Positions 1-64,000 of a DNA stretch of 64,000 nucleotides are shown here, one piece after another (positions within the stretch are counted from its first letter, which is position 1; every line of letters begins with the position of its first letter). Below the pieces are notes generated by a model. The model made no database searches and was not told where the DNA came from. It saw only the letters and a program-made list of their open reading frames with translations. A program made the position numbers and the translations under genes. The DNA comes from Cephalotus follicularis (Eukaryota > Streptophyta > Magnoliopsida > Oxalidales > Cephalotaceae): contig BDDD01001592.1 in the NCBI GenBank assembly GCA_001972305.1, forward strand, positions 87,755 through 151,754, in the 5' to 3' direction.

Positions 1-205
1 TATTGTAACAGCTTCATTATCATTTTGCAACGTGAGGATATCGATTCAAAACTGACCATGAGAGAGAGATATTATGTACCAAAAAACCAGTTGTTTGTAA
101 TATATATATTGTAACAGCTTCATTATCATTTTGCAACGTGATGATATCGATTCATAACTGACCATGAAAGAGAGATATTATGTACCAAAAAACCAGTTGT
201 TTGTA
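1..205. repeat. 106-bp tandem repeat, two copies, cut by window edge
   Basis: A unit beginning TATTGTAACAGCTTCATT starts at 1 and again at 107. The copies share nearly every base, differing at a few single sites such as GAGGAT/GATGAT and AAAACTG/ATAACTG. The second copy ends near 205 after CAGTTGTTTGTA. More copies may lie left of the window. No coding sense is seen. Confidence 0.9.
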
Positions 206-3200
206 TCAAACTGGCCCCCACAATTTTTAATTCGTCTTAAATTAATTTACAAGTCATTTTCATAACCCACATGCATGGATTGTATATACTGTACGCCAAG
301 TATTTTGACTATTCATATCTTGCATGCATTCTAGAATCAATATCATATATATGTATATATATTTATATCCTTGTATAGTTTCTGATATTGTACATGCATC
401 ATAGCATACATCATTTATAAACCCTTTGAATAGATACTTTTGGAAAAGTAGTCATTCTAATTATAAGTCATTAGTCAAATTTTATGTGTAAAAAGGATAT
501 GCTATAACTCAAATCCCTAAGACCTATCTCATATGAGTACTGAGATTATCAATATTTTTATGGTATGTTCTCAAAAAGGCATTGTAAAAATTGACCCAAT
601 GGAGAATTTGTTCTAAGGGAGGGCTTAACCAAACTAAATCCTTCTCCCTCAAATTTCAATGGTCCTAATAATTAAAGGCATCACTTTTTTTTCATTTGAC
701 TTTGAACTATCTTTTTGTTACATTTACCATGTGCCATTTACTTAATGTCTCAATGATAGACAAAGTAAAATTTAATTTAGCAATTGAGACATGACTTTTT
801 TATAGATTTGAATTCAATATCATTATCCAAATTGTCAATCTCCAGTAGTTGATAGAGATAAGGCATGGAAGACAGATTCATTATTCCATATTTTTCCTCT
901 CTTTTTTTAAATGATGTAATTCTTCATTTATAGATCCTCAAGATCTTGCCCTTTTTTTATGGCTTTTGTGAGATGAGTTATATGATTTATGACTAGACTA
1001 GCTACCCTCCACATCATTGACCTTAATTTTTTTTATTTATTTGGGTAACACATGTACAATACTTATACCCTATTTGGAGAATGACATTACCAAAAATACC
1101 ATGATTCATCTGTAATTTTCCTTATATATTCAAAAAGCATCTTAGATGATGATTTTTACGTATACCCATTATGTAAATTTAAATTTTCTTATATCTTTGT
1201 TTATTTTACAAATTCATTAAAATCAATTTCAACATCATTGATGGTCCCAAAATCACTTCATCATTGTATTCTTTGTTCTTTGTGAAACAGATCTTATGTA
1301 GGACCCAATTCAACCGAGTAATTGGCACTGCTTTATCTTTTGGGAGAGGAGTGTCAATCCACTTAATAACTTGACTTAATATATAACTTAACATGTGTCA
1401 TTCTATTTGATCTCTTCTTCTTCTTTTTATATAAAATATTATGTTTTTTAATTTTTAAATTAATCACATATTTATATATGTGTATTAGATATATATAAGT
1501 GTATTATTTATAACTAATAAATTTAATAATTATATAATTTTTATAAATATTATAAATTATTTATTTATTCAATAATATATATAAATATTTGATTGATTTA
1601 AAAATTAATATGTATAGTATATAAAAACAATAAATCATATTCAAAATATTAATTTATGAAAAAAAAATATCCAAAAAAGAGTGACCATAACAATCTTTTC
1701 ATTTAAAATTATGTAAAAATTTTTTTTTATCAACTTGAGTCAAAATAAAGGTTGTAAAAACAAAAGAAATATAGGGTATTCATATTCTAACCGTGTGGCA
1801 CAATTTAGACTTCAAAAAACACCAATAATTTGGAGGTTGCATGGTCTGTTTATGCCCCCACGCCCTCTGCTAAATTGGGTTCTGGTTACAATGCAAGAGC
1901 ACTGCATAGTCCTGGCCCCTGAGCTTAATAACATTAAACAAATTGTGAGATATATCCAATCAAAGATATATAATAATAATAAATAGTATCTGTGCATTTA
2001 ACTTAAAAATGTTAGGTAAAGGGACATATAATATCTCCCTCTGTCTCTTATCTTTATCACCTGTGAGTGCTGGCTTTCATGATTATCACAAAAATATCTC
2101 ATTAAACATTATTTTATTTAAGCAATTAAATAGTTCTAAAGTATACGTTCAGGGGCTGAAAATATTGGGCCACCACCAAATAAATGCTCATGAACATTTA
2201 TATAGTTCATAAATATAAGATCACTATTAAAAAAAAAAAGATGAGGTAAGTTACATTTGCAGTACTTACTTAAGTTCTTAGTTTGAGATATATACATATA
2301 ACCTCACCAACTAATCTTTCATGAATTGTTCATTAACAAAAGCAAGACAAAAATTGTTAAAGAAAAGAAAGCAAAAATCAAACATCCTTTTTTGAAGCGA
2401 AGTTCATATATCCCAATGCAACCAGGAGAGAGGAGTAAAGAGTTAAATATGATTATACATAATTATAAAGTATTAAGTTTGAGCTTTTTCATATTTTTCG
2501 TGTGATAACATCAGCTCATATATATTTTAATAATCTTAGTACGTAATCAAACTTTAAAAATGATTGAATAATTATACATATATTACAAAATTGAATTCAA
2601 TCTAATCACAAGAATCGTTAAAGTGATAAAACTAGAAATATCTAACAATAAAATTTTAAATTTGAATATTCTCACGCTCTCTTGTGACCATCACAAAGTC
2701 AAAACTACCGTTTATTAAATGTATAGAATGTATAAATCTTACATTCAAATATTTAAATTGTTATCACAAATAATTGAATGCAATGTATCCACAAAATGAT
2801 TAAAATCCATAGTCATTCAAATTGATATCACAAATAATTGAATGCAATGTTATCTCAAATACCTATCATTTTTTTTTCTAGAAACCATATATAACAGCCT
2901 AAAGAAGTTGGTCATTGAATTGAAATTTATACGGGTGAGATATGGGCCCATAATTTTATCCGTGCAAAGGTCAAAAATGTCATCTCACCGCTCATTCTTC
3001 TCAAGCACATATATTTTTTTTTTTTCACTTGTCGATCTCTTTATACACCAGACAAATCATGGTCCATTACCATAATGTGGTTAAATATCAAATATGTCGA
3101 TGCATGACACTGTTCAATATTCAATTCAATAAGGCAAAGGCCTTGTATAAATCTGAAAGACGTGAAATTTGTCCCCCCATTGGCGAATGTTTATTAAAAT

Positions 3201-3610
3201 GCAATGAATGTGTGGCCTTTATTTTACTAATTAATGAAGCCATGATTCCATTTCATTCACTTTAATATCTCATACATGAAATATACAAGATACATCACCA
3301 TGAAACCAAAAGGGTTTCTTCAGTTACCACTGATATGTGAATAAACTTTTGATGGGTGATAGTTTTAGACACTCAATATAGCTAGGATTCACTTAGCAAT
3401 TTTGAGCTGCATTCATTTATTACAAAATTAAGAAAATGATTTACCATTGATGTATCAAGAGAGAAATCAAGCAGCAGCAATCAGCTAGTTAGGGCAGTGA
3501 ATAGAAGATAAGAATTTGTTACAAACATTGTTATGCTTAGGAAGAAAAAAAAAGCCAAAGAAATGGTCCTAATTTGTACATAAATTAATCTGTTAATAGT
3601 GATGTGTAAG
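206..3610. other. AT-rich intergenic DNA
   Basis: No open frame here has the length or codon pattern of a gene, and the short frames present match no family I know. The stretch is rich in A/T runs, most strongly at 1430-1700. Apart from a short direct repeat at 2763-2850, I see no feature. Confidence 0.6.
2763..2850. repeat. 24-bp direct repeat, two copies 64 bp apart
   Basis: The string ATCACAAATAATTGAATGCA followed by ATGT occurs at 2763-2786 and 2827-2850 without change. It could be a local duplication or the ends of a very small element. No terminal inverted repeat was seen. Confidence 0.6.
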
Positions 3611-4460
3611 TGTTGAGTCTCGTATTCAATAAAAATTAAAAAAATTAAATTTTTATAAATAATAATGAAGTCACAACCTAATCATTTAAGTTTATAGGAT
3701 TAAAATAGATTCAAATATTGTATATCAATTCTCTCGTTTTATTAGACTCCTCACGACAAATAGTATCAAGACTAAGGTAAATTATGTGTCTCGAACATGT
3801 TGTATGTCAAAACCGGTTGATAACTCTCATTCTCACGGAATAGTGAGCGGTTAACTCTTGATTTTGGCACGTGGTGTGATAAGAGCGGTTGATGAGTTAA
3901 GGATCAAATTATGAGTCTCGAACACGTGGTGTGACAAGAATGGTTGATGAGCGGTTAGATGATCTTTGTTTATGGGCAAGCTATGTAGTCTGACAAGCAA
4001 TGTGACAGCAATTGATGACTCTCATGTTCGCAAGATGTTACACGGTTAGCTCTTGATTATTCCGGTTAACTCCTGATTATTCCGGTACCTAGTGTGACAA
4101 AAACATTTAATGGTTCCCATGCTTAACAGAGTTGAAAGAAAGACTGTTAAGATTATGACGTCAAATTAGTGAAGTATATGTATGATATTGAGACTATAAT
4201 CTCGACTTTTGATTTTGGGTAAAGTTTAAAATTGTGATCACTGATTGCAGTACATTCGTTACACTAATAAATGTAAGTTCCAGAGAATTAATTATTAACT
4301 TTGTTTTACAACTTGTGAGATGGATTCTGTGTCGTTGATTAGTTTATAATTCACGTAAAGAAATCTACATCTAGTCACATTGATAGAATATCATATAGAA
4401 TAAAAAGTATAAAACTCTTATAATAAAATAAAACTACATAATTAGAATCTTTGTTAAAAA
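3611..4460 (+). mobile_element. Worn TRIM-like (non-coding LTR) element
   Basis: The stretch opens with TGTTGAGTCTCG, the usual start of a common plant non-coding LTR/TRIM family. At 3761-3776 it has a degraded match to the initiator-Met primer site (TAGTATCAAGACTAAG against TGGTATCAGAGCCAAG). The inner part holds degenerate repeats of 'tgtctcgaacacgtggtgtgac' and 'cggttgatgagcggtt' type between 3785 and 3960, and a 20-bp duplication near 4040-4085. The last part, around 4370-4430, again resembles LTR sequence. Both ends are blurred and no target duplication was found. It is old and has no coding capacity. Confidence 0.4.
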
Positions 4461-4824
4461 AATGGATAACAAATAATTCTGTCGAGATACAACCTTTCAT
4501 TGAGAATGTAGTGAAATAAGATATGTGAGGAGACCAACCGTGTTTAGATAATTCATTTGGTAATATCTATTAGTTTTCTAAGCAAATGAAACCAACAACA
4601 TAGAATAAGAAATTAAAGAAAAAACCCCCCGTGAACCCAACATATCTGTATATTTTATGTAAAATTATTTCATTGGAGTATCTAGTTCTGTCCATCAAAC
4701 AAAAATGAAGAACAAGATAGTATAGCAAAAGAATAATATCCATATAATCAAGTAACGCTTTGTTACCAAAGAAAGGCTAGAGGGTATTTTCCTTGTCCAT
4801 CTCACCCCGATAAGTAATTACTAG

Positions 4825-5342
4825 TAGGGATGATAATAGAGAGGATGATACAGATTTTTAATTTTTGGTCTAGTTCTATCTCGTACACAAAGATAATTCG
4901 TCATCCCCACGATTACTTCGCAAGGAAAAATCTACTTCAAATTTATTCTGCGAACGGTCAACGGAGCTAGCAGGGTCAACAGGGTCATATGAAGAGTCAA
5001 CGATGTTCAAATATACCACTATTACTCTATCCCGTGTAGTATATTATTTCTTAGGTTAGAGGTTTAAATGCTAATCTCGTTAAACCTATATATATTACAT
5101 ATAGTGTGGGGTTATGCGAGAGGTCAACGGGGCTATGCGGGGGTCAATCGGGGATGGTGCGGGAAAGAGATGGACTGAACGGGGCAAAGCAATAGACAGA
5201 TTTGTCCCCACCCATCCTTGCAAATGGGGTAATTTTTTTTGTCCTAATCCCATCCAAAACAAATTTTTTTTAAGGAAATCCATGTCCCTTTCAATGTGGG
5301 ACAGAAAATGAGATACGAAGCAGGAAAAAATTGTCATCCCTA
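4825..5342. mobile_element. Non-autonomous hAT element, 518 bp
   Basis: The ends are inverted repeats: TAGGGATGATAAT on the left and TAGGGATGACAAT on the right, read inward. The element is flanked by a perfect 8-bp target duplication, ATTACTAG, at 4817-4824 and 5343-5350. An 8-bp duplication with short terminal repeats is the hallmark of the hAT superfamily. The inside is non-coding and has GTCAACGG-type short repeats (about 4958-5150). No transposase is present, so it would have needed one from elsewhere. Confidence 0.8.
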
Positions 5343-5350
5343 ATTACTAG

Positions 5351-6429
5351 TACTAACAATTATCATCGAATCACTTGTTTTATATATATTATTTTGTTAA
5401 CAAAGTATTAGTTATGATATTTTAGTGATTTGAAAAAAATTTCCTCCATGATTTGTAGTGCTAAAATATCAAATTCAATTAATGAATTTATAAAATATAA
5501 ATGATAATTTCGATATAAGGTGACAAACATATAAATTGTGTGTTTGTGTCAAACATATCCTCTAAATTCATATCATAAAAGTGTTTGATATTAAAAAAGA
5601 AATAAAATCTATAGATCGTAATTTAATTTTGAAAGATTTTTTTGAATATGATATAAGTAAATATTAATGCATAAAATATAATCATTGATATTTAAACATT
5701 TTTTGAAGATTAATTTAGGATTTATAAAATTATTGAATAAAGAAACATCAAAGATCAAACACTAGAATAACATAAAAATTTAGGAAAAAAGAAATCTTTC
5801 GTAATTTGAAAATAAAAAATAAATAAAATCATCGATCTTTGACAGCTACAACTAAAACAAGATAGAGGTCATTAAGAGTCGGCGGGGTCCAAGAAAACGT
5901 CCAAAAAACTAAAAAGCTCTACATGAGCTGTTTACCAGCCTTCACCAATCTATTCACCTGCAACACTCAACATCTTACAACACTTTTACACAACCAATAA
6001 GAGCCCTCCACCTTATAATTACCAATCTCAAATAACCTTAATACCCTTGTCATGTTCTTAGTATAAAAACGACGTAACAAACGGATATTATTCGAATTCA
6101 AATCACATTAAATAAGTTAATTTAATATAATATAAACTCCTTCAAAAATACAATGTTTAGAGGGCATGAGTAACCGGAAATGCTGACTCTGTTTCCTCTG
6201 TCTTAATAGTAACATGTCCTAACAAATCACCTTTAGTGACACAAACAAATTCTGTGCTACCACACTTAAAATGACACGTGTAGAGTAAATAATGGAACCC
6301 GATTTAATCCACCAAATTGTATATTCATGTGAGAAATGTGTCCCTTGCTATCACGTTACACGTGTACATAGATTCATACGATGTTATGGATTATCCATGA
6401 TATCCATGTGCATAGTATCATGTCCTAAA
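5351..6429. other. Intergenic DNA upstream of the PP2C gene
   Basis: AT-rich sequence without a plausible gene. The last few hundred bases lead into the promoter region of the phosphatase gene. ACGTGT/ACACGTG strings near 6270-6370 resemble ABA-response (ABRE/G-box) cores, but such short matches are common by chance. Confidence 0.5.
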
Positions 6430-6847
6430 AACAAAAACTTTCATTGACTCTCTCTCTCCCTATCTACCATAGTGTGTGTGGAGCCCAAAACTGGACCTCT
6501 GCTTTGCTGGCTTCAAGCTTTACATTGTAGGTCTTTTATGGGTCTTGTCTGCTAACCAGAGAGAGAGAGAGAAGGAGAAAGATTGTTTGGTTTTCGTTTA
6601 AGTCCATCTTTTTAATTTTCGTATATAAACTTTCTGTGGTTTTGAAAGTTAACCATTTTTCTATCCTCCATAGTATTGTATTCCTCTTCAACAAACTACA
6701 TATAAAAAAAAAGTTCAAAATCCATCTCTGGTTTCTTATGTTTCTTTTGATTGATGGATTTTCATCAGATCTAATGCTTTCACTACACCAGAAGTTCTTC
6801 AACTTTAAAAGTTTGTAGCTTTTTTAAGAACCAGTCAAATTCACAAG
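6430..6847 (+). promoter_or_regulatory. Likely promoter and 5' UTR exon of the PP2C gene
   Basis: A CT-rich block (6449-6462), a GA run (6558-6576) and a TATA-like GTATATAAAC at about 6620-6629 precede an AG|GTAAGC donor whose exon would end at 6847. From there to the coding ATG at 7669 the sequence is T-rich and has several possible acceptors, so a leader intron is likely. The exact transcription start and acceptor cannot be fixed from sequence alone. Confidence 0.4.
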
Positions 6848-7668
6848 GTAAGCCTCTGTTTTGATACTTTTAAAAAAAAAAAAAACTTGTTTAGTGGTTA
6901 GAAAGTGGAATTATTTTGAATAGTGTGTTTTATTGAGATTCATAAGTTAAAATTTTTTTCCCTTTGTTTGTTTCAATGTCAAATATTTTACCTTTTGGGT
7001 TTTTTTAATGGTTGACCAAAAATACTTATATGGGGAAGAAAATGGTATTTGAAAGTGGTGTTTGACCAACCTTTAAGGTTTCAGTTTTCAAAGCTCTATT
7101 TTTCTATGTTTTCGTTAATCGATTTTTTTATTATATGTAATAATTTCTTCTCTTTTTACCAGTTTCACAATTGAAAAAAATACTTGAAAAGGCGGGTTCC
7201 TTACATCACTTCTTTGATCTGTGAAGTTACAATCTTATAAGTATGTACTAAGTCTTTATTTGTTTTTGTAGTGTATATTTATTGGGTTGAGTTGTGGAGG
7301 AGGATAAACTTCACTGAATCACAGTTTGGTTTTTCCTTGTTGGTGTCCTTATTGTACAACTACTTATTCATCATTTTTTTTTTGTGTTGATGTGTTCTAG
7401 TGTATGATTGATTGGATGAAGCTGAGGACGGATACAGTTCACAATCTAGTTTTTCATGCCAGAACTTTTTTGAGTCCTTACTGTAGAAATTTTCAACTTT
7501 ATGTGTAATTTGTTATTAGTGATGCTGTTGTGATTTGTAAGTGGATGCCTATTGTGTGGAGTGAAGGAGAATAGAATTGTATATTTGGTCTTTTAAGGCG
7601 TAAAAAGGTTGTTTTTGGGTCCTCCTTAGATGTGGAGAATTAGGAGGGTTGTTTGGAGGAGATGAGGG

Positions 7669-10600
7669 ATGTTATCTGGGTTAATGAACTTTTTGAGGGC
7701 CTGTTTTCGGCCAAGGTCGGATCGATGTGTTTTTACGAGTCCAGATGCTGTGGGACGCCAAGAGGGGCTACTGTGGTACAAAGACATTGGGCAGCACATA
7801 AATGGTGAATTCTCAATGGCCGTGGTTCAGGCCAATAATTTACTTGAGGATCAAAGCCAGCTTGAGTCAGGCAGCTTGAGCTCGTACGAATCTGGACCTT
7901 ATGGTACCTTTGTTGGTGTCTATGATGGGCATGGGGGGCCTGAGACGTCCTGCTATGTCAATGATCACCTTTTTCAACATCTTAAGAGTAAGTAATGTCT
8001 ACTTTGTCGGTTTCTTTCTTTTTTCTTTTTTGTTGTTGAGTCTTGATTGCACTTTATTTTGTTATTTGATATTTGTAGGAATTTTTATGTTTTCTGTTGT
8101 GGGGTCTTTGATATGAATTCCATGTTCTAATATATGTTTTGGTTCAATTGTTATGTTCAGGATTTACTACTGAACAACAGTCCATGTCAGTGGATGTCAT
8201 ACAGAAAGCATATCAGGCGACTGAAGAGGGTTTCCTCTCTATTGTAACAAAACAGTGGCCAATGAAACCGCAAATTGCTGCTGTTGGATCATGCTGCCTG
8301 GTAGGTGTTATCTGTAATGAAACCCTCTATATCGCAAATCTTGGTGATTCCCGTGCTGTTTTGGGGAGAGTTGTTAGAGCGACAGGGGAGGTTCTGGCCA
8401 TTCAACTGTCAGCAGAGCACAATGCGAGTCTAGAGTCTGTCAGACGGGAGCTGTTTTCTTTGCATCCTGATGATCCACAGATAGTAGTTTTGAAACATAA
8501 TGTTTGGCGAGTCAAGGGCCTTATACAGGTAACTTACAACTAATATAAGAATTCTTCTGGATGCAATTTTTCTGTACTATTGCCATCTTGACATTTTGAT
8601 ACGTGCAAAAGGCCAAATAAAGGTGATGGGAAAAGTGTAATGCAGAATAATTGTAGCACTAGGGCTATAGTTGTGCACTTAGATGCATGCTGGAGTGATA
8701 CATAATTTTTTTTTTTTTGAAGATTATCCCATTAAATTACTTTTGTAAGTTTGGTGAGGTTTTAATTAGTGTAGCAGGCTTTAACAACTTTGAAACACCC
8801 TAAAAATATAGTTTGTTCAGACCTACCATGGTGGCGAACTTGATTTGGTCGGAGTACTATGGAGGGTGATCTACTGAAACTTTCACCTTTAGCTAGATGG
8901 AACTTCCACAAATGAAATAAATGGAGCATGAAGCTCCTGTTCAGAAAAACCATGACTGGAAACCATTCATCTGCTTGAGAATATTGTGCATAGTTGTCAA
9001 AGGCGCGGTGAGGCGCACAGCCCAGTTAATTTATTGTTATTTTTTTAAACACTTAGATTTTTTTTCTTAGTGATGAGGCTTTAATTCAAAGGGGCCGAAA
9101 AAGTAAAACACACAAAATTTAAAAACTCCTGCATGATAAAACCGAGTTTCTAAAGTATATATGCATTTTTCATCTTGCGCCTTATATTTGTAAGGAGCGC
9201 GCCGCGCAAGGCGCCTTACACCGCGGCTCCAAAAGTCCTTTGCGCCTTAGTGCGCCTCGTGCCTTTAACGATTATGATATTGTCTGTATAGACAATATAC
9301 AGCACAAAATTTTTCAGCAAGATAGATATTCTTTCCAGCAGTAAAACATTATACTTCTGGTTCAATTCCTGTAACTTTGTCGATGACTAACTTATATCTA
9401 ATCGCCGGCACCACCTTAACTTCTCTTGTTAGTACGGTACTCATCTTATCTTCCTTGTACCTGTTGAGGATCATGTGAAGAGATTTGTTGAATGTTTTAT
9501 TTATTATTCTGTTTATTAACAGAATCTTATTTTTGCTGTCTAAAGTTCTGCTATGTCTATTAATATGATGAAATCAAACATTATTAACCTTTAATGCTGT
9601 TTTTCACCACATTTCTTGTAGAACTTACTATTTCCTTGTTATGTGTTGGAATGGTTTAAGCTGATGCATCTTCCTTTTTGAGTGTCTTTGCTGATAGTCT
9701 GAGTTTATGACCTTGCAGGTTTCCAGATCAATTGGTGATGTGTATTTGAAAAGGCCTGAGTTCAACAGGGAGCCTCTATATTCTAAGTTTCGCCTCCGTG
9801 AACCTATGAAAAGGCCTATATTGAGCTCAGACCCTTCTATTTCAGTACACGAACTACGACCACACGATCAATTTGTTATATTTGCATCGGATGGTCTTTG
9901 GGAGCATCTAAGTAATCAGGAAGCAGTTGACATAGTACAAAAACATCCACGCTGTGTAAGATACATAATTCAGCACTAAATATTGTTTTTTCGGTAGATA
10001 TTTTTACTCTCCGTTTATTAGGTCAGAAAGGGGAAGGGCTTAATTAGTTAATTATTAGTTACTTGCTCGTGTTGTGGTTGATTGCGACACCATGTTAAAT
10101 TATCTTGAAATCAATAGAACGGCCTTGCTTTTATGAGTTTAACAACTTTCTGGTGATGACGGTAATCTATTTTCAATCCTACATATTTGTGGCTGACATC
10201 TTTTATAGAGTTTTAGGGTTGGAGGATATGATTCAATTTACTTGAACTTTTAATTTTTTTTTCTGAAAGGAACTTACTAAGGATATAGCTTTAGATAGAG
10301 CACGATGGAGAAAAATGATTGCTGATCTTAAATAGTTTTCTATAGAAGCGTAGCTGAGTTTAGTCGAATCAAATCGTGTGAAAAAGGTACAAACCGATGG
10401 TGTTTAGTCTTGGCCACTGTCCACTGATTTAGATACCTTCTCCTGTTGGGAAGACAATGTTGTCATTGGAAATCTGCCATGCTATCTTCAGGAAGGGATA
10501 TGAGTAACTAATATGTTAGCACGTTCAAAATGATGGCCAGGTTTATATGAAATGAAAATAAAGATAGTCCAAATTATTGTCCTCAATTGGTAAAAAAGAA

Positions 10601-11090
10601 ATTAGCAAGTATTACGAGGAGTTCTGTTTGTGAGAGCATTACATATTTCTTTTTATAGCATTTTGATCGTGCAAAATAATTTAACAGAGTAGAAGTCATT
10701 GTAAAGGCAGAAAAACAAATTTAGATTTTTAACATTAAATGCTACTATGATATTTTATAATAAACTGTTTGGCACTATTCAGGAAGGAAAATTCACTTCT
10801 ATGGCCTAACCATTTTGCAGGGAAGTGCGAGGAGGCTAATGAAAGCCGCTCTGCAAGAAGCAGCTAAGAAGAGAGAAATGAGATATTCTGACTTAAAGAA
10901 GATTGACCGAGGTGTCCGACGGCATTTCCACGATGACATTACTGTAATTGTTGTGTTTCTTGACTCAAATCTTGTGAGTAGGGCTAGCTCAGTTAAGGCC
11001 CCTAATATATCCGTGCGTGGGGGTGGAATCAACCTGCCCCTTAACACACTGGCTCCTTGTGCAACACCAATCGAAGCTGGCAATACCTGA
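7669..11090 (+). CDS. Protein phosphatase 2C, clade D (PP2C64/PP2C-D5-like)
   Basis: Four coding exons (7669-7987, 8161-8528, 9719-9955, 10821-11090) join at GT/AG sites in frame to give 397 residues, the normal size for clade D. The PP2C metal and catalytic motifs are present: [10 protein letters not shown] at 81-90, GDSR at 168-171, SRSIGD at 231-236, ASDGLW at 285-290 and HDDIT at 345-349. The start MLSGLMNFL and the end [12 protein letters not shown] closely resemble Arabidopsis At4g38520, recalled from memory. Clade D enzymes are Mg/Mn-dependent Ser/Thr phosphatases. They remove phosphate from the penultimate Thr of plasma-membrane H+-ATPases and so restrain acid growth, and SAUR proteins inhibit them. 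The N-terminal hydrophobic stretch may help membrane placement. Intron 2 carries a MITE and a leader intron is likely. The gene looks whole. The family is certain; the exact orthologue is inferred. Confidence 0.95.
8990..9276. mobile_element. MITE in PP2C intron 2
   Basis: The ends are imperfect inverted repeats: CATAGTTGTCAAAGGC on the left and, read inward, CATAATCGTTAAAGGC on the right. They continue into GCG-rich arms (AGGCGCGGTGAGGCGCA against GCACTAAGGCGCA type) that can fold on themselves. The direct repeat ATATTGT flanks it at 8982-8988 and 9277-9283, one base off the left end, and fits a 7-8 bp target duplication. This GGCGC-rich small element is widespread in plants. It is about 287 bp and has no coding capacity. 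The superfamily (hAT or Mutator-like) is not settled. Confidence 0.7.
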
Positions 11091-14000
11091 TGAAGTTGTA
11101 TTTTGTCTTTGTCTATTATTGTATCATTCTCCCTTTGAATACCAGGTGGTTCCAGAAGAGATAGCGGAGCTAAGCATCAATTCTTTATTGTAAACTGTAA
11201 CCTTTAACTGGGATCTAATCCCTGTCATTTAGCTTCTTCTGTGCCATGAAAACTTAAAAGAATGAAGAAGAGAAGTACATGGTAACAATTATTATACTTA
11301 TATCCTCGGGACATTATTTTACCCTTTTTCAATTGATTCTTTTTTCCTTTTCTTTTTCTTCCATCAGTGTCTTCCACTTAGGCTTTGTAAATTGTACTAC
11401 TTGGCAAATTAAATTCCCCTTCTTGTTGCTTGACTGTTTACGTTTTTTAGTTGTGTTTAAAGGATGCTAAACTGGATAATAGTTTCAGCTGTAAGTTGTG
11501 AGTATAGTCTGGAGCAGATTTGTGCAGCTTGATGTGAAATTGGTATTGGAAGCGGTTCTGCTCGCTGAAACCACTCGAAAGATTGTTTATGTTCAGGTAA
11601 TGTTATTCAATCTGGGCAGTTTTTATCAGATCTAAACTTTTTTAGCATCTGAGCTCTGTAATTGCATGAAAGGAACTTTTTTTTTAATCAGATGTGAACT
11701 TGTTTAGCCTTACATATATAAACATGGCATGAGATTGCGGACATGTCATTATTACTTTCGTCGGAACTGCTTGACCCGGTAATGAGTTATGCACTTTCCC
11801 GGTATATCGGATTTTCTAGTATTTAGAGTGGGGACATTTTGATTCAATGCAAAAAACAAAAACAAAAAAAAAACACCAAAACTCTAGCTGGAAACACCAC
11901 TGTTTCTGGTATGCTTCGAATTATATTCCTTAAAATTTTGGTATCTTCCAAAGAAATTGATAGTGCCATTTTTGTCACTTAAAAGTTCAGAGGATACTTA
12001 AGTATGTGAGAGCTAATGCGCTACAATATGAGAGTTGAATGGGAGAAGTCACCTCTACCTATTGGGTAATGGAATATTGGCTAGGCTCCCAGTACATTTC
12101 TTAATGAGTTTTAATTAGTTTTTAGTCTGGTTATACGAGTAAATTAATTCAGAAATTTAAATTTAAAAATGTCCGACTAGTTTGGTTCAAACCAGGTGAG
12201 CACTAGATCAGACTTACATATCTACGTCGGATCAGTCTCGGTCGATTGGATCGCTTCGTTTTGACCAGTACCACTATGAGATTCATAGCATCATTTGTTG
12301 ATAAACAATTAATAAACATCATAATAATGTTTACGCGCATATTATTGGATTTGTATAGGAGTCATACGGTAGACTTAATACCCTTAAGGATTTTTTTTTT
12401 TAATGATTAGAAAGTCTCAAACAAATAAGATGAACTAACCATTAGGAGTTAATGCAATAAAAATCTTGGGTAAGTGCATATGCCCAAGCTGACTTGCTTG
12501 CTAAAACAAAGATGATAAATGGCAACTTCATATACCCTCTATCTCCATGTATGTACCATGCACCCATTTTCCCGTTTCTTGTGTCTACAATGTACATAAC
12601 AACATAAATCCTTGACCTTGGGTCCTTGATATTTAGAAATCTGAGATTCGGTCTTTATTTTTTGTTGTACACATCAAAACTGAATATTATTGGATATTGA
12701 ATATTGAAAAGAGAGGAAGAAGTGATTTACGAGGTGATAGAAAGACACCTTTTTCTCTTCTTTGTCAGAGTCTGTCAGGGCATATTCTCACTAACCCACA
12801 AAACCTCCATTACCATAAACTATTTACTGTTTTGTTCCATCTAAATAATTGTCATTTTATTTTATATTATATAACAACCCCCTTGACCCCAAACAATGGT
12901 CCAATTTTCAATGTCATTACTATTGCTTTTTTTTTTTGTCCATAAAAAAATATAGATTAAATAATCTATAAATTTTATAAACAAGAATTTGACATGTCTA
13001 TTTATTTTAGAGAACATTGTAGTAGCTCGAGTTCATTTGAGTGTGACACTCACTGTGCCTGTCGGTTCTTAATTTTATATGGTTTACTTTTGAAGTTTAT
13101 CTTGTAACTGGGCACCTACCTAAACAAGTAATTAGAATGGTTACTTGTTTTTTTTTTTTTAAGTAAATTTTAGATGGCTTTTGATACTTGTGTTGCTGAA
13201 ATCTATGAGCAAGTTTAGACAAAGTTGAAGCACATTGTGGCTAGGATTTAATGTCAGTGTCCATCATCGGCAACTACCAACCAATGGTTCTTGCAACATA
13301 TGTAACATTAATAAATGTGTTTTTATCCAAAAAATAAATAAAAATAAATGTGTTTCATTAACAAGTGTAGTGATTAAAAAAGAGAGAGTTAAACATAAAA
13401 AAAAAAAAACATAATTTCTAATATAAATCATAAAATACATTAATTGAATTGAATTTCACCAGTGTACCCTTACTAAATAAATCTAACAAAAGATAGAATT
13501 AATATAACATATGAAACTAGTCAAATATCACAATTACTTAAAGATAGTGGTTGGTACCAGTTTGGTGACGGAGATACTTGACCTGTACTACAGATTCTAA
13601 GGTCCACCAGGGATACTTGGGTGGCATTCTCTGTTTTTTATTTTTATTTTTATTTTTGGACAATAGGAAAAACATGCATAAAGGATAAAATTAATTAATT
13701 AACAAATAGGACCGAAAACAAACAGAATTATTTATGAGTGAGCGCTTAGGCTCGGTTCGACTCACCAAAAAACTTAGATTTAGTTAATCTCGTTTAATTA
13801 ATTGAACCCGAGTTTAAAATAACTCTGGTTTAATAAATAATTTGGAGTCTGAGAAAATCAGGGTTAATACAGACATGTTTGCAGTAGAGTATCGTTTATT
13901 AACTGAGTTCTTTGAGATTAAACTCGATTAGAGAGAATGTTATTTCAAGCAACAATGGTATTTTCAAACAGTTATATGATCGAGTCATATTCGACTGTAA

Positions 14001-14325
14001 TATCTAAGTTGGTGTCATATTTATGATTGTCGTGTCTCGTTTCATGCAAGTTATTTCTCGAATGTCTGAATTGTTTGTATAATGGTTTGTCTTTTTCTAT
14101 TGTATATCAATCTCATCATCTTTTGATCAAACTAAAAAACTATAACTTTACTTTTTTTTAGTTTAAATAAAAACTCCCATAATATTAAATATTTCAATAT
14201 TTTAGTAATTCCATATTTTTTCTTAACTAGTATGATATTTCACATGTCAATATGTCATGTATATAAGCCATTACAAAAATATTGGGACCATCAATATGTT
14301 TTACTATTCAAATCCAAATATCTTT
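11091..14325. other. PP2C 3' region and intergenic DNA
   Basis: The first few hundred bases are the probable 3' UTR and terminator of the phosphatase gene. The rest is AT-rich with poly-A/T runs (for example 12389-12401, 13150-13160, 13399-13410). The short open frames here do not resemble known proteins. I see no RNA gene or clear transposon end before the LTR at 14326. Confidence 0.5.
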
Positions 14326-15391
14326 TGTTGATACAGAAATCCTTCTCTCAACAGTATCCTACGTGGAAGACTTTTATTTGTTAAGAGAAACGCTCTGTCA
14401 CTGATGCCTTAAGGAAGAATCTGATCTCGGACACCTGCACAAGTAGCAACAATGGTGAAGGCCCAGGAGGTTGTTCTCCCGGGGACACTCCGAAGCTCAA
14501 GTTAGTCAAGTGCAGATGAAAAATTATACTCTCTTGAATGTAAAAATTGCTGACCTTTGTTCAGTCTGTTGAACTTGTATTTATAGTGGAATTAAGTAAA
14601 TGATTGAGCATGAAATTCGGAGTTGATGACTGTCCCCTAAGGAAATTCAGAGGATCTCGGGATTTCCCTTATCTCCACCTGATTTTTCTCTTCTTTCCTT
14701 TGTTGTAGTTGATCACGATTCTATCTCCTTGTTTGGATAAGTGTAGATCCCGTGAAATCTGTTGTAGTCAATCTCTTTATCCTGTCTTCCATATCTGTTA
14801 ATAGTTATCCTTATCTCCTTTACTTAGAGGATAAGGATCCCTGGAATTTAGGCTAACTCCCTATCCCCATTCCGTGAATGAGGAGGAGACCTTCTATCCG
14901 AGGAGAGGAGCTGTTGTGAGGCCAATGAGATAGTCGGCCCCTGACCTCGAAGTCTTCTCGGCCCATAGACCTGTATTTGAATTGGATGGCCTTTGGTTCT
15001 TTGCCTGAGGGGATAGATCTTGGAAATAGAACTATTGGGCGTGTCCTCGGCACTTATGCCGAGGAGAGGTCCTCCTTGAGTTGTCGCTTTCTTGACTCCC
15101 TGATTATAAAGTCATTTGGAATAGATGACTTGTTATGTGGCCGAGGGTGTCCTCGACTGAGTTGCCTCAAATGGTGTCCTCGGACATGGATCCGAGGTGG
15201 ATAATGTATCACTAAAATCACTGGGTGTCCTCGGCACTTATGCCGAGGAAGAGTCCTCCTCATATCACTGTTTTACAGGTCAACAGGCTTCCTCTGCCTT
15301 TAACTCATCAATTCCTGTCACTTAAACACTTGGCCGTGTTTGCATAAGGACACGCGTCGCATCAGATTTAACTTAATTTTTTCCCACATCA
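14326..15391 (-). mobile_element. Solo LTR, Ty3/Gypsy Tat-like, 1066 bp
   Basis: Read on the plus strand it begins TGTTGATAC and ends CCCACATCA, with a perfect 5-bp target duplication TCTTT at 14321-14325 and 15392-15396. The first 250 bases match the LTRs of the neighbouring Gypsy element (CTCAACAGTATCCTACGTGG, CCCGGGGACACTCCGA, a TATTTATAG TATA region). The rest is longer and different, with repeated CCGAGGA and GTCCTCGG words. By likeness to that element it reads on the minus strand. No internal domain is left, so it arose by LTR-LTR recombination. Confidence 0.8.
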
Positions 15392-15962
15392 TCTTTCATT
15401 GTGAAATACAAATTTTTTATAATATAATTGTTATTGTATTACTAAGTTTCGTATTGCTCTTGTTGCATAATGTCGTTGTAATGGTTTTCATAATAATATG
15501 GAAATTATATTAGAAGTAATCGAAAACTCTTGAAGTACCAAATACGAAGCTTCTTTTCTATACTAAATAACTTAACTCTATGTCCATCCAAAAAATCTAA
15601 TGTAAATGCCTAGTAGATAGATGGATTTTGTCTTAACAGTAAGGACAATGACAGCCGTTGCTTTAGCTTTCCTAGTTCGACAATACTTTAATCTTTGTTC
15701 ACTTGTAAACTTGATTATGAAAAAATAAAATAAAGGATTATATTTCATAGGATATCTATACTTTTCTAATTAATTTTTCTTGCCTTTTTTAGCATCACCG
15801 GGCTATTTTGTTCTACAAAATTACCTTTTTTCTCTTATTTAAATAATTAATTCCTCTTGCCTTTTTCAAATTACTTTTTTATCCACAATTCTAAGCACTA
15901 ATTTTAATTTCGTCCTTATAAAAATTATAAATTAATCTCTAAATTTCTAAAATATTTAAAAA
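15392..15962. other. AT-rich spacer between two LTR elements
   Basis: This 0.57-kb stretch lies between the target duplication of the solo LTR and the start of the Gypsy element. I see no gene, RNA or repeat signature in it. Confidence 0.6.
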
Positions 15963-15967
15963 CAAAC

Positions 15968-16464
15968 TGTTGATGTAAAAATCATTTTCTCAACAGTATC
16001 CTACGTGGAGGATTTTAATTTGTTGAAGGAAACACTGAGATATGATTAAGAAGAAGATTTGATGGTGATTATAGTCCCTGCACAAGTGAACAAACGGGTC
16101 GCAGGTCCAGGAGATTGAACTCCCGGGGACACTCCGATGCTTAAGTTAGACACTGCATAGAGAATTCAAAGTTCTTTAGAATACAAAAATGGCTGACCTC
16201 GTTAATGTCGTTGATTCTAGTATTTATAGTCTTGGAATGTAACTGCTTAACATGGATTTAGGAGTTGAAGTGTATCCCCTAAGGAAATGTCCGAGGATCT
16301 CGGACATTTCCCCTGATCTCTATCGAATTTGGTGCTTATAGGTTGTTATGCGCTATTCGTTAAGCTGGTAACGCCTGACCACGTGACTGGGCCTTTGGAA
16401 GACATCTGTCACAATCGCCCGAAGACACGTGGCAAAGTTTATGGGTTGAATTTTACCCGTAACA
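15968..16464 (-). repeat. 3' LTR of the first Gypsy element
   Basis: It begins TGTTGATG and ends CCCGTAACA on the plus strand, the same length as its partner at 25407. On the element's strand a TATA box CTATAAATA lies near 16223-16231. The purine-rich ACCAATGGGGCATA just inside (16465-16480, minus strand) fits the polypurine tract. Confidence 0.88.
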
Positions 16465-16605
16465 TATGCCCCATTGGTCTCCATTCTTTGGGCTTACTAG
16501 GGGATGGGGACCATAAGTGGCCTAGTCTCCAAAAAGGCTTGCTGCCGGTGGATGAGGATCCTCCACCGCCTCCTCCGACGGAAGACGATGCTCCACCACC
16601 TCCTC

Positions 16606-18724
16606 TGTAACATCCTCGACCCGAGTCCGCTAATTTCTCAAAGCGTACTTCGAGGATCGATTGCGTTACGTGGGGTGAACCGTTACATCCTTTAGCACTC
16701 TTGTTTAAAGCTACTTTACATCATAAACTCATGCATTTCAACATAATACATAGCCTTGAATTCCAACTTTGAACATTCTCATCTTATCTAAAGATGTTAC
16801 AAACCATAACATTCTTATACATTTACACAGGATCATCATATAATACAACGGAAAAACATAGTCTTATTACATGTCAAAACATTTATACAAACATCATTGT
16901 ATAGTACATTTCCTTTACAAAACTTCTTCTTAAGAGCTCCCTCTAAAGCTCGCATTCTCCATTCAATCCTTTTCTGAAAACATTTTATTTGAAAACAAAC
17001 ATCGAAAGGAATGAGCTCAAAATAGCTCAGTAAGGTTTTCATTGTAAAACTCATTTCATCACATCACTTTTCTAGTTAAACTCATAACTAGAGCATTTCG
17101 TAAAACATATCTCTTTTCTAGTCAAAATTCGTAACTAAAACATTTCATAAAAACGTAACATAGAAGTCATAAAACCTTAATGAACCCTTTCACACCTCTT
17201 CACCGGGGCATTGTGCACTCCCCGATTACTATCCTTACATCACATGCATGTCTGTGAGCATCTCGCTCCATTAACATTAATCCATCTCGGATTCGTTCCC
17301 CTTGGATCGCAATCCAAGGGTGGTTCATTCATCATTTCATAAAACATTTCCTTAATACTTTGAATGACCAGCTCAAAGCATTCATAAACATCAGTGTATA
17401 ACATTTCTTTCACAATTCATAAACATTTCTCTTCATTTGAGTAATTAACTTAAATGCTTTCATAAAACAGCTTTGCATAGTATTTCTAAAACTGATAATT
17501 CATATAGAAATAAACATTTTCAGAGGAAACTTAAAACATAAACATTAAAGTAGACATCTTCACGAATTCAGAAAGCTCAAGTTCAAAAAAATTGGTTCAG
17601 AATCGAATCCGTTATGAATTTTTAAAGTGGCTGGTTCCCTGTTTTAGCAGTACAGGAGCAGTAAAATGAAACAAGACTTTTCATCAAGAATTCGACAAAA
17701 TTTCAAGTTGTGCAAAACATAACAGTTAAAGTAGACATCTGAAAGTTTCTAAAACATTAAACCATTCAAAAATTAATCAAGAATTGAGCAAGATATGAAT
17801 AAAATAATCTGCTACAAATTTGAATCAAAACACGGAAAACTTTCATAAAAATAGGTGTTGAATTTCCTTACTTTGCTTTAGATTTCTTTTCTTTCTTCTC
17901 TAGCTGAATTCTCCACTTCACTCTCAGCAGAAGCACTTCCCTTCTCAGCCAAAATGACTGAATTTAGGTCTTTAATGCCCATAAATAGGCTGGTTACTTA
18001 GGGAGAAAGTCTCCCCCTCTCTCTCTCATGAGTCATCTCTCAAATTGCCCATGTGCCTTAAATCCACCAATCAAATGGTGATACTTGGTATCTAAACATA
18101 AAACATCTGAAATCCTTCTCCCCTAGCTAGCCATGTGTCCCCAAATTAATAAAATTAACTCACAAAAGGACAAAAAGTCAGATTTGGGCAACTGGTCTGC
18201 AGGCCAAAGCGTCGACGCTTCTCTCCAAGCGTCACCGCTTTACGGGTTTGTTCTAAGCTTTCCAACAGGTACACAGGGCAAAGCGTCGGCGCTTAATCCA
18301 AGCGTCGCCGCTTTTGGGTCTCGTCCAGGTCAACTGAAACACTTGACTTCAAAGCGACGAAGCTTACATTTGAAGCGTCATTGGTTGCATCAAGTGTCGT
18401 CGCTTTCATCAAGCGTCGTCAGTTGGAGGAATTTGTCCAAATTGAAAATGCCCTGTTTTTAACCGACGTTAGAAGAGGTCCAAGCGTCGTCGGTTTACTA
18501 CCAAAGCGTCGCTGCTTAATCTCACACCGTCGGTGCTTTAACCACTTCCACTCAATTTCCAGTTCAAAACAAATAGCCAATTTCGATTATGGTCATATTA
18601 CGGGTCCCCCGAACCCCCCGAGCGTTAGGGTCATATTACGGGTCCCTTGAAATATTCGTCAACCTCAAAAATAGAAATCATATATCCATAACTAATATCT
18701 CTAATGAAAATTCTGGTCATTACA
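16606..18724 (-). mobile_element. Solo LTR, Tekay/Del-like chromovirus, 2119 bp, nested
   Basis: It runs from TGTAACATCC to GGTCATTACA and has a perfect target duplication TCCTC at 16601-16605 and 18725-18729, so it entered the older Gypsy element. On the minus strand it reads TGTAATGACC at its start and carries the word CTTACTGAGCTATTTTGAGC near its end (hairpin at 17012-17029). That arrangement is known from Tekay-type LTRs. It has no coding domain. A TATA-like TATTTATG on the minus strand lies near 17980. Upstream of that, in U3, lies an array of eleven short palindromes (18207-18538), plus a direct repeat of GGTCATATTACGGGTCCC near 18591 and 18631. Confidence 0.82.
18207..18538. repeat. 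Array of eleven 14-bp near-palindromes, AAGCGTCGNCGCTT
   Basis: Copies start at about 18207, 18227, 18281, 18300, 18352, 18373, 18392, 18411, 18482, 18504 and 18525. The first, AAGCGTCGACGCTT, is a perfect palindrome, and most others differ at one to three bases. Neighbours often sit 19-22 bp apart (about two helical turns), with larger gaps between groups. They lie in the U3 part of a solo LTR, upstream of its TATA-like site. The symmetry suits a dimeric binding protein. Confidence 0.85.
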
Positions 18725-18729
18725 TCCTC

Positions 18730-19440
18730 CTAGAGAAGAAGATGCTCCACCACCTCCTCCTAGAGAAGAAGGTGTTGTACATGACATCCCCTCAGGGGAT
18801 GAAAACTAGAATAGTTTTCTTTTTTCTTGCCTTGTACTTGTAACTTCACTAAGAATTAATGAAACACAAAGTTTTTTCACCTCGGCTCTCTTTCGTATGC
18901 TTTATTTTTTGCTTTGAATGCTCAGGCACTAACTAATACTCGCAAGTCCCTTAGGATAATTAAACATAAGTAATGGAACCTGAACTTCACGCGAGCATCA
19001 TTGTTCCCCTTGGGGATTTTAACTAAGCCTAACTTATAGACTTTTCACTGTGGCCTTACAATTTTCAGGCCTAATTACCTAAGTTTCGTAGTCCCCTTAA
19101 GACACCTTATTTCAAAGGTGCTTAGATAATAAGACTTAGTCTTTACGAGTTCTGTTGTGTTCGTAGACCAAGTTTCAGGCCTGCTCGGGCAAGTTCTTAT
19201 GGGTTTGCCGAGCAGGGTCTCGTCTGGTCCATTATATTCTAGACCAGGTCGCCTGAGCTTGCAGTCCACATAGGGACACTTATTTCAAAGTGCTCAGTCC
19301 AACGAACTTGATCGTTGCGAATTCTTATGGATTCGCCTCTCAAGACAGGATATGGTTGTGGTCGGACATTGAAATGCTGACCAGTGTTTGCTCCCGTGGG
19401 AGTTTTATTGCTTCCTTTGAAGTCTTTTTCACGTGTGGTA
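18730..19440. other. 3' non-coding region of the first Gypsy element
   Basis: This lies between the nested solo LTR and the minisatellite. The plus strand shows a short proline- and acid-rich coding-like patch on both sides of the nested LTR. Beyond it are inverted words around 19150-19260 (CTCGGGCAAG, GCCGAGCAGG, TCTGGTCC). Tat-type elements often carry an antisense frame here. This copy is a remnant. Confidence 0.45.
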
Positions 19441-19445
19441 TTTGG

Positions 19446-19562
19446 TGCTTCTCGGGGGGAGTCTTTAGTGCTCCTCGTGGGGAGTCTTGGGTGCTCCCCT
19501 AGGGGGAGGCTTTAGTGCTCCCCTGGTGGGAGGCTTTTGTGCTCATCTGGAGGAGGCTTTAG
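19446..19562. repeat. Minisatellite, five copies of a 23-24 bp unit
   Basis: Units of the type TGCTCCCCTAGGGGGAGGCT are repeated head to tail five times with changes. Each unit is itself an inverted repeat (CTCCCC/GGGGAG), so the single strand could form a row of hairpins. It lies downstream of integrase in the Gypsy element's 3' non-coding region. Confidence 0.85.
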
Positions 19563-19910
19563 TGAATTGAGACCTTGGTCTGTTTGGAATACTTTCTTGG
19601 AAGCATGGTCGGGCATGCCTATATTAAGGCTTCATGGTTGAGGGAGTTGATTGGCTGCTGTTCAGAGGTTTAAGGACATGAACATTGGGTCTCTGGTCCC
19701 TTGCAAACTTGGAACTATGATCTTTGCACACAATTTTTGAGAAAAAATTCAATATTATTGACATTTTTGAATTTGCACATCTTACAAAAATCATTGGTAG
19801 TACCTCCTCAAATGCTCGACATTCCAAACTCTAGGAATCTCCCTGCCCCTCAGAGTTTCAAGTTTGAATGTTCTTGGGCAGAGCACTATCTTCACATTGT
19901 ATGGTCCTTC

Positions 19911-22900
19911 CTAATTAGGGGCTAGCTTTCCTCTGGTACCAGTTGGATCTGCAATAACTGAGTTGCATAGGACTAGGTATCCTTCCCTTAGTGGTAGGGA
20001 GTATACCCTTTTTTTATAGTAACGACCCACCCTTTGTTGGTATGCTGTAACTTTGATAGCTGCCTTGTCTCTAAGCTCTTCCACTAAGTCGAGGAGGGTC
20101 CTCAGCCCTTCTTCATTATTTTCTTCGCTGAAATGTACGACTCTTGATAACTGTACAGCAATCTCCATCGGTATCATAGCTTTAGCTCCAAAACAAAGGC
20201 TGTATGGGGACTCACCAGTTGTTATCCGAGGAGCTATAAGCCCATAGCACACTTGGTAGTTCCTTTGTTCATCTTCCCTTGCTATGCTCAAGGTACTTCT
20301 TCAAGCTCAATATGATCTCTCTGTTGATCACCTCGGCTTGACCATTACTCTAGGGATAGGCCACTGAGGCTAGCCTGTGCTCTATTCACCATTCTTTGAA
20401 AAAATTATGGAAAGCCTAGCAATCAAACTGCTTCCCATTATCTGAGATTATTACCCTCGGGACTCCAAATCTGCAGATGATTGATTTCCATACAAAGCTT
20501 TCCGTATTCTTCTTTGTGATCGTGGCCATGGGTTCAGCTTCTATCCACTTGGTGAAGTAGTCCACTGCCACAATAAAAAACTTCCTGTGCCCTGTTGCCA
20601 CTGGTAATGGTCCAACGAAATCCATCCCTCACTGTACAAAGGGTCATGGGGCCGTGATGGATGCCAGGGGTTCTGAGGGCCTCCTGCTTATATTGGCGTA
20701 CCTCTGACATCTATCGCACTTCCTCACGAAGTCTATGGCATTCTGGTGAATGGTAGGCCAAAAATAACCTTACCTCAATAATTTGTGGGACAAGGTTCTG
20801 CCCCCCGTGTGATTACCATAGACTCCTTCATGGACTTTTCTTAGAGCATAATCGGCCTCTAGGGGAGTCATACACCTCAGTCAATGATAGGAGAAAGATC
20901 TTTTGTAGAGGATCCCATCTCGGAATTGGTACCTGTTTTCTCGGTACACCAACTTTCTCGCTTATACGGGGTCCTCGGGCAAAATCCTGTTCCTCAGCCA
21001 ATTGATAAATGGAGTCATCTAGTTTGGCTCCTGTGGTGCATCTATGTCCATTACGTCTACCTCCGAGATGGTGGGCTATCCAGGTAGTCCATCGACACTG
21101 TTCTGTTTTGCTGCAACTCCTCCGCTGTTGCTAACTTGTACAACTGGTCTGCTTTGGCATTTTCTGCTCTGGGCACCTTCAAGATTCTAATCGTTTGGAA
21201 GGCTGACTTCAAACTCTGAAAGTATATAAAATACTTGGACATGGAGTCTTCTCTGGATTCATACTCGGCACTCGCCAAACCAACTACTAGTTGAGAATCA
21301 CTAGAGGCTTCTATTTTTTGGACCTTCAAGCGCTTCGTGATTGTCAGCCCGGCGATCAGAGCTTCCCACTCAGCCTCATTGTTTGTGGCCTTGAATCCAA
21401 ACCTCAGAGCATACTCTATGGTCCACCCATATGGACTTGTCAACACCAATCTAGCCCCACTGCCGGAGACGCAGGATGAACCATCCATGGACAACTTCCA
21501 TAACCCCTTATCTTCTTCAGATGTGTCTTCTTCCATACACTCCGTAAGTGTATGATCTCCTACAGAATCTGCCAAGACTTGTGATTTTATTACTGATCTG
21601 GCTTCAAACTTTACATCATACTCGCCCAATTCAACCGGCCACTTGATCAGCCTTCTCGAGAGTTCTGGCTTTGCTAGTACTTGTCTTAGTGGTTGGTCGG
21701 ATAAAACTTTGATGGTATGAGCTTGGAAGTATGGCCTCAACTTCCTTAATGCTATGATCAGAGCATAAGCGAATTTTTCTACCTCTGGATACCTCCCTTC
21801 AGTATCGTTCAAGGCTTTGCTGACATAATATACTGGCCTTTGAACTTTCTCCTCTTCTCCGACAAGCACTGCACTCACTGCGCCTGTTGTTGCCGCAAGG
21901 TACAATTACAGGTTCTCCCCGTCCTTAGGTTTTGAGATCAGAGAAGGGGAAGCCAAGTATTCCTTCAACTTGTCGAAGGCCGCTTAACATTCATCTGACC
22001 AAGAGAAATCCTTAGGATCTCTTAATACCTTGAAGAAAGGGAGACACTTTTCCCCTGACTTTGAGACAAACATGCTCAGGGCTGCTATTCTTCCATTCAA
22101 TTTCTGTATATCCTTGATGGTCTGAGGAGGTCTCATGCTTTGCACTGTCAAAATTTTCTCCGGGTTGGCCTCTATTCCACTGCTTGAGACTATGAACCCG
22201 AGGAACTTGCCAGAGGTGACCCCAAAAGTATACTTGGAGGGATTGAGCTTCAATTTGTATCTCCTTAATGCCCTAAAAGTTTCCTCCAAGTCTTTAATGT
22301 GGGGGCTCCTTACCGGTGTCTTGACGAGCATGTCGTCAATATAAACTTCCATGTTTTTCCCGATCTGGGGCTCAAAGATCTTGTTAACCAAACGTTGGTA
22401 GGTTGCCCCAACATTCTTCAATCCAAAGGGCATGACTTTGTAACAGTACATGCATCTGTCGGTGATGAAGGTTGTCTTGTTCTCGTTGAGCTCATACATG
22501 GGGATTTGATTATACCCCGAGTAGGTATCCAAGAAGCTTAACATTCTGTACCCCGAGGTTGCATCCACCAACTGATCAATCTTTGGGAGAGGAAAGTGAT
22601 CTTTGGGATAAGCTTTGTTGAGGTCCGTGAAGTCAATGCACATCCTCCACTTGCCGTTTGCTTTCTTGACTAAGACCGGGTTCGTCAGCCAGTCAGAATA
22701 GTGCACTTCCCTGATGAACTCCGCTTGTAACAGCTTGCTCACCTCCTCTGATAATACTTGCTGCCTTTCAGAAGCGAAGTTCCATTTCTTCTTCCTTGTC
22801 GGAGGCCTCATAGGATCTACACTTAGCTTGTGCACCATCACTTTTGGGCTGATCCCAGGGACCTCCTCTGCCGACCAAGCAAATACATCTTTGTTATTTC

Positions 22901-23814
22901 TGAGGAACGTTATAAGTTCCCCTTTCTCCACCTCTCCAAATTATGATCCGACTTGGATGATTTTTTCTTCATTGCCCTCCTCCAAGGGCACCTATAGCAC
23001 TTCTTCCATAGGTTGTGGATGCTCGGGTTCCACATCCTTTCTGAACTCCATATTTGCTATGGACAAGGCCTTCTCCTTCCCCTTGTCCATCATGGCAGTT
23101 TTGTAGCACTGTCTTGCTACCTGCTGATCTCCTCTGACTTCCCCTACGCCAAACCTTATCGAGAATTTCATCACTAAGTGTCTCTTAAACATTATTGTCT
23201 CTAACAAGTTTAAGCCTAGACGCCCAATTATGACATTATATGGGCTTGGTGTTTCCATTACCAGGAATGTCATCTATACCTGAGTCTGATGTGGGGCCAT
23301 GCCTGTAACCACAGACAGGTCGATGGATCCCAAAGGATGGGCCATTTCCCTTGCAAAGCCAACCAGTGGGGTTCACGGGCCTGAGCTGATCGGTCAGTAT
23401 GTTTAGCTTATCAAACGCATGTTTATACAAGATATCGGTCGAGCTCCCGCTGTCAATCAGGATCCTCTTCATAGTGAAAAGTTCCACCAGAAGAGTTATC
23501 ACCACTGGATCATCATGAGGGAGACGTACTCCCTCGTAGTCCACCTCAGAGAAGGATATCACCTCTTCATCTCCACCAGTCTTTATCCTCTTGCTGTGCT
23601 GAATCTGTTGCACTGCAAGGGATTGCCTTCCATAGTCATTTCTAGCATTTTTATGGTCGCCACCAATCGCGACCCCTCTAGAGATGGTGTGGATGACACA
23701 TCTGGGTTGATGCTGCTGCTCCTCCGACTGCTGTGGAGCTTCTTTTATGCACTTTTTCCTTTGCTGATGAGCGTTCCTATCCACATACTTACGTAGGTGC
23801 CCCTTGCAAATCAA
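19911..23814 (-). pseudogene. pol region of the first Gypsy element
   Basis: On the minus strand, in order, I see an aspartic protease (LIDSGSSTDILYKHAF), reverse transcriptase (TDLNKAYPKDHFPLPKID, YIDDMLVKT), RNase H (VYYVSKALNDTEGRYPEVEK, SDQPLRQVL), a second archaeal-type RNase H (LSMDGSSCVSGSGARLVL, NNEAEWEALIAG), and integrase (MDFVGPLPVATG, DYFTKWIEAEP, VIISDNGKQFDC). The order and double RNase H are typical of Tat. The region is interrupted in several places and should be treated as a fossil. Confidence 0.9.
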
Positions 23815-23817
23815 GAC

Positions 23818-25370
23818 TTATATTTGATTCTTTAGCTGCCTACACTCCTCGGTATCGTGACCGTGGTCACGATGGTACCAGCAATACTTTTCTGTGCCCC
23901 TCTTCTTTGTTGAGGACCTCATAGGTGCATGCCATTGGATGGGGACCTTTTCTTTCTCCATAGCAAGTATCCTGGTACGAGATTCCAAGAGAGGGGCAAA
24001 ATTGTTGTATGCCGGGATGCGCCCCCCTTTGGGACTCCTCTCTCCTAGAGAGCTTGTGCCTGGGGTCATCCTTGTGGAGCTCAGACCTCTCCTTCCTCTT
24101 TTCTTTCTTGCCTGGAGCATTTTGTGAATGCTCCCCTTTCTCCTCCGGATGGCCTGACCAGGATGTTTTCAGTTTCCTGGCTTCCATCCCATCCTCAGCA
24201 TTGATATACCTCTCTGCTATTCTCAGCAGGTCTACCATATGCACCGCGGGCTTCTTCAACAGAGAGAAAGTGAAGGGGGAGTTGTTCTTCAACCCACTGT
24301 TCAAAGCTACTAAAGCGAAGGACGGCTCCAGGTCTTTCACTGTGAGAGACTCCTTGTTGAATCTGGTGAGGTAGTCTCTTAGTGATTCATCTTTCCCCTG
24401 CACCACGTTAATCAGATGGGTTGAGTTTCTCCTCTGTGTGGTGCTGTTGAGGAATTTGGTGACGAACAGCTCTGCAAACTGATTGAAATTTTCCACAGAA
24501 CCCTCTATCAGGGTAGAATACCAGGACTGGACAGCTCCAGTCAATATTGTTGGGAATCCTCTGCAAAGCGTGGCGTCCGAGGCCTGGTGCACCAACATTG
24601 TTTGGATGTAGGTGCGCACATGTTAGATGGGATCCGTAGACCCATCATACTGCTAGAGACTCGGGAACCATAATCCACTAGGGATACGCTCTTTCATGAT
24701 CTCTGATGTGAAGGGGTTGGCACTAATGTTGCGCACCTCAGCCAAATATCCCCTTGGCTGCTCGGCTCCTCGAATCCTCTTCTCCATCTCTGCAAGCTTC
24801 CTGTTCATTGCTTGCTCAACATTCTCAATGTTCCTAGCCCTGCTAGAAACCTGAAATTCCCCCGCTAGTGTGGCTGTGTGGCCCATCCTACTCCCCTGCA
24901 CTGTACCAGTCCTGCACGAGGCATTGGAGCAAGCACAGATCTCCTTGGGGTGCTCTTGGTCGGGGATTGTTGTGATCCTAGGCAGTTGAGGACTCCGCCT
25001 TTTGAGATGTATTAATCTCAGTTCTCCTCCTCAGGGGTGTATTAACCCCTGACCGCCTTGGGGGGAGAAGGCCCCTTGACGGGTTTCGCCTTTGCCCACT
25101 GGGGCGTTGATTCACCTGGGCTGGCCTGTGCGGTCCGGAATGTCCTCGGACCACTGGTTGGGTAGGTCCGGCCTGATTTTGGTTGGCTAAACTGGTAGCC
25201 AATAAGTTGGTGAGACGCTCCACTCCCTGGAGCAGCTGAGTGAATTGCTCCCTAGTGATGGGAGCTTGGTCAGAAGTCGTGACTTAACCGGCATCAGTAG
25301 GTGGGATCTCCTGTACTCGGCTGCCGGTTGCTCCAGAGTTGTTGTTTCTTCTTGGATGCATGATTCTTAG
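23818..25370 (-). pseudogene. gag region of the first Gypsy element
   Basis: The minus strand codes for a retrotransposon gag core (QASDATLCRGFPTILTGAVQ, WYSTLIEG, QGKDESLRDYLTRFNKESL) followed by a basic region and a C/H cluster resembling a zinc knuckle (KYCWYHRDHGHDTEECRQLK). Upstream is a Gln/Pro-rich N-terminal part. Gag would form the particle that packages the RNA. The region is broken. Confidence 0.88.
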
Positions 25371-25388
25371 TAGCTTTTTGCCACGTTT

Positions 25389-25406
25389 CCCACAGACGAC
25401 GCCAAC
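25389..25406 (-). other. Primer-binding site region of the first Gypsy element
   Basis: Directly inside the upstream LTR the minus strand reads GTTGGCGTCGTCTGTGGG. The second Gypsy element has nearly the same string (GTTGGCGCCGTCTGTGGG) right after its LTR at 55927. Position and conservation fit a tRNA primer site. I did not assign the tRNA. Confidence 0.6.
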
Positions 25407-25903
25407 TGTTGATGCAAAAATCATTTTCTCAACAGTATCCTACGTGGATGACTTTGATTTGTTAAAGGAAACGTTGAGATATGCCCGAGAAGAAGATTTG
25501 ATGGTAATTATAGTCCCTGCACAAGTGAACAAATGGGTCGCAGATCCAGGAGGTTGAACTCCCGGGGACACTCCGATGCTTAAGTTAGACACTGCACATA
25601 GAATTCAAAGTTCTTTAGAATGCAAAAATGGCTGACATCGTTAATATCGTTGATTCTAGTATTTATAGCCCTGGAATGTAATTGCTTAGCATGGATTTCG
25701 AAGTTGAAGTGTATCCCCTAAAGAAATGTCCGAAGATCTCGGGCATTTCCCCTGATCTCCACCGGATTTGGTGCTTACAGGCTGTTATGCACTATTCGTT
25801 AAGCTGGAAACGTCTGACCACGTGTTTAGGCCTCTGAAAGACATTTGTCCTAATCGCCCGAAGATACGTGACAAAGTTTATGTGTTGAATTTTACCCGTA
25901 TCA
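25407..25903 (-). repeat. 5' LTR of the first Gypsy element
   Basis: It begins TGTTGATGC and ends CCCGTATCA on the plus strand and is 497 bp long. It matches the LTR at 15968 along its whole length with scattered changes. On the element's strand it opens TGATACGGGTAAAATTCAAC. Confidence 0.9.
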
Positions 25904-26153
25904 TAAACAAATGGTTCTTCGAACGCAATCTCACTCTTTAACAGGGTTCTTTAGTGCCACCTCACCCTTTAATAGATAGTTTATCAGTTGGTCATTTTTT
26001 TTCTCTTTCAATTATATCCTTCTTATAACAGTAGCTTTTTATCCCAAAATTTTTAAATTTGTTAAGGGCCACCCCCTTTTTTTAATGTAATTACTATTTT
26101 ATTACCACTTAATCTACAATTATATAAACTTGAAACGAAAAAGAAGGATTTAT

Positions 26154-26750
26154 TGTAAAAGTAGCAGCCGTATAAAGCAGCCGCCTAAACAGTGAATCAC
26201 TATTCCAAATACTATTCCAACAAACTCCTATAAATAGGAATGTAATGTTAAGAAGAAATTAAGGAATTCATAATAAGAAATCTCTTACTTTCTCTCTCAA
26301 CTTCTCTCTAGTATAATTTTCTTTTGTGAGTTAATATATTTACGAAGGCATTACCGGGTACTACATTCAAGAAGCTCAGACATGATATTGGGATGCGTCA
26401 GATTAAAGATCTTCATTAATACAGTTCAAGAACTTGTGAAGTTTTGTTTCAGGGGGAGACTGTACTCTTTTTCCTTCGCAAAGGTTTTTATCCCAATGGG
26501 TTTTTCCTAGCAAGGTTTTAACGAGCCAGTCATAGTAATATGGAATAGAAATTCAAGGGGGAGTATTGTAAAAGTAGCAGCCGTATAAAGCAGCCGCCTA
26601 AACAGTGAATCACTATTCCAAATACTATTCCAACAAACTCCTATAAATAGGAATGTAATGTTAAGAAGAAATTAAGGAATTCATAATAAGAAATCTCTTA
26701 CTTTCTCTCTCAACTTCTCTCTAGTATAATTTTCTTTTGTGAGTTAATAT
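26154..26750 (+). mobile_element. Small LTR element (TRIM-like or deleted Copia), 0.6 kb
   Basis: Two 184-bp direct repeats (26154-26337 and 26567-26750), alike by eye at every base, start TGTAAAAGTAGCAGCC and carry a TATA box (CTATAAATAGG). The 229 bp between them resembles the 3' non-coding part of Copia elements: a CAGGGGGAGA string, 'ccaatgggtttttcctagcaaggtttt' words, and a polypurine tract CAAGGGGGAGTAT right before the second repeat. No gag or pol is present. Identical repeats point to recent insertion. No clean target duplication was found; a TTTAT precedes the left repeat and another lies nine bases past the right one. Confidence 0.75.
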
Positions 26751-28199
26751 TTCCAGAAGTTTATAACAGGATTTTATTAATTTATGGCTATTTCACGCCT
26801 TATTTGAATAATAAATAGAGGTTTGACACATTATTCGTGTCATTCTCTTTGAATATAATATGTCTATATTTATATCATTTTTCTTCTCTGTTTTTTCGTG
26901 TTACTTCTCACGTGTCAAGAAAACATGAAGTTTTGTTTTCTCTTTGCTTTTCACCTCCTAATACCTAGCTATAAGTACACCCAAAGCTGATTTTGTATGG
27001 CCATCATATCTCATTTTCACTTGTTTTTTTTTGTTATATATCAGGGTTTATTTTGTTATTTGAATTTTTTTTTAAACTTTTTTAGTTTTGTTTATGTGAT
27101 TTAATTTTTATTTCTTGGTTGATTGAAGTTTTGATAGATATTTATTTGTCTTGTCTATTGTTATTTACATATGTTTTTCTTGAAAATTCAATTACAAATA
27201 ATAAATCTAATGATCGAGGGTATGAAAATGTAAAATAACAACTTTATAATTATGTAAATCCATTTTATTATTTACATGTCGATCATTATGAAAATAAAAT
27301 ATTATTATTATATCATATAATAAAATTGAAATTAAATTCTTTAATTTATTAAATCCCGTGACAAAAGGAAGCGCAAATAGATTAACAAAATATAGTCCAC
27401 ACAATCCCAGTAAACAACCTTAATGAAATGATAAAGAATACGAATTTATTGTCACAAGAGAAGTGATAATAATGAAAGGTCACAAGTGACAATATAAGAA
27501 ACAGTGAAAAGAAACAAATACAAAACAAAGACATGACAGATTACACACATACACATACTCTCTCTGTGGATGTTTGCAGTGTTGTGGGTGGTGTGGTCAC
27601 CATCTTTGGTGGAACACCAATTTACTACTCTGCTTTGTTTGACTCCTCTTTTTACTCACTATCTCTGCTTAATTTTTGCTGTCAAAAAGAGTCCTTTTGT
27701 ATTTACTTTAATGCCTAGTACCCTATACAACTATACAGAATTAATTAATAGATTGTGTGTGTTATAGTGTATTTATTTATTGGAAAACTGTAAATGCGGC
27801 ACCTAATTTTTTTTAAAAGATATTAATTTTTTTATTATTTAATTTAAAAAATTAACAGATTTAACGAAGAGTTAAATTCTACTTTCCACTAAATTTATAA
27901 AATATAAATAATAGATTACTTTTTAAAATTTTTTTAAATGATGACACATCATCAATAAATTATATTAAGATAATTATATATAATGTGTTTATGAAACGAG
28001 TGAATATGTAACAAAACATTTTAGAATGATATAATTCCAAAAATCTACCTAATAATCTAAAAGTGTTTAACTTATCGTGCATATTTTGTGTTAATAAAAT
28101 TTAAAATATATAAATGATGCATGTTTAAATGGGTTACCGTTTTGGGATGACCGTAAACAGTACTGTATCCGGTGGACCCTAAAAACAAATGAAAAAGAA
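26751..28199. other. Intergenic DNA before the DUF630/632 gene
   Basis: Very AT-rich, with long T runs at 27000-27130 and 27790-27850. A short CA/CT-rich stretch lies at 27540-27565. I see no gene, RNA or element ends here. Confidence 0.5.
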
Positions 28200-28763
28200 T
28201 GGCCATTGTAGAGTGCAGATTACCAAACACAAGAGCACACTCTCTACTTCTCTCTCTTTCTCGAGCCCATACATTCTTTACAACCTCTGTTCTCTCTCTC
28301 TCTTTCTTTGCTCAACATTTTCTCTGCTAAACTTAAGCTAATCACGCTTTGTTAAGAGAGAAATTCACTCTTAAACCTCTTCTTTATTTAGAAGAAGAAA
28401 AAGAAAAGCTGCTGCTTCTCTCCGTGTGTGTGTGTGTGTGAAGCATTATGCTTCAAAGCTTTTCGAGAAGATACCATTTTTAGAAGGAAACCAACCTTTA
28501 TTTGTCAAAAAGATGAATTGGTTTGTTTTAAAAACATCATTCAAAGCTACATTTCGCTATATAGTTCCCTAAAACCCGTGTTTAATGAAACACATTCCTC
28601 ATTTTGACACAACCCCACCTTCTTTTTATCAGAAAAGAATAAACAGATTCCTCAAAAAATCAACCTTTTTTCACTTTGCCATATCCCCTGTCACTAAAAC
28701 AAGCCTTCACTCCATAGAAGCCAAAAGAGACACACACACCTCCTGCTTTTACCAGAGAAAAGA
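28200..28763 (+). promoter_or_regulatory. Likely promoter and long 5' UTR of the DUF630/632 gene
   Basis: CT-rich pyrimidine patches (28240-28330), common around plant transcription starts, and a (GT)9-10 microsatellite near 28422-28440 lie upstream of the ATG. A weak TATA-like ATATATAAATG occurs near 28105-28116. Several ATGs before 28764 open only short frames, so small upstream frames may dampen translation. Confidence 0.35.
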
Positions 28764-31700
28764 ATGGGGTGTGTTGCCTCTAAACTAGAGGAAGAAGAAG
28801 TAGTATCGATATGTAGAGAGAGGAAAAGGCAGTTGAAACTAGCTGTAGATAGAAGATATGCACTTGCAGAGGCACATTGTAGGTACTGTCAAGCTTTATA
28901 TGCAGTAGCAGCAGCTATTAAGCTCTTTGTTGCACGCCTTGCTTCACCTTCTTCACCATTCCTCATCACTTTCCCTCCTCCTTGTCCTCCCTCACCAACT
29001 AGTAGTGACCAAAATGTGATAACAAACCCCATGTTTCTTCAACAAATACCTTCTGAGTCAACAACCCATGAAGCCAGTGCTTGTGACTGTTGTAGTGATG
29101 ATGATGACGGTGATGATTCTTCAACATCTTCAGGTTCTTCAGCAGAAGAGCGCAAACAACAAGTTGAGAGACAAGTAGAGGATTCTTGTGGTTACTTTTA
29201 CATGCAAATGCCACCACCAATGCCATCACCACAGAGAGATTTTGGGTGGGATTTCTTTAACCCATTTGATAGTGTAAGGCCAGAGATCATAGCAGGCTAT
29301 AGAAGGAGCTCAGATGATGATTTGAGGGTGGTGAGAGAACAGGAAGGTATTCCAGAACTGGAAGAAGAAGGAGATGCTAAAGAAGAAGAGAAAAAGGTGA
29401 TGGTTGCTGAAGAAAAAGGCAATGTAGAGCATGAAGGGACTGATAACAGTGTTGTAATGAAAGTTGTTGAGGGGTCTAATGTGAGCCAAGCAGAGCAAAA
29501 GGGTCTAACAGTTATCGAATCACCAGAGAGGGGAAGGGAACTTTTGGAGGCATTGAAGGATATTGAAGATCATTTTATTAGGGCTTATGATTCTGGCAAG
29601 GATGTGTCTAGGATGCTAGAGGCTAATAGATTTCATTTGCAGTCTAGTTTGGATGAAATGAAAGGTGGGTATCTGTTATACTGTGAAAATGTTTAACATT
29701 TGTTTTGATGTTTTACTTGTGCATTTGAGCCTAATTTCATTTGCAACAAAATTTGATTAGTATTCAGCAATAATGTTTGGTATAGAAATGTAAGAGGTGG
29801 TTTTTGTTCTCCCAAAAATAATCCTTAATCTTCCCTCCATTTTTTTCTTTTCTTTTTGATACCTATGAATAACTCTTGGAATTGCAATTTAGCATTTTAG
29901 TTAATCAGAAATTCTTTGTTTAATGATTCTAAAAAAATTAGCATTTCCCATGGATTTTTAAATTTTTTGTCAAAATCTCATACCATGTGTTTTTTCCCCT
30001 GCTATCTTTGTTCAAAAGTATAAAGTTTCAATATAAACTCGTCATGAATATTCTTCCAGCGCCATTACATTGTTGATTGGTATGCATTTATGGAGATTTT
30101 GGGTTCCTAAACTTCTTTTATAGGTTTCTTGTACTTGTTAAGATAGTGGCAGTTTAATTTCTTTCATTTTTATTATGGTTTCTTCCCTTTCACTTTTGGG
30201 TTTTATTTATCTTTTGGACAGACCTTACTTGGTGGGGCTAATGTTGTTACCTTTGCACATAGGCCTTGCATTGTTCTGTTGAGAATATAATATTTAACTT
30301 TGCTGGTTTTGTATGCTATGAGAAACTAAAATTCTGAAAAGGTGGTAGCAATAAACTTTGTTGATTTATGATTTTGTTAATTGTATTCATGTAAAATTCA
30401 TTTTTCTCTTGAAAGATTGTATCCAACCTAATGGATAAATTGCTTGTAATGTATTCACATTTGTTGTACCTGTAGACTTGTTGCTACTTTTTACATTTCA
30501 ATTGTCCTTTTTTACTGAGGTCTAATTCATTGTTTCATTGAGTTTTGGTAGCATCATGATTGCATTTCTTTTTCCCTTTAGAGAATATACTGAGGTCCAA
30601 ATCCAACTTATATATCTTTATCCCCAGCCTTTTGTAAATCTTTATCCTTTCTCTTCACTTGTTTTGTTATCATGAGTTCACCATGATCTTGGCCCACTTA
30701 TTTATCCTTTATACTTTGTTTTGATTCTTAACAAGTACTTAAACTTCTCTATCTGAGTTGTTTTTGTGCAAATCAATATCAATCTCATAGCTAATCCTCC
30801 ACTTATCTCATTTTACTGCAGAGAACTCAACGAAACTCATCCAAGCAATATCATGGCACCGGTCTACTTCATCAGCTAAGTCTTCGTCATGTAAGAGTCT
30901 TGTAGCATCCAGTTCGAAATGTTCTTCGACGTGGACAGAATATAAGAATGACTTCTTTGATGATCATGGAGGAATGGATTCAGGAAGCCATTCCCTAACG
31001 CTAGGAAGGTTGTATGCTTGGGAAAAGAAGCTCTATGACGAGGTTAAGGTAAACAGTTCTTCCCACCTTTTCCCGCCGACTTTGTAATATTCATAGTAAA
31101 ATGAACAAAAATCGTTAGTCACTCATTTATATCCTTCCAATATACCTTTTAATGCTTCTTTCACATTATGAATAATGGTGCATTTTGCTTCTATGAATGA
31201 AGTTACTTATGTTTTTCCGTGGATTCTTTATATCAGCAACCAGGCTATGTTCTTGTAATGGCTCTTCGCTAAGTCCTATTACTGGAAAACAAACAAATTT
31301 AGTGAGAAAAGCAGACCAGATTATTGAGTATCATCGAATTATGTAGCATCTGGGCCTCCGGGGCTCCCTTTTGTCCTGCATTGGTAGCTTCCTTGACCAA
31401 GGAAGGAGATTTGGGTTGCTATTTTACTTTTTGCAAAATGGTAAAAAAAGTTTCAATGGATGAACTTTAAAGTTTAAACAATATTGTTATGAATAAAAGG
31501 GGTTTTGTAAAAACCTTGTCAAGATAAATTTTACACATATACAACCAGTTTGGTGCATGTGGATGCAGAAGTTTCTCAAAATTAACAAAGTAAGAGCTTT
31601 TGGGTAGAAATCAGGTTTTGGAATGCACTATAAATAATGATAGGTCTTGAAAAGCAACATATAATTCCAGAGAAAGTGAACTGAGTTAAGATGAGATAAA

Positions 31701-33338
31701 GAGGATAGCCCGAGCTGTACTATGAAGAAGAGGGTCCGGACAAGGACTGCCGAGAAATCTCTATTTTCTGTGGTAGCTAGCTACAATTATGTTACTAGCC
31801 ACACTTCGATTCTGTATGTAGCCTAGCAGCCTTCGTTCCTAGAAGAAAATAAAACCAACTTACCACATTTCGGCCAAGTTAAATTTTCTACCGGTGATAC
31901 AGTGCATTGCACAGCATTTGATATCCTTGCATATCTTCAACTGTGGGCTTGATCAGTTTCTAGAAATTGACCATAGGTGTTAAAAATCCAATCTGTCAGT
32001 TTTCAAGAATAATCTATAATGAACTGTAAGCTTGGAATGATATTTACATTGGCCCCTACTTAGAATCTGTGCTATATCTTTTTGCTTCAAAAAGACGACT
32101 GAAAATTCAAAAAATGCAGAGAATTTTCCCTTTTTCTTCTTACTAATGTACTCGTGGAATTTTACTGCCTTAGGCTGGAGACACTGTGCGGAAAATTTAT
32201 GAGAAAAAATGTTCTCGACTAAGAAATCAGGATGTCAAAGGAGTTGATGAACTCACTATGGACAAAACTAGGGCGACGGTAAAAGATTTGTACACAAGGA
32301 TCTTGGTTGCAATTCGAAGTGTCGAGTCAATCTCAAAGAGAATACAAAAACTAAGAGATGAAGAACTACAGCCCCAAATTGTTGAACTATTGAAAGGGTA
32401 GGTAAACATTTCAGAAACTCAGCATGTTTAATTACTCTCATTAATTGTTTCCTTGGTTTTCTTATTTGTCGTCTCGCTATTGCAGCCTAACATACACATG
32501 GAAAATTATGATGGAATCTCATGAAACACAGAAGAAGATTATATATGAAGTGAAAACTTTTGCTTGCCCCTCATTTGGAAAATTCTGCAATGATTCTCAC
32601 AGACTTGCTACACTTCAGCTTGAGGCCGAGCTTCAAATTTGGCGTGCACGGTTTTCCGAGTACATTGCTGCACAGAAAGCTTATATTGAAGCTCTTCATG
32701 GTTGGCTAACGAAGTTTCTAGTCCCTGAAGTTGAATTCTACTCTGGGGGCAGGAGTTCAGCTGCCCCATATCGTGTTGATGGTGGACCCCCATTGCTGGT
32801 GATATGCCATGAGTGGTTAGATTCCATGGAGAAGTTACCAGATAAGGCAGTAGCCTTTGCATTGAAAAGCTTTTCAAAGGATGTGAGGGCCTTGCGGGCT
32901 CAGCAAGGAGACGAACAACAACAGAAGAGAAAAGTTGACAGTCTAGCAAAAGAACTTGATAGAAGGAGTCTTGCATTCCAAAAAGCAGAGAACAGGTTTC
33001 TTGAGGCTAAGGTTATAGAATACAAACCGGAGACAAATGTGGAAAATGTAGAACACCGGCACGATTACTTGACAGAGAAGAAGGACCAGTTGGACTCTTT
33101 GAGGAGTAAGCTAAAGGTTGAAAAGGAGAAACACCATGTTTGCATGCAAGAAACAAAAAGGATAACATTAAAGGGACTTCAGACTGGGTTTTCAACAGTT
33201 TTCAATTCCTTATCAGAGTTCTCTAAGGCTTCTTTGAAAATGTACAATGATCTTGTAAATTACAGTGAAAATGCAGAGAAACTCGGAAATCTATCGTACA
33301 TAGAGGGTACCCAAGCTGAAGAAAATGGCAACAGATGA
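28764..33338 (+). CDS. DUF630/DUF632 protein (NRG2/REL2-like)
   Basis: Exons 28764-29664, 30822-31048, 32174-32397 and 32486-33338 join in frame at GT/AG sites to give 734 residues, the usual range. The start MGCVASKLEEEEVVSICRER is the DUF630 signature; Gly2 and Cys3 fit myristoylation and palmitoylation, hence plasma-membrane binding. A low-complexity middle (Pro-rich, then Asp/Ser and Glu/Lys-rich, about 65-250) leads to DUF632 from about residue 256 (RGRELLEALKDIEDHFIRAY) to near the end. That domain includes LGRLYAWEKKLYDEVK, the ELLKG-LTYTWKIMMESHETQ stretch across the last junction, and long heptad-like helices. Family members include NRG2, a regulator of nitrate response, and rice REL2, which affects leaf shape. 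The molecular role is not well known. The gene looks whole. Confidence 0.93.
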
Positions 33339-34557
33339 CAGAAAACTGGTAAAGGAGCTTGGAGAATGTAGGGTTTGTGATTCTGCTGTGTGATTGACTG
33401 ATTGTATATTATATCAAGTCGAAGCATCTCGCTGAGACAAATTTGACAATTTTATTTAAATTTTTAGCTTGTTTCTTAGCAACAAATTTGAATTGTTTGT
33501 TAGGAAAGGGTACTATCACGTCAAAGTTGCTGTTGTTGTTGCAATAACTGCAAAATTTTCCGTTCCCCTGCATCTTGGCAAGACCTCCAAGAAATGTGGA
33601 AAGTGGGATTTCTAGTGGCAACCTTTTCTGATAATTTGATGCTGAATGAGAAACTTTTAGAAAACTTTTGTTGATAAGATGGACCCGAGGTCCTTTGAAC
33701 CATAACTTCTTTAAGGTGTACCAGCGTTTTTGCTTGTAGAAACTGCTCTGGGGTAAGTATGTACTAACCTACCAGGTGCCTCAAACATGGGCAACCATCA
33801 CACTAGCAGACAATTCTTCAAAAGGATTAAGATTCCAATCCAACATCTTATGGGCAGCTTTGCCAACAATTGCAGTTCCTAAAGCAGAAAAGGGCAAACG
33901 GTCCTACTCTAGTGTCTTTCTGGTTCACTGGTATCATTTCCACTACAAAAGCAGTATATGTTATCCTACAAAATATATAATTGCTTCTCATGCTAGAATC
34001 CTCAATAACTTCCAACCAAAATTTTCTTATCCCTTCTATAATATTTCAACTTCTAGCATCAACTCAAGCTTCTCCCAACTATAAAGGGCCACTACACCAA
34101 TCCTGTTCACCACAAACACACACAGCCCAACCCATATTCTTAGTAATAAGTTTCATTCAGTGCAACTGTGCAAACATCCTGATCTCATAAAAAAAAACCC
34201 GAACATAAAAACTCATGCTGCAATTATCTAGAGAGATTTAATGAAATTTCCTGCTTTCAATATATAAGTTGTCAATTAAGGTTGTCCTCCCTCAGATATT
34301 GTCAGGTATCTCAACAATGAAACAATAATAAGCTAGAAGGACATGTCTCAAGCTTCAAAGATTGAAATTACCAGACATTCATAGTGAAACAAAAACTGCA
34401 CATCTTCATTGTAGTTCTCATTGAACATTCACTACACTCTATTTGTAGTTTTGTACAATAGCATCGATACACATCCTAAAAAAGCGCGGGTATGACCATG
34501 CGAATGGATAATTACAGGTTATACAAATCAAATTACAGTTACACTCTCCTCTACACC
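33339..34557. other. 3' intergenic region between two convergent genes
   Basis: It holds the probable 3' UTRs of the DUF630/632 gene (+) and the CPP1-like gene (-). I see no other gene or repeat. The short open frames present have no family likeness. Confidence 0.5.
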
Positions 34558-37500
34558 CTATCGTAGGTACAAGGAGACCAAGAATTGGGAGAAGAGTATT
34601 AATTCGCTAACCACAGAAGCAGGAGAGTGTATGCCGAGGAAGGGAACAATGTCTACCTGCAACCAGTTTTCAACTGCTGACCCCACCACTGCACCAGCCA
34701 CAAGCCCCCCTATAGTTATGACAGTGGCCTTCCCTGCAAAGATTAACAGTAACTCACTTTCAGACAGTTCTACCAAGATGAAGTTTAAAAGAAAATTTTG
34801 CACGATGAATGCAGTTTTAAGTCTAGTCATGCTTATTCAAAAGACGAAACAGTAAATCCCCCTCATAGTTCAATTTCTCTCCATGGAATTAACATAGATT
34901 ATGCAATCTCCTGTTTTCTTACAAAAGAGAGTCGGGTGTAGAAGACATTCAAGCCCATAGGGATATTTGAACCCAGATTAATGATATAGATCTACCTACT
35001 GAAATGGTTATGGAAATTTGAACCCAGAATAATGACATAGATCTACCTATTGAAATGGCATCGGTGCCATCCACACTACACAGCCACAGCTAAAAGCCCT
35101 CTCATTATACATGATTGAAGGGAATCCAAATAACAGTTCCAATGTGCTCCATAATAAAAAAAATACAATAATACACAGCAAAGATGGCAATAGCAGCATA
35201 GGTGTTGTTTGGCCCTCACCCTCTCTTTATTATGTGTTAAGAGTTATAAGCAATTAGTGGCTATATTCTCTTTGTATTTCCTTATTTGTTATTTTTCCTT
35301 ATTTGCTATATGTCCAGGTTCTATGAATCTGAGTATTTCATTAATATAAATACATAAGACTGTGTGATTAGAAAACACACAAGTCATTTTCTCTGTTTTG
35401 TAACATGGTATCAGAGCCATAGGTAATTAGTAAAAAAAAAAAAACCCTAGCGGAGCCGCAAACAAAAAAAAACCCTAACGGCGCCGCACTGGTCCAGCAG
35501 GTCGTCCTCTCCGACAATCGGTTCCTCTGTCCGGCGTAGCGATCGCTCCAACGACGCTGTTTTCTTCAAGTACCAACGTTTGCGTTTTTTTTTTTTGGAA
35601 GATCTCTCTGATTCTGGTAACGGCGACGTTTGCGACGTTGTTTCGCTTGTGTAACTGTCGTCTTCTCCAACAGGTCGTCCTCTCCGACGATCGGTTCCTC
35701 TGTTTGGCGGCGAGATTTCTCCGGTGACTTTGTTTTCTTCCGGTAACAACGTTTTTGTCTTTTGAAGTTCTGGTTTTCAGTATACAGTGGTATGTGAAGG
35801 TTTGTTGGTGTGATGCAACGCCGTGAAGCTCGCTGCCACGGCCGTAGTCTGTGATGTGTTGTCGGTGATCATTTTGTTGTGTTGTGATTGTAGTGTGTTG
35901 CTCTCATAAGTGTGTGTGCGCTGTGTGGTTGTGATTGTATGGTGTAGTAGTTATATGGTTTAGTGTATTTTGTGAGGTGATCTGGTTTTGTTTTCTATTG
36001 GTTTCCATGGTTTTCGTCGTGGAGTGACGTTATAGTATTACGTTAGTGTTTTACAATGGCTGAAACTAAAGTTCCATATGTGACTCCTTCACCGAATGAG
36101 ACAGTTAATGTTACTATTACCTCCATTAAACTGAAAGGGAGTTCTAATTATTTGTTGTGGGCTCAAGCGGTGAAGATATATATTATGGCTAAGAAGAAAC
36201 TCAAGTTTCTTACCTCTTATCCTTCGACACCTGATGCTAGTGGATATGAAGATTGGATGCAGGAGAATGGAGTGATTTTGATATGGTTGTGGAACAGCAT
36301 GGAACCTGAGATTGCTGAAAATGTAATGTTTCATAATACTGCTAAGGGTGTCTGGGATGATTTGAAGGACACCTATTCTCAAGACAAGAATATGAATAGG
36401 GTGTATGATCTTTATGACAAAATGTTTCATCTTCACCAATCTGGTAAGCCTCTACATGATTATTATAGCACTTTCAAGGGTCTTGCTGAGGAATTAAATG
36501 TATTTCAACCTCTCACCAATGATATTGATAAACTTAAGGCACATCGAAACGAATTTTTGGTTTCTAAATTTCTCGCTGGCCTAGATCCTGATCTCCAAAA
36601 GCTAAAAGGACATATTCTTGCTGGTGAGACTGTCCCATCTCTTACAGATACCTTCTCTCAACTTCAGCGTGTTGCTTATCCTATGCAGCACGAGTCCTCT
36701 CCCAAGGACAACTCAGCCTTTACTATTGGTCGGGGTCGGGGTTAGAGTCGGGGCCGTAGCCGTGGTTCAGGGGGAGGTCGTGGTGCTAGTATTGGTCGTG
36801 GTAGTTCTTTTGGTGACAGACCACCTAGGAAGTGTAGTTACTGTGGCAAGAATGGTCATACCATAGATTATTGTTGGGACAAGCATGGCAAGCCAGATTG
36901 GGAACCTAAGACAGCTAATCATGTAGTGTTAGATGGTGGTCATGATAGTGTTTCATCTGGAGATACTCCACAGGGTCAAATATCGGGTGGTAGTTCTACT
37001 TCACAACGTGATGATCTTTCTCAGATTTTGCGACGTTTACATACTCTTGAGACATCTAATATGACATCTGTTGGGTCCACTTCCTCGGCTACTCTTGCTC
37101 ATGCAGGTACATCTGCCTTCTTTACCTCCACCACTCCGCCCTGGATTATTGATTCTGGAGCATCTTCTCACATGACTGGTAAGTCATCTTTGTTTACCTC
37201 TTTAAATCATGTTAACCAGTCCTCATCTGTTATACTTGCTAATGGCTCATCCACTTCCGTATCAGGGTATGGTAATGTTTCTCCAACTTCCTCCATTAAT
37301 CTGTCATCCGTCCTACATGTTCCTCAATTACCGTTAAATCTTCTTTCTGTTAGTTAGTTAACTAAGGCCTTACATTGTTCAGTAACATTCTTTCCGACTC
37401 ATTGTATTTTTCAGGACCTTCACACGAGGAAAACGATTGGTGGAGGGCATGAGAAAGATGGACTGTACTATCTTGACTGTGGAGCTGTTATTTCTTTTGC

Positions 37501-40500
37501 TGCTGTTGCTTCTGGTGGTGGTGTGACTCCTTTTCAGTGGCATTGTCAGTTAGGTCATTTGTCTTTAGCTCGGTTAAAGTTAATTTTTCCGTCTTTAAGT
37601 CAGTGTCTAAGATAGAATGTGAAGCCTGCGAGTTGGGTAAACATCATCGTACTTCCTATCCTCCTCATACTATGGCTCGTAGTTTGTCGTTATTTGATTT
37701 AGTCCATTCGGACATCTAGGGTCCTTGTCGTGTCCGAAATAGAAAGGGGTTCATGTATTTTGTCACCTTTGTGGACGACCACTCTCGTCTCACTTGGTTA
37801 TATATGTTAAAGGACGAGTCTGAGTTTCTTTCTGTATTCCAAAATTTTTATAATGAAATAAAAACGCAGTTTCGTATGTCTATTAAAGTTTTGCGTTCTG
37901 ATAATGCTTTGGAATATATACAAAATGAGATTTCTAGTTTTTGTGTAGCACAAGGTATGATTCATCAGACTAGTTGTTCGTACACGCCTCAACAAAACGG
38001 GGTGGCGGAACGTAAAAATAGACATTTACTTGAGGTGTCTCGTACTATTATGATGCATATGCATGTTCCAAAACAATTTTGGTGTGAAGGAGTTCTTACT
38101 GCATGTTATTTGATTAATCGCATGCCATCTTCTGTTATTGCCGACAAGTCTCCTTTTTCTATTATTTTCCCCCATCAACCGGATTTTCACTTACCTCCCG
38201 TGTTTTTGGGTGTATTTGTTTTGTTCACAATTTACATATTACCACTGATAAACTTTCCCCTAGATCTACTAAATGTGTTTTTCTTGGTTATTCTAGTACA
38301 CAGAAAGATTATAAGTATTATGACCCTATAGGGCAAAAGTATTTTGTTAGTGCTAATGTTACATTTTTTGAAGTTCATTCTTATTTTGGTCCATCTCCTA
38401 CGGTTCCCAGGGATGTTTGGCAGGTGCCATCTACTCCACCTATTCCTACCTTGATTCCTTTTTCAGATACTCCTAGTCGGTCGTCTCCACCGTTTGAGTT
38501 CTATGATTAGGTCTATCAACGGCAGCAGAAGACTACTTCCCAAACAGAGATACCATCAGCTCCACCTGTATCAATTCCACCACCGTCGTGTTCCTCTAGT
38601 GAAGTTCCACCATCCTCCTCCTCTAATGATCTACCCATTGCGTTGCGAAAAGGTAAATGTTCTCTCACTAAAAGCTCTAATCTTATTTATTCCATTGATA
38701 ACTATGTGTCTATCTCTCACTTGCCATCATCTGTCCATGCCTTGACCTTATCCTTGTCTACTACATCTCTACCCAAAACCTATGTTGAGGCCCTCCGTAT
38801 TCCGGGATGGAAGGAGGCCATGGATGTGGAAATAGATGCTCTTTTATCTTGTCATACATGGAGTTTAGTATATTTACCACCTGGTAAGGTTCTTGTTCGG
38901 TGTCGATGGGTGTATACTATTAAGTACCATCCTGACCGGTCTGTTGCGCGGCTCAAAGCTCGTTTGGTTGCCAAGGGGTATACTCAGACTTATGGTGTTG
39001 ATTATTTTGAGACCTTCTCCCTAGTTGCTCGGTTGAACTCAGTTCGTTTAATCATTTCTTTGGCTGTTAACTTTGATTGGCCGATATTTTAGTTGGATAT
39101 CAAAAATGCTTTCTTATATGGTGACCTTAGTGAGGAAGTTTATATGGAGCAACTTCCAGGTTATGTTGCTCAGGGGGAGAATGGAACTCGGGTGTGCAGA
39201 TTACAAAAGGCAATTTATGGTCTCAAACAGTCTCCTAGGGCTTGGTTTGAGAAATTTAGTGCAACGGTGCTATCGCGTGGCTTCTCGCAGTGCTACTCTG
39301 ATCATTCTGTGTTTGTTCGTCGTCATAATGGTAAATTGGTTGTATTAGTTGTTTATGTGGATAATATAATTGTCTCAGGTGATGATGTAGCAGGTATCAT
39401 AGAAGTAAAGTCTTATTTACAACAACACTTTCAGACTAAGGACCTAGGTAATCTCCATTATTTTCTTGGTATTGAGGTTGTAAGAAGTAAGAAAGGACTC
39501 AGTTTGTCCTAAAGGAAATATGTGTTAGATTTGTTGTCTGAAACTGGTATGCTTGGTTGCAAACCAGTTGATGGGACTCAGTTTGTCCTAAAGGAAATAT
39601 GTGTTAGATTTGTTGTCTGAAACTGGTATGCTTGGTTGCAAACCAATTGATATTCCTATGGATCCTCACCAAAAGTTTGGGATTGATGATGGTAGTCCTC
39701 TCACGGATGTTCACCAGTATAGGAGTTTGATTGGGAAGTTGATTTATCTTACTGTTACTAAACCTGACATTTCCTTTGCAGTGAGAGTACTTAGTCAGTT
39801 TATGCAGGCTCCACAGAAAGCTCATTGGGATGCTGTCATTCGAATACTTAGCTATCTGAAGAGTGCTCCTGGAAAAGGTTTGATATATCGTCCCAATCGG
39901 CATATGGATCTTGTTGCATATTCCGATGCTGATTGGGCAGGTTCAGCAAGTGATCGTCGGTCTACTTCGGGTTATTGTACCTTTGTTGGTGGTAATCTGG
40001 TGTCCTGGAGTAGTAAAAAGCAAACTACTGTTGCAAGGTCAAGTGCTGAAGCTGAGTATAGGGCAATGGCACATACCATTGCTGAGTTGATGTGGCTCTG
40101 ATCTCTACTTCTTAAAATGGATCTTTTAGTTTCAAAGCCGATGAAAATGTTTTGTGATAATCAGGCGGCTATATACATAGCTAGTAATCCAGTCTATCAC
40201 GAGCGGACCAAACATATTGAAGTGGATTGTCACTTTGTACGTGATGCAGTTATGAAGAAACTAGTTGAGACTCCATTTGTTTCTTCATCAGGTCAACTGG
40301 CAGATGTTCTCACAAAGTCACTATTTGCTCCTAACTTTCGCATGTGCTGTAACAAGCTGAGCATGGGTGATTTATATGCTCCAACTTGAGGGGGGTGTTA
40401 AGAGTTACAAGCAATTAGTGGCTATATTCTCTTTGTATTTTCTTATTTGTTATTTTTCCTTAGTTGCTATATGTCCAGGTTCTATGAATCTGAGTATTTC

Positions 40501-43500
40501 ATTAATATAAATACATAAGACTGTGTGATTAGAAAACACAGAAGTCATTTTCTCTGTTTCGTAATATTATGAACTTGTAATTATCTAGTCAATATAAAGA
40601 ATCAATCTAAATATGCAACCGTGTCAGAAGGATGAGCTAATTTCAATTAAGAAATTCAAAATATAAAAGAACTGCATAAAGAACTAATTACCTAACTTTA
40701 CTTTCTTTTTGGTCATGAAGTACAATGATGCCCCAAAACTAGATGCTAAGATCAGCCCAGGAACATCTGCCCCACCATAAGCAACAGCAGAGGATGTAGA
40801 AGCTCCGTTAACATAAATTAAAACCATCAAAGCTCCATATACACCTGCTTGTATGCCCAAATCTCCAGTTGATGGTGTTTCAACTGAAACGGGTGAATTC
40901 TTGATAGCAGTCTGCAGCCACTGAGGCAATGATCCCATCCCAGGGGAATTCACAGGTTTAACATCAGCATAACGAATGTTACTACTCACAACTTTCCCTG
41001 CCCGACGCTGCGTTAAGCTTTGCATAAGCAACATGTCATATGCAGCCTCAACCTAAACCGAAATTAATCAGACAACAAATAAAAATTGAGGAACTTTCCA
41101 AATTATATATTACCGAAGTAGGTAATAACTGCTTGTTGAGATAATAAATGCTTGAGATGATAAAATAAAAAACACATATAGAATGTTAACTAATAGGATC
41201 TATACATCAACACAATCAGCCTCAACCAAATGATCTTCTGAGTTAAGGGTAAACCTCAAGCAAAGCTACATATAGAATGTAGAAGTTCCGTTAACTAATA
41301 GGAGGGGGGCAGTGAAGTGCATATCCATTGACCACTATCTTATAGCACATTAAAAAGTATCAAGCAAGGTCTACATAGGTGGCTACACATCAATTTGAAC
41401 GATGGAATAAACAAGGACATATTGGTTTTTGAGTGCATAGTAAAACATGCAAATCAAATAACAAATTGCTGAGAATGCTTAGTTATTCATTTTCCAAGAA
41501 GCTTGGAATAAACGCAAGGAAATCAAATGTCAGGCAGAAACTTCACGTAATGAATACATACTAAATATAGCTAAAGAATAGTAACATGGATGACATAATA
41601 GCCTATCGATTCCAGAATTCCAGAAGCTGTAGATGACCACTAGGAGTTGAAGTCCTCGAAGTTCAAGGGGGCCTAAAATGGTGCCGCTTATCATCAACGG
41701 CATAAATATTACTCCCTCTATCTCTTTTCTTGGGTCATTTTCAATACTTTTCTATGTCTCAAAACAATAGACCCTGGTCAAAAAGTCAATGAACAATTGC
41801 TATTAATGTTCAACTATAAACTTTTTATCAATATCTTCAATATTTTTTATTGGATGTACATATATAAATATAAGGGATGAATTCGGTATTCTTAAGTTAA
41901 TATGAATGTGTGCGTATTTAACAATTGCCAAAAACAATGTTTTTTGTTTCTCTCTAAGACAAAAGACTAACAAAATGGGATGGAGGGAGTATGAGTTTTC
42001 ACTGAGATAACTTTTGTGAAGTTATCAAGGCTGGTAATGTGGATTTATACATGTCCAACCTAGCTAAGCAGGTAATTTATGATGTAATTGTTTTTGATTT
42101 TGTTATGCGAAGTTCTTCCTTTATGAACAGTAGATAGTGGGATATGCAATTTGGTCAAGTTAGTAACATATGCCAGCCCCCGTCACTAGAGTAGTCACAA
42201 ATTTCAAATTTCAAGGCATCAATGATAAAAATGTTCCACAGAAGATGAAGTAGCTACCACACTGCTTAATAAACTTAAAATCTATACATTCTAAACTAGA
42301 TGCGTTAAAAGTTTGAATCTTCACAAGAAACAAACTTTGGAAAAATAGTTGCATAATCAAACCAAATCTACAACTATACATAGATTTTTTATATATATAT
42401 ATATATATATTTGTTTATTTATTTATGTTCACTAAATTAATGAAAAATTAATCCCATGCAAGTAAGTGAAACTGATAAGCTAAGCTTATCAGAGGGAGGA
42501 GATGAACAAGAAGGATAAATCTGCAATTCGAGAAGCAGGGGTCTCCAAGAGAGAGAAGAACAGTTCTTGATTTTTATTGAATATCTTTTGTTGATTAAAA
42601 TTCTGGTATTTATACTACTATGAAAAGTACAATCAATCATTGGAAAAGTACAATCTATCAATTTGTTCAAAAAAAAAAAAAAGTACAATCTATCAAAGCT
42701 TTAACTACTTGCACCTCAGGCTAGAAGTTTCTAACCGAAATAACTGCCATCTAACAACTAACAACAAACTACCATAACTGGCTAGTTCTCTAAAATGTAA
42801 TCATTGAATCTAATGGGCTTGTTGCGTGTTCTGCTGCTTCGAATGCCATCCTGGACGTTACTCGGATTGCCACTATTGCTTGGATTGCTCATTGCCACTA
42901 TGGTCTCTGCCACTGCTGCCAATCATATCAGAAACATCTAGAGTAGCACAAATTAACTACTAAATCTAACCTAAATAGATATAACCACCAAAACAGCTAA
43001 AGTTTATAAAATTAAAACAAATAAGCAATTGAATCCACTTCAAGCCAAAATTAGAAGGAATAAAAAAGCAAACATTAAATTTAAAATGACCAGATTTAAG
43101 CAAGTAATGAAAATAAAATTCCAATGCAAGTAAAAGTTCCTAACTTTAACATAAAAGTAGCCACAGAATCAAATTTAATGCAATAGCCAGAAGCCAAAAT
43201 TAGAAAAAAAAAATAAAAACAAAGTAAAAACAAAAACCTGTGCAATCGCTTCTAGATCATCTTTACAAGAAGCGAGGATCGAGTTCTTGGCGCGAAGAAT
43301 ATCATCGAAGGAGGCCCCTTCGGAGACTCCGAGGAGCTTAAGCGCGTTCTCCACCGACATCTCGAACGGCTCGTCGGCTGCTCGTGAACCGGCCCTCACC
43401 GACGTCCGCCGTAACGGCGAGCTAACGGCTCCGTTTCTCCACTGTTCGGTTCTGGGTTTAATTAGGACTACTGTTGTTGACGTTGTCGGGTTCGGGAGGT

Positions 43501-43582
43501 GAATCGGAGATTGTGACGGTCTAGGGAAGGGTGAACCGGGAGAGGGGCGGTTGGGCCGCACGGAGAGAGTGGCTGCAGCCAT
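34558..43582 (-). CDS. CPP1-like DUF3353 chloroplast membrane protein
   Basis: Minus-strand exons 43238-43582, 40692-41052 and 34558-34733 join in frame at GT/AG sites to give 293 residues. Residues 1-65 are rich in Ser, Pro, Arg and Thr with few acids, like a chloroplast transit peptide. From about 73 to 135 ([20 protein letters not shown] onward) is a J-like domain without the HPD motif. The last 130 residues hold about four hydrophobic segments (for example [14 protein letters not shown] and [14 protein letters not shown]). This is the layout of the DUF3353 family, which includes CPP1/CDF1, a chaperone-like protein that holds protochlorophyllide oxidoreductase at plastid membranes. Which member this is cannot be told here. 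Intron 2 is 5958 bp because a Copia element sits in it; without that it would be about 620 bp. Intron 1 carries a Stowaway-like MITE. Confidence 0.92.
34961..35062. repeat. 51-bp tandem duplication in intron 2 of the CPP1-like gene
   Basis: The unit starting GGATATTTGAACCCAG at 34961 is repeated at 35012 (GGAAATTTGAACCCAG), with about six differences. It is a simple local duplication and lies just upstream of the Copia insertion. Confidence 0.8.
35235..35405 (+). repeat. 5' LTR of the first Copia element
   Basis: 171 bp, starting TGTTAAGAG and ending TTTGTAACA. A TATA-like ATATAAATAC occurs near its middle. Confidence 0.93.
35406..35418 (+). other. Primer-binding site, initiator Met-tRNA, first Copia element
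   Basis: TGGTATCAGAGCC directly abuts the 5' LTR. It is the standard match to the 3' end of plant initiator methionine tRNA used by Copia elements. Confidence 0.9.
35498..35710 (+). repeat. Repeated GC-rich words in the Copia leader
   Basis: A string of about 39 bp beginning CAGGTCGTCCTCTCCGAC occurs at 35498 and again at 35671 with few changes. Both copies lie in the unusually long leader between the primer site and gag. AACCCTA words also appear twice near 35440-35480. Confidence 0.75.
36056..40389 (+). pseudogene. gag-pol region of the first Copia element
   Basis: In order: a UBN2-type gag ([20 protein letters not shown]), a zinc knuckle ([18 protein letters not shown]), an aspartic protease ([13 protein letters not shown]), integrase ([40 protein letters not shown]), reverse transcriptase ([45 protein letters not shown]) and RNase H ([33 protein letters not shown]). 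Integrase before reverse transcriptase is the Copia order. The region has several breaks. Confidence 0.92.
40396..40566 (+). repeat. 3' LTR of the first Copia element
   Basis: 171 bp, the same length as the 5' LTR, starting TGTTAAGAGTTAC and followed by the TTATG target duplication. Confidence 0.93.
41712..41989. mobile_element. Stowaway-type MITE (Tc1/mariner) in intron 1
   Basis: The left end CTCCCTCTATCTCTTTT and the right end, read inward, CTCCCTCCATCCCATTTT match the Stowaway consensus CTCCCTCCGTCCC. A TA dinucleotide flanks both sides. It is 278 bp, non-coding, and would have been moved by a mariner-type transposase. It lies in intron 1 of the CPP1-like gene. Confidence 0.88.
42391..42410. 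repeat. (AT)10 microsatellite
   Basis: Twenty bases of alternating A and T in intron 1 of the CPP1-like gene. Confidence 0.9.
42430..42960 (-). mobile_element. Possible LTR fragment in intron 1 of the CPP1-like gene
   Basis: On the minus strand this reads like an LTR. There is a GC-mixed upstream part (42790-42950), GTTAGATGGCAGTTATTTCG and AACTTCTAGCCTGAGGTGC words, a TATA-like TATAAATACCAG near 42605-42616, then a transcript-like stretch ending in pyrimidines. Ends and target duplication were not found. It may be a worn Copia solo LTR. Confidence 0.3.
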
Positions 43583-44722
43583 TCTTCTTTTGTGTGGAAA
43601 TGAAAAAATGTTTGACTAACGAACTTTACAAACACTATTATTGTCACTTGTGTTAATGTTTTTATATATTTTGTCCATGCATTTGATTTGTGAAAATCAT
43701 ATATCTCAATTTTAATTTAATTGTAATGACAAATTAAAAAAAGTACTGTAGTTTAAATTGTTATATGTTAATAAATGATTGACTCAAAAACCGATTTATA
43801 GTTTTTTTTTAATAGTAGGGTATCTCAGTTTTGATTAATCATTTTTGTTCCATGAGTACCCCTGACAGCAAGTTTTATAGACAGAAAGAGAGGTGCTCGT
43901 CTTTGGTACCTCCATGTTTATATCACGTTAGTATTTTATGGATGAAAATAGTGGTGTTCGACTTTGATATCTGCTGGTTTATGTTACTTATTAATATTAT
44001 TTGAGCAAACTTATATATTGGTTATCACAGTCATAAAAAGATATAATGAAGCTTGAATTTGAGTTCCATATCTTAACTCCTCTTTATTTGATTTATAATA
44101 GAAACATTAAATTTATTGAATCACACGTATACTTAGGATATACTTAGGATAAGCCATAAAAGATTACCAATTATAAATTTATAGATATTTAATTCAAATT
44201 TTATTAACAATAATTTAAAGATACAATATGGTCTTCTTCAAGGTGCGTAATTCATAGATCACACACTTTAAGATTTAAGATTCAAAACGTATCCACGAGG
44301 TCCAAATCAATTATTATATATAATATTTTGATAATTTAAAAAAAGTCTGAAATTTAAAAAAAAAAATTAGGGAGTCCCTAAATCCTTCTTTGATAATAAA
44401 CACATCAAACAATGTGTGTATGTTTGTTACTAAATATTTTATATAAATAAATTTATCATCATGTCTATTATATAGTAATTTTAGGCATCCAAAACACATT
44501 TATATGAGTATCAATCAAACATAAATTTACTGTTTTCCTCAACAAAATCACACTTTCACGTTCAGTTTACCAAAAGTTTTTAAGGAAACACACTGATTTA
44601 AAGTGGTCAGGGTCTTGACACATAGCCATTTAATTATAACCAAACAATGAGGAAACAGGAATGAAAAAAAAGTAGAGGTTTATGTTAGTAACTGAACAGT
44701 CGTTGAAAACTGTTGGAGAAAG
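43583..44722. other. Shared upstream region of two divergent genes
   Basis: This 1.14-kb AT-rich stretch separates the CPP1-like gene (-) and the FAD oxidoreductase gene (+), so both promoters must lie here. I see no transposon or RNA gene. Confidence 0.5.
43661..43668 (-). promoter_or_regulatory. Probable TATA box of the CPP1-like gene
   Basis: The minus strand reads TATATAAAAAC about 80 bases before the ATG at 43582. That would place the transcription start near 43630 and leave a 5' UTR of about 50 bases. The spacing is normal for a plant gene. Confidence 0.45.
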
Positions 44723-47700
44723 ATGTTGGGTTGTTGTAGTTTACCTTGTTTGTCTCACAGATATAGGAATAACTTTTGTTGCAAAGCACAAACTTCACAG
44801 AACTATGTCAATGGAGATCACAAAAAGAAGAAGAAGGTAGTCATTGTTGGCTCTGGCTGGGCTGGCCTTGGAGCTGCACATCATCTTACCAATCAGGTTA
44901 TCTCTCTGTATAAATGTGTTATGTGTATTGGCGTGCACTTTATATTGTCCGTTTGTTTACTCCTTATGTTGCTTTGAGTTGTGACTTCATATATTTCAGC
45001 GTAGAAATGAGTGTGAATCTTGTTTTTTGTTGTTGCCTTGTAGGGTTTTGATGTCACTGTTTTGGATGGAGGGAATGGTTTTGGGAACCCTGATGATATC
45101 AGTATCCAGGGTAAATCAAAGAAGTCTTGCTTAATCACTATCTATCTTTCCGATTTAGATTCTTGTTCTTTTTCTTTTTCTTTTTTTACTTTTTGGAATG
45201 AAAATTCGGTTCTGCTGATATTCTTACACTATGATGAGACTAAGGTGAGGTTCTTGATTGATTAAAATGGCCAAAACTGGATTGTGCAGCTGATTCTTAA
45301 TGTGACATTCATTTGCATATTTTTGTTAAGAAATGGCTTCTAATCCAATGGGATCCAGCTCCACTCAAGTTGAGAAGAGCCTAGTGCATTTTCTAGTGTG
45401 CATTTTGTACTAGTTTTAATTTCTTGACTAATTTATTTGTAGGGTTTTGGTATCCCTACCGGAACATATTTAACCTAGTGAATGAGTTGGGCATCAATCC
45501 CTTCACCAACTGGACCAAATCTGCACTATATTCAGAGGAGGGATTGGAGGTAATTGATATAGTCTTCCTCCATGTCAAGAATGGTAGAAGAAAAGCTTAT
45601 AATTAGTGTGGTTGAGACCATTTGTTTCATTGTTCAAATGAGTTGGATTAGTTTGCTCAAAGGCAAGGCAGTGCAAATTCTTTCTAAGAAATCGGAATTT
45701 TCGCAAGGCTGACTGTATAACTGTGACGCCTTTTTATATGAGACCATGTCCAGCTGAATAGTGTTGAAAACCAAGTAAATCTTACTTGTAATTGACAATT
45801 TCTCCTTGATCATATATTATATGGTTGTGAGTTGCCATAACTGGTCCACAGTCTGCAGGTTGAATTCCCAATATTCCAAGATCTGCCTCAATTACCATCT
45901 CCTTTTGGAACCCTATTGTATACTCAAGTATGTCTTATGTTCCATCATTACTTTCTTATCAACAGGAAAATAATTGTTAGGCCTTCTTCATTAACCCCTA
46001 CTATATTTGGTGCAGTTTTTTCGGCTCCCTTTGGTGGATAGATTGACATCACTCCCTCTAATAGCTGCAGGTATGGTCTTGTATTCAGAGTGCCTTAGTA
46101 ATCAATGCTGCTACAAGTTTAATAGTATTTATGGGTAGTATTTTACAAATAATCCACTGTCCTTCAAAGGTGTTTCTTATCAGACTAGTACCTGGCTTTG
46201 CTATCTTATATCCAATAGCAGCACACTATGAATTTGCCTCCCATGGTGCTAAATTTTCTAGTTTTGAGCAACAAAGAAACTAAACTTGTGCATTTTATGG
46301 CTGCTAATTCTTAAATATAAAGTTTAAATTTCTTCCCAAATCTTTCTTCTGCATTCTATTGAGGACATGATCTTTGACATATGTGCTTAACATTTACGTT
46401 ATTTTTGTACCATATTTTTGCAGTGGTGAACTTCGACAACACTGACACAGCCTGGAAAAAATATGATTCAAGTATGGATCTCAATACTGTGAAATTGTAT
46501 TAGTGAATTTGAATTCAAAAATGAACTCTTGAGGTGTCTTATGTGGATGTTTAAATTTTAGTTACTGCAAGAGAGCTTTTCAAACAGTTTGGCAGCTCAG
46601 AAAGGCTTTATCGTGGTGTCTTCGGTCCATTGCTACAAGTGGGCTTGTTCTCTCCGGCAGAGCAATGTAGTGCTGCTGCAAGTCTGGGATTGATATACTA
46701 CAGTATCCTTGCTCACCAGGTTTGATAGCTTGAGTTCTCTTATAGAGAACATGATATTTTGATCATCCTTTGCTTTACTTTTTTGCTAGTCGATGACATG
46801 AATTTATCACTCATTAGAATTATATATTAAGGAGAAATGTATCTATATTCATGTTTTCAGTGACAAATTTTAGGTTTGCAAGAAATTATGTCATGAGGCA
46901 CATATTTTCTTTGTTTAATAGGAGACAGGAAACAATAATACCTCACATTGTTGATGTTGTAAAAACTAGCCTCGAAAACTCTAACAACCTAATAGCAAAG
47001 TTTAATCAAGCAAACACACACAAGACAATAAAGATAAATCGACCCAAGATTTACGTGGTTCAATCAATGTGATCTACGTCCACGGGTATAGGTGATATGG
47101 TTCTTTCACTATGTAAATATGAGATTACAATAAGTTGCTCACAAACCCTTAGCCCTTGTTACACTCAGAAAGACCCACTCTCTAGTGTAAAATCGGCAGA
47201 CGGCTAATATCTCTTCTGTTGCTCTCTTAACTTTTGACCTAAGGAAACTTCCCTATTTATATAAGTCGCGTGACAGCCGACTGTCTCCCCAAAACAGTCG
47301 ACTGTTCCCAAAACCAGCTGACTGTTTTTGTTAAACGAATTTCCCAAGCCGCGTGGACAGTCGGCTGTCATCAGACACTAGCCGACTGTCCAGATAATTC
47401 AGTCGACTGTCCAACCTTGACAGCCGACTGGATTCTGCAGATTGCAAGCAGCTCCAGACTCTGCATTCCAGTTGGTTGCCCATCCTTGGCAGCTGACTGC
47501 CTATCCAATCCAGTCAACTGTCCAACCCTGACAGCCGACTGGATTCTGCAGAATGCAGAAAATTTTAGCCAAACTCAACAAATCTCCACCTTGGATCAAA
47601 TTTTCTCCAACATTCACATCAGCTACTTCACCTCTGCCATCCTCAAGAGCATATTTACAACATCCAATTAAGTCCAAGCAAAGCTTGAACTTAATTCCAG

Positions 47701-50700
47701 GAACCAGTTTAGTCAACATATCTGCTGGATTCTAGACTGTGGCTATTTTCTGAACCAGAATTTCACCTCCTTCGATAACATCCCGAATGAAGTGATATCT
47801 AACACTGATGTGCTTGGTTCTCTCATGAAACATCTGATTCTTACTCAAATGGATCTGGTTATCACAATACACCGTCGAAACCTGCTGTATTAAACCAAGA
47901 CTACCAACCAAACCACGCAACCATATAGCTTCTTTCACTGCCTCAGTCAATGCCATGTATTCCGCCTCCGTCGTCGACAAGGCCATTGTTGGTTGCAAAG
48001 TTGCCTTCCAACTAACCGCACAGCCTGACAAAGTGAAAACATATCCCGTGAGGGATCTCCGTTTATCCATGTCACCCGCATAATTAGAATCCGAATAACC
48101 CACAACATCCATGCTAGCAGCTCCACCCCTACCATAAACTAAACCAATATATGTAGAACCTCTCAAGTACCTCATTATCCATTTCACAGCATCCCAATGA
48201 GTTTCACCTGGATTAACCATATATCTGCTAACCACACTCACAGCATGTGAAATATCTGGCCTAGTGCACACCATGACATACATCAGACTACCAACCGCAC
48301 TAGCATATGGAACAGAGACATGTGCTCCACCTCAACCTCAGTTTTCGGCGATAATGAATCTGACAATTTGAAATGTCCAGCCAATGGGGTACTTACCGGT
48401 TTAGACTTTTCCATTCCAAACCTCTCGAGCACTTTCTCGATATACTTTTCTTGTGATACATATAATCGTCTAGCTTGACGATCCCTTTGAATCTCCATAC
48501 CCAATATCTTATTGGCTGCACCCAAAGCCTTCATTTCAAATTCACTACTTAACTGAGCCTTCAATGTGTTGATCTCGAATTTATCCTTCGACGCAATCAA
48601 CATGTCATCAACATATAACAACAGATACACAAAAGAACCATCCGTGAGTTTATTCAAGTACACACATCTATCATACTCACATCGACAATAACTGTTCTTG
48701 ATCATAAAAGTATCAAACCTTTTATACCACTGTCTAGGAGATTGATTCAATCCATACAAGGATTTCTTCAGTAGGCACACATGATCTTCTTTCCCCGAAA
48801 AATGATAACCTTATGGCTGAGACATGTAAATCTGTTCATCTAACTCACTATGTAAGAACGCTGTCTTGATATCCAATTGCTCAAGCTCCAAGTCTTGACA
48901 AGCAACTATAGCGAGTAACACGCGTATCGAGCTATGCTTCACAATTTGAGAAAATACTTCATGAAAGTCCACTCCCTCCTTCTGGGTAAAACCCTTAGCT
49001 ACTAACCGTGCCTTGAACCTCTTTGCCTCAACCCCCGGTATACCTTCCTTTTTCTTGAAGATCCACTTACAACCTACAACCCGTTTCCCCTTTGACAGCT
49101 TTACTAACTCCCAAGTCTTGTTCTTTTCAAGAGACTGAATTTCTTCATTCATAGCAGTTACCCACTCCGTTGATTCTTTGCTTTTCACTGCTTCCTTATA
49201 AGTGGATGGTTCCTCTCCTTCAACACTTTCAGCGACTGACAAAGCAAAGGCTACCGTGTCCGCATGACTGTATCTCAGTGGTGGTCTAATCTGCCTCCTC
49301 TCTCTGCCTCTAGCAATACTGTACTATTGCTCCTGAATTGCTCCATCTTTATCCTGATCTTGCAATTCAATTTGAGTTGACTGACTGGAAGAAACTTCAT
49401 CTTCCCTTCTCGAAGCTTCTAGACTAAGCTCCACCTGTTTCTCTACACTAAGGTCTTTCTCACCATTCTCAACAGACTTCTCCTTCTGGTTGACCATAGC
49501 AGACTCATCAAATGTCACATCTCTACTAATAAGAAATTTTTGCGACTTGGGATTTTCAATGCACCACAACCGATACCCTTTCACCTCATCTGCATACCCT
49601 AGAAATATGCACTTCTTTACCCTCAGCTCAAGTTTACCATCATTCACGTGAGCATAAGCAGGACAACCAAATACTCTCAAACCAGAATAATCACCCGCAG
49701 TACCTGACCATACCTCCTGTGGAGTCTGTAACTCAATGGCTGTTGATGGAGACCTATTTACCAGGTAAGCTACTGTATGAACTGCCTCAGCCCAATACTT
49801 CTTCGAGAGACCAGCATTAGAAAGCATGCAGCGAGCTCTTTCTAATAACGTTCTATTCATCCGTTCCACAACTCCATTCGGTTGTGGTGTTTTCCGTATA
49901 GTGTGGTGTCTCACTATACCTTCATCCTTGCAGAACTTGTCAAATTCCCCCGAGCAGTACTCCAAACCATTGTCAGTCCGTAGAGTCTTGACCACTCTTC
50001 CTGTTTTCTTCTCTTCCATGGTTTTCCACTGCTTGAACTTGACAAACGCCTCATACTTACTCTTCAGAAAATACGTCTAGACCTTTCTAGAGTAGTCATC
50101 AATCAAGGTCATCAAATACTGGCTTCCTCCAAGTGACACCTGTGAAGAGGGACCCAAAAGATCAGAATGAATATAATCCAAGATACCCTTGGTCTTGTGA
50201 ATGGCTGTACTGAATTTCACCCTACACTGTTTTCCATACACACAATGCTCACAGAAATCCAGTTTCCCCGACTTCACTCCAGCTAGTAAACCCTTCTTGG
50301 ACAGAATTTGCAACCCTCTCTCACTTATATGCCCCAGACGTATATGTCAAAGCTGAGTAGTATCAGCATCTTTATCCCCTGATGAAGAAACAACTGCTGC
50401 AGTACCCAACACGGTATTCCCGTGCAGCTGATATAAGCCATCGATCTTCTTTCCCTTCATAATTACTAGTGCACCCCTAAGTACTTTGATTATTCCATTC
50501 TCCCCGGTAAACTTGCAACCATGAGAATCTAGAACCCCCAAGGAAATCAGGTTTTTCTTCAGCCCCGGAACATGCCAAGTTTCCAAAGTTCTAATCACAC
50601 CGTCAAACATCTTGATCTGAACTTTCACTCATCCGACAACCTTCAATGCATTGTTGTCCCCCAACAGAACATTCCCCTCCTTGACGTCATAGGTGGTGAA

Positions 50701-53700
50701 CCAATCCTTGTTAGGTGTCATGTGAAAAGAACATCCCGAATCAAGAATCCAACTACTGGTGTTATTTACGCTAACAGACAGAACTAAATCTGTATCAGCC
50801 TCATCCAAACTTTCATGCACTACACCTGCATTAGTTTCGACTGTATTCCCTTTAGCTATTCCCTTTCCCTTGTATCTCGGACAATCAACTTTCCAGTGTC
50901 CAGTTTCATTACAAATAAAGCATCGAGAATTCTTAGCTCTCGACTTAGACCGTGACTTACCCCTTTTACCTGATCCTCTCTCCCGGTTCCTGCCTCTAGC
51001 TACCAGACCTTCTGCCTGATTCTTCTCCATATTTTCTGACACCTTTTTCTTCAACTCCCTAGACTGCAATGCATCCTTAACATCATTTACATCAATGGAG
51101 TCTCTACCATATAACATAGTATCCACAAAGTGATCATATGAGGACGGCAACGAACACAGTAAGATCAAGGCTTGATCTTCATCATCAATTTTAATATTTG
51201 TATTATTCAAATCATGAATCACCTTATTAAAATTATCAATATGCTCTTTTACGGACATACCTTCCTTCATTCGAAGAGTATACAGGCGTTGTTTGAGATA
51301 CAACTTGTTTGTAAGTGACTTAGTCATGTAGCGACTCTCTAGTTTATTCCATAACCCAACCGCTGTTGTCTCATCCACAAATTCACGGAGAACGTCATCC
51401 TCCAGACACAGCTGAATCGATGTATGTGCCCTGTTTAGGATCATCTTCTTCTCCGCCTGAGGCATATCCTCAGGTAAACCTTCTTCACCATCTACTGCCC
51501 CCAAACTTCTTGTTATATCAGTAGTGCCTGCATCTTAACACGCCACATACTGAAATCGCATGTTCCATCAAACTTCGCAATATCGAACTTGGTTGACATC
51601 TCGAATTCCGAAGCAAGAACTTCGCTCTGATACCACTTGTTGTAAAAACTAGCCTCGAAAACTCTAACAACCTAATAGCAAAGCTTAATCAAGCAAACAC
51701 ACACAAGACAATAAAGATAAATCGACACGAGATTTACGTAGTTCGATCAATATGATCTACGTCCACGGGTAGAAGTGATATGGTTCTTTCACTATGTAAA
51801 TATGAGATTACAATGAGTTGCTCACAAACCCTTAGCCCTTGTTACACCCAGAAAGACCCACTCTCTAGTGTAAAATCGGCTGACGGCTAATATCTCTTCT
51901 GTTGCTCTCTTAACTTTTGACCTAAGGAAACTTCCCTATTTATATAAGTCGCGTGGCAGCCGACTGTCTACTTAAGGCAACCGACTGTCTCCCCAAAACA
52001 GTCGACTGTTCCCAAAACCAACTGACTGTTTTTGTTAAACGAATTTTCCAAGTCGCGTCGACAGTCGGCTATCATTAGACACCAGCCGACTGTCCAGATA
52101 ATCCAGTCGACTGTCCAACCTTGACAACCGGATTCTGCAGATTGCAAACAGCTTCAGACTCTGCATTCTAGTTGGCTACCCATCCTTGACAGCTGACTAC
52201 TCATCCAATCCAGTCGACTGTCCAACCCTGACAGCCGACTGGATTCTGCATAATGCAGAAAATTTTAGGTAAACTCAACAGTTGAGATTCTCTATGTTTC
52301 ACATTTAAATCCAGCAACGTAACAATGACTAATAGGTCAGTCCAAGAAGCTTTTGATGGTTCTTGTTCTCTGTCAGATTAAATGAAATGGAAATACAGCT
52401 GTTGTAATTTTATTCGACAAATTAAAGTTGAATTTCTCTGCAACTACTTGACCTACATGTAATGAGAAAGTTTAGCCATGCAAGTTTTTATGCTAAGACC
52501 CCCTACTTTGTGTCCCTAGTCAGAAACTCGTTTATGTTGCTTGCGAGTTTATATAACACAAGTTCTTATTTTTATCTGGTGGATGGATACAGAAAGATTT
52601 TGATGTGGTATGGTGTCGTGGGACACTTAGAGAGAAGATTTTGGAACCTTGGATGGATTCTATGAAGACTAAAGGTTGTGAATTTCTGGATCGTAGAATG
52701 GTTACTGGTTTCTGCTTTGACGAGGAAACTGGTTGTATATCAGAGGTAGTTTGTGGCGGGGAGACATATGAATCTGATGCAGTTATCATGGCTGTTGGAA
52801 TCTCCACACTGCAGGAAATTATTAGGAATAGGTACGTTCTAAAAATCATCCTACTACATTGTCAATTTAATTTAATACCTATTTTGAATTGGTTCATCTA
52901 GTTTAGTTGAACTTTTTGCTTAAGTAATGCATGGTTTGCAACAATTGTTGAACAAGAAGTATTCCAAATAAAGTTAATATTGATTCACTATTTATTTTCA
53001 TTGACATAACAGCCAGTTAGGTTGATGCTTTAAATGGAATCTATTTCTATGTTTAATAAAGGCTGATGCTTTTGAGTGGAACTCATTTGTATGTTTGATT
53101 GATATCGAAGTACACGCATCAGTTTACTCCTGTTCACAATATCCTCTTTTAACTGGCATTGAGTTCCCTGTAGTGCAGTGTTGTGTACAAGAGAGGAGTT
53201 TCTGAAGGTTTTGAACTTGGCTAGCATTGACGTGCTCACGATTAAGCTACGGCTTGACAGGAAGGTATGTTCAAAGGAGAAGGACCCATATCAATTTATA
53301 TTCCATGTTCCTTGTAATTTATCAGGTTGCCTTGAGATGGAATGAATTAACTGTATTATAGTAGCATAGACCAAGTTTTATCTGCTTTAGGCTAAGCTAA
53401 AAGAAGTTCAACCCTCTTTTTTTTTTTTTTTGGATAATTGTTAAACACCTTCTTTACAGTTGATCTGACTTTATCTATAACTCTATGAATAAACAGGTTA
53501 ATGTTCCCCATGCAAGCAATGCATGCTCCGGATATGATGATTCATTTGGTTGCACTTTCTTTGACTTGAACCAAATACATGATGAGCATAAAGATGATAC
53601 AGTAACAGTCTTGCAGGCTGATTTTGTGAGTATTACTCTCCTCGTCATTTCCTTCTCTTTATCTGTTGCAAATGTACTTCAGGACTGGGTTGTTTTTTTT

Positions 53701-54379
53701 TTTTTTTTGGGGGGGGGGGATTCTGAATTATATATCTTCATGTGCAGTATCATGCAAATGAGTTGTTACCTTTGAAAGATGAACAAATAGTTGTGAAAGT
53801 CGTGGCTTATCTCTCAAAGTACATCAAGGACCTTGATAGTGCCACTGTGATGGATACAAAAATCGGAAGATTTCCCAATTCCTTTACTCACTTCTTTCCA
53901 GGTACCTTCTTAAGCAATTAATAATAATATGACTTGGAATTATCTTAACACATGATAGCTATAGCCTTTACTCACACACCAATATGGTTAATTACTTCTC
54001 AAGGTTCATACAAGTACATGATGCGAGGGTCTACGTCCTTCGTGAACGTGTTCATGGCCGGAGACTGGATTGTTACGCGGCATGGTTCATGGTCACAGGT
54101 CATATATAGTTGAATATACATTCTTGCCTCTAGTTGATTAAAATTAAAAATTAGAGATGAGTATAATCTCTTCGATGCCTGCATTTTGAACAGGAGAAGT
54201 CTTATGTCACAGGACTTGAAGCTGGCAACAGGGTCATTGATTTTCTTGAAGAAGGAAGCTTTGCAAAAATAATACCAGTCGAGGAAGATGAGCCTCATAT
54301 CGAAGCCCTTCGCAGCCTCAACAGGAATTTAAATGAGCTCAGAAGCCAACTCCCATTGTCTAGTTACTTCCTCCAATAA
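44723..54379 (+). CDS. Phytoene-desaturase-like FAD-dependent amine oxidase
   Basis: Thirteen exons (44723-44896, 45044-45110, 45443-45549, 45859-45927, 46016-46070, 46424-46471, 46562-46719, 52593-52831, 53174-53264, 53497-53625, 53748-53901, 54004-54098, 54194-54379) join in frame at GT/AG sites to give 523 residues. After a short basic, Cys/Ser-rich leader that may target plastids comes the Rossmann FAD motif [17 protein letters not shown] (39-55) with the ribose-binding acid at Asp66. The C-terminal flavin motif is FMAGDWI (447-453) with [10 protein letters not shown] after it. The family covers carotenoid desaturases, carotenoid isomerase and amine oxidases. This protein belongs to a less-studied plant branch and its substrate is unknown to me. 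At exon 9 the acceptor at 53173 keeps the frame; the one five bases later does not. Intron 7 is 5873 bp because of a Copia insertion; it would otherwise be about 540 bp. Confidence 0.9.
46955..47580 (-). repeat. 3' LTR of the second Copia element, with motif array
   Basis: Starts TGTTGTAAAAACTAG and ends AACTCAACA on the plus strand. On the element's strand a TATA box TATATAAATAG lies near 47252-47262. Upstream of it, within U3 (47273-47545), are about ten copies of CAGYCGACTG or close forms. Confidence 0.93.
47732..51540 (-). pseudogene. gag-pol region of the second Copia element
   Basis: On the minus strand, in order: gag with a zinc knuckle ([20 protein letters not shown]), protease ([20 protein letters not shown]), integrase ([47 protein letters not shown]), reverse transcriptase ([64 protein letters not shown]) and RNase H ([40 protein letters not shown]). 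The frame is open over long stretches but has a few breaks. Confidence 0.93.
51638..52280 (-). repeat. 5' LTR of the second Copia element, with motif array
   Basis: Partner of the LTR at 46955 and 17 bp longer. Part of the difference is an extra motif-bearing stretch near 51957-51985 (CAGCCGACTGTCTACTTAAG). The same CAGYCGACTG array fills its U3. Confidence 0.93.
53693..53719. repeat. T16G11 homopolymer junction
   Basis: Sixteen T followed by eleven G in the intron before exon 11 of the FAD oxidoreductase gene. The T part can serve as polypyrimidine; the G run could form a quadruplex or be length-variable. Confidence 0.85.
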
Positions 54380-55423
54380 TTTGCAAAATTGTCAATCTAT
54401 ATGTGTTCATGTTTAGACAAAGCTATTGTTTGCAAAGTTTTTTATTAAATATTATGTGCAACTTGTGACCTTACCCACATTTTATGAACAGCCTTTCTTC
54501 TCAAGTAAATTACACATGGCTCTGTTTATTATGTCATTGAAAAATGAGATTACTAATGATATCCTTAAGGTAATTGGAGAGGTTGCATGTTAATATGGCA
54601 TAGATCCATGTTTAATCATTTTTTTACATGGAGAGCTTGAAGATGCCACTAAAGTAACCTGTGATTTGCAGCAGCCCAATTTGTCCTTTACTTATACCAC
54701 TTTGAATTTTCATGTGGCTGCTTCTCTTTCTTTTCTTTCTTTATATTGTCTTACTGGGTGTGATTAATTGGGATCATTTAGAACACATATTTCTCATGAT
54801 TTAACCAATTATTAAAAATATAGAGAGATATAACCATAATGAGTGGGGTAAATATTTAGAATTTCTCACTTTGTTATGATGGTTATAGTGTGTGTCTCTT
54901 CGTATATCAAGATTTAGAATTTAAGACGTACTCACAAAAGTAATCTGGGTTCTGATTGATTTCTTATTTACAATTGATACTTGAAAGAGATAAACATGTA
55001 CATTTGTATATGTTTTTAACGAGTACATATTCTGTATACTTATGCTTATGTTCTCACGGGTAATACCTATAAGATACATTTTTTTTATAAAAAAAATCCA
55101 AATTTTACACATTTCTCAACAGTTTATAGCAACTTAAGGTAGAGAAAAATAGCATGAAGACAGCAGATCTTTGGACAACCCGTCAACTTCCAACTCGAGT
55201 TAGTCCAGGGAGTCCAACATTTTCATTGAAATGCATAGCCAAAATGCTCATATTAAACGGACAAAAAAAAAGGAACACTAACAAAATATCTTCCTGCAGG
55301 CTGCAGCTATATATCTTGTCCAGGTGTCTATCTTACACTGAAACAGTAGAACCAGTTCCAGTTCCAGTTCCATAAAAAACATTAAGCAAGATGCCAATTC
55401 CCTGCATAGATATAAAACAATAT
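54380..55423. other. 3' flank of the FAD oxidoreductase gene
   Basis: The first part is the likely 3' UTR. The rest is AT-rich and holds a short CAGTTC/TTCCAG repeat near 55350. No gene seen. The second Gypsy element begins at 55424. Confidence 0.5.
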
Positions 55424-55926
55424 TGATTCGGGTAAAATTTAACCCATAATCTCTGCTACGTGTCCTCAGGAAAATGAGACAAATATCCTCCAGAGACCAA
55501 GAAACGTGGTCAGGCGTTACCAGACCCAAAGAATCACGCATACTAGCGTATGAACGCCAAATCCAGTGGAGAATCAGGGATATACCCGAGATCCTCGGAC
55601 ATTTCCTTAGGGGATACATATCTGCTTCGAAAATCAAGCAATCAATTGGAATTCAACTCCTATAAATACAGGAATCAGCGAAATATCACAGGTCCGCCAT
55701 TTTTACATTCTAAAGCACCATAAATCCCTTTGCATTGTCTAACTTAAGCATCAGAGTGTTCCCGGGAGTACAACCTCCTGGATCTACGATTTGTTTGCTT
55801 ACTTGTGCAGGGAATTCAATCACACAACCATCCATATTTTCTTCTCGGAGCTTTCACGGCGTTTCTCTCAACAAATCAAAATCCTACACGTGGAATACTG
55901 TTGAGTAGAGGATTTCTGTATTAACA
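55424..55926 (+). repeat. 5' LTR of the second Gypsy element
   Basis: Starts TGATTCGGGTAAAATTTAAC and ends TGTATTAACA, the mirror of the LTR at 25407. A TATA box CTATAAATACAGG lies near 55660. Its partner LTR is not in the window. Confidence 0.88.
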
Positions 55927-55971
55927 GTTGGCGCCGTCTGTGGGAAACGCAGCTAATAGCCATTAAGAATC

Positions 55972-57633
55972 ATGCCTCCAAGAAAGAACGACAACCCCTC
56001 TGCAGTTGATGGCAGCCAGGCTGCCACTGGAAACAACCCACCTTCAACCAGCCAGGTTGCCACCACTGCCGAGCAAGCTCCCATCACTGGGGAGCAATTC
56101 AGTCAGCTGCTCCAAGGAGTGGAGCACCTCACCAATCTGTTGGCCACCAGTTTAGCCAACCAAAATCAGGTCGAACCTGCTCAACCAGTCATCCGAGGAC
56201 AATCTGGACCTCATAGGCCGGCCCAGGAGAACCAACGCCCCCGTGGGCAAAGGCGAAACCAGCTGAGGAGGGGCATGCTCCCCCCAAGGTGGTCAGGGGT
56301 TGATACGCCCCTGAGGAGGAGAGCTGAGATTAATACATCTCAGAGGGCGAAGTCCTCGACTGCCCGGGATTACACCAACAATCCTCGACCGGAGCATTCC
56401 GAGCACCGAGCGATGGAAGTGGATCGTCAAGGGGATGCTAAAGAGACACGAGTGCGCTCCAATGCTTCGCATAGGACGGGAACAGTGCGGAGGAGTAGTT
56501 GGACCACTTGGCCACATTGGCTGGGGAGACACAGGTTTCTAGCAGGGCTAGGAACATTGAAGATGCGGAGCGAGCAATGAATAAAAGGCTTGCAGAGATG
56601 GAGAGAAGGTTCCGCGGAGTCGAGCAGTTGAAGGGGTACCTATCCGAGGTACGCAATATCAGTGCCACTCCCTTCTCGTTCGAGATCATGAAGGACCGTA
56701 TTCCTCAGGGATTCCGGCTCCCGAGTCTCAAGGAGTATGATGAGTCCACGGGCCCCATTTAGCACGTTCGCTACTACACTCAAGTTATGTTAGTGCACCA
56801 GGCTTCGGATGCCATTCTTTGCCAAGGATTTCCGGAAACACTGACTAGAGCTGCCCAGTCGTGGTATTCTACCCTGGCAGAGGGATCGGTGGTGAATTTC
56901 GAGCAGTTTACAGAACTGTTCGTGGTGAAGTTCCTTAACAGCACCATACAGAGGAGAAACTCCACTCACTTGATTAACGTGGTGCAAGGAAAAGATGAAC
57001 CAATTAGAGACTACCTCACCAGGTTCAACAAGGAGTCACTCACAGTGAAAGACCTGGAGTTGTCCTTCGCTCTAGCAGCTCTGAATAGTGGGTTGAAGGA
57101 CAATTCCCTCTTTACCTTCTCCTTGATGAAGAAACCCACGGCGGATATGGCGGACCTGCTGAGGAGAGCAGAAAAATATGTCAATGCCGATGAGGGGATG
57201 GCTACTAGGAAACAAAAAACATCATGGACAGGTCATCAGGCGGAGAGAGGAGAGCACTTACGAGGTGCTCCCGAGAGAAAGGAGAAGAGGAAGGAGAGGC
57301 CAGACCTGCGTAAGGATGACCTCAGGCACAAGCTCTCCAAGAGAGAGGAATCACCCAGGGAAGGGACGCCAATCCCGACCTACAACAATTTCACCCCTCT
57401 CCTGGAGACACGCACCAGGATACTTGTAGTGGAGAAGGATAAGGTCCCCATCCAATGGCCCGCACCATTGAGGTCCTTGGGTGAGAATAGGGATATAGAA
57501 AAATATTTCCGGTACCATCGTGACCACGGGCACGACACCGAGGAGTGCAAGCACCTAAAGAATCAGATTGAGGACCTGATTCACAAGAGGCACCTACGCA
57601 AGTATGGGATAGGAATGCTCTTCAGGAAATGAG
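55972..57633 (+). pseudogene. gag region of the second Gypsy element
   Basis: Starts MPPRKNDNPSAVDGSQAATG. It contains the gag core words QASDAILCQGFPETLTRAAQ and QGKDEPIRDYLTRFNKESL and ends in a C/H cluster (YHRDHGHDTEECKHLKNQIE). It is the counterpart of the gag at 23.8-25.4 kb and is broken. Confidence 0.88.
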
Positions 57634-57719
57634 GGAGCGCATAGAGGAAGCTCCACAGCAACCAGAGGAGTAGCAGCAGCAGCCCAAAGGTGCCATCCAC
57701 ACCATCTCTGGAGAGGTCG

Positions 57720-60700
57720 CGTCTAGTGGAAACCATAAAAATTCCAGAAAGGCCTATGGAAGGCAATCTCTTATTGTGCAACAGTATCGGCATAGCAAGA
57801 GGATAAAAATTGGTGGAGATGAAGAGGTGATATCCTTCTCCGAGGCAGACTCTAAGGGAGTACGTCTTCCTCATGATGATCCAGTGGTGGTAACTATTCT
57901 GGTAGAACTTTTCACTATGAAGAGGATCCTTATTGATAGCAGGAGCTTGGCCGATATCCTATACAAACATGCCTTTGATCAACTAAGGATACCGACCGAC
58001 CAGCTCAAGCCCGTGAAAACCCCACTGGTCGGCTTTGCAGGCGAGATGGTCCATCCTCTGGGATCCATCGACCTGTCTGTGGTTGTAGGTACGACCCCAA
58101 GTCAGACCCAGGTGCAGATGACATTCCTGGTGGTGGACACACCAAGCCCGTACAATGCCATAGTCGAGCGACTAGGTTTGAACTTGATGAAGACAATAGT
58201 GTCTACAAGACACTTGGTAATAAAATTCACAAAGAGGTTTGGCGTGGGGGAAGTCCGAGGAGATCAACAGGTGGCAAGGCAGTGCTACAAAACTGTCGTA
58301 ATGGATAAAGGGAAGGAAAAAGTACTTCCCATTGGAAATGTGGAGCTAAGAGGGGATGTGGAGCCCGAGTGTCCACAACCTGTTGAAGAAGTGCTACAAG
58401 TGCCCTTGGAAAAGGGTAATGAAGAAAGAATTATCCAAGTCGGCTCACAACTTGGAGAGTTGGAGAAAGAGGAACTTATAACGTTCCTTAGAAATAATAA
58501 AGATGTATTTGCTTGGTCGGCAAAGAAGGTCCCCGGGATCAGCCCAGAGGTAATGGTGCACAAGCTAAGCATGGATCCTATGAGGCCTCCAACCAGGCAG
58601 AAGAAAATGAACTTCGCTCCGGAGAGGCAGCAGGTAATAGTAGAGTAGGTGAGTAAGCTATTACAAGCGGGGTTTATCAGGGAAGTGCACTATTCTGACT
58701 GGCTGACGAACCCGGTCCTAGTCAAGAAAGTAAATGGCAAGTGGAGGATGTGCATTAACTTCACTGACCTCAACAAATCTTGTCCGAATGATCACTTCCC
58801 TCTCTCGAAAATTGATCAGTTGGTGGATGCGACCTCGGGATACAGAATGTTAAGCTTCTTGGATGCCTACTCGGGGTATAATCAAATCCCCATGTATGGG
58901 CTCGACGAGAACAAGACAGCTTTCATTACTGACAGAGGCATGTATTGCTACAAAGTCATGCCCTTTGGATTAAAGAACGCTGGGGTGACCTACCAATGGT
59001 TGGTTAACAAGATCTTTGAACCTCATATCAGGAGAAATATGGAGGTTTACATTGACGACATGCTTGTCAAGACGCCGACAAGGAGTCCCCACATTAAAGA
59101 CTTGGAGGAAACTTTTGGAGAGTTAAGAAGATATAAGATGAAGCTCAATCCTTTTAAGTGTACTTTTGTGGTCACCTTTGGTAAGTTCCTCGGGTTCATG
59201 GTCTCAAGTAGAGGAATAGAGGCCAATCCGAAGAAAATTTCAGCAGTTCAGAGCATGAGGCCTCCTTAAACCATCAGGGATATATAGAAGTTGAATGGAA
59301 TAATAGCAGCCCTGAGCAGGTTTGTCTCAAAGTCAACAGAGAAGTGTCTCCCTTTTTTCAAAGTATTGAGAGATCCTATGGGGTTTTCTTAGTCGGAAGA
59401 ATGTCAAGCAGTCTTCGACAAGTTGAAGGAATATCTGGCTTATTCTCATCTGATATCAAAACCTAAGGATGGGGAGGACTTGTATTTGTACCTTGCGGTA
59501 ACAATAGGCACAGTGAGTGCGGTGTTTGTCAGAGAAGAGGAGAAAGTGCAGAGGCCAGTATACTATGTCAGCAAGGTCTTGAATGATACTAAAGGAAGGT
59601 ATCCAGAAGTTGAAAAATTTGCTTATGCCCTAATCATAGCTGCGAGGAAGCTAAAGCCATACTTTCAAGCCCATACCATCAAGGTCATGTCCGACCAACC
59701 ACTAAGACAAGTCCTAGTAAAGCCAGATGTCTCGGGAAGGCTGATCAAGTGGTCGGTCGAGTTGGGCAAGTATGACGTAAAGTTTGAAGCCACACCAGCA
59801 ATAAAATCACAGGTCTTGGCTGATTTTGTAGGAGACCATACACTTACGGAGTGTATGGAAGAAGAAACCTATGAAGAAGAGAATGGGTTATGAAAGTTAT
59901 CCGTGGATGGCTCATCCTGCGTCTCTGGCAATGGAACAGGGTTAGTGTTGACTAGTCCAGACGGGTGGACCTTGTAGTATGCTCTGAGATTTGGATTCAA
60001 AGCCACTAACAATGAAGCCGAGTGGGAAGCTCTGATCGCCGGGTTGACAATTGCAAAACACTTATAGCTTCAAAAAATAAAAGACTCCAATGATTCTCAG
60101 CTAGTAGTTGGTTTGGTGAGTGGCGAGTATGAGGCCAGAGAAGATTCCATGGCTAAGTACTTGACATATTTTCAGAGTTTGAAGTTGGCCTTCCAAGTGC
60201 TTAAAGTCTTGAAGGTGCCCAAAGCAGAAAATGCCCGAGCAGACCAGTTGTCCAAGTTAGCAACAACGGAGGAGTTGCAGGAAAATAAAACAGTGCTGAT
60301 GGACTATCTGGATAGGCCCACCATCTCGGAAGTATAAGTGATGGATATAGATGCACCACAGGAGCCAAACTAGATGACTCAATTTATCAATTGGCTGAGG
60401 AACAGAATTTTGCCTGAGGTCTCTGAAGCGAGAAAATTGGTGTACCGAGCAAATAGATACCAACTCTGAGATGGGATCCTCTACAAAAGGTCTTTTTCTT
60501 TTCCTTGGCTGAGGTGTATGACTCCTCTAAAGGCCGATTATGCTCTAAGGGAAGTCCATGAAAGGGTCTGTGGCAATCACACGGGGGGCAGAACCTTGTC
60601 ACACAAATTATTGAGGCAGAGCTATTTCTGGTCAACCATGCACCAAGATGCCATAGACTTAGTGAGGAGGTGTGATAAATGTTAGATGAACGCTAACATA

Positions 60701-61083
60701 AGCAGAAGAGCTTCACATCCTCTGACGTCTATCACAACCCCTTGGTCCTTTGCACAGTGGGGGATGGACTTCGTTGGACCATTACCAGTGGCAACAGGGC
60801 AGAGGAAATTTTTCATTGTGGTTGTGGACTACTTCACCAAATGGATAGAAGAAAAACCTTCGGCCACGATCAAAAAGAAGAACACGGAGAGCTTTGTATG
60901 GAAATCAAGCATCTGCAGATTTGGAGTCCCGAGGGTAATAGTCTCAGATAATGGGAAGCAGTTTGATTGCCGAGCTTTCCCTGATTTTTATAAAGAATGG
61001 AGAATAAAACATAGGCTTGCCTCGATAGCCTATCCCAGAGCAACGGCCAAGCCGAGGTGATCAATAGAGAAATTATCTCAGGC
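57720..61083 (+). pseudogene. pol region of the second Gypsy element
   Basis: Protease-like (RILIDSRSLADILYKHAF), reverse transcriptase (NFTDLNKSCPNDHFPLSKID, YCYKVMPFGLKNAG, YIDDMLVKT), RNase H (VYYVSKVLNDTKGRYPEVEK), a second archaeal-type RNase H (NNEAEWEALIAG) and integrase (GMDFVGPLPVATGQRKFFIV, VIVSDNGKQFDC) run in the Tat order. The region is interrupted many times and cut off in integrase. Confidence 0.88.
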
Positions 61084-61511
61084 TTTGTTGGCCTTTGCCA
61101 CCCCGTTAATTGCTTTAACAAATATTATTTCGATGATTAACAAACATGTAATACTTGTATGCATATTTTTCTAACTTACAAATTCATATTCATACTTGAT
61201 TTTATGTCCAAAGTTGTGCAAAGTGTAAAACTGCAGATACAGGCAAAAACAACCGACTGTTTGGGTTGAGCAGTCGACTGTTTGGGTTAAACAGCCGACT
61301 GGAATTAGAAGGAATCCCAGCAATTGGAACTGCACTCCATCCAGCTGACTGTATCAGGGGTCCAGCCGACTGCCAAGTCAAAACAGTCGACTGCCAATGA
61401 TCTCCAGCCGATTGTCAAGAAGTGTCACAAAATGGCAATAGCTTTTTGGAATTCCATTCCACCTCAACCGGCCGACTGGAACAGAGCACCAGCCGACTGC
61501 CAAGGCAAACC
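61084..61511. mobile_element. LTR-like fragment with CAGYCGACTG array
   Basis: Where the Gypsy match ends, a different repeat begins (ATTAACAAACATGTAATACT near 61137). From 61248 to 61500 it holds about nine copies of CAGYCGACTG or near forms, the motif also found in the U3 of the Copia LTRs at 47-52 kb. The rest does not match that LTR, so it may be a fragment of another Copia-type LTR. Its ends are not clear. Confidence 0.5.
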
Positions 61512-63493
61512 TGTAAGAGCCCTAAATATTATTAAATATTATTAATGGGCTTTGTAATTGTTTTCCTGCCTTTTGGGCTGGGCCCGAATTTTATGAAGTA
61601 TTTATTTGGGCCTTAATGGTATATAATTTGTGAACTTGGGCTAAAGAGAATATGTTTTTCTCCTTGGGCTGGATTTAATGTAGTAATTGGATTTTTAGGC
61701 CTTAATGTAGAAAGTGTAATTTGGGCCCAAGTGGAAGAGGCTGGCCCAAGCCTTGGCAGGCCCTGTAACCGTTGGAAATGGTCTAGGGAATTCTAGACTC
61801 TTCCAATGGCATCTATAAAAGGAAAAGGGGACGCAAGAGATATGTCTTTAGTCATTTTTCTTTCACATTTTGCTCCAGAAGATTCGGGAGAATGAGATAG
61901 TGGGGAGAATGAGACAAAATGGGTGCTGTCTAAGTGAGCCCCATGTCCTCAACCCTCTATTGGTTTAAATTCCCTTTTCTTGGGAGCTAGAGGTGGTGCA
62001 AGGAAGAAGGAATTGGCAAGTAAAGTGTAGCAATCTAGAATTTAAGAAGAAGGAAGCAATCTCCGTTTTCAACCTTACCCCAGGTAGGTTGCTTCATATC
62101 CGAGCGCCTACCAGCTTTTATGTGTGTTTGTGATTGCTGTATATGTTGCCTGTTTGTTGTAGGGTTGATTTTATTATTTGTTTGTGCTTGGTATGATTAT
62201 GTGCTTATTGTCTGTGTATGGTGAGCCATTGTGAGTATTAGAAATTATATGATTACTGCTTGGACAAACACGTGCGCAATTGTGCTCCTGGACAAGTGAC
62301 CCTACACATCATTGTTGCATACCTTTGGCTTACTCCCTTATGCGCACAAGATACGTGCGTTTCGTCCCTGGCTTGCATCTCTATACGAACGAACAGTACG
62401 TCTCACACGAGGATGCCATGGGTAGAAGATGACGTGGTGGAGTTGAGCTCCCTTGGCCATGCGTCCATGCATGGCGACTGGTCGCGCCCTCCCCTGCAAG
62501 CGCCGAGATCCCTTCATCACCGGCGAGCAAAGATCATGTGTCCAAGGCATGAAATGCATGTCGCTGAGGAGCCAAGACGCACTGCGTATGCGCCTGGGAA
62601 GAATGACAGTGGAGACGATTCCCGAGGTGACATGCTCGGGGAGACGATGCCCAAGGTGATGACGCCAAGGAGACTTGAGCTCGTGGTGATGATGCCAGGG
62701 AAGGCATGCGCCCGAGGACAGGTAATGCCAGGGAAGGCCTGAGCCGGGGAAGTGCGATGCCGGGCAGCTATGCCCGAGCTCCCCTGCCATGCTCAGGCAC
62801 CATGGATGATAAACCAGAAGAGCTGTGCCGGGGATGCCAATGCCAGGGGTGCCATACGCTGCGTACCAGTGCCTGAAGAGCCGTCCATGGCTCTCCCCGG
62901 CCATGCGTGTCCACATACACCCATCGTGAGCTCCCCTATCACGATCCGAGCACGCCTGCGTTGTCCCCTGGCATGCATCTTCAGTATGCGCTCACCAGGT
63001 AAGGCAAGGATATATGAAGACACATGAGTCCCCCGGCGTACAAACCTTACATGCTTCCTTGGCATGTGCGGGTACATGCATGTGCTCGTGAGGAGAGGAA
63101 GATGATATGTATGTGCAAGCATCCCCAGGCTGGCGCTTAAGTGGTAAATGGCCACCTTGCATGCGCCATGCATGCGCTGGGACGTGGCCTTGTGCATGGG
63201 AAGACACCATGCACTCCTTATGCCCAGGACATGTTAAAGGAAAGAAGGGAGAATAGGAAAGGAAATAAATATGATAAATGAAATGGAAATAAGTAAAGGT
63301 AATTGTTATGCATGCGCTATACACACTTAGAGGTGAACCTTGCGCATGGAAAATGCCATGCACAATGGTGAGCCCTCGTCTGGCTAAAGAAATGAACTTA
63401 GAATGCTAAAGGAATAAAAGGGAAATAATTAAAGGAAGGAAATAGAATTAGAAAATGGAATGAAAAAGGAAAAGACTTAGATAGATGGTCCCA

Positions 63494-63723
63494 GGCTAGT
63501 GAGCCCAACAGGGGAGAATTCCACCGAGCAGGTGAGCCCAAGGGGTGAACTCCGTAAGGCTGGTGATCTTGGGCGAATCCGTCAATGGTGAACCTATGGG
63601 TGAATTCCGCCAGAGCTGGTGATCCAAAGGGTGAACAGTAGAGCAGGTGAGCAAATGGTGAATTCCGCTCAGCAGGTGAACCTGGAGGAGAATACCGTGG
63701 GCTGGTGAGCCTAAATGTGAACC
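63494..63723 (+). repeat. Degenerate minisatellite, about eight copies of a 28-34 bp unit
   Basis: Units of the type GCAGGTGAGCC...GGGTGAATTCCG follow one another head to tail with many changes. The array lies in the second half of the Tekay-like LTR. Confidence 0.75.
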
Positions 63724-63967
63724 TTGTACACTGACCAGACCATAGGATGACCGGACTAGACTCCTCTGTATTATTGATTAATATGTATGGTTTGAGTACA
63801 GTAGTCCGAGGATAAAGGATGATGGTTTCTATGTAAGGATGTTATTTTATGTTTTGAGATCTGCATTCATGGTAGGCATGCATATTTATTTCTCCTCTGC
63901 ATTTATTGTTGTTCCTTTGGTATGTGCCCGTATATGTGGTAACCTACACAACCCTAGGGGTTGCTGA

Positions 63968-63985
63968 CCCATTCTTTTGAATGGG
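63968..63985. other. Perfect 7-bp stem hairpin with TTTT loop
   Basis: CCCATTC, TTTT, GAATGGG. Its place just before CAGGTACAGG matches a hairpin (TGAGCT...AGCTCA, 17012-17029) in the solo LTR of the same broad type. It could act in RNA processing or as a termination or packaging signal. Confidence 0.6.
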
Positions 63986-64000
63986 CCAGGTACAGGAACA

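Follow-up and report, generated by a model that had tools for sequence, protein, structure and literature searches.

The window analysed here, a stretch of 64,000 nucleotides from the genome of Cephalotus follicularis, contains a solo long terminal repeat (LTR), recognised by its termini and its target-site duplication, whose U3 carries an array of near-palindromic 14-mers with the core GTCGAC. The same core recurs elsewhere in the window and the genome with different flanks, which we call type A (AAGC-GTCGAC-GCTT), type B (ACA-GTCGAC-TGT) and a third flavour (AAGAC-GTCGAC-GTCTT, found in stretch L048); the two main flavours are written out as AAGCGTCGACGCTT and ACAGTCGACTGT. The features on which the argument rests are as follows, with all TATA-like sites identified by eye.

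16601-16605: left copy of the target-site duplication TCCTC, flanking the solo LTR
16606-18724, minus strand: solo LTR of 2119 bp, TG..CA
17989-17980, minus strand: putative TATA-like site CCTATTTATG, about 220 bp downstream of the array in the sense direction
18207-18538, minus strand: array of eleven 14-bp near-palindromes, type A, sense AAGCGNCGACGCTT, in U3 at sense 187-518
18725-18729: right copy of the target-site duplication TCCTC, flanking the solo LTR
46955-52280, minus strand: Ty1/Copia element with two LTRs of about 630 bp
47254-47263, minus strand: TATA box TATATAAATA, about 10 bp past the end of the Copia array
47273-47542, minus strand: type B array (ACAGYCGACTGT) in the U3 of a Ty1/Copia LTR (about 46955-47580)
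51956-52243, minus strand: type B array in the second LTR of the Ty1/Copia element
61250-61500, plus strand: type B array in an LTR-like stretch, upstream of the TATA-like CTATAAAAGG at 61813

On contig C2127, two LTR copies of the same family flank gag-pol ORFs (stretch L039) in the same orientation, and because the family LTRs lie that way round, the minus strand is the sense strand of the solo LTR (TGTAATGACC...GATGTTACA), which therefore places the array in U3. In L039, the interior of this relative, Pfam matches above the cut-off were obtained for Retrotrans_gag, RVP_2, RT_RNaseH, RT_RNaseH_2 and SH3_Tf2-1, and matches below it for RVT_1, the integrase core and the chromodomain (Chromo, 20 bits against a cut-off of 25.1). 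Judged by these domains, the family appears to be a chromovirus-like member of Ty3/Gypsy, presumably of the lineage named Del/Tekay. Two related Ty3/Gypsy elements lie in opposite orientation in the window (15965-25703 and 55424-61085, arms 70-92% alike), and the solo LTR appears to sit inside the former. Beside that element, at 19441-19564, is a tandem repeat with a unit of about 23-24 bp (TTTAGTGCTCC..GGGAGGC).

A sequence-only reading of this DNA had described eleven 14-mers, one of them a perfect palindrome, often spaced 19-22 bp apart and lying upstream of a TATA-like site, and all of this was borne out. The eleven start at 18207, 18227, 18281, 18300, 18352, 18373, 18392, 18411, 18482, 18504 and 18525, and fit AAGCGTCGNCGCTT (read on the plus strand) with 0-3 mismatches, the one at 18207 being the perfect palindrome; the free base N of this consensus corresponds to sense position 6. 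Across the 64 kb, 21 strand-matches with at most 3 mismatches were found, one of them outside the array at 35618, whereas 100 shuffles gave 4.64 on average and 13 at most. Successive sites are 20, 54, 19, 52, 21, 19, 19, 71, 22 and 21 bp apart, so that seven of the ten spacings fall within 19-22 bp, and helical phase drifts along the array because of the 71-bp gap and those of 52-54 bp.

Whether related LTRs carry the array, and at fixed spacing, could be answered in the affirmative on both counts. Among 30 family LTR loci, counting the window copy (L009), 29 have it at corresponding slots, with 7-11 sites each at up to 3 mismatches, and neighbouring slots are typically separated by about 21, 21, 71, 20, 19, 21, 52, 21, 53 and 21 bp; fixed spacing is also strong in the genome-wide rule described below, by which sites stand two helical turns apart. 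The thirtieth locus, L036, keeps both ends of U3 (LTR positions 1-139 and 505 onward), but its central 494 bp (1007-1500 of L036) fails to align to the array of the other copies. A single site at 3 mismatches lies at the edge of this stretch, and several others are at 4-5 mismatches; the cores are degenerate, GTCAAC/GTCGAC-like and similar to GCGTCAACG, and some of them stand 21 and 19 bp apart, at 3-5 mismatches. The centre of U3 in L036 may thus be a swapped module, a strongly diverged array or a lost one. A family copy can therefore lose the array in recognisable form, which slightly weakens the claim of fixed slots and leaves the genome-wide spacing rule unaffected. L036 was excluded from the diversity and variant-sharing analyses, made on an alignment of the other 29 copies, and from the slide, period and covariation analyses.

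The sites have been kept under constraint. Outside CpG and TG/CA positions, nucleotide diversity is 0.089 in the motifs (83 columns) and 0.182 in the spacers (215 columns; p = 3.5e-5). We took variants present in at least three copies to come mostly from source elements, and singletons to reflect mostly decay after insertion. Shared non-CpG variants are depleted in the motifs, with 0.143 per site (84 sites) vs 0.440 in the spacers (168 sites; odds ratio 0.21, p = 1.4e-6), whereas singletons are not (0.429 vs 0.399 per site, p = 0.68), which points to selection on replicating source elements rather than on dead copies. CpG columns go in the same direction more weakly (0.733 shared variants per site in motifs vs 1.071 in spacers), and TG/CA columns show no difference between motifs and spacers in the 29 copies. 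When the slots were slid along the alignment, leaving out shifts below 8 bp and any placement with under 60 usable sites, no position from -180 to +617 was as low in shared variants as the true slots; over the whole LTR, 718 of 1765 slides reached such low values, every one of them shifted by at least 618, that is, into the conserved R/U5. Since this half is equally poor in shared variants, constraint is not unique to the motifs, which are islands of constraint within a fast U3, other parts of the LTR being conserved as well. Comparing shared with singleton variants in this manner offers a general way to separate control sites of replicating elements from bases kept after insertion.

Within the motif, the best-kept sense positions are A1, A2, A9 and T13, position 6 is free, and conservation is higher in the right half (6.01/7) than in the left (5.27/7). 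Paired dyad positions show no covariation above independence in 309 sites, with complementarity within 0.07 of expectation in either direction (for the pair 6:9, 0.21 vs 0.277 expected). It is therefore the bases that have been kept and not their self-pairing, which fits a protein site rather than a maintained hairpin, and the dyad as a kept hairpin was ranked lower for this reason. CpG positions in the motif vary mainly from C to T and from G to A, a pattern that fits past methylation of dead copies.

A point that escaped the sequence-only reading is that the array exemplifies a rule of wider reach, by which GTCGAC-core palindromes stand 20-21 bp apart throughout the genome and in other elements of the window. 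In the host genome (1.577 Gb), the 14-mer with at most one mismatch gave 155,221 forward and 155,428 reverse matches, compared with 331 and 325 for its reversed control; since a palindrome is counted once per strand, distinct sites number between about 155,000 and 311,000. Type B, at the same tolerance, gave 179,465 matches (control 1,772). Exact GTCGAC pairs 21 bp apart occur 105,145 times (control 1,224) and those 20 bp apart 41,498 times (control 391), while a distance of 26 bp gave 582 (control 110) and one of 16 bp gave 68, in no excess over its control of 72. At any spacing of 11-40 bp there are 224,506 pairs (control 3,907), and among the matches listed for this search, all 100 of them on one contig, 81 lie at 19-22 bp. 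As background, the 2.9 million contigs of IMG/VR contain the type B pair in 12 stretches and the exact type A 14-mer in 42.

Sampling of the genome gave the same spacing. A sample of 154 kb was made up of the window and ten 10-kb stretches less L044, which consists of N throughout; the commonest distance between GTCGAC-like cores in it is 21 bp, with 15 pairs against about 0.09 expected per distance. This sample contains one exact 21-bp GTCGAC pair where the genome average implies about ten, and so the arrays must be clumped. In 19 arrays chosen from flank clusters, and therefore partly dependent on one another, 62 of 109 neighbour spacings are 19-22 bp, and the best of the periods tried (8-14 bp) is 10.4 bp. 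The phase is weaker for longer neighbour spacings of 30-130 bp (n = 41; best period 10.1 bp, R 0.385, p = 0.02).

The carriers of these arrays are varied. The sequences examined yielded 59 array entries of at least three sites, which fell into 14 clusters by their flanks after the site letters had been masked, a family number that is approximate, because the linkage was loose and some stretches of DNA appear under two names (L009, also in the window; L002, also L003; L007, also L008). Between the window LTR and the type A carriers L001-L008 we found no alignment except one 42-bp match. L004, one of these carriers, has arrays of its own and is likewise a solo LTR, flanked left and right by GTTTC as read by eye. 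Four ORFs from the interiors of two more type A families (L051 and L052) gave weak aspartyl-protease matches in Pfam, in one ORF only; the wording NPYSNTY(K/N)PG in these ORFs recalls what we take to be an Athila-type Gag. In the window, arrays lie upstream of a TATA-like site in three elements. The type B element at 46955-52280, whose two LTRs include one 300-bp block that is 96% identical, is 5.3 kb long and is labelled Copia on the basis of a Retrotran_gag_2 domain. The LTR-like stretch with the plus-strand type B array extends from 61087 to 64000, interrupts the end of a Ty3 pol region and showed no recognisable right end within the window. The third flavour, similar to AAGACGTCGACGTCTT, was observed at 2679-2930 and 5080-5330 of L048, in a long direct repeat, with a 21-bp pair.

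Among known systems, the array most resembles the repeated palindromic boxes (RM) of Sirevirus LTRs. According to the available part of Bousios et al. (2010, PMC2829016), these boxes are mostly CpG-bearing, start 200-400 bp from the LTR edge, lie in the first LTR half upstream of the TATA box and vary from element to element around one core, which is CGG-CCG in all but Tnd-1; they are called Sirevirus-specific there and absent from classic retrotransposons. The solo LTR likewise has a number of palindromic boxes towards its upstream end (sense 187-518 of 2119 bp), and one Vitis Sirevirus box, CGGTCGACCG, contains GTCGAC (PMC2829016, same part). However, the core here is GTCGAC, without the CGG-CCG signature, and the carriers include a 5.3-kb Copia element and a chromovirus-like Ty3 family, in a relative of which Retrotrans_gag, RVP_2 and SH3_Tf2-1 are of Ty3 type. 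The sites here follow the 20-21 bp rule, whereas in the available portion of PMC2829016 the words 'spacing' and 'helical' occur in the reference list only. Sirevirus boxes lie shortly upstream of the TATA box; here the distance is about 10 bp from TATATAAATA in the Copia element and about 220 bp from the TATA-like site in the solo LTR. The array differs in core and in carrier and is therefore a variant of the Sirevirus arrangement, not a member of it. Palindromic boxes in U3 were already known from Sireviruses; what is new here are the Ty3 carriers, the core common to several lineages and the two-turn spacing.

Two other systems share some traits with the array. Del LTRs, as the accessible text of Cruz et al. 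(2014, PMC4029996) describes them, can have 5' CpG islands of low conservation and variable length, with none identified in the eudicot group. The solo LTR, about 2 kb long and from a chromovirus-like Ty3 family, is similarly rich in CpG close to the end of U3, but the stretch concerned consists of constrained palindromes, and the string 'palindrom' is absent from the text of PMC4029996. The targets of VANC proteins, in the part of Hosaka et al. (2017, PMC5735166) available, are also short motifs arrayed in non-coding parts of elements, and are read by a sequence-specific protein. Unlike the sites here, they belong to VANDAL elements and to a protein that the element itself encodes, and 'palindrom' is absent from the text of PMC5735166.

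Enhancer repeats in the U3 of Tnt1 and Tto1, and the 21-bp U3 repeats of HTLV-1, drive LTR transcription through host factors; each is limited to one element family, and their sequences differ from the array described here. Plant LTRs diverge fast, and their control regions are rarely comparable. In the literature covered, which left most subscription journals outside its scope, we recognised no description of GTCGAC arrays and found no matches on short motifs common to unrelated LTR families. Among the matches listed for the motif strings (25 of 121 in one case), what appeared looked like primers or unrelated text.

We consider it probable that the array serves the LTR promoter as an enhancer in U3, helically phased and bound by a dimeric protein. 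This proposal builds on what was directly observed, namely the array, its conserved slots, the genome-wide spacing, the constraint in source elements and the core common to other LTRs including Copia; binding, the dimeric state, the host-encoded origin of the protein and activation are the parts that we infer. Each 14-mer would be a binding site for the dimer, centred on GTCGAC, and sites 20-21 bp apart would place the bound dimers on one face of the helix, where they could bind or act together upstream of the TATA-like site and raise transcription. Since selection acted on source elements, the sites presumably benefited the element, which makes activation or escape from silencing likelier than a silencer. 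The sequence-only reading had suggested a multi-copy enhancer or silencer read by a dimeric protein. The multi-copy array at fixed spacing stands, with 29 of 30 loci, the two-turn rule, the 10.4-bp period and the constraint behind it; the retention of the sites argues against a plain silencer, and the protein is an inferred reader.

More tentatively, one host protein or a few paralogues may read a common code, GTCGAC cores two turns apart with T- or G-type flanks, in unrelated Ty3 and Copia LTRs, a suggestion that we regard as open to considerable doubt. If true, a single regulator would control the transcription of much of the retrotransposon load of this plant, and its switch would have passed between unrelated elements or arisen in them by convergence. 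We know of no plant factor that could be named for a GTCGAC core, and of the plant sites known to us (VOZ GCGT-N7-ACGC, DREB RCCGAC, NAC and TALE TGACAG) none seemed to fit both flavours. A rule found at about 147,000 places (exact GTCGAC pairs, 20-21 bp) in more than one superfamily provides a handle on retrotransposon activation, and makes testable both which protein reads the palindromes and whether unrelated elements have one switch.

The palindromes could instead act in RNA, as hairpins formed from the U3 at the 3' end of the transcript and cut to small RNAs that mark the element for host silencing, a reading we consider unlikely. Array RNA does fold more strongly than shuffled sequence (type A, z -4.48; type B, z -8.34; one control stretch of the same LTR, z +1.31), and an excess of small RNAs over palindrome clusters has been described in maize Sireviruses (Bousios et al. 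2016, as described in the available part of PMC10760457), but no covariation keeps the dyad, its halves are unequally kept, and two-turn spacing is not needed for a hairpin. A trigger of silencing would also bring no gain to the element, which sits badly with the depletion of shared variants. Palindromes may bring small-RNA targeting with them as a cost, as argued for maize Copia elements in the accessible part of PMC10760457. The same depletion counts against the array as a neutral by-product, in which a unit of 20-21 bp was tandemly duplicated in an old LTR and spread by descent and exchange. Short tandem units are present (period-20 repeats at 47273 and 51978), and some arrays in one cluster are joined only through shared flank pieces; on the other side stand the helical phase that reaches past nearest neighbours in the 41 longer spacings and the occurrence of the same core in LTRs that do not align outside it, and we regard this origin as quite improbable.

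Escape from silencing would take a different form if a protein encoded by the elements, perhaps acting in trans, bound the sites and removed methylation, as VANC does for VANDAL. VANC targets are short arrayed motifs in non-coding parts of elements and differ between VANC21 and VANC6 (PMC5735166, available part), and here too there are two main flavours, with flanks that tend to agree within a 21-bp pair (82 of 100 among the pairs listed vs 61 expected). The check for a VANC-like protein covered parts of two interiors. A sense ORF of 179 aa in L040 matches nothing in Pfam and may be an unrelated insertion or chance, but in L039 the five sense ORFs of at least 90 aa follow gag-pol order, with one of them, 146 aa long and situated between RNase H and integrase, lacking a Pfam match at the cut-off. 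The VANC21 motif is rare in other elements, as far as the available part of PMC5735166 goes, whereas the GTCGAC core crosses Ty3 and Copia, and we hold such an anti-silencing protein to be rather improbable. A site of silencer or chromatin nucleation that serves the host, kept as damped elements hurt it less, would agree with CpG-rich sites whose CpGs vary mainly by transitions, like methylated DNA, but selection in source elements and not after insertion is the opposite of host-driven retention, which leaves this explanation very improbable. An enhancer bound by a dimeric protein is thus the reading we retain.

Other features were observed in the remainder of the window. A second Copia-like element, by its ORFs, lies at 35234-40567, with a pair of 173-nt terminal repeats (97%) and a 79-bp tandem duplication at 39495-39651. 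The ORFs at 28698-33338, starting with MGCVASKLEEEEVVSICRERKRQLKLAVDRRYALAEAHCRYCQALYAVAAAIKLFVARL, are likely those of a host gene, and recall proteins that we take to be of the DUF630/DUF632 type.
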